From a virus: 25,001 nucleotides of DNA. Under the pieces are notes generated by a model. The model searched no databases, was not told the DNA's origin, and saw nothing but the letters and a program-made list of their open reading frames with translations. Numbering within the stretch: the first letter of the stretch is position 1; each line of letters starts with the position of its first letter. Made by a program: the position numbers and the translations under genes. Shown here piece after piece: positions 1 to 25,001 of this stretch. The stretch lies in IMG/VR virus record IMGVR_UViG_3300046804_000875, positions 1-25,001 of that record; one strand, written 5' to 3'.

Positions 1-1
1 A

Positions 2-3000
2 CTATTAACTGAAGAAGTTAAACCAACTGAAGTTAAAGTAACAGAAGATGTAAAACAAAGAAAATCTGAATTACAAAATGAGTTAGATGAATATAATTTA
101 AAACCTTTGCAATTAGGTATGTCAGATGCAGAATATAAAAATGTATTAGATAAAAGAGAAAAAAGAATAGCTGAAATTAATACAGAATTAAAATCTTTAG
201 AAGAAGTTAAACCAACTAAAGTAGAAGTAGATTTGAAATCTCCTGAAAAAATGAACGCATCTCAAAATAGATATGGTATAATTAAAGAAGGAAAAGATGC
301 AGGGTTTATAGTAACGGGTAATCCAAAGGATGGAGTAGTAAAAGTACAAGGTGTAACTGTTAATGAAGATTTAAGAGGAAAAGGTTTGGCCGGGGAGGCT
401 TATATTAAATTAGGTAACGACTTGGCTAAAGAAGGTATTTCATTAGCTAGTGACAGTTTTGATAAAATGGAACCATCTGCTAAAAGAGTTTGGGATAAGC
501 TTGTTGACAGAGGATTAGCGGAAAAAGGTGAAAATAATTATGAATTAAAAAAACCTGAAGCAAAGTCTGTAGAACAATTAAGAGCAGATGAGCAAACTGA
601 ACTTGATTCTAAAATACCAAATGCAGAACAATATAGAGTAAATGGTAAGGTAGATAGAGTCAAGCTAACTAATGAAGAAGATATAAAAGCTTTTGATGAA
701 GTTTATAATAAATATGATAAGTTAATATCTCCTTTATTAGAGAAACCGGCAGAAGTTAAAGTAACAGAGGAAGTTATAGAAAAAGATGATAATGGTGATT
801 TTGTTCCTAAGAAATTTACATTAAACAGGGCTGGAGAAAATCCAGCTCCGAATATACCAATTGAGTCTATTAAAGAAGAATCATTTGGTGGAGAAATGCC
901 TACTGATGTCAAACAGGTAAAATTGCTTGAAATAAGAGGAAGAAATGCTGAAGGAGAAACCGTAGGTTCTGTTTCAATTGAAATGAATGATGGTACACGT
1001 TCTGTATATGAAGTAAAATTTAATGATGAAAAATTAACTTCTTTAGAAGGTGGTAAAACAGAAGCTAAACCAACTGAATCAAAGACAAAAGAAGAATATC
1101 AAAAAATAAAATCTAATAAAAAGAAAAAGGATTTTGTAAGAAATAATCTACCTGAAGAATTTAAGCCATTGGCAGATGAATTAACAGAAGCCCAAATGTC
1201 TGAAATAGTAGATAGTAATTTTGATTTAAAAACAATTAAAAATATACAAGATGCCGTACAAAAGCAAAGCGCAGCAGAAGTACTTCAACCTAAACAGGAA
1301 GAAGATGGAGGCGCAGGGGGTGGACGTAAACGAGTGGAACAAGGAAAGCAAGGGAATGAGCCTACCGGAGAAAGCAAAGCCAAAGCCGCAGAAGAAGCAC
1401 AACCCAAGGGTACTGAGGAAGGCAAAGTAAAAGAACTTAAAACAAATGATAAGTCAATCTTAAACAGAATAAATAGTAGTGAAAATATACCAGATTCTGT
1501 AAAAGAGAAATTCAAAGATGATTTAAAATACGAAGTAAAAAGCAAAGAAGAAGCTAAAAGCATTGCTAAAAATATTATTAAAGAATATGGCACAGATGAT
1601 GCTGTTACACTAGCTGAAGCTAATAAGTTTCATGGAGATGTAAATTCTTTTATATTTAGTGAAGCTATAAATGATACTTACATTAAAGAATCTGAGGCAA
1701 AAACACCAGAGGAAAAATTAAAGTATGCTGAACAATGGGCTGATTACGCAATTAGATTTGATGAATCAGCTAGGTCTAAAGGTAGGTTTATATCTGCAAT
1801 TTCTGATTTCTACAAAAAATCACCTTTAGGTATAAAATTTGTAGAAAACGAAAGAAGAAACGAAGATTTTAAAAAATGGTATAAAGCCAAAGAGGGTTCA
1901 TATAAAGAAGTGTTTGATGAATTGGTTCAAGACCCTAAGTTTAAATCTTTGATTGGTGAAGAAGTCCAAAAAGGATTAAAAGAAGAAAGAGCAGCTCAAA
2001 GACAAGTAAACAGAAAAAAGATTGAAGATTTCTTTGAAAATGCTAAGTTAAAAGGCAATAATTTATACGCAGTACCTATTCCTCCTAAACTTATTAATGG
2101 AGCATTAGAAATAATGAAACAATCTGTATTAGCAGGGGAAAGTGTAGTAAATGCTGTAAATAAAGCTATTGAGCACATATCTAAAGAGGTAAAAGATTGG
2201 GATAAGGAAAAGTTTAGAAAAGAGTATGAAACAAAATTATCTTCAATAGAAGGCAAAGCTGGTAAAAGAGAAAAAGAAGAACTTCCTGAAGATGCTAAAA
2301 ATAAAATACTTGATAAGTTTAGGAAGAAATTAAAAGGTCTTGATGAAAGTCAAAAAGAGCAAGTAATTAGAAAATCATTTAAACAACTTGTTGAAAATGG
2401 AGCTTTAGAATATAATGACTTCAAAAAGATTATTGCTGAAACAATTGGATATGGCGAAGTTACTCCTGAAGAAGCTGCAAAAATAACTAAGCTTGTTAAT
2501 GATATTAATTCAGTTGATGATTTAGCGGAATCAATTAGAAATGAAGGGAATAGAAGTGAGCAGAATTTGTTGAAATACCAGAAGGCTAAAAAAGAAGCTG
2601 AAAAATCAGCAACTGAATTAAATAAAATGGTATACAACAAGACTAATATATCTAATAGATTATTGTCTATTATGCAGTTAAATACATTAGGTATACCTTC
2701 TTTGATAAATAACCCTATTTTCAATATATGGAATCAGGCAACCGTAAGGTTCCCTAATGCTGTTTCTATGACAGTATTAGACCAGATTTTATATGGAGGA
2801 AGTAAAGTTTCTAATAAGCTATTTGGAACAGGCGTTTTGTTACCAGAAAACAATGTGCTTGCTTCACAAAAAGAGTTTTTTAAGAAAGCATTGCAGGGAG
2901 GTAAACTTTCAACAGAGCAATTATTTACTGGATTAACTAATAAGGATTATTTCCAAAAAGAAATATATAGTTCTCAGATTCATCCATTTACATCTATTAA

Positions 3001-4696
3001 GGATTTGTGGAATTGGAAGTTTAATGGTAAGAATTTAACGCCAGCTCAAGTTGCCGACAAATCAATTCAGGCAACAGTAGGTTTACCTGCTGAGATAGTA
3101 GCTAGAGCTTTGAATATTGGTGATAAGCCTCAAAGATTTGCAGCAGAAGGCGCTCAAGCAGCAGTATTTGCTAAAAACCTTGGACTAAAAGATATTGATT
3201 ATAAGTATTTCTTAGAATTTCCAAAAGAAGAAGCTTATCGTGTTTTTAAAAAACAAGGTCTTTCTGATGATGTTGCAATGAAAAAAGCTGAAGAAATACA
3301 GGAAAGAATTATTAAGCAAGGTGAGGAATCTACGTTTCAACAAGAAAACTTAATAAATGAGGTAATTAATTCTGCTGTTAATATTGCATCTTCTTATGGA
3401 GCAGGTGCTGAAGGTGTTGTTAAGGTAATTAAGACATTAAATATGCCTTATTTGAAGATACCTTTAAATGCATCTTGGTCTGTATATAATTTAGCTAATC
3501 CACAAGTTGCTTTCTTACAATCTGCTATATATGGAGCAAGGGCGATAAAGTCACGTTCAGCATCTGATATTCAGCAATCAAAAAAATGGTTTGCTCACGG
3601 TGTTACAGGTATTGCATTAACAGGTATTGCTGGAGCGTTGGTTTCAAACGGAATAATAAACGCTAGTAATAGGTCTGATGAAACAAGTAAAAAAGAAAGA
3701 CAAGGAGAAAAAACATACGAACAGCAAAATAGTATTAATGTAACTAAATTAAATGCATATTTAAGAGGTGAAAATCCTAATGATGTTAAAAATAGTTTAA
3801 ATGTTGATTTAAAATGGTTTGGTAATGTTGGTAATATATTGAACATACAAGCAATAAAGGATGAAGAAATGACTCCTGAACAAAGAAAAAATGGTATGTC
3901 ATTTATGGAGGATATGTTATCTAGCATGAGTATATCTAGTATGGAGTTAATAGAAAATGGAGTATTTTCAAATACATCCGGTCTATTAACAGCAATAGAT
4001 AAAGGTGGAAACTTTGCTGATTCCTATGCATTGAATTTGATAAACATGGGAACAAATATTGTTCAACCTGCTATGTTTGCTCAGATGTCAAGAGCTCAAT
4101 TACCATACTATTCTCAGCAAAAAGCTGATACATTTATGGAAGAATTGAAAAACAATTTGCTTACTAGGTCATCAGTATTGAGAAGTTTATCAAATAAATA
4201 TCCTCCTTCTCAAATAGGAGTATGGGGAGATAGGTTAGATAGAAAAGACAATGTAGCAATGAAGCTGTTTGGAATAAGTTCTAATAACAATGATAATTTT
4301 GCTCAACCTATATATAATGATTATAAAAAAACAAATAATACTGCATTTTTACCTCCAGCAGTAAAGCCAGAAGTTAATGGTTTTGAGTTAAATGTATCTC
4401 AAACTAACAAATTGGAAACATTGGTTGGTCAAGCTAGAAAAAACTTAGTTGCCCCTTTTGTAAACGATGGAGCTAAACTTGATGGTTTTAAAGATAAATA
4501 TTATAGCAAGCTTTCTGAAGAAGATAAAACAAAGGCATTAGGTATATTGTATAAGGAGGGATATAAAGTGGGAGAAAAACAATTTACTGATTTGTACCCA
4601 GAGTTTTATAAATCAGACAAGAAAACACCTGAACAAAAAAAGGAATCTAAAGAAAGTTCAATCTTTAGAAAATCATTAAAAAAGCTTATTAAATGA
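2..4696 (+). CDS. Large internal/polyvalent virion protein with GNAT-like segment (5' partial)
   Basis: The reading frame is open from the left edge, so the true start lies upstream; 1564 codons are visible. It begins with charged linker (EEVKPTEVKV and variants). At about nt 250-550 there is a GNAT-like acetyltransferase segment with VNEDLRGKGLAGEAY, resembling the acetyl-CoA-binding R/Q-x-x-G-x-G/A loop. A GC-rich, Gly/Lys/Glu linker follows (about nt 1300-1430), then long charged helical stretches. The C-terminal third is more hydrophobic, with a possible membrane segment WFAHGVTGIALTGIAGALV (about nt 3586-3642) and runs rich in Ala, Asn and aromatic residues. The size, mosaic build and place just before the terminase genes fit the phage polyvalent or internal ejected proteins, which carry effector domains into the host with the DNA. 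That role is inferred; only the GNAT loop is a recognisable motif. The stop overlaps the next start (ATGA). Confidence 0.6.
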   Translation, partial: LLTEEVKPTEVKVTEDVKQRKSELQNELDEYNLKPLQLGMSDAEYKNVLDKREKRIAEINTELKSLEEVKPTKVEVDLKSPEKMNASQNRYGIIKEGKDAGFIVTGNPKDGVVKVQGVTVNEDLRGKGLAGEAYIKLGNDLAKEGISLASDSFDKMEPSAKRVWDKLVDRGLAEKGENNYELKKPEAKSVEQLRADEQTELDSKIPNAEQYRVNGKVDRVKLTNEEDIKAFDEVYNKYDKLISPLLEKPAEVKVTEEVIEKDDNGDFVPKKFTLNRAGENPAPNIPIESIKEESFGGEMPTDVKQVKLLEIRGRNAEGETVGSVSIEMNDGTRSVYEVKFNDEKLTSLEGGKTEAKPTESKTKEEYQKIKSNKKKKDFVRNNLPEEFKPLADELTEAQMSEIVDSNFDLKTIKNIQDAVQKQSAAEVLQPKQEEDGGAGGGRKRVEQGKQGNEPTGESKAKAAEEAQPKGTEEGKVKELKTNDKSILNRINSSENIPDSVKEKFKDDLKYEVKSKEEAKSIAKNIIKEYGTDDAVTLAEANKFHGDVNSFIFSEAINDTYIKESEAKTPEEKLKYAEQWADYAIRFDESARSKGRFISAISDFYKKSPLGIKFVENERRNEDFKKWYKAKEGSYKEVFDELVQDPKFKSLIGEEVQKGLKEERAAQRQVNRKKIEDFFENAKLKGNNLYAVPIPPKLINGALEIMKQSVLAGESVVNAVNKAIEHISKEVKDWDKEKFRKEYETKLSSIEGKAGKREKEELPEDAKNKILDKFRKKLKGLDESQKEQVIRKSFKQLVENGALEYNDFKKIIAETIGYGEVTPEEAAKITKLVNDINSVDDLAESIRNEGNRSEQNLLKYQKAKKEAEKSATELNKMVYNKTNISNRLLSIMQLNTLGIPSLINNPIFNIWNQATVRFPNAVSMTVLDQILYGGSKVSNKLFGTGVLLPENNVLASQKEFFKKALQGGKLSTEQLFTGLTNKDYFQKEIYSSQIHPFTSIKDLWNWKFNGKNLTPAQVADKSIQATVGLPAEIVARALNIGDKPQRFAAEGAQAAVFAKNLGLKDIDYKYFLEFPKEEAYRVFKKQGLSDDVAMKKAEEIQERIIKQGEESTFQQENLINEVINSAVNIASSYGAGAEGVVKVIKTLNMPYLKIPLNASWSVYNLANPQVAFLQSAIYGARAIKSRSASDIQQSKKWFAHGVTGIALTGIAGALVSNGIINASNRSDETSKKERQGEKTYEQQNSINVTKLNAYLRGENPNDVKNSLNVDLKWFGNVGNILNIQAIKDEEMTPEQRKNGMSFMEDMLSSMSISSMELIENGVFSNTSGLLTAIDKGGNFADSYALNLINMGTNIVQPAMFAQMSRAQLPYYSQQKADTFMEELKNNLLTRSSVLRSLSNKYPPSQIGVWGDRLDRKDNVAMKLFGISSNNNDNFAQPIYNDYKKTNNTAFLPPAVKPEVNGFELNVSQTNKLETLVGQARKNLVAPFVNDGAKLDGFKDKYYSKLSEEDKTKALGILYKEGYKVGEKQFTDLYPEFYKSDKKTPEQKKESKESSIFRKSLKKLIK

Positions 4697-4914
4697 CTTT
4701 AGAAGATTTCAGAGAAATGACAGCAGACCTTGATGGCGACACAGAAATGTATATATTTGCAAATGATACGCTATTCCCTATATGTGTAGAGGATAGTGGT
4801 ATTTTGGACTTAACTAATGATAATAATGAGATTACGGTAATATCCCTAACCGCTTGTAACCATAATGAAGGAGGAAAGTATAAGGTAGGGTTACCGGATA
4901 TAATACTAAATTAA
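4693..4914 (+). CDS. Small acidic protein of unknown function
   Basis: A 73-residue acidic protein starting MTLEDFREMTADLDGD. Its ATG overlaps the stop of the preceding large gene by four bases (ATGA), so the two are probably translationally coupled. No catalytic or metal-binding motif is visible; the predicted pattern is a short helix followed by beta strands (TEMYIFAND, EITVISLTAC). Such small proteins next to the terminase genes are common in phages and cannot be assigned from sequence alone. The tight coupling and lack of frame interruptions make it a credible gene. Confidence 0.6.
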   Translation: MTLEDFREMTADLDGDTEMYIFANDTLFPICVEDSGILDLTNDNNEITVISLTACNHNEGGKYKVGLPDIILN

Positions 4915-4917
4915 CAC

Positions 4918-5229
4918 ATGGAAACACTTGAAGAACTAAAGCAAAAACTACTACTTTACGAACAAAATGGAGCGGCTAAGTTATTCTACGCTTTGAATCG
5001 TAAAGCTAATGAAATGGCGGATTTGTTAAATAAGACAAACTTATCCCATTTACAATTAGAAGATAAGAATGACAAGACGTTTGAAAGATTGAAGATTTTA
5101 TGGAATGATAGCGCAAGCATATCAACTGCTATTAGGGATTTAGGTATATCTGCTGGTGTTACGGGTGATGAGCAAAAAGACGTTGCTAAGAAACCATTTG
5201 TAGAAACCATTGCTGAAAGCAGAAAATAA
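4918..5229 (+). CDS. Small helical protein, possible small terminase subunit
   Basis: A 103-residue, mostly helical protein (METLEELKQKLLLYEQNG at the start) that lies three bases after the previous stop and three bases before the large terminase gene. Position and size fit a small terminase subunit, which recognises phage DNA and hands it to TerL. The segment around residues 60-80 (ERLKILWNDSASISTAIRDLGIS) could hold a short helix-turn-helix-like unit, but I do not see a convincing DNA-binding motif. The terminase role is therefore an inference from gene order only; it may simply be an unknown phage protein. Confidence 0.45.
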   Translation: METLEELKQKLLLYEQNGAAKLFYALNRKANEMADLLNKTNLSHLQLEDKNDKTFERLKILWNDSASISTAIRDLGISAGVTGDEQKDVAKKPFVETIAESRK

Positions 5230-5232
5230 CCT

Positions 5233-7284
5233 ATGCTAGAAACCATAAAAATATACGGCACGGAAATTCAAATTCCGGAAAAGCCTGATGCATCTGATAT
5301 AGAAAATTGGGGTACAGATGACCCTAATGAACAATATTGGAGAAGAAAAGAAATACCTGCTTTTTTATCTCTTGTAGAATATGATAGTGAGGGTAATGCT
5401 CTATTAAACGCAGAACAAGCCGCCTATGCTAATAGAGAAGTTCTAAGATGCAAGAAAGGATTTTGGTTTTACAATAATGGTGCTCCAACTTACATAACAG
5501 GCAAAAATTATTTTTATTTAAGTTTTTGGAAACTAGAGGATGACATATATCCAGACTACAGGGATACAGATAGAAGATACTTTTTATTCTTAGACCATTG
5601 GGAAAGAACTCCTTGGTGCTTAGGTATTGTAAGAGGTAAGAAAAGACGTGAGGGTGCTACTTCAGTAGCTACTTCTAACTTGGTTTATGAATGTATATTT
5701 TACAAAAATAGCTTCTGCGGTTTAACGAGTAAAACTCAGGTGGATGCTAAGGCTGCGTTTACAAACATGGTTTCTTTTGGTTACAGGCAGTTGCCAGTAT
5801 TTTTAAAGCCAAAGCAATTAAATAATAAAGATAGCGTTAGTGAATTAGTATTTGCTCACAAATCAGTAGAAGTAAGAGGAGCTAAAGGAAGTATAGTAGA
5901 TACAGATACAGGACATAGGTCTAGGATTGATTATAGAGCCCCTTCTTTGAACTCTTATGACTCAGGCCGACTAAGTAGGGGGTTGTTTGATGAGGGTGGA
6001 AAATGGGCTAAAGAAAACCCTTTTTCAACATTTATATCAATCGTAAGTAAGACTCTTGTAAAGGGTGCTAAAAGGGTTGGATTTATAGAGTGTCCTTCTA
6101 CATCAAACTCAATGACAAGTGGTGGTGAGGAATTTAAGAACGTATGGGATGGTGCTGACCATTTCAAATACGCAAAGACACCTAACCGATTGGTTAAATA
6201 CTTTGCTCCGGCTTATGATGGGTATTTAGGTTTTATTGACAAATTCGGAATGAGTGTTATTAATGAGCCTACAGAAGAACAATATAAGTTTCTAGTTGAA
6301 TATTATGTTGGAGCTGGTGACTTAGATGAAAACGATATAAAATTAGGGGCTAAGAAGTATTTGGAGGAAAAAAGAAAACAATTAGAAGGCGTACAATTAG
6401 AAGAAGAAATAAGGATGAACCCTTTTGATGAAAGGGAAATGTTTATGCTTCGGAACAATAATTGTCACTTTGATGCCGTTGTATTGAATGACCTATATGA
6501 ACTAGCAAAGGTGAACGAAAGCTCTGCTGTTGAATATGGTAATTATGTTTGGGAAGGTGGGATACCATTTACAAAAGCTATTTGGCATAAATGTGATAAA
6601 GAGAGCGCAAGGTGGCATAGGGCTAAGGATTTTAAAACACCAGAAGAAACATACGAAAAAAGAGGTAGTTTATTTATACCAAAGAACTATGTTCAGTTTG
6701 TAAGTGCGGTTGACCCCTTTCAGAACTCAGTAGTTGAATCAGGAGAAGGCTCTAAAGCTAGTAGCTTTGTGATGAATAGATATGATAAGGGAGATAATGA
6801 CCCGATATTTGATAGGATGCTAGTTTCAAAGTATCACGCTAGACCTAAAATGGTAGAGCTTTTCCACATGGATATGGCTTTACAATGTTTTGCATACGGA
6901 GGCCAATTGCTTGTGGAGGCTAAAATGGATGGTGGATTAAGGAAGTTCTTTATAGACAATTATTTAGAAATGTTTCTAATGAAGCTACCAAATAAGGATA
7001 CTTATGGTGTTGACCCTAATGCTGATAATAAAGCATTGATGGTTAACTTGTGGGAGCAGTATATACTTACGAGTGGCAAAGACGGTAAAATAATATATCC
7101 TAATTTGATAGATGATAAATATGATGGATTATTAAAGTTCAATGTTAATGATACGGAAGTATCGGATTTGGTAATGGGAGGTGGATGGACTTTATTTGCA
7201 GATTATTATAAAAAGGTTAACTTGAAGAAAATAGAAAATAAGACTAAGCTTTCTGATTATTTTGCTATGAAACCAACACGCTAA
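5233..7284 (+). CDS. terL: Terminase large subunit (packaging ATPase/nuclease)
   Basis: This 683-residue protein is the motor that drives DNA into the prohead and cuts the concatemer. The ATPase half has a Walker A-like loop GKKRREGATS (about residues 135-144), a Walker B strand ending in Asp-Glu (GLFDEGGKW, D253/E254) and a coupling motif near ECPSTSN (about 286-292). The C-terminal RNase H-like nuclease half has acidic residues in the expected order: SAVDPFQ (about D493), LLVEAKMDG (about E561) and EVSD (about D644). Length is typical for large terminases of Bacteroidota phages. The P-loop is the variant, Arg-rich form found in terminases and not a classical GxxxxGKT. The stop shares its last base with the next start (TAATG), which couples the glycosyltransferase island to terL. 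Confidence 0.88.
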   Translation: MLETIKIYGTEIQIPEKPDASDIENWGTDDPNEQYWRRKEIPAFLSLVEYDSEGNALLNAEQAAYANREVLRCKKGFWFYNNGAPTYITGKNYFYLSFWKLEDDIYPDYRDTDRRYFLFLDHWERTPWCLGIVRGKKRREGATSVATSNLVYECIFYKNSFCGLTSKTQVDAKAAFTNMVSFGYRQLPVFLKPKQLNNKDSVSELVFAHKSVEVRGAKGSIVDTDTGHRSRIDYRAPSLNSYDSGRLSRGLFDEGGKWAKENPFSTFISIVSKTLVKGAKRVGFIECPSTSNSMTSGGEEFKNVWDGADHFKYAKTPNRLVKYFAPAYDGYLGFIDKFGMSVINEPTEEQYKFLVEYYVGAGDLDENDIKLGAKKYLEEKRKQLEGVQLEEEIRMNPFDEREMFMLRNNNCHFDAVVLNDLYELAKVNESSAVEYGNYVWEGGIPFTKAIWHKCDKESARWHRAKDFKTPEETYEKRGSLFIPKNYVQFVSAVDPFQNSVVESGEGSKASSFVMNRYDKGDNDPIFDRMLVSKYHARPKMVELFHMDMALQCFAYGGQLLVEAKMDGGLRKFFIDNYLEMFLMKLPNKDTYGVDPNADNKALMVNLWEQYILTSGKDGKIIYPNLIDDKYDGLLKFNVNDTEVSDLVMGGGWTLFADYYKKVNLKKIENKTKLSDYFAMKPTR

Positions 7285-7907
7285 TGTGGACAGACTTTTT
7301 TGATAAAATACTCGTTATAAATCTACCAAGTAGAACAGATAGGTTATTACAAATAGCTGAAGAACTTTATAAATGGGGCATACCATACGAATTAGTTAAT
7401 GCTACTCCACATGAAAATGGAGCAGAAGGATTGAGGATTACTGTAGAAAAGATATTTAGAGATGCCGTAGCAGATAATTTAAAATCTGTTCTGATATTTG
7501 AAGATGACGCAATGTTTGTAGATAGCTGTGGTAACCCCAATGATACTATGGAGCAGGCAGTAAAACAGTTGCCTCCTACTTGGCAAATATTATATTTAGG
7601 AGCACAATGCACAAATGGGTTTAAGGCAAAGCCATCAAGTAATTTACTTTTATTAGACATGGCATTTGCAACACACGCATGGGCTGTATCACTTGATGGG
7701 ATGAAAGAGATATTGGCAGCAGGACTAGAGGCTCCTATAGATAATTGTGTAGTAAAAACAGTGCAGCCAAAAGGGCATACGTATATAACATATCCATTAC
7801 TTTGTACGCAAAGACCCGGATATAGCGACATAGGAAGGACTGAAATAAATTGGCAACCATTTATAGAGCAACGATATTATCAAAAATTTTCTGAATCAAA
7901 CCTTTAA
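7284..7907 (+). CDS. Glycosyltransferase family 25-like protein
   Basis: This 207-residue protein resembles the GT25 (LPS biosynthesis) family: the N-terminus ILVINLPSRTDR is the family's typical first strand, and VLIFEDDAMF (residues 69-78, E73-D74-D75) is the DxD-like metal and nucleotide-sugar site. The later segment AFATHAWAVSLDGMKEIL also fits the family. GT25 enzymes add sugars such as galactose to lipooligosaccharide or hydroxylysine; the acceptor here is unknown. The start overlaps the terL stop as TAATG, so it is translated from the packaging transcript. It opens the sugar-modification island that runs to 13027. Confidence 0.75.
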   Translation: MWTDFFDKILVINLPSRTDRLLQIAEELYKWGIPYELVNATPHENGAEGLRITVEKIFRDAVADNLKSVLIFEDDAMFVDSCGNPNDTMEQAVKQLPPTWQILYLGAQCTNGFKAKPSSNLLLLDMAFATHAWAVSLDGMKEILAAGLEAPIDNCVVKTVQPKGHTYITYPLLCTQRPGYSDIGRTEINWQPFIEQRYYQKFSESNL

Positions 7908-7909
7908 CA

Positions 7910-8605
7910 ATGCAACAGATAAGTATTTGTATCCCAACTTGGAATAGGGTAGAAATGACCCTAAATAGCTTTAAAAAAGTTTATAATGATGCTAGAATAG
8001 ATACCATTGTAATAGTAGATGATGCTAGTGATATTGATGTGTATACTAGACTTAAAGAAGAATGTGATAAGTTAAGTAAGGTTAAGCTTTACAGAAATGT
8101 TACAAATCAGGACTGTTATGCCAATAAATTCGTAGCCGTTAGCTATTCACCAACTGATTATTGTATACTTTTAGATAGCGACAATCAGATAGATGAAACA
8201 TACATAGATAAGATATATTCTCAAACTTGGGATAAAAAGACCATACTAGCACCCGATTTTGCAAAGCCATTATTTGATTATACAGAATTTAGTGGACTTA
8301 CAATATCTAAGGAGAATGTGGCAAAATACATGGATAGACCATTCTTTGCCACTTGCTTAAATTGCATGAACTATTTTGTTGCTTCAATGGAATATGTTAA
8401 AGTTTGGGATGCAAATACAGACCCACATAGTTCTGATAGTATATATCAAAACATGAACTGGTTTAAATGGGGTAATAAAATGCACATTGTGCCGGGTATG
8501 CAATACGAGCACTTAGTTCACGATGAATCACACTATAAGTTGAATTGTAGCATAGACCCAGAATTTTATCAAAAAGTTGAAGAAGAACTTAGAAATATGA
8601 AATAA
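7910..8605 (+). CDS. Family 2 glycosyltransferase
   Basis: A 231-residue GT-A fold glycosyltransferase. Evidence is the N-terminal strand ISICIPTWNR, the VIVDDAS motif (D37/D38) that binds the nucleotide, and the DxD motif CILLDSDNQ (D89, D91) that holds metal and sugar phosphate. Length is shorter than many GT2 proteins, with only the catalytic domain and no membrane segment, so a soluble enzyme is expected. Donor and acceptor cannot be read from the sequence. It starts two bases after the previous stop; a 129-nt structured intergenic region follows it. Confidence 0.8.
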   Translation: MQQISICIPTWNRVEMTLNSFKKVYNDARIDTIVIVDDASDIDVYTRLKEECDKLSKVKLYRNVTNQDCYANKFVAVSYSPTDYCILLDSDNQIDETYIDKIYSQTWDKKTILAPDFAKPLFDYTEFSGLTISKENVAKYMDRPFFATCLNCMNYFVASMEYVKVWDANTDPHSSDSIYQNMNWFKWGNKMHIVPGMQYEHLVHDESHYKLNCSIDPEFYQKVEEELRNMK

Positions 8606-8665
8606 ATTATTTATTTTAGTATCGCTTAATTCATAAAAAAATGGTTAGTTGTTAAATAAGACATA

Positions 8666-8730
8666 CCCCCGAAAACAAGACGTTCAAGCCCCCCTGCGTG
8701 AATTAAGCCGTCTTGTCGTAGGGGGCTTTT
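8666..8730 (+). ncRNA. Candidate structured RNA (pseudoknot) before the GT11 gene
   Basis: In an AT-rich genome this GC-rich patch contains two pairs of complementary arms in interleaved order. ACAAGACG (8675-8682) pairs with CGTCTTGT (8709-8716), eight base pairs. AAGCCCCC (8686-8693) pairs with GGGGGCTT (8721-8728), eight base pairs. The order A-B-A'-B' is that of an H-type pseudoknot. The second pairing alone can extend to a hairpin down to GCG/CGT (8696-8698 with 8717-8719), and its 3' arm is followed by TTTT, so it might also act as a weak terminator. An upstream ACCCCC run (8665-8670) could compete for the GGGGG run. The 3' arm ends seven bases before the next ATG, so folding could block or permit its translation. 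No known RNA family is recognised. Confidence 0.5.
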
Positions 8731-8734
8731 AATT

Positions 8735-9472
8735 ATGGTAACATTTACAAACGCTGGAAGAATGGGTAACTGGTGCTTTGAAGCAGCAACCGCAATAGCT
8801 TATGCCTTAAAGCATGACCTAGATTTTACTGTGCCATCCCATAGCGAAAATCCTAAATGGAATCCCATATATTGCTTACACTTAGTTAATCCTAATTATA
8901 ACCCAAGCTTAGAAAAGATTAATTTATGGGAGGGTAAGCATAGTTATGAAGAACTACCTTTTAATGAAGAATGGAGGGATAAGAATATTTCAATAGAAGG
9001 TTATAGACAAACCGCTAAATACTTTGATGAGTACAGGAACGAAATACTTTATTTATTTAATTTCCCATACAATAAAAAAGAAGGATATGTTGCTTGCCAT
9101 GTCCGTAGAGGAGATTATGTTCAATTAAGGGATAAGCACCCTGAAGTAAAAGTAGAATGGTATGAAAAAGCTATGGCAGAATTTCCCGGATACAAGTTTA
9201 AGTTCTTTTCTGATGACATTGAATGGTGTATGGAGAACTTTAAGCACAGAAATGATTGCGAATTTTCTGGTAATACTGATGAGGTATCAGACCTATTAGA
9301 AATGAGTTGGTGCGAGCATCAGATATGCAGCCCAAGTACATTTAGTTGGTGGGGCGGATGGCTCAATAGAAACGAAAATAAGAAAGTTATATTCCCTACT
9401 TTTTGGTTTAGCCCCGGTTGGGATGGATTAGATACTAGCGATATTGTTCCACCTTATTTTATAAAAATGTAA
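8735..9472 (+). CDS. GT11 fucosyltransferase-like enzyme
   Basis: This 245-residue protein matches the alpha-1,2-fucosyltransferase family GT11. Visible family motifs are the N-terminal GRMGNWCFE (residues 8-16, compare G-G-L-G-N-Q-x-F), the GDP-sugar-binding HVRRGDY (122-128) and CSPSTFSWWGGWL (198-210), the family's S-x-S-T-F-S-W-W-x-x-x-L block. GT11 enzymes transfer L-fucose from GDP-L-fucose in an inverting reaction. It is a little shorter than the usual 270-300 residues. No GDP-fucose synthesis genes are visible, but a GDP-mannose 3,5-epimerase is encoded two genes downstream, so the donor may be GDP-L-galactose; this is inference. The start lies directly after the structured RNA candidate. 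Confidence 0.88.
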   Translation: MVTFTNAGRMGNWCFEAATAIAYALKHDLDFTVPSHSENPKWNPIYCLHLVNPNYNPSLEKINLWEGKHSYEELPFNEEWRDKNISIEGYRQTAKYFDEYRNEILYLFNFPYNKKEGYVACHVRRGDYVQLRDKHPEVKVEWYEKAMAEFPGYKFKFFSDDIEWCMENFKHRNDCEFSGNTDEVSDLLEMSWCEHQICSPSTFSWWGGWLNRNENKKVIFPTFWFSPGWDGLDTSDIVPPYFIKM

Positions 9473-9474
9473 TT

Positions 9475-10062
9475 ATGAGTGATTTTTTAATGTTTGATTT
9501 TCCGCATTTCTATCAGAAGATTGCAAAAGAACTTCCTGATGATTGTAAAGTTTGTGAGGTTGGAGTTGCTGATGGTGATAGTGCCTTGTATTTGGCTCAA
9601 GAGTTGAATAGACTTGGAAAAAAGTTTAAGATGTATATGGTGGATAATATGGATTACGGAAAGTATATCCAAATGAAAACCATATATCAAAACATAATTA
9701 AAAGTGGATTAGGTGAATTTATAGAAGTGGTTCCGTTTGGTAGTTTAGATGCCGCAAAAATGTTTAATGACGGATACTTAGATTTCTGTTATATAGATTC
9801 ATCACATACATACGAAGAAACTAAAAAAGAAATTAGAGCTTGGTATCCGAAAGTTAAAGATGAGTATATATTAGCAGGACATGATTATAATGCAGATGAA
9901 GTACGTAGAGCAGTTGAAGAAGTTGTTCCTAAAGTATTTGTAAGAGATGATATTGGTGATAGAAGTTTTAATCCTGAAAATGTATTACAATCAGAAGATA
10001 CTTTAAATCACTTTGGCGTATGGTGGTTTAGAAAACAATGGTATTTAAAACTAAATAAATAA
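9475..10062 (+). CDS. Class I SAM methyltransferase (Methyltransf_24 type)
   Basis: A 195-residue Rossmann-fold methyltransferase. Motif I is VCEVGVADGDSALYLA (about residues 26-41), the acidic residue for the ribose of SAM is in MYMVDNMD (D57), and the block YIDSSHTYEETKKEI (about 106-120) followed by LAGHDY (133-138) is typical of the Methyltransf_24 group often found in polysaccharide gene clusters. The likely role is O-methylation of a sugar in the product of this island, but the substrate is not shown by the sequence. Two bases separate it from the GT11 gene and two from the epimerase gene, consistent with one operon. Confidence 0.78.
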   Translation: MSDFLMFDFPHFYQKIAKELPDDCKVCEVGVADGDSALYLAQELNRLGKKFKMYMVDNMDYGKYIQMKTIYQNIIKSGLGEFIEVVPFGSLDAAKMFNDGYLDFCYIDSSHTYEETKKEIRAWYPKVKDEYILAGHDYNADEVRRAVEEVVPKVFVRDDIGDRSFNPENVLQSEDTLNHFGVWWFRKQWYLKLNK

Positions 10063-10064
10063 AC

Positions 10065-11054
10065 ATGAAAACAGCATTAGTTTGTGGCGCAGGTGGATTC
10101 ATTGGTAGCCACATGGTAAAAAGATTGAAGAAAGAAGGATATTGGGTAAGAGGTGTTGATTTAAAAAAACCTGAATATTCGGACACAGAAGCAGACCATT
10201 TTGTAGTTGGCGACCTTAGAAACCCAGAAGTTGTAAGCAGGGTTACATTTGGGCCTAATCAAAGTGATATTTATGGCGGACATGGTTCGTTTGATTTGGT
10301 TATTCAAATGGCTGCTGATATGGGTGGTGCTGGATATATATTTACAGGAGATAATGATGCAAATGTGATGCATAATTCTGCATTGGTAAATTTAAACATG
10401 GTTTATTATTGCACTAGAAATAAAGTAAAGAAGATATTATTTTCATCTTCAGCTTGTGCGTACCCAGAGCATATTCAAGATAGAGAAGATAGTGCAGCTT
10501 TAAAAGAAAGTGATTGTTTCCCTGCAAATCCAGATTCGCCTTACGGATGGGAGAAGATATTTAGTGAAATATTATTTGATTCATTCAGAAGAAATTATGG
10601 TTTAGATGTTAGAATCTGTAGATTTCATAACATATTCGGACCTGAATCATGTTACAATAATGGTAAAGAAAAGGCACCTGCTGCTGTATGCTATAAAGTA
10701 GCTTCTGTTGAAGAAGGCGGTGAAATAGAAATATGGGGTGATGGAAAGCAAACAAGGTCTTTCCTTTTTATAGATGAAGCAGTAGAAGGTGTAATGAGGT
10801 TATTAGATGGTGACTATGTTCACCCTGTTAATATTGGTTCAAATGAAATGATTGCAATTAATGATTTAGCCAAAATGGTTATTGATATTTCTGGAAAGAA
10901 ATTAAGTATAAAAAATGTAGAATCAAATGCAATTGGTGTACGTGGTAGAAATTCTGACAATACATTGATAGAAGAAAAATTAGGATGGAAACCATCAAGA
11001 CCGCTTCGTGAAGGAATGGAAAAATTATATAACTGGATTAATCAAAAAGTATAA
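10065..11054 (+). CDS. GDP-mannose 3,5-epimerase
   Basis: A 329-residue extended short-chain dehydrogenase/reductase. The NAD-binding loop is GAGGFIG (8-14). Several stretches are characteristic of plant-type GDP-mannose 3,5-epimerase: SSACAYPE, LKESDCFPANPDSPYG, RFHNIFGP, EKAPAAVCYK, EIWGDGKQTRSFLFIDE and GVRGRNSDNTLI. The residues known to act in that enzyme are present: Cys131 in SSAC, Tyr160 and Lys164 in YGWEK, and Lys203 in GKEKAP. The reaction converts GDP-D-mannose to GDP-L-galactose (and GDP-L-gulose). The host would supply GDP-mannose. The most likely local user of the product is the GT11-like enzyme, since GDP-L-galactose differs from GDP-L-fucose only at C6. The family assignment is firm; the exact product balance is not visible. 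Confidence 0.88.
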   Translation: MKTALVCGAGGFIGSHMVKRLKKEGYWVRGVDLKKPEYSDTEADHFVVGDLRNPEVVSRVTFGPNQSDIYGGHGSFDLVIQMAADMGGAGYIFTGDNDANVMHNSALVNLNMVYYCTRNKVKKILFSSSACAYPEHIQDREDSAALKESDCFPANPDSPYGWEKIFSEILFDSFRRNYGLDVRICRFHNIFGPESCYNNGKEKAPAAVCYKVASVEEGGEIEIWGDGKQTRSFLFIDEAVEGVMRLLDGDYVHPVNIGSNEMIAINDLAKMVIDISGKKLSIKNVESNAIGVRGRNSDNTLIEEKLGWKPSRPLREGMEKLYNWINQKV

Positions 11055-11055
11055 T

Positions 11056-11679
11056 ATGCTGATACCATTAAAACCCGTACTTGAAAAGTATGATATAAAA
11101 TTGAATGGAGTTGTTCACGTTGGAGCTCATTGGGCTGAAGAACATGATGATTACATTGATTGTGGATTAAAAGGTTTTTTGTATGTTGAACCAATCAAAG
11201 ATGCATTTGAGGTTTTAGTTGAAAAGTTCGCAGGAAACCTTAGTGTTAAACTGGAAAATGTAGCAATTGGAAGTAAGGAAGATATTGGAGTAATGTGCGT
11301 TGATACAACCAATCAGGGTCAAAGTAATAGTTTGCTAGAGCCATTTGTGCATTTAGAACAGCACTCTGAGGTGATTTTTAATGGTGACCCACAAGTTGTT
11401 AAGATAGTAACATTGGATAGTATTGGATTCCCAACATGGTACAATTTATTTATGGTTGATACTCAGGGATATGAACTAGAAGTTCTAAAAGGTTCTCAAA
11501 GTGTTTTACCTCAATTTGATTTATTATACCTAGAAGTTAACAGACAGGAAACTTATAAAGGTTGCCCTATGGTAGAGGAGTTAGATGAATTTCTTTTACC
11601 TTTCGGATTTCATAGAGTAGAAACAAAATGGGCTTCTGATTATCACTCTTGGGGTGATGCCATTTGGATAAAAAAATAA
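11056..11679 (+). CDS. FkbM-family methyltransferase
   Basis: A 207-residue SAM-dependent methyltransferase of the FkbM type. It has the motif I strand GVVHVGAHWAEE (18-29), FLYVEPIKDAF (41-51) where the acidic residue binds ribose, and the family's MVDTQGYELEVLKG (133-146). The ATG at 11056 lies one base after the epimerase stop and is preferred; an in-frame ATG at 11008 would force a 47-base overlap and add residues unlike the family N-terminus. FkbM enzymes methylate hydroxyl groups in polyketides and sugars and are common in capsule and O-antigen loci. Substrate unknown. Confidence 0.8.
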   Translation: MLIPLKPVLEKYDIKLNGVVHVGAHWAEEHDDYIDCGLKGFLYVEPIKDAFEVLVEKFAGNLSVKLENVAIGSKEDIGVMCVDTTNQGQSNSLLEPFVHLEQHSEVIFNGDPQVVKIVTLDSIGFPTWYNLFMVDTQGYELEVLKGSQSVLPQFDLLYLEVNRQETYKGCPMVEELDEFLLPFGFHRVETKWASDYHSWGDAIWIKK

Positions 11680-11681
11680 TT

Positions 11682-12485
11682 ATGATAAACGTACCTTCTG
11701 AATTTACACCTACTATAAATACCATTTACCCTTTTGAGAATCTTTTTATTTTTGAAGATTGGGTAATGAGGCAGTATATACCTAAGACTGAAAGAGAATA
11801 TTTACCAATACAATGGACTGCATATCATGTTAATAACAGCTATGGGAATGATAAGCAAGCTATTGATAAGTTGCAAAAATATGTGGATAACCTATCAAGA
11901 GATAAAAAGTATTGGACAATTTGCCAATATGATGACGGTATAATTGTTGACCTTAAAGATTTAGATGTTCTTCAGTTTAGCATGAGTAAAAAAGTGGGCG
12001 TTGAAATACCACTTCTTTGTATGCCACACTCTTTTGAATGGGATGGACGTAAGCGTAGATTTGCTTCATTTATTGGAACGCATACGCATCCAATAAGAGA
12101 GCACGTATTTAATATATTAAATCCTGACTATTACATATCAGACAGAGGACATGACATAAACCAATTTTGTGATATTATTTCTGAGTCATTATTTGGTTTG
12201 TGCCCTAGGGGTTATGGGTTAAATAGCTTTAGGATAGCAGAATGTATGCAGTATTTAACAATACCAGTGTATATATCTGATGAATTTGTGAATCCTTTTG
12301 ATTTGGATTTTAGAGAGTTTGGGATTATAATAGAAGAAAGAGATGCCGATAGAATTGAGCAAATTTTAGGAAGCATATCTTACTTAGAAATAATAGACAA
12401 ACAGGAAAAAATAGGTGAAATATATAGAGAGTATTATACTTACGAAGGAGCACTTAATAACATAATTAAGATTTTAGAAAAGTGA
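11682..12485 (+). CDS. Exostosin (GT47)-like glycosyltransferase
   Basis: A 267-residue protein with the exostosin-family block SLFGLCPRGYGLNSFR followed by IAECMQYLTIPVYIS (about residues 169-199). In this family the Pro-Arg-Gly, Ser-x-R and Glu residues of this block form the nucleotide-sugar site of a GT-B fold, and 'IPV' ends the motif. The N-terminal half has no recognisable motif. The ATG at 11682 follows two bases after the FkbM stop; a longer reading from a TTG at 11664 would overlap that gene and is unlikely. Exostosin-like enzymes transfer GlcA, GlcNAc, galactose or arabinose in various taxa; the sugar here is unknown. The gene ends by overlapping the next start (GTGA). Confidence 0.72.
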   Translation: MINVPSEFTPTINTIYPFENLFIFEDWVMRQYIPKTEREYLPIQWTAYHVNNSYGNDKQAIDKLQKYVDNLSRDKKYWTICQYDDGIIVDLKDLDVLQFSMSKKVGVEIPLLCMPHSFEWDGRKRRFASFIGTHTHPIREHVFNILNPDYYISDRGHDINQFCDIISESLFGLCPRGYGLNSFRIAECMQYLTIPVYISDEFVNPFDLDFREFGIIIEERDADRIEQILGSISYLEIIDKQEKIGEIYREYYTYEGALNNIIKILEK

Positions 12486-13027
12486 AAATAGCAGTTATCC
12501 ACAATTTTGATTCTCATGACAGGTTTGATAGGCTTATGCAACAGTTTATTGGACAAGATATAAGACATTATCAGATATTTCCGGCTATTCATGACCAATA
12601 TTCTGTTATGAAGGGCATTAATCTAGCTCATAAACAATGCGTTCAGTTTGCAAAAGATAATGGACTCAAGGAAATATGTATAATGGAGGATGACGTAAAA
12701 TTCACAAATCCCAATAGTTTTAAATATTTCTTAGAAAATAAGCCAAAAGATTTTGATATTTATTTAAGTGGGATATACTTAGGGGAAATTTTAGAGGATA
12801 ATTCTGTTAAATCATTTACCGGATTCCATTGCTATATAGTTAATGAAAGGTTTTATGATAGATATTTAAGCGTTTCAGATGATGAGCATATAGATAGGGC
12901 ATTGTCGAATCTGGGAAAATACTATGTTTGTAACCCATTTGCAGCCATACAATATAATGGATTTTCATATAATACAAAAATGGATATGAATTATGATGAT
13001 TTGCTAAAAGGGCGTGAATTATATTAA
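12482..13027 (+). CDS. Second GT25-like glycosyltransferase
   Basis: A 181-residue protein with a GT-A-like layout: N-terminal strand MKIAVIHNF, a middle ICIMEDDVKF (residues 66-75, E69-D70-D71) equivalent to the EDD site of GT25 proteins, and later GFHCYIVNERFYDRYL, which resembles the GT25 'a-y-l-i-s' strand. It is more diverged than the enzyme encoded at 7284. The start codon is GTG and overlaps the previous stop by four bases, so it is probably translated by coupling. It is the last gene of the island; a promoter-like region follows. Confidence 0.6.
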   Translation: MKIAVIHNFDSHDRFDRLMQQFIGQDIRHYQIFPAIHDQYSVMKGINLAHKQCVQFAKDNGLKEICIMEDDVKFTNPNSFKYFLENKPKDFDIYLSGIYLGEILEDNSVKSFTGFHCYIVNERFYDRYLSVSDDEHIDRALSNLGKYYVCNPFAAIQYNGFSYNTKMDMNYDDLLKGRELY

Positions 13028-13052
13028 ATTAATTTTTAAATAAATTATTTTG

Positions 13053-13081
13053 TATTTTTAACATAGTTTTAAGTATTTTTG
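13053..13081 (+). promoter_or_regulatory. Late-type promoter before HNH/portal genes
   Basis: TATTTTTAAC (13053-13062), an 11-nt gap, then TATTTTTG (13074-13081), which matches the Bacteroidota -7 element TAnnTTTG exactly. A TTTG at 13049-13052, 21 nt upstream of that box, is at the spacing of the host -33 element. The box is followed by GGTAACC. The same two-part arrangement occurs at 16520 and 20150. It lies in the only clear gap between the sugar island and the head module. Confidence 0.6.
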
Positions 13082-13105
13082 GGTAACCTTAAATTTAGCA
13101 TAGTA

Positions 13106-13669
13106 ATGCAGCAACAAACGAATGATATTACCGAAATCTGGAAAGACATACAAGGGTATGAAGGTTGTTATAAAATTAGTAATTTTGGTAATGTTATGGC
13201 TTTGAAAAGAGAATATTCTGCTAATGGTGCAAAAATGTTCACTGAAGAAAAAGTTTTGAAAAAAAGAAATTCAACAGATGGGTATTTTAGAGCAGCATTA
13301 ACATTAAAAGGTAAAAGAAAAGATATAGGTATTCATAGACTTGTTGCAATGGCTTTTATAGATAACCCTGAAAATAAATTAGAGGTTAATCATAAAGATG
13401 GAGTTAAAACCAATAATCATGTTTCAAATTTGGAATGGTCAACAAGAAAAGAGCAAATGAAACACGCTTATGATATGGGGCTAAATAGTATTGTAAAAAA
13501 TATGGAAAATAGACCTCCATCCACAGGTAAGATAGTTATAGATTATCATACCGGAATATTTTATGAATCAGCAAAGCAAGCAGCTAAAGCTAGGAATATG
13601 AAATATTCTACATTAAAAGCAATGCTAACAAATAGAAATAGCAATAGAAGTGGTATTCAATACGTTTAA
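13106..13669 (+). CDS. Free-standing HNH homing endonuclease (NUMOD4-HNH)
   Basis: A 187-residue protein in the order NUMOD4 (IWKDIQGYEGCYKISNFGNV, residues 11-30), HNH nuclease core (IHRLVAMAF, 76-84; EVNHKDG, 93-99; NNHVSNLEW, 103-111) and a NUMOD1-like DNA-binding tail (FYESAKQAAKARNMKYSTL, 152-170). Such proteins cut DNA at a specific site and spread by homing. No intron or intein borders are evident; it stands alone between a promoter and the portal gene. The ATG at 13106 is preferred over a TTG at 13079, which lies inside the promoter box. Its first six codons (MQQQTN) copy the start of the downstream portal gene, 16 of 18 bases identical, which suggests that it inserted at the portal start. 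Confidence 0.85.
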   Translation: MQQQTNDITEIWKDIQGYEGCYKISNFGNVMALKREYSANGAKMFTEEKVLKKRNSTDGYFRAALTLKGKRKDIGIHRLVAMAFIDNPENKLEVNHKDGVKTNNHVSNLEWSTRKEQMKHAYDMGLNSIVKNMENRPPSTGKIVIDYHTGIFYESAKQAAKARNMKYSTLKAMLTNRNSNRSGIQYV

Positions 13670-13682
13670 AGTATTATAAATT

Positions 13683-16010
13683 ATGCAGCAACAGACAAAT
13701 ACATATCCTAACCAACAGATTGACCCAAGGGACAAAGGATACGACTGGATTTTAGCTTATGTTAAAAGTGCTTGGGGAGATAGTAGGGGTTATGTACCAA
13801 ACAATATGCTCAATTTCGGTCAATCAAAAATGAACGAAATTAGAGAGTATGCATTAGGTAGACAAAGTACAACTAAATATAAAAAAATGTTGCTCGCAGA
13901 TGAGCAAACAGATAAAAGCTGGTTGAATATCGACTGGACTCCGCCATCATTTTTGACTAAATTTAGGGAGATTGCTATTTCAAAGTTGGTGCAAAGGAGA
14001 TACGATATTCAAGCATTTGCTGTAGACCCATTAGCTAAGAGTGAAGAAGATGCTTACTTCAATGAAATGAAGGTTAAGATTATGATGCGTGAAGCATTGA
14101 AGAAAGCTGGAGGAGAAGAACTTGCAGATAGCCCTGTGTTAGCACCAGCTCCCGGAGAGCCGCAAGACATGGAGCAATTAGAAATGGAGCAGCAGTTTGG
14201 ATATAAGCACGTGATGTCTATGGAGGCAGAGCAAGCTGTATCATTGGCTTTTTATCAAAATAAATTTGATGATAAAAGAAAAAGAACTTTAGAAAATTTA
14301 TTTGATTTTGGTATTGGTGGATATACGCAATGGATTGATGAAAATGGTCACGTAAGACTAAGAGAAATTAATCCTGAAAACATGGTTTTATCTTATTGTG
14401 CAAAAAGTGATTTTTCTGATTTAGTGCATTGGGGTGAAGTAAGAGAAATGTATATTGGAGATTTAGCTCCGTATTTTACAGCAGACCAAATGAATCAAAT
14501 GGTTACTTCTGTTGCAGGAAGATTTGGTAATCCATCAAACTTTATGTACGGAACCGACTATTCTAAATATTGGAATAGATTTAAAATATTAGTTTTAGAT
14601 TTTGAATTTTTATCTTGGAACGATTATACTTACAAAGAGGAAGTAGATGGTCGTGGTAATATAAGATTTGGTAAAACAAAATATCAGGCTGCATCAAGAA
14701 TGGCTGTTAATCAGTTAGGTTCATTAGAAGCTGAGTTTAATAAGCCAATGAGCCAAACAGAAAGTAAAGGTCAAGCAGAACCTGTATTTATGCCTGTAAC
14801 TAAAAAAGTTGTTTACAAGTGTAAATGGGTTGTGATGACTGACTTTATGTTTGATTGGGGTATGTCTGAAAACCAAATTAGAAAACCATCATCTTGGTGG
14901 GATACTCAATTAAATATCCAATTATATTCTTGGAACTTCTATAAGATGCGTTTTGCTGGTATTACAGAAAGACTTATCCCATTAGAAGATAAAGCTTGTT
15001 TAGCTTGGTTTAGATTACAGAATATGTCTAATAAACTTATTCCGTATTTAATAAATATTGACCTTAACGCACTTGAGGGTGTAGACTTTGGTGGAGGTGG
15101 AGATAAAATGAATCCTACTAAGGTTATGGATTTCATTTTCTCAAACTTTGTTGTTCCTTATCGTTCAACAGATTTGTTAAGCCAAAACCCTAACTACAAA
15201 CCAGTAAGTATTGAAGCTTCAGGTCAATTAGCTGTATTCGGACAATTGTATGATGACTTAATGCGCACTATTGATTTAATGCGTCAAGTATCTGGATTAA
15301 ACGAATTAACAGATGGTTCTACTCCTAATGCAAGAACTTTAGTTCCTGTTGCAAATGCAGCAATGGAAAGTACCAATAATGCTCTTTACTTATTGAACTT
15401 TGCAGATAAGCAATTGATTCAATCTTTAGCAGATGCAGTTGTTGCTAAAGTTCAAATAGCTGTTAAGTTAGGTAAAGTTCAAGGTGTGGCTAAAGCTTTA
15501 GGTGAGGAAACAGTTAAGTTTTTACAAATTAATCCTAATCTATCTATTCATGAGTTTGGTATTTTTATTGAAGATGCGCCTCAAGATTATGAAAGACAAC
15601 AATTAATTCAAGAGTTAAATATTCGTGACTCTCAAGGATTAATTGAGCCTGAAGATAAGATTTTAGTAATGAGTTGCCGTAATTTGAAAATGGCTTCTAT
15701 GATTTTGGCTTACAGAATCAAAAAGCGTAGAGAACAAATGCAGCAGTTTGAGTTACAAAAAATTCAACAACAAACGCAAGGTAATGCTCAAGCAGCTCAA
15801 GTTGCAGAACAAGAAAAGAGAACCACTTTGCAAGCTCAATTAGAATTAGATATTGCTAAGATAAATGCTGAGAAGCAATGGGAATACATTATCCAAATGG
15901 GTAAGAAAGAAAGCGATATTCAAGAAGCTAAGATTCAAAGTGATGCAAAAGTTATTGCTCAAAGAATTTCAGCAGAAGCTAAAATAACAGTTAACAACAA
16001 TAAAAAATAA
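13683..16010 (+). CDS. Portal protein
   Basis: A 775-residue protein that would form the dodecameric ring through which DNA enters and leaves the head. Support comes from size, its place downstream of terL and upstream of scaffold and capsid genes, and a layout typical of large podovirus portals: an N-terminal wing region (DWTPPSFLTKFREIAISKLV; RRYDIQAFAVDP), a central alpha/beta region, a segment around VSGLNELTDGSTPNARTL (near residue 540-560), and a long Gln-rich coiled-coil C-terminus (about 680-760) compatible with a barrel. No enzymatic motif is expected. Similar proteins occur in crAss-like and related Bacteroidota phages, from memory of the family and not from a search. It starts 13 bases after the HNH gene. 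Confidence 0.75.
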   Translation: MQQQTNTYPNQQIDPRDKGYDWILAYVKSAWGDSRGYVPNNMLNFGQSKMNEIREYALGRQSTTKYKKMLLADEQTDKSWLNIDWTPPSFLTKFREIAISKLVQRRYDIQAFAVDPLAKSEEDAYFNEMKVKIMMREALKKAGGEELADSPVLAPAPGEPQDMEQLEMEQQFGYKHVMSMEAEQAVSLAFYQNKFDDKRKRTLENLFDFGIGGYTQWIDENGHVRLREINPENMVLSYCAKSDFSDLVHWGEVREMYIGDLAPYFTADQMNQMVTSVAGRFGNPSNFMYGTDYSKYWNRFKILVLDFEFLSWNDYTYKEEVDGRGNIRFGKTKYQAASRMAVNQLGSLEAEFNKPMSQTESKGQAEPVFMPVTKKVVYKCKWVVMTDFMFDWGMSENQIRKPSSWWDTQLNIQLYSWNFYKMRFAGITERLIPLEDKACLAWFRLQNMSNKLIPYLINIDLNALEGVDFGGGGDKMNPTKVMDFIFSNFVVPYRSTDLLSQNPNYKPVSIEASGQLAVFGQLYDDLMRTIDLMRQVSGLNELTDGSTPNARTLVPVANAAMESTNNALYLLNFADKQLIQSLADAVVAKVQIAVKLGKVQGVAKALGEETVKFLQINPNLSIHEFGIFIEDAPQDYERQQLIQELNIRDSQGLIEPEDKILVMSCRNLKMASMILAYRIKKRREQMQQFELQKIQQQTQGNAQAAQVAEQEKRTTLQAQLELDIAKINAEKQWEYIIQMGKKESDIQEAKIQSDAKVIAQRISAEAKITVNNNKK

Positions 16011-16017
16011 AAATAAG

Positions 16018-16512
16018 ATGGAAGTTAAATCATTACTTAGCGGTAAAATGAGAAAGGGTCTACAAGACGCTTTGTACGTAGAACTGTACCAATCTAACTT
16101 ATGGAAAAGCCTAGCTAATCAGTTACAAAGATTAGGTTTATTTGGCACTCAATCATATTTCTTAGCAGAAAGCGCAGAGGAGTTAACCCATTATCAAATG
16201 ATTGTTGAGTTTATGAACGACATGGGTGATTGCGCAGATGTTCCTAAAATTGATGCAATTACAGATAAAATAAATACACTTGGCGATTCATTGGAAATTG
16301 GTTATGAAACTGAATTAGAGGTTTATAATCAATATAAAAAATTCTATGAGATGGCGGAAGAAGAAGATTGCGTAGTAGCTCAGTTCTTATTGCAATTTAT
16401 GGAGATTCAGAGAAAAGCTGTTGGTGAATATGGTGATTTATTAGCTAAGTACAAAATCGCTGAAGAAAACAAAGAGATTTTATTCTTTGATAAAGGAATG
16501 AGAAAAAATTAA
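16018..16512 (+). CDS. Ferritin-like (FtnA-type) protein
   Basis: A 164-residue protein with the ferritin four-helix layout and length. Candidate diiron ligands appear in order: E22 in YVELYQSN (compare NLELYSS in FtnA), E55 and H58 in SAEELTHYQ (compare AQEEMTHMQ), an acidic residue in YETELEVY (E97 or E101), and Q131 in FMEIQRK. The end, ILFFDKGM, resembles the FtnA tail LYFIDKEL, and VEFMNDMG followed by VPKID matches the region after helix B. Ferritins oxidise Fe(II) and store iron in a hollow shell. The gene is seven bases after the portal and in the same operon, so it is made with head proteins; whether it becomes part of the virion, stores iron, or lost activity is not known. The first and third ligand positions should be checked by structural alignment. 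Confidence 0.78.
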   Translation: MEVKSLLSGKMRKGLQDALYVELYQSNLWKSLANQLQRLGLFGTQSYFLAESAEELTHYQMIVEFMNDMGDCADVPKIDAITDKINTLGDSLEIGYETELEVYNQYKKFYEMAEEEDCVVAQFLLQFMEIQRKAVGEYGDLLAKYKIAEENKEILFFDKGMRKN

Positions 16513-16519
16513 ATAAATT

Positions 16520-16549
16520 TATTTTTTTAACTAAATTTTATTATTTTCG
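16520..16549 (+). promoter_or_regulatory. Late-type promoter before scaffold/capsid genes
   Basis: TATTTTTTTAAC (16520-16531), a 10-nt gap, then TATTTTCG (16542-16549), one mismatch from the Bacteroidota TAnnTTTG box, followed by TAACG. It has the same two-part arrangement as the sites at 13053 and 20150. No TTTG -33 element is visible. The downstream edge overlaps a perfect palindrome. Confidence 0.5.
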
Positions 16550-16558
16550 TAACGAAAA
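16544..16558. promoter_or_regulatory. Palindrome overlapping promoter, possible operator
   Basis: TTTTCGTAACGAAAA has two perfect 7-nt inverted arms around a single A. It covers the end of the promoter-like box at 16542-16549 and ends eight bases before the scaffold gene. It could be an operator for a dimeric regulator or a small leader hairpin (six pairs, three-base loop). There is no direct evidence of binding. Confidence 0.35.
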
Positions 16559-16566
16559 ACACACTT

Positions 16567-17709
16567 ATGTCAGAACTAGAACAAGAACAACCACAAGAAC
16601 AAAAACCAGTTTATAGAATGAGTACCGGTATACCTATGCCTCAAGATGAGTTTGTAGAGCCTGCCGCACCTATTCAAGCTGAAAGTGCAGAACCAGTAGT
16701 AGCTAATGAAGAAGCTGCATCTACAGTTGTAACAGAGCCAGAAGCTCAGGTTGAAGAAAATGTAACAGCATTTTCAATTCCTAATTTTGGTGATGAGCAG
16801 GCTGAAGAAGTTTCTGCTGAAGCACAACCATCGGCACAAGTTCAGGTAACTGATTGGAAAGAGCAATTAAAAAAGTCAGACCCTAAAGAAATTTTAAAAG
16901 AATTAGGTTACGATGAATTTGTTGCAGATTTTGCAGAGTTTAGAAAAAACGGTGGAGATGCCTATAAGTTCCTTGAAGCAAAGGCTTTTGATTGGAATAA
17001 TGTATCTCATACTGATTTGGTGTTTGATGAATTAAAGTTACAATACCCTAATCTTAGTGATGATAAGATTGAGAAATTGTATCAAGCAAGATATAAACAA
17101 AGTGATTTTGCATCTGATGAAGATAGAGAAATTGGATTGATTCAGTTAGAAGCGGATGCAGAATTAGTTAGACAAAAAAGAATATATGAACAGCAACAGT
17201 TCCGTATACCAGAAGTTAGTAGGCCACAAGAGGTGGATAACCAATTTCAGTATGCAGAGCAGGAGCGAATTATAGCAGAACAACAACAACAAGTTCTCCA
17301 GTTTTTCAGGGAACATGATGCTACGAAATCCTTACTAGAAAGCAAAAGAGTTGCGATTGATTTAGGAGATAATGGCAAATTCAATTTTAACATTGATAAA
17401 CCTGAAAATTTAATGGCAGTAGCGTTGGATGGAGAAAAGTGGCAAAGAGCAATTTCTGTAAATCCGCAAGAGGCGGACCCAGCAAAGCTTATTCCAGATG
17501 TGGCTAAATTGCAAAAAATTGCATTAGTCGCTCTTAATCCAAACTATGAGAAAGACCTTGTTAATTATGGAAAGTCATTGGGATTGAAAGCTATCATTGA
17601 AGAAGGACAAAACGCACGCAGACCTGTTGGTAGTGCACCTGCCCAACCCAATGAATCATTAGGCGAAGCTTTCGGCTCAAGAGCTAAAGTTAGCACATTA
17701 GGCAGGTAA
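16567..17709 (+). CDS. Probable scaffolding/capsid-assembly protein
   Basis: A 380-residue protein rich in Glu, Gln and Ala. The first 90 residues are acidic and low in complexity (PAAPIQAESAEPVVANEEAA), followed by a helical middle (ILKELGYDEFVADFAEFRK) and a Gln-rich coiled-coil (YAEQERIIAEQQQQVLQFF). The acidic, helical, disordered composition and the position directly before the major capsid gene are typical of scaffolding proteins, which guide prohead assembly and leave before packaging. No protease motif is visible. The assignment rests on composition and order; a minor head protein is the alternative. Confidence 0.6.
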   Translation: MSELEQEQPQEQKPVYRMSTGIPMPQDEFVEPAAPIQAESAEPVVANEEAASTVVTEPEAQVEENVTAFSIPNFGDEQAEEVSAEAQPSAQVQVTDWKEQLKKSDPKEILKELGYDEFVADFAEFRKNGGDAYKFLEAKAFDWNNVSHTDLVFDELKLQYPNLSDDKIEKLYQARYKQSDFASDEDREIGLIQLEADAELVRQKRIYEQQQFRIPEVSRPQEVDNQFQYAEQERIIAEQQQQVLQFFREHDATKSLLESKRVAIDLGDNGKFNFNIDKPENLMAVALDGEKWQRAISVNPQEADPAKLIPDVAKLQKIALVALNPNYEKDLVNYGKSLGLKAIIEEGQNARRPVGSAPAQPNESLGEAFGSRAKVSTLGR

Positions 17710-17751
17710 AAATTAAAAACTTTTACTTAAAAAAAATTAAAAAGATTAACA
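17710..17751 (+). promoter_or_regulatory. A-rich leader of the capsid gene
   Basis: The 42-nt gap before the capsid ATG is almost all A and T, with a run of eight A residues, no Shine-Dalgarno-like GGAGG and no promoter box like those elsewhere in the window. A-rich, unstructured leaders support efficient translation in Bacteroidota, so this probably acts as a translation enhancer on the scaffold transcript. Confidence 0.35.
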
Positions 17752-19107
17752 ATGGCAAACAATTTAGGTAACATTACCAAAGCCTACGTCAGCGCAATTG
17801 ACCCTGTGCTTGACACGAGAGAGATTAACAAGCTCGTTACTGATATTCAGAACGATGATGCTCTAACAGACATTTTGTGGTTAGGTGACAGAAAGAAGCC
17901 TATCACTACTGGTCAACCTATTTATTACACTTTTGTAAACGAAGCTTTATTCAAACTTCTTGATACAACTGGTGGCACTGTAAATGGTTCTGGTACAACT
18001 TCTATCAACTTTACTTGTACTACTGCGACTTCTGGTCAAGCTCGTAAAGATGATTTAGTTCTAGTTCCAACTGGTGCTATCTCTGCTATCGTTACAAATG
18101 TTGTAACAACTTCAGGTGTTGATACCGTATACATTAAATCTGTATCTGGTGCTAACATGACTTTAACTGCTGGTGATAAATTATCTTTATTCTCAGTAGC
18201 TGTTGGTGAAAACTCAGTAAGCCAAACTAACTTACGTTTTGGTTTAACTAAGTACACTAACAAGTACCAAATCTTCCGTGAAATTTCAAAAATTACAGAC
18301 GTTCAAAACGCTGCAACTATTGAAGTTGAATTTAACGGTCAAAACAAATTTATCGTTAAAGACCACCTTGAAAAAGCAATTTTACTTAAAGGTAAAATCA
18401 ATGCTGCTTTCATCGCTGGTGATATGTCAGTTACTACTTTCAGTGATACTAACCCTATCCTTACTGATGGTAATACTTCTGGTAGCGATGGTGGTGGACC
18501 AGTACAAACAACTCGTGGTTTAAACAAATACATCGAGATGTATGGTAACACAATCGTTAACGGTACTTTAGGTACAGTACAAAAAGCAAACATTGATGAT
18601 GCTCTTGATACACTTATCGCAGCTAAATCTCCTAAAGATTATTTAGTATTCGGTTCAAGTGCAGTTAAGAGAGCTCATGACACTTATTGGAAGGCATTAG
18701 GTTCTTCTGGTGTACAATCAGTTCGTATCGTTGTTGACGGTAAAGAACTTGATTTACAAGTAGACAAAGTAAGTTACGGTGGTTTTACCCTTAACTACAT
18801 GGCTATGCCAATCCAAGACCAACCAGTATTATTCGGTCAAACTGTAATTAACAAATGTGCATACTATGTTCCTTACAACAACCGTGTTAAAGTACAAGGT
18901 GGTGGTTATGATTCAGCAATGCGTGTAAGATACGTACCAGCTCAGACTAAATTCGGTAACGATATGATTGGTGAAATCCACAGCGGTGCAATTTCTCCAG
19001 TAAATCCTAACGGAGATGCAATGAACTGGACTTGTTCTTGGACAACTGCTCAAGGTCTTGAGTGTTTAGGTGTTCAGCACTTCTTACGTCAGCAAGTATT
19101 ATCATAA
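17752..19107 (+). CDS. Major capsid protein
   Basis: A 451-residue protein that would form the icosahedral shell, probably with the HK97 fold. The start MANNLGNITKAYVSAIDP and the segment DIQNDDALTDILWLG have the helical N-arm look of capsid proteins. Residues about 75-160 are Ser/Thr/Gly/Val-rich beta sequence, likely an insertion domain. The end includes NDMIGEIHSGAISPVNPNG. Support also comes from position after the scaffold and from codon use: CGT for Arg and AAC for Asn are much commoner here than in neighbours such as the first gene, as expected for the most abundant protein of the phage. A strong terminator follows 20 bases after the stop. Confidence 0.82.
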   Translation: MANNLGNITKAYVSAIDPVLDTREINKLVTDIQNDDALTDILWLGDRKKPITTGQPIYYTFVNEALFKLLDTTGGTVNGSGTTSINFTCTTATSGQARKDDLVLVPTGAISAIVTNVVTTSGVDTVYIKSVSGANMTLTAGDKLSLFSVAVGENSVSQTNLRFGLTKYTNKYQIFREISKITDVQNAATIEVEFNGQNKFIVKDHLEKAILLKGKINAAFIAGDMSVTTFSDTNPILTDGNTSGSDGGGPVQTTRGLNKYIEMYGNTIVNGTLGTVQKANIDDALDTLIAAKSPKDYLVFGSSAVKRAHDTYWKALGSSGVQSVRIVVDGKELDLQVDKVSYGGFTLNYMAMPIQDQPVLFGQTVINKCAYYVPYNNRVKVQGGGYDSAMRVRYVPAQTKFGNDMIGEIHSGAISPVNPNGDAMNWTCSWTTAQGLECLGVQHFLRQQVLS

Positions 19108-19127
19108 TTCTTTGTAGACAAAATAAT

Positions 19128-19155
19128 GGTAGGCCGTTGAAATATACGGCTTACC
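19128..19155 (+). terminator. Rho-independent terminator after capsid gene
   Basis: GGTAGGCCGT (19128-19137) pairs with ACGGCTTACC (19146-19155), ten pairs with one G-U, around an eight-base loop, followed by TTTATTATATTTT. Flanking AATAA and TTATT can lengthen the stem. No promoter is evident between it and the gene at 19187, so that gene probably depends on read-through. Confidence 0.75.
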
Positions 19156-19186
19156 TTTATTATATTTTAAATCAAAAAACACATAT

Positions 19187-20092
19187 ATGCAAGTTGTTGG
19201 AAAATTCAACGGAATTTCAGAAGATTTAAAAAGAGCGATTCCGCCACTAGAGCCGGGTCAATCTGTAACTTTTGAAATGCTTACGGGGGTTAAAAATAAC
19301 GACCCAGATGAGAAAGAAAGACAAAGAAACCCATTACTTTACCCAAAAGCAAACATCCCTACTAGAGATAGGATTAAAGACCCTTATCTAGCTAAACAAG
19401 GAAAAGATGCATGGGTAGATGTGGTAGTAGCTGATTGGTGGGATGGTGAAAAGCCGGGAAAGGAAAGATTCTTTATGCCGGGTGTTAGCGATGGTTTAGG
19501 TGGATTCCAATTCACTGGACGTTTCGCATTAGTAGGTGGTAATCAAAAAGATGAGGAGCTTTATGAGTACCTTATGATTAGTAACTACAACAGAGATAGC
19601 ATTTTAGGAGAAGCAAGAGATGCTAGTAAAGCACCACTTTTTGGTGTTGTAAATCAAAGAAAATCAAGCCAAAAAGCACTTCAAGGTTTTGAAATCCTGA
19701 AAGAAGCAATTGGTATTATTTCTAAGATGAAGCCAGCAGAAGCTCGTAAAATTGGAGCTGCACTTAACTGGAATGAATTTACTGATGATGATGTGATTTT
19801 AGCTGAGGTTGCAAACTTTGCTCGCTCTAAACCAGACGAGTTCTTAAAAGTTTATACAGACCCTTCTAAAGACATTAAATCAGCCGTAAGACAAGGCTTA
19901 GATAATGAGATTATTTCATTTGATATGGCTACCGGTAAGGTTTCAATTGGCTCTCAAGAAATCACTACAATCTCTAAACAAGACAGAGGAAATGTAACAG
20001 ATGCATTGACTCAATTTATCCAAACTGCAAAGAATGGTAAAGATGTTCTTGCTAATATCGAGAAGCAATTAAATGAGTTAGCTAAGGCTTAA
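19187..20092 (+). CDS. Unknown virion-module protein
   Basis: A 301-residue protein I do not recognise. The N-terminal half is beta-rich with many Pro, Gly and Trp residues (IPPLEPGQSVTFEMLTGV; DAWVDVVVADWW; FMPGVSDGLGGFQFTGRFAL). The C-terminal half is helical and charged (EILKEAIGIISKMKPAEARK; GKDVLANIEKQLNELAKA). There is no signal peptide, membrane segment or catalytic motif. Placement between the capsid gene and the neck-like genes, between two terminators, suggests an abundant structural or head-completion protein such as a decoration or vertex protein. Function is inferred only from position. Confidence 0.55.
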   Translation: MQVVGKFNGISEDLKRAIPPLEPGQSVTFEMLTGVKNNDPDEKERQRNPLLYPKANIPTRDRIKDPYLAKQGKDAWVDVVVADWWDGEKPGKERFFMPGVSDGLGGFQFTGRFALVGGNQKDEELYEYLMISNYNRDSILGEARDASKAPLFGVVNQRKSSQKALQGFEILKEAIGIISKMKPAEARKIGAALNWNEFTDDDVILAEVANFARSKPDEFLKVYTDPSKDIKSAVRQGLDNEIISFDMATGKVSIGSQEITTISKQDRGNVTDALTQFIQTAKNGKDVLANIEKQLNELAKA

Positions 20093-20111
20093 AATTTAAT
20101 TAAATTATAAT

Positions 20112-20147
20112 AAAAAAGCTCTACCATAAAAAAGTAGGGCTTTTTTT
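20112..20147 (+). terminator. Rho-independent terminator after 19187 gene
   Basis: GCTCTAC (20118-20124) pairs with GTAGGGC (20134-20140), seven pairs including one G-U, around a nine-base loop. Preceding A residues (20112-20117) pair with the T run (20141-20147), giving a 13-pair stem ending in T residues. The A and T runs on both sides would let it work in either direction. Confidence 0.8.
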
Positions 20148-20149
20148 AT

Positions 20150-20175
20150 TATTTAACATTTTTTTGGTAGTTTTG
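20150..20175 (+). promoter_or_regulatory. Late-type promoter before neck/fibre genes
   Basis: TATTTAAC (20150-20157), a 10-nt gap, then TAGTTTTG (20168-20175), an exact TAnnTTTG match, followed by GTAAAC. It lies directly after the terminator and 15 bases before the next ATG. It is the third member of the motif family seen at 13053 and 16520. Confidence 0.6.
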
Positions 20176-20190
20176 GTAAACTTTTTTATT

Positions 20191-20709
20191 ATGCCGTTTA
20201 CACAAAATTTCGCCGCCTCTCAGGTTATATCAACACCTAATTTATTGATATTAGATGATACAAGTACAGGTTCTGATGCTGCTATCACTACCAGAAGGGT
20301 ATATATGCAGAAATCAGATGGTACTTATTTAGTTGAAAGTGGTACAACTACCGATTATGAGGTATGGTCATTAGCTACTGGAAACACAATTAGTTTTAAC
20401 GTATTAGATAAAGATTATGCATTGAACATCACTGTTGAATGGAGGGATAACTCAAATGTGCTATATAGCAAGACTGTTACGTATTGTTTTTCTACGTACG
20501 CAAAAATTTACAATACTAAATTATCTAAAGCTCAAATATCTACTCCTGAAAGATTGGATGGAGATAATTGGCTTTCTACAAAGTTTGCTTTAAATACTTA
20601 TATCCGTGCAGCAGATGATGCAATTTCATTAGGTGCAGGTATTGCTATTGCGCAATTAAGTTTGAATAAAGCAAAATACATTATTGACAATCCTAAATTA
20701 GTTTACTAA
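20191..20709 (+). CDS. Probable head-tail connector/neck protein
   Basis: A 172-residue protein, start MPFTQNFAASQVISTPNLLI. The first 110 residues are beta-rich (VYMQKSDGTYLVES; ISFNVLDKDYALNITVEW), the rest helical (ISLGAGIAIAQLSLNKAKYI). The ATG at 20191 is chosen because an in-frame TTG at 20164 lies upstream of the promoter box. Position after the capsid genes and before the fibre suggests a neck or connector protein; no specific family is recognised. The stop overlaps the next start (TAATG), so the two are coupled. Confidence 0.55.
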   Translation: MPFTQNFAASQVISTPNLLILDDTSTGSDAAITTRRVYMQKSDGTYLVESGTTTDYEVWSLATGNTISFNVLDKDYALNITVEWRDNSNVLYSKTVTYCFSTYAKIYNTKLSKAQISTPERLDGDNWLSTKFALNTYIRAADDAISLGAGIAIAQLSLNKAKYIIDNPKLVY

Positions 20710-21227
20710 TGCCAACTACAGCAGATGTTATTGATATAGCAAAAGTTTCAGCATCTTTAGCAATAAGAGATATTGAATTGGGTAAAGAAACAGATTTGAA
20801 TTTACCTAAGAAATTGCAAATGGAAGCTGATATTTTAGAGTGGGTTGATGATGTGAATTACACAGGCATCAACCTTGTTGGTTTTACAGAATACGTATAC
20901 GGAATGTGCGGTGGGTATGCTTATGAAGCAGAAGGAATTATTGGCACAGGTGGTATCGTTGTTAATCCAAGTAGCGGAGGTTCTACAAGAACTATTGAGC
21001 AGTATTCTAAATTTGCAAGCGGTGGTTCTACAACAATTACATTCTCTGAAGCAATTGATAAAGTTCTTCTTTATGCAAGTAGAGGTGGTATTGATGTTGG
21101 TGAAATTATATTTAGTGGTACACCTACGGGTAATCAAGTTAAATGGGATACTAATACCGGAGTACTAACTGTTGCATCAACTGTTCCGTTCCAAACTGGA
21201 GAGTTTGTGAGAATATTGGTTATCTAA
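20709..21227 (+). CDS. Small virion protein, connector-like N-terminus and beta tail
   Basis: A 172-residue protein in two parts. The N-terminal part is helical (VIDIAKVSASLAIRDIELGK; LQMEADILEWVDDVN), as in connector proteins. A Gly/Ser linker (NPSSGGSTRTI, about residues 86-96) leads to a beta-rich C-terminal part (GDVGEII-like strands: IDVGEIIFSGTPTGNQVKW, VLTVASTVPFQTGEFVRILV) resembling small fibre or decoration domains. It begins inside the previous stop and ends 15 bases before the fibre gene, so it probably joins the fibre to the particle. This role is inferred. Confidence 0.5.
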   Translation: MPTTADVIDIAKVSASLAIRDIELGKETDLNLPKKLQMEADILEWVDDVNYTGINLVGFTEYVYGMCGGYAYEAEGIIGTGGIVVNPSSGGSTRTIEQYSKFASGGSTTITFSEAIDKVLLYASRGGIDVGEIIFSGTPTGNQVKWDTNTGVLTVASTVPFQTGEFVRILVI

Positions 21228-21242
21228 TAAAAAAATATTAAA

Positions 21243-24200
21243 ATGGCAATACAAGGTTTTTTTACCGGTGATGTTAAGATAAGAGATTTAAACGGTGTAT
21301 TAAAGGCCGTAGATGGTATTGTAGAAGTAGCAACTGATGCAGGTACGGTAACGAGTGTTGGATTAACAGTTGGTTCTACAGGGACCGATGTAAATGTTGC
21401 AAATAGCCCAGTTACTACAAGTGGTAATATTACTTTGAATTTACCAAGTGCATCTGCAACTAATAGAGGTTTATTGAGTGCTTCTGATTGGACTTCGTTT
21501 AATTCTAAACAAGGAACAATTACATTAACTACAACTGGTAATAATGGTTCTGCAACTTTGATTAGCGGAACTTTAAATATTCCAACATATACTTTAGCTG
21601 GACTTGGTGGTATTAGCTTGACTTCATTGAGCGCATCAAGCCCTTTAGCTTATAATAATACTACAGGAGCATTTTCTATACAAGTAGCAAATGATTCTCA
21701 ATCTGGTTATTTAAGTAGCTCTGATTGGACAGTTTTTAATAGCAAACAAGCTGCATTAACTTTTAGTGCTCCTTTAGTAAACACAGCAGGAACTATTTCA
21801 ATACCTGCTGCAACAAGTTCTGTGAATGGTTATTTAACTTCTACAGATTGGAGTACGTTCAATAACAAGCAAGCAACAATTACACTTACTACTACAGGAA
21901 GTAGTGGAGCTGCTACGTTAATTGGGGCAACTTTAAATATACCAAATTATACCGGTGGACTAAGTGGTTATGTTCCATATACGGGAGCAACTACAAATGT
22001 TGACCTAGGTGAATATGAATTAAAAGCTGGACAATTAACACTTGATGTATCTCCAACAGGAACTGCTGCGGTGGGGACTACTCGATGGAATAATACTATC
22101 GGAAGTAGCGAAACTACATTAAAAGGTGGTAATGTCATTTTAAAGAATGGCGTTGATTTGGTTGCTAGAGTTGTAAATAAGGTTACACCAAATACTACTT
22201 TAACAAAAGCTGGTTATGCTGCTGTAAGGGTAAGTGGTGCACAAGGACAAAGATTAGCTGTTGCTTATGCACAGGCTAATAATGATAACAATAGTGCTGA
22301 TACTATTGGATTGGTAACTGAAACAATTGCTACCAATCAGGAAGGATTTATCATGACCGTGGGTCAGCTTTTGGATATTGATACTACAGGTTCATTACAA
22401 GGTGAAACTTGGGCTGATGGTGATGTTTTATATTTAAGCCCAACTACTGCTGGTGCTTTAACGAATATAAAGCCAAACGGCTCTACAGGGCATATTGTGG
22501 TAATGGGTTATGTGGAATACGCACACGCTAATCACGGTAGTATCTATGTAAAAATAATGAACGGTTGGGAGCTTGATGAATTACACAATGTGTATATCTC
22601 ATCTGTAGCTAACAATCAAGGTTTGTTCTATGAAAGTTCAACACAACTTTGGAAAAATAAAAGTATTGCAACTGTTTTAGGATATACCCCTGCAAATGCA
22701 GCTACTACAATTACAATAAACGGAACTACTTACGATATTTCTACAAACAGAACATGGTCTGTAGGAACTGTTACTAGCATTGGTACAAGTGGACCGATTA
22801 CTGGTGGTACAATAACTGGTTCAGGAACTATAGGTATTACTCAGGCAACTACTTCAACAGATGGTTATTTGAGCTCTACTGATTGGAATACTTTTTATAA
22901 TAAACAAGCGGCAGGAAGTTATATTACTGCATTAACAGGTGAGGCTACAGCTTCAGGACCGGGAAGTGCTAGTGTAACTTTAAGTACTTCTGCGGTTACA
23001 GGTAAGCTGCTTACAGGATTAAATTTAACAGGTGGTGGTTCTATTGCTGCTACTGATTCTATATTACAGGCTTTTGGTAAAGTGCAAAACCAAATCTCAG
23101 GATTAGCTGGTGGTGTTACTTATCAAGGCACATGGAACGCATCTACAAATACTCCTACACTAACAAGTTCTGTTGGAACTAAGGGGTACTATTACATAGT
23201 AGATGTAGCTGGTTCTACCAACTTAAATGGTATTACCGATTGGAAAGTGGGTGACTGGGCTATATTTAATGGCTCTACATGGGATAAAGTGGACAATACA
23301 GACGCAGTAAGTTCGGTGAACGGGTTTACAGGAGCAGTGAGTTTGACTACTTCTAATATTGCAGAAGGTACTAATTTATACTATTTAGACTCAAGAGCAA
23401 GACTTGCATTAAGCTTTACGGCAGGTTCGGGAGCTTATGATAATACTACTGGTGTTATTACAATTCCAACCAATACAAGTCAGCTAACTAACGGTGCAAA
23501 TTTTATTACCCTTTCTTCGCTATCTGCAAGCTCACCATTGGCTTATAATAGTGGTACTGGGGCTTTCTCTATCCAAGTGGCTACAGGCTCTCAAAATGGC
23601 TATTTAAGCTCTACAGACTGGACTACTTTTAATGGTAAGCAAAATGCTTTAACTTTAACGACTACAGGCTCTAGTGGGTCTGCTACTTTAGTGGGTGCTA
23701 CATTGAATATACCTACCTATACTTTAAGTGGTTTAGGTGGTGTGCCTACAAGCAGACAATTGACTATTAATGGAACTGCTTATGATTTAAGTGCAGATAG
23801 AAGCTGGTCAGTTGGTACACATACCGGTTCTTTAACTTCAGGATATATACCTAAAGCTACAGGAAGTACAACGCTTACAGATGGTTTATTGTATGATACT
23901 GGTTCTGCGGTTCTATTAGGAACACAGACGGCTGGTTCTGGTAAGTTTATGGTGTACTCTAGTACAGCAGATAACCATTACCAAGCTATCGGTACAGCCC
24001 CTTCGTTTAGATTTGCAGATACAATCACTTCTCCTACGTATACAGGTATAATTGGACTAGCTACAGCAAGTAACCACTTTATTATTGGAGCAGCAGCAGG
24101 CGATATGGTACTTGCAAATAATACATCATCTGTAGGTAACTTCTTATTTGGAACGGGAGCTACAGAGAGAATGAGGATTAATGCGACTACGGGTAACGTA

Positions 24201-25001
24201 TCTATTGGTAATACAGGAAATACATTTAAGCTTGAGGTTACAGGAACTACTAAGATTAGTGGTCAATTGACTTTAGGTTCTACAATAACCAACGGAACAT
24301 ATACTTATACTTTACCAAGTGCTACAGGAACTATTGCTTTAACAAGTGATATAAGTGGTATGATTACAGGAAGTGGTACTACAAACTACCTACCTAAGTT
24401 TACAGGTGCAAGTACAATAGGGAATAGTTTAATACAAGATGATGGTACAACAGTATCAATAACAAGAACGGCAGGAGATTTAGAATTATCTTTATGGGCA
24501 GGTAATACAACTAATGCAGGAAATTCTATTCTTGGTTTATATGCAGGAACAGGAGCAGGTAATTTAGTTCCTTATGGTACTATAAAAGTTAGTCCTGATG
24601 CTGCAGGAAATACAAGAGCAGCTAAAATGGTATTTGGAGTTAGGCAAAGTGGTGGCTCTTTATTAGATGCATTAACTATTAATTCTTCAGGCAATTTAGG
24701 ATTAGGAGTTACACCGAGTGCGTGGGGAAGTGCTAGTGCTGGGACATTGGAAAATAGTGCAGGTGCTTTATGGAGAATATCTACTTCTGCAATAGGGGTT
24801 GTTCAAAATGGTTATTATAATGGAACAAATTGGATTTATACAAATACTGCAGCTGCCACTGATTATTATCAATCTTCTGGAGAGCATAGATGGAGAATAG
24901 CTCCTTCAGGAACGGCAGGTAACGCTATATCCTTTACCCAAGCAATGACGTTAAACGCTTCAGGGCAATTACTTTTAAATAGAACATCATCTTTTAATTC
25001 A
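21243..25001 (+). CDS. Long repetitive tail fibre/adhesin (3' partial)
   Basis: The frame from ATG 21243 stays open to the window end, 1253 codons, so the C-terminus is missing. The protein is rich in Gly, Ser, Thr and Asn and built of recurring beta modules: GYLSSTDWxTFNxKQ (five copies), TLTTTGxxGxATL followed by TLNIPxYT (three copies), TINGTxYDLSxxRSWSVGT (two copies) and 'LPKFTGASTIGNSLI'-like segments near the end. Such proteins form trimeric fibres that bind the host surface. The N-terminus (MAIQGFFTGDVKIRDLNGV) probably attaches to the particle. Receptor-binding tip, chaperone or variable region, if present, lie outside the window. No enzyme motif is visible in the part seen. Confidence 0.82.
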   Translation, partial: MAIQGFFTGDVKIRDLNGVLKAVDGIVEVATDAGTVTSVGLTVGSTGTDVNVANSPVTTSGNITLNLPSASATNRGLLSASDWTSFNSKQGTITLTTTGNNGSATLISGTLNIPTYTLAGLGGISLTSLSASSPLAYNNTTGAFSIQVANDSQSGYLSSSDWTVFNSKQAALTFSAPLVNTAGTISIPAATSSVNGYLTSTDWSTFNNKQATITLTTTGSSGAATLIGATLNIPNYTGGLSGYVPYTGATTNVDLGEYELKAGQLTLDVSPTGTAAVGTTRWNNTIGSSETTLKGGNVILKNGVDLVARVVNKVTPNTTLTKAGYAAVRVSGAQGQRLAVAYAQANNDNNSADTIGLVTETIATNQEGFIMTVGQLLDIDTTGSLQGETWADGDVLYLSPTTAGALTNIKPNGSTGHIVVMGYVEYAHANHGSIYVKIMNGWELDELHNVYISSVANNQGLFYESSTQLWKNKSIATVLGYTPANAATTITINGTTYDISTNRTWSVGTVTSIGTSGPITGGTITGSGTIGITQATTSTDGYLSSTDWNTFYNKQAAGSYITALTGEATASGPGSASVTLSTSAVTGKLLTGLNLTGGGSIAATDSILQAFGKVQNQISGLAGGVTYQGTWNASTNTPTLTSSVGTKGYYYIVDVAGSTNLNGITDWKVGDWAIFNGSTWDKVDNTDAVSSVNGFTGAVSLTTSNIAEGTNLYYLDSRARLALSFTAGSGAYDNTTGVITIPTNTSQLTNGANFITLSSLSASSPLAYNSGTGAFSIQVATGSQNGYLSSTDWTTFNGKQNALTLTTTGSSGSATLVGATLNIPTYTLSGLGGVPTSRQLTINGTAYDLSADRSWSVGTHTGSLTSGYIPKATGSTTLTDGLLYDTGSAVLLGTQTAGSGKFMVYSSTADNHYQAIGTAPSFRFADTITSPTYTGIIGLATASNHFIIGAAAGDMVLANNTSSVGNFLFGTGATERMRINATTGNVSIGNTGNTFKLEVTGTTKISGQLTLGSTITNGTYTYTLPSATGTIALTSDISGMITGSGTTNYLPKFTGASTIGNSLIQDDGTTVSITRTAGDLELSLWAGNTTNAGNSILGLYAGTGAGNLVPYGTIKVSPDAAGNTRAAKMVFGVRQSGGSLLDALTINSSGNLGLGVTPSAWGSASAGTLENSAGALWRISTSAIGVVQNGYYNGTNWIYTNTAAATDYYQSSGEHRWRIAPSGTAGNAISFTQAMTLNASGQLLLNRTSSFNS
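21464..21513 (+). repeat. Fibre GYLSSTDW module, copy 1
   Basis: Encodes RGLLSASDWTSFNSKQ. Related copies are at about 21701-21749, 21824-21873, 22860-22907 and 23592-23643, in the same frame. Confidence 0.7.
21618..21765 (+). repeat. Fibre long repeat, first copy
   Basis: Encodes a stretch beginning LTSLSASSPLAYN and running through GAFSIQVA to the second DWTVFNSKQ module. The second copy at 23511-23658 has the same length and nearly the same protein sequence, but many different third codon bases. Confidence 0.7.
23511..23658 (+). repeat. Fibre long repeat, second copy
   Basis: Encodes LSSLSASSPLAYN through GAFSIQVA to DWTTFNGKQ. It matches the copy at 21618-21765 in protein and length; the differences are mostly silent, so the duplication is old or under selection at the protein level. 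Confidence 0.7.

Follow-up and report, generated by a model that had tools for sequence, protein, structure and literature searches.

A GC-rich element of mutually exclusive pairings before a phage glycosyltransferase gene: a possible leaky terminator or attenuator

The GT2/GT11 junction within a phage sugar cassette

The window analysed here is a 25-kb virus record (25,001 nucleotides), with a genome GC content of about 34%. Its large terminase gene (terL, 5233-7284) matches PHROG 6681, and the encoded protein is ~29% identical to the TerL proteins of Flavobacterium phages, with further matches to phages of Cellulophaga, Tenacibaculum, and Maribacter; the virus belongs to the Flavobacterium/Cellulophaga kind of phage. 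The interval between terL and the portal gene is a sugar cassette comprising GT25-like, GT2, GT11, methyltransferase, epimerase, and FkbM genes. Two of these, a family 2 glycosyltransferase (GT2, 7910-8605, plus strand; Pfam PF00535, E 4.8e-12) and a family 11 glycosyltransferase (GT11, 8735-9472, plus strand; Pfam PF01531, E 8.3e-22), flank a non-coding gap of 129 nt (8606-8734, delimited from the open reading frame list) that is the longest intergenic gap of the window and contains the element described below. The junction sits within a syntenic late gene cluster, and a search for tRNA and tmRNA genes found none.

The surroundings of the junction vary among related contigs. In L122 and L128, whose TerL proteins are about 50% identical to that of the window, the portal gene follows terL immediately, so either one line gained the sugar cassette or the other lost it. 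In the epimerase region of the clade member L090 (14827-16366), the epimerase is only 66% identical (95-96% in the others) and is preceded by ~630 extra bases, which points to ongoing reshuffling of the cassette. The putative small-terminase-like ORF of the window (4918-5229) takes its label from its position before terL alone. In L091 and L116 (~9647-9994), two members of the window's clade, the corresponding gene is ~52-58% identical to that of the window and TerL is 98-99% identical, a pattern that suggests a recombinational swap of the small-terminase-like gene.

Crossing complements and competing folds

A first-pass annotation of this DNA had described two perfect 8-bp pairings in interleaved order, and a repeat search recovered both. 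Arm A, ACAAGACG (8675-8682), pairs with A', CGTCTTGT (8709-8716), and arm B, AAGCCCCC (8686-8693), pairs with B', GGGGGCTT (8721-8728); the A-B-A'-B' order is borne out, and the two stems cross within the gap in the manner of an H-type pseudoknot RNA. B' lies just before the GT11 ATG (8735), as had been noted, and a short interrupted T run, TTTTAATT (8727-8734), adjoins that ATG. Beyond the earlier description there is a third crossing pairing, a perfect 10-bp complement between arm C, GCTTAATTCA (8624-8633), and C', TGAATTAAGC (8699-8708). C' abuts A', so that the arm order becomes C-A-B-C'-A'-B', and all stem pairs among C/C', A/A', and B/B' cross. Past a bulged C at 8694, the B/B' hairpin can be extended by four pairs (one G-U) between TGCG (8695-8698) and CGTA (8717-8720), at a constrained energy for the hairpin alone of -18.4 kcal/mol, compared with -13.2 kcal/mol without the extension; the 18-nt loop of this longer hairpin consists wholly of C' and A'. 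All of these arms are given for the plus strand.

The GGGGG of B' (8721-8725) has two mutually exclusive partners, the CCCCC of arm B (8689-8693) and an upstream CCCCC (8666-8670), an arrangement in which one arm is shared as in attenuators. The upstream C run, which the first-pass annotation had proposed as a competitor, is real and in register with A, the combined arms 8666-8682 and 8709-8725 (inverted repeat I1) being 82% complementary. It also appears in the minimum free energy (MFE) structure. Folded as a single strand, 8660-8740 has an MFE of -24.7 kcal/mol (z -2.5; 7 of 200 shuffles were equally stable), and the fold is nested: CCCCC (8666-8670) pairs with GGGGG (8721-8725) and A with A', the two helices being separated by a 4x4 internal loop. 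Its layout, CCCCC-GAAA-ACAAGACG opposite CGTCTTGT-CGTA-GGGGG, spans 17 positions with only 13 canonical pairs and accounts for ~99% of the nested ensemble. The T run is the end point of both the nested fold and the extended B/B' hairpin. When the transcript was folded as it grows, C/C' was favoured at 8710, A/A' at 8720, and A/A' together with CCCCC/GGGGG at 8725; C/C' or A/A' alone occurred in shorter transcripts only, and with either partner of GGGGG a stem is placed at the T run. The proposal of two alternative folds is supported, the CCCCC-containing nested fold competing with B/B'.

The duplex energies are -9.7 kcal/mol for A and -15.0 kcal/mol for B, and with an assumed pseudoknot penalty of 9.6 kcal/mol the pseudoknot is estimated at ~-23 kcal/mol. 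This is near the -24.7 kcal/mol of the nested fold, so that energy cannot separate the two. Of the pseudoknot described at first pass, the crossing perfect stems stand; as the actual fold it has a nested rival that is equally stable or slightly better on the same A/A' arms, and an A/A' plus B/B' pseudoknot is, by these models, a possible state of the element.

The arrangement is uncommon by chance. When the gap was shuffled 20,000 times with its dinucleotide composition kept, 73 shuffles contained any interleaved stem pair of at least 8 bp, and none contained such a pair in which each stem had at least four GC pairs; the element is the only GC-rich pair of this type in the window. Crossing 3' arms that abut, as C' and A' do, arose in 4 of the 20,000 shuffles, and the window has no other instance of them. 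These tests were devised after the sequence had been inspected and their counts are therefore indicative. The crossing stems are non-random.

Distribution, insertion and conservation

Seven viral contigs carry the element, with GT11 genes 96-100% identical to that of the window, and one of them (L001) has nearly the same genotype. Relatives with the same gene order and GT11 genes ~60-82% identical have about 17-50 nt at the GT2/GT11 junction. Comparison of the seven carriers (L001-L007) with the element-free sister contigs (L008-L023) delimits a clade-specific insertion of ~104 nt at approximately 8623-8726 (plus strand), its ends being placed by eye in AT-rich DNA. Since the element is confined to one clade and the sister junctions are short, insertion in that clade is the likelier history and loss in the others is less likely. 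The placement of the ends follows a candidate imperfect direct repeat, TTTTAGTAT (8614-8622) and TTTTAATTAT (8727-8736), both of which resemble TTTTACTTATG of the element-free junction in the sister clade.

No further copies turned up when viral contigs were scanned with four exact sub-motifs, when GTDB was scanned, or when phages and plasmids were searched by BLAST, and the gaps upstream of 80 GT11 loci contained no true copy outside the same clade. The matches that these searches returned were chance coding matches or members of the same clade; those in GTDB were PYDKT codons, mostly in GC-rich genes, several of which we read as ribosome recycling factor. Within the window, the small-terminase-like ORF (4918-5229) shows a weak colinear likeness to the 5' half of the element (8611-8684), sharing TTGTTAAATAAGACA and ACAAGACGTT in order; this resemblance is probably due to chance.

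The arms are identical in all eight contigs (the window and its seven relatives), and with no arm position varying, covariation offers evidence neither for nor against any of the stems. Between 8639 and 8734, 0 of 96 sites are variable, and ~18% are variable in GT2 and GT11. As a control, alignments of four to six contigs covering three further gaps in these phages gave 6 variable sites of 147 combined, not significantly more than the 1 of 124 in the element (Fisher p 0.13). Extreme conservation was accordingly rejected as a mark of special function: other gaps are nearly as conserved, and conservation of non-coding DNA is general in the clade.

A separate candidate element occurs in this clade. 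A promoter-like box, TATATTTG, lies no more than ~70 nt ahead of a strong terminator (GCCCC...GGGGGCTTTTT), and the combination is conserved in three members (L057 ~2595, minus strand; L061 ~3002, minus strand; L067 ~7386, plus strand). From its sequence, the pair is a candidate small RNA or attenuated leader.

A proposed leaky stop ahead of GT11, its rivals and its likeness to known systems

Several features of the junction resemble intrinsic termination. A GC-rich stem, either B/B' or the nested one, runs directly into (C)TTTTAATT, a weak T run, and the 3' arm together with the T run reads GGGGGCTTTT. Other terminators in these phages likewise have GGGGGCTTTTT, the core of this arm, as their 3' arm; the clear terminators of these phages and of the sister clade have the 3' arm GGGGGCTTTTT(T) and are located after stop codons and between convergent genes, as exemplified by GGGCCCCTATTATTCTTAATGGGGGCTTTTTT. 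No exact match to the flavobacterial -7 box motif TAnnTTTG (PMC9723704) is present in the GT2/GT11 gap, and GT11 and the genes after it therefore probably rely on read-through. Among the transcript contexts of Flavobacterium psychrophilum, partial stops at intrinsic terminators form a recognised class (PMC9723704). The shared 3' arm, combined with the interrupted T run, the large loops and the missing promoter box, leads us to read the element, most economically, as a leaky, bistable intrinsic terminator or attenuator ahead of GT11, an assignment to which we give about an even chance. Several points count against it. The T run is short and interrupted, as opposed to T5-T6 in the other terminators; the loops are 18-27 nt rather than the 3-8 nt of a typical intrinsic terminator, and exceed the 8-nt limit of a simple terminator scan, which did not return the element; and the three crossing complements are superfluous for a simple terminator. 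The earlier suggestion of a terminator with an antiterminator holds in part: a terminator with an alternative fold is supported, and neither state is a clear antiterminator, both keeping a stem at the T run.

On the terminator or attenuator reading, the element would be a structured RNA acting in cis within the polycistronic late transcript. Right before the GT11 start codon it would form a GC-rich hairpin that ends in GGGGG and is followed by CUUUUAAUU, and the leaky stop would reduce transcription of GT11 and its downstream genes without abolishing it. We infer the stop of the polymerase at the stem, its partial character, and the importance of the alternative folds. Pairings between the 5' and 3' halves would be mutually exclusive, with C/C' forming first as the RNA emerges, followed by A/A' with or without CCCCC/GGGGG, or by B/B', possibly with A/A' retained as a pseudoknot; several mutually exclusive pairings of this kind would make the stop bistable. 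Transcription speed, or ribosomes that are completing GT2, may tune this stop. A stronger version, which we regard as distinctly unlikely, is a three-step strand-displacement switch in which C/C' gives way to A/A' and then to CCCCC/GGGGG or B/B', with transcription timing or trailing ribosomes deciding whether the polymerase stops before GT11. Were that so, it would represent a new attenuator layout that arrived as a single ~104-nt insertion, and an unusually compact case of timing-dependent RNA folding.

Other roles for the same RNA have to be weighed against this reading. The nested stem could be an mRNA processing, stability or translation-control hairpin that does not stop transcription, either serving as the substrate of an RNase III-type enzyme of the host or shielding or exposing the GT11 start. 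Its 17-position stem with an internal loop and its dominance of the nested ensemble fit such a role, as do the position of its base, 9 nt before the GT11 ATG, and the location of the junction in a syntenic late gene cluster; however, it contains only the 13 canonical pairs, and termination accounts better for a 3' arm of the terminator type, so that we hold this reading to be unlikely. An H-type pseudoknot of A/A' and B/B' as the functional fold, acting as a cis-regulator and perhaps binding a protein or ligand, draws on the interleaving of two perfect stems beyond chance and on its estimated energy, close to that of the nested fold when the penalty of 9.6 kcal/mol is assumed. We consider it improbable nonetheless: the nested fold does as well or slightly better with the same A/A' arms, the 4 nt that separate A' from B' make a short loop for crossing an 8-bp stem, Rfam gave no match, and the searches returned no divergent homologue. 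It is very improbable that the element is an independent trans-acting small RNA with the B/B' terminator as its 3' end, one conceivable target being the small-terminase-like mRNA by way of CGTCTTGTCGT (8709-8719). The 3' end is terminator-like, and 11 nt are complementary to the small-terminase-like gene in two clade members, but this match is missing in the window and in other element-bearing clade members, similarity over the whole window is near chance, and no recognisable promoter lies upstream.

The two remaining proposals go back to the first-pass annotation. A DNA site for packaging (pac-like) or recombination would accord with a clade-specific insertion bounded by a possible imperfect direct repeat, with the end of terL 1.3 kb upstream, and with the weak colinear resemblance to the small-terminase-like gene. 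Yet 3 of 100 shuffled elements match the window equally well, the small-terminase-like gene has drifted, or given way to a divergent version, at the matching bases in clade members that have the same element, sister phages with the same packaging genes are without it, and no second copy was found. A packaging site by similarity to that gene was rejected on the shuffle result and the loss of the matching bases, and a DNA site of either type appears remote. A new self-cleaving RNA is hardly credible. Small ribozymes often have crossing stems and the element is compact (~104 nt); against this, the Rfam 15 covariance models gave no known ribozyme or riboswitch in the window at the gathering score and no family match at E values up to 5 in 8600-8800, the 4 nt between A' and B' do not fit an HDV-type core, and nothing searched held a second copy. 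Hammerhead and HDV cores were also rejected by eye, their core strands being missing.

If the attenuator reading is correct, this phage clade would have gained tunable control of sugar-modification genes through one small insertion in a late operon. A search for noncoding RNA in Flavobacterium phages found no paper in the literature collection covered, and the element is a clear, testable candidate in the Flavobacterium/Cellulophaga kind of phage group: an unusual-looking switch, probably of an ordinary kind.

Comparison with known systems places the element near several classes. Like the T4/RB69 gene 32 mRNA pseudoknot, it has crossing stems ahead of the start codon of a phage gene. In the gene 32 mRNAs of T4 and RB69, a pseudoknot of ~28 nt is followed by a less structured stretch of more than 40 nt with UUAAA repeats and then by gene 32 (PMC535899), whereas the stem of the element stops 7-9 nt short of a glycosyltransferase ATG. 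Control of the gene 32 type, suggested earlier, thus fails on the gene (GT11 in place of a single-strand binding protein gene) and on the distance, and the spacer of more than 40 nt with UUAAA is lacking. The intrinsic (Rho-independent) terminators found in this phage group have, as here, a GC-rich stem with the 3' arm GGGGGC followed by Ts; the element differs from them in its 18-27-nt loop, its short interrupted T run and the extra competing complements upstream, and in lying directly before a co-directional gene, unlike those between convergent genes. T7-type RNase III processing hairpins sit between late genes, and the element resembles them as an intercistronic hairpin with an internal loop, although with fewer canonical pairs and a large apical loop. 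Compared with attenuators, both of the trp-leader type and in riboswitch expression platforms, the element is without a leader peptide and a known ligand fold, and its alternatives both keep a stem at the T run, so that neither is a clear antiterminator; what it shares with them is the convergence of alternative pairings on one terminator arm.

Follow-up and report, generated by a model that had tools for sequence, protein, structure and literature searches.

An ORF of 164 codons lies among the apparent head genes of a 25,001-base virus record from an uncultivated bacteriophage (hereafter the window, meaning the whole stretch of DNA analyzed), where it was originally read as a ferritin. The locus raises three questions: (i) whether the ORF encodes a genuine ferritin; (ii) whether its position beside virion genes recurs in other phages; and (iii) what such a protein might contribute to a phage infection. 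The features of the window that bear on these questions are the following:

2..4696, plus strand: giant ORF, C-terminal part; a homologue directly follows the ferritin gene in some other phages (group B, below)
5233..7284, plus strand: terminase large subunit (phrog_6681, E=3e-73)
13683..16010, plus strand: portal protein (phrog_6547, E=1e-61), directly upstream of the ferritin gene
16011..16017, no strand: portal/ferritin junction of 7 nt, a cassette boundary
16018..16512, plus strand: ferritin gene, 164 aa, ATG at 16018 to TAA at 16512, predicted 24-mer-class ferritin fold
16513..16566, no strand: AT-rich ferritin/scaffold-like gap of 54 nt, mostly missing in the empty site of contig L108
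16567..17709, plus strand: scaffold-like protein, 380 aa, named for its place in the gene order, with a weak profile match in support
17752..19107, plus strand: probable major capsid protein, 451 aa, named from gene order alone (TerL-portal-scaffold-coat)
19128..19155, plus strand: terminator-like hairpin (10 pairs, 6 GC) after the coat gene

The arrangement given in the original prediction, a co-directional gene seven bases after the portal gene and ahead of a scaffold gene in a head operon, was borne out, the upstream neighbor being identified by its PHROG match and the downstream one by gene order together with a weak hhalign match (87.9% probability) to the counterpart gene in phi38:1, Elemovirus and Panino. 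The portal protein is 24–27% identical to the portals of Callevirus, Elemovirus and Maribacter phage Panino. For the product of 17752–19107, we obtained no family match and no significant profile match, and its fold prediction (pLDDT 29) was not used.

The region between the terminase and portal genes contains an eight-gene sugar island (7284–13027: GT25, GT2, GT11, methyltransferase 24, NAD epimerase, FkbM methyltransferase, exostosin GT47 and one unknown), which is conserved in groups A and C defined below and which neither the cultivated relatives nor the mapped group B genomes carry. A 129-nt gap (8606–8734) holds a long hairpin (−26.8 kcal/mol, z −1.8) with no Rfam match, and a free-standing NUMOD4/HNH homing-type endonuclease gene (13079–13669) adjoins the portal gene; in several relatives, related endonuclease genes lie after the coat gene.

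The 164-aa ORF scored 59.6 bits with the Pfam profile PF00210 (cut-off 24.5, E=4.3e-16), and PDB ferritins from Thermotoga, Archaeoglobus and Pyrococcus matched the protein at about 1e-9, or at 1e-12 with the family profile. The AlphaFold model (pLDDT 94.7) comprises five helices (9–38, 42–68, 88–116, 118–150 and 154–160), which together form a predicted four-helix bundle with a short C-terminal E-helix at 154–160, and Foldseek matched this model to T. maritima ferritin (6txj/1vlg) with a TM of 0.93 and an rmsd of 1.5 Å. Thus, the FtnA-like length and helix pattern proposed from the sequence were upheld, as was the four-helix bundle named as a check. Furthermore, phage ferritins are under strong purifying selection (pairwise dN/dS of about 0.01–0.12 for pairs with unsaturated dS); this, in combination with the PF00210 match, rules out a chance ORF or frame artefact. 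Sequence and model taken together confirm the ORF as a genuine, intact ferritin, predicted from its ligands to be of the iron-oxidizing type.

Related identities were also considered. A Dps was rejected because the matches listed in the PDB and fold searches were ferritins and an E-helix is predicted, and an encapsulated ferritin cargo or two-helix EncFtn form was rejected because the model has the full bundle and no long extension past the E-helix. A capsid-targeting extension was looked for in the ferritin and its homologues and none was seen, these proteins being compact, with an ordinary E-helix and tail. The FtnA subtype defined by the NCBIfam equivalog PRK10304 scored 27.5 bits, under its cut-off of 178.

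The metal ligands were assigned by alignment with A. fulgidus ferritin, and their conservation was determined across 64 distinct phage homologues, with identities as low as 46%:

16081..16083, plus strand: codon of E22, putative diiron ligand (FtnA E17), invariant in 64/64 phage homologues and in five cellular ferritins
16180..16191, plus strand: codons of E55 and H58, putative diiron ligands (FtnA E50 and H53), both invariant in 64/64
16312..16314, plus strand: codon of E99, putative diiron ligand (FtnA E94), assigned by the A. fulgidus alignment, invariant in 64/64
16408..16410, plus strand: codon of Q131 (FtnA Q127), invariant in 64/64
16405..16419, plus strand: codons of I130, K133 and A134, at the FtnA site C positions E126, E129 and E130, replaced in phage homologues

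All five A/B residues are therefore invariant, and they form a cluster in the predicted structure; neither the missing ligand cluster nor the unconserved residues that would have counted against the original prediction were observed. Of the ligands originally proposed, E22, E55, H58 and Q131 stood, while E97/E101 gave way to E99. The label "FtnA-like" likewise proved apt for the fold and the A/B ligands and inapt for site C, which in E. coli FtnA numbering we take to be E126, E129 and E130. In the 64 phage proteins, position 130 is I, F or V, position 133 is mostly K or T (Glu in three), and position 134 is A or S only, whereas acidic residues are retained in the five cellular ferritins used for comparison, with E at 130 and E or D at 134. 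With these replacements, the phage family has lost the third iron site seen in bacterial FtnA, a loss that could alter mineral storage. Everything required for Fe2+ oxidation is retained. The conserved Tyr24 position of FtnA is occupied by Trp or Tyr in phage ferritins (W29 here).

Successive IMG/VR scans yielded 29, then 69, and then at least 163 contigs with a ferritin relative, of which 80 were kept; overall, the contexts of 85 contigs were read. Among 50,697 phage records scanned, no ferritin relative was found apart from a mislabelled Bacteroides fragment, MT838721 (L032), which we rejected as a phage homologue because its ferritin lies among housekeeping-type genes and is also present in Bacteroides genomes. 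The GenBank record itself (MT838721.1), filed as phage, resembles a piece of a Bacteroides chromosome. The cellular ferritins found in 84,980 species genomes are only 24–31% identical to the phage protein (two pattern-based scans, which can miss relatives), and a long, fully supported branch separates the phage ferritins from the cellular ferritins used in the tree. Recent capture from a host was rejected because no relative above 31% identity was found in these species genomes, within the patterns that could be searched and with misses possible. As far as the searches go, the phage ferritins thus appear to constitute a widespread, phage-only lineage. The gene is single-copy in 10 of 10 carrier records checked. 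It is absent from the cultivated relatives Callevirus phi38:1 (Pervagoviridae), Elemovirus and Maribacter phage Panino and from the contigs L190 and L196 (51 and 62 kb), and the searches turned up no carrier in culture; because of these absences, and that in L108 described below, we consider the ferritin to be accessory rather than essential. In BFVD, ferritin-like matches also occur inside proteins of 333–763 aa from uncultured Caudovirales, named prohead protease or Dps, which are possible fusions to virion proteins.

The 85 contigs present the ferritin gene in five contexts:

Context A, 38 contigs: portal, ferritin and scaffold-like gene, in that order
Context B, 28 contigs: giant ORF of about 900–2100 aa upstream; most contigs also have one of 940–1530 aa downstream
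Context C, three contigs: GroES-like gene upstream, head structural gene downstream
Context D, two contigs: minor-head-like gene upstream, neck gene one ORF downstream
Context E, 14 contigs: giant ORFs that for the most part show no BLAST relationship to the group B ORFs, several with polyvalent-protein domains

A fixed position adjoining the portal gene was rejected given these five contexts, in all of which the ferritin gene adjoins virion genes or giant polyvalent-like genes. Homologues beside portal genes in other phages, proposed as a check of the original prediction, make up context A. That prediction had also called a true ferritin in a structural operon unusual; the ferritin in a structural operon stands, while its rarity has to be qualified, as the portal/scaffold position is typical of one phage clade and virion-gene neighbors recur in unrelated phages. 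The chance of five independent placements all falling among late genes would be a few per cent, assuming that about half of the genome is late. The placements may not all be independent, and we regard the recurrence as suggestive of a non-random association rather than proof of one.

The downstream giant ORFs of group B are partly homologous to the window ORF 2–4696. Giant ORFs found directly 3' of the ferritin gene (L156:8497-14505, L072:8502-13772, L146:8497-12720 and L153:8497-12732) carry ADP-ribosyltransferase (ART-PolyVal), LPD39 or Zeta-toxin domains. In a group A genome (G005), a single giant ORF (L120:1-10311; 3437 aa or more), with six BspA-type leucine-rich repeat regions, lies upstream of the terminase gene.

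Comparison of closely related contigs revealed how the gene moves. In the near clade, in which portals are at least 77% identical, all 33 readable portal junctions carry the ferritin gene, with one exception, L108. This contig has portal, scaffold-like and coat genes with 93–96% nucleotide identity to the window and no ferritin gene, its scaffold-like gene starting 7 nt after the portal stop, although as a 4.5-kb contig it may reflect an assembly fault. The missing stretch begins at the ferritin start and takes in most of the 54-nt gap behind the gene, which makes this gap part of the cassette. Reciprocal empty sites were observed in two other genomes: G009, whose portal is 63% identical, has an empty portal/scaffold junction and carries its ferritin at the group C site, while in G005 the group C site is empty. 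Moreover, L026 is 94–96% identical to the window in the portal and scaffold-like genes and 98% in the gap but only 72.5% in the ferritin ORF, the identity switching inside the first and last codons of that ORF, and its nearest allele is that of group C. A single clade for portal-adjacent ferritins was rejected (AU p=3e-6), the test being borderline when L026 and L105 were left out (p=0.045). Because of the empty sites, the L026 allele swap and the tree conflict, we conclude that, at the level of sequence comparison, ferritin is shown to have been exchanged between phages as a single-gene cassette, which would be inserted into their presumably late (virion) gene clusters.

A promoter-like site reported after the ferritin gene did not withstand comparison with background, since sigma-70-like sites numbered 29 against 30.5 expected and the match to a Bacteroidota-type TAnnTTTCGTAA-like promoter motif was within chance. 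On the plus strand, no terminator-like site was found between the ferritin gene and the end of the coat gene, the first one downstream being the hairpin at 19128–19155, in a region where the count of such sites is near background. From gene order only, we infer that the ferritin is transcribed late.

Since the residues for Fe2+ oxidation are kept and the ferritin gene is set off from its virion-gene neighbors by short gaps or overlaps, we favor, with moderate confidence, a late-expressed, ferroxidase-competent cytosolic ferritin that lowers labile iron during particle assembly. The gene would probably be co-transcribed with the portal, scaffold and coat genes, making its product abundant late in infection, and the cage would assemble inside the infected cell. 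Fe2+ would be bound at E22/E55/H58/E99/Q131, oxidized by O2 or H2O2 and stored as ferric mineral, and labile iron and Fenton chemistry would thereby be reduced during the packaging of phage DNA and the breakdown of host iron enzymes, to the presumed benefit of the phage.

The main rival, possible though rather doubtful, is that the ferritin is a virion component. It would be incorporated or packaged near the portal or along with internal proteins destined for ejection, and would function within the particle or upon entry into the next cell. In 42 of the 85 contigs, representing two groups, it lies beside or between giant ORFs, some of which contain polyvalent-protein domains (ART-PolyVal, LPD39, Zeta toxin, DarB-like), and polyvalent proteins have been proposed to be packaged and injected (PMC5512222); elsewhere, it adjoins genes for portal, minor head and neck proteins. 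A ferritin-assigned protein was also detected in a virion preparation of phage Sajous1, but, as the authors of that study point out, few-peptide proteins may be contaminants (PMC10892097). Against packaging, which gene neighborhood alone does not show, stand the compact homologues with their ordinary ferritin E-helix and tail and no targeting extension. An intact 12-nm ferritin cage is, moreover, too large for the portal channel. More tentative still is the extended proposal that several unrelated phage groups package ferritin with the head or with ejected polyvalent proteins, delivering an iron-oxidizing protein or iron with the DNA and so blunting iron- or peroxide-dependent damage at entry. 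Ferrojan-horse entry, in which particle-borne iron exploits host iron receptors at adsorption, is a published hypothesis (Bonnain et al. 2016, as related in PMC10892097), and one phage proteome includes a ferritin-like protein (PMC10892097). However, no tail-fibre or receptor-binding gene directly adjoins the ferritin gene in the 85 contigs read, and in the only such test found, TonB and FeoB mutants were without effect on infection by Vi01-like phages (PMC10892097). For the present ferritin, we judge this mode of entry very improbable. It is also disfavored in that a caged ferric core has no siderophore-like ligand.

Two further readings dispense with iron handling or with function altogether. 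The loss of site C ligands and the consistent placement beside structural genes would suit a ferritin fold co-opted for a structural or regulatory role that involves no iron chemistry, yet the invariance of the five A/B residues down to 46% identity would be unexpected for a purely structural role, making such co-option improbable. Least credible of all is a recently acquired host gene carried as a passenger without maintained function: presence or absence at the L108 site and exchange between phages are in keeping with it, but it was already disfavored by the strong purifying selection, and neither the near-clade junctions, occupied in every case except L108, nor the low identity of the closest cellular relatives fits it.

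With this ferritin lineage, both the need of late phage production for labile-iron control and the presence of iron-handling proteins in phage particles become testable, and the natural empty sites of a single-gene cassette offer clean comparisons.

Among known proteins, the closest in kind is the prokaryotic non-haem ferritin of the FtnA type (T. maritima, A. fulgidus, P. furiosus, E. coli), which shares the length, the bundle with E-helix (TM 0.91–0.93) and the ligands E17/E50/H53/E94/Q127; it differs in its sequence (18–28% identity), in the site C ligands and at the Tyr24 position. Vertebrate H-chain ferritin similarly has a two-site (A/B) ferroxidase center with Gln and a small residue (Ala or Ser) at the FtnA E130 position, whereas the present ferritin is phage encoded and far removed in sequence. 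The sole PHROG match of the ORF, phrog_16594 (E=4.6e-10), is unannotated and of unknown function, and a database ferritin from an uncultured marine phage (A0A8D9C9X5) has a predicted ferritin fold (TM 0.85) but only 21% identity. Proteins of the ferritin-like diiron superfamily are also encoded by gut phages, including Gratiaviridae, and have been suggested to increase tolerance to reactive oxygen (Benler et al. 2021, PMC8008677); these belong to other families (Dps-like and Mn-catalase), and the parts of that report consulted give no virion-gene position for them. Sajous1 (Vi01-like) gp217, detected by mass spectrometry in a virion preparation and proposed to share an operon with a tail completion gene, is alike by description, but it was assigned by Phyre2 at 22% identity and comes from an Enterobacteriaceae phage (PMC10892097). 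Our literature searches for phage ferritins beside portal genes or with polyvalent proteins returned nothing relevant except these two reports. Thus, while phage Dps and catalases (PMC8008677) and database entries naming ferritins in uncultured phages were already known, three findings are new as far as our searches go: a widespread phage-only lineage of putative two-site ferritins, the repeated placement of its genes next to virion genes, and the transfer of these genes between phages as a cassette.
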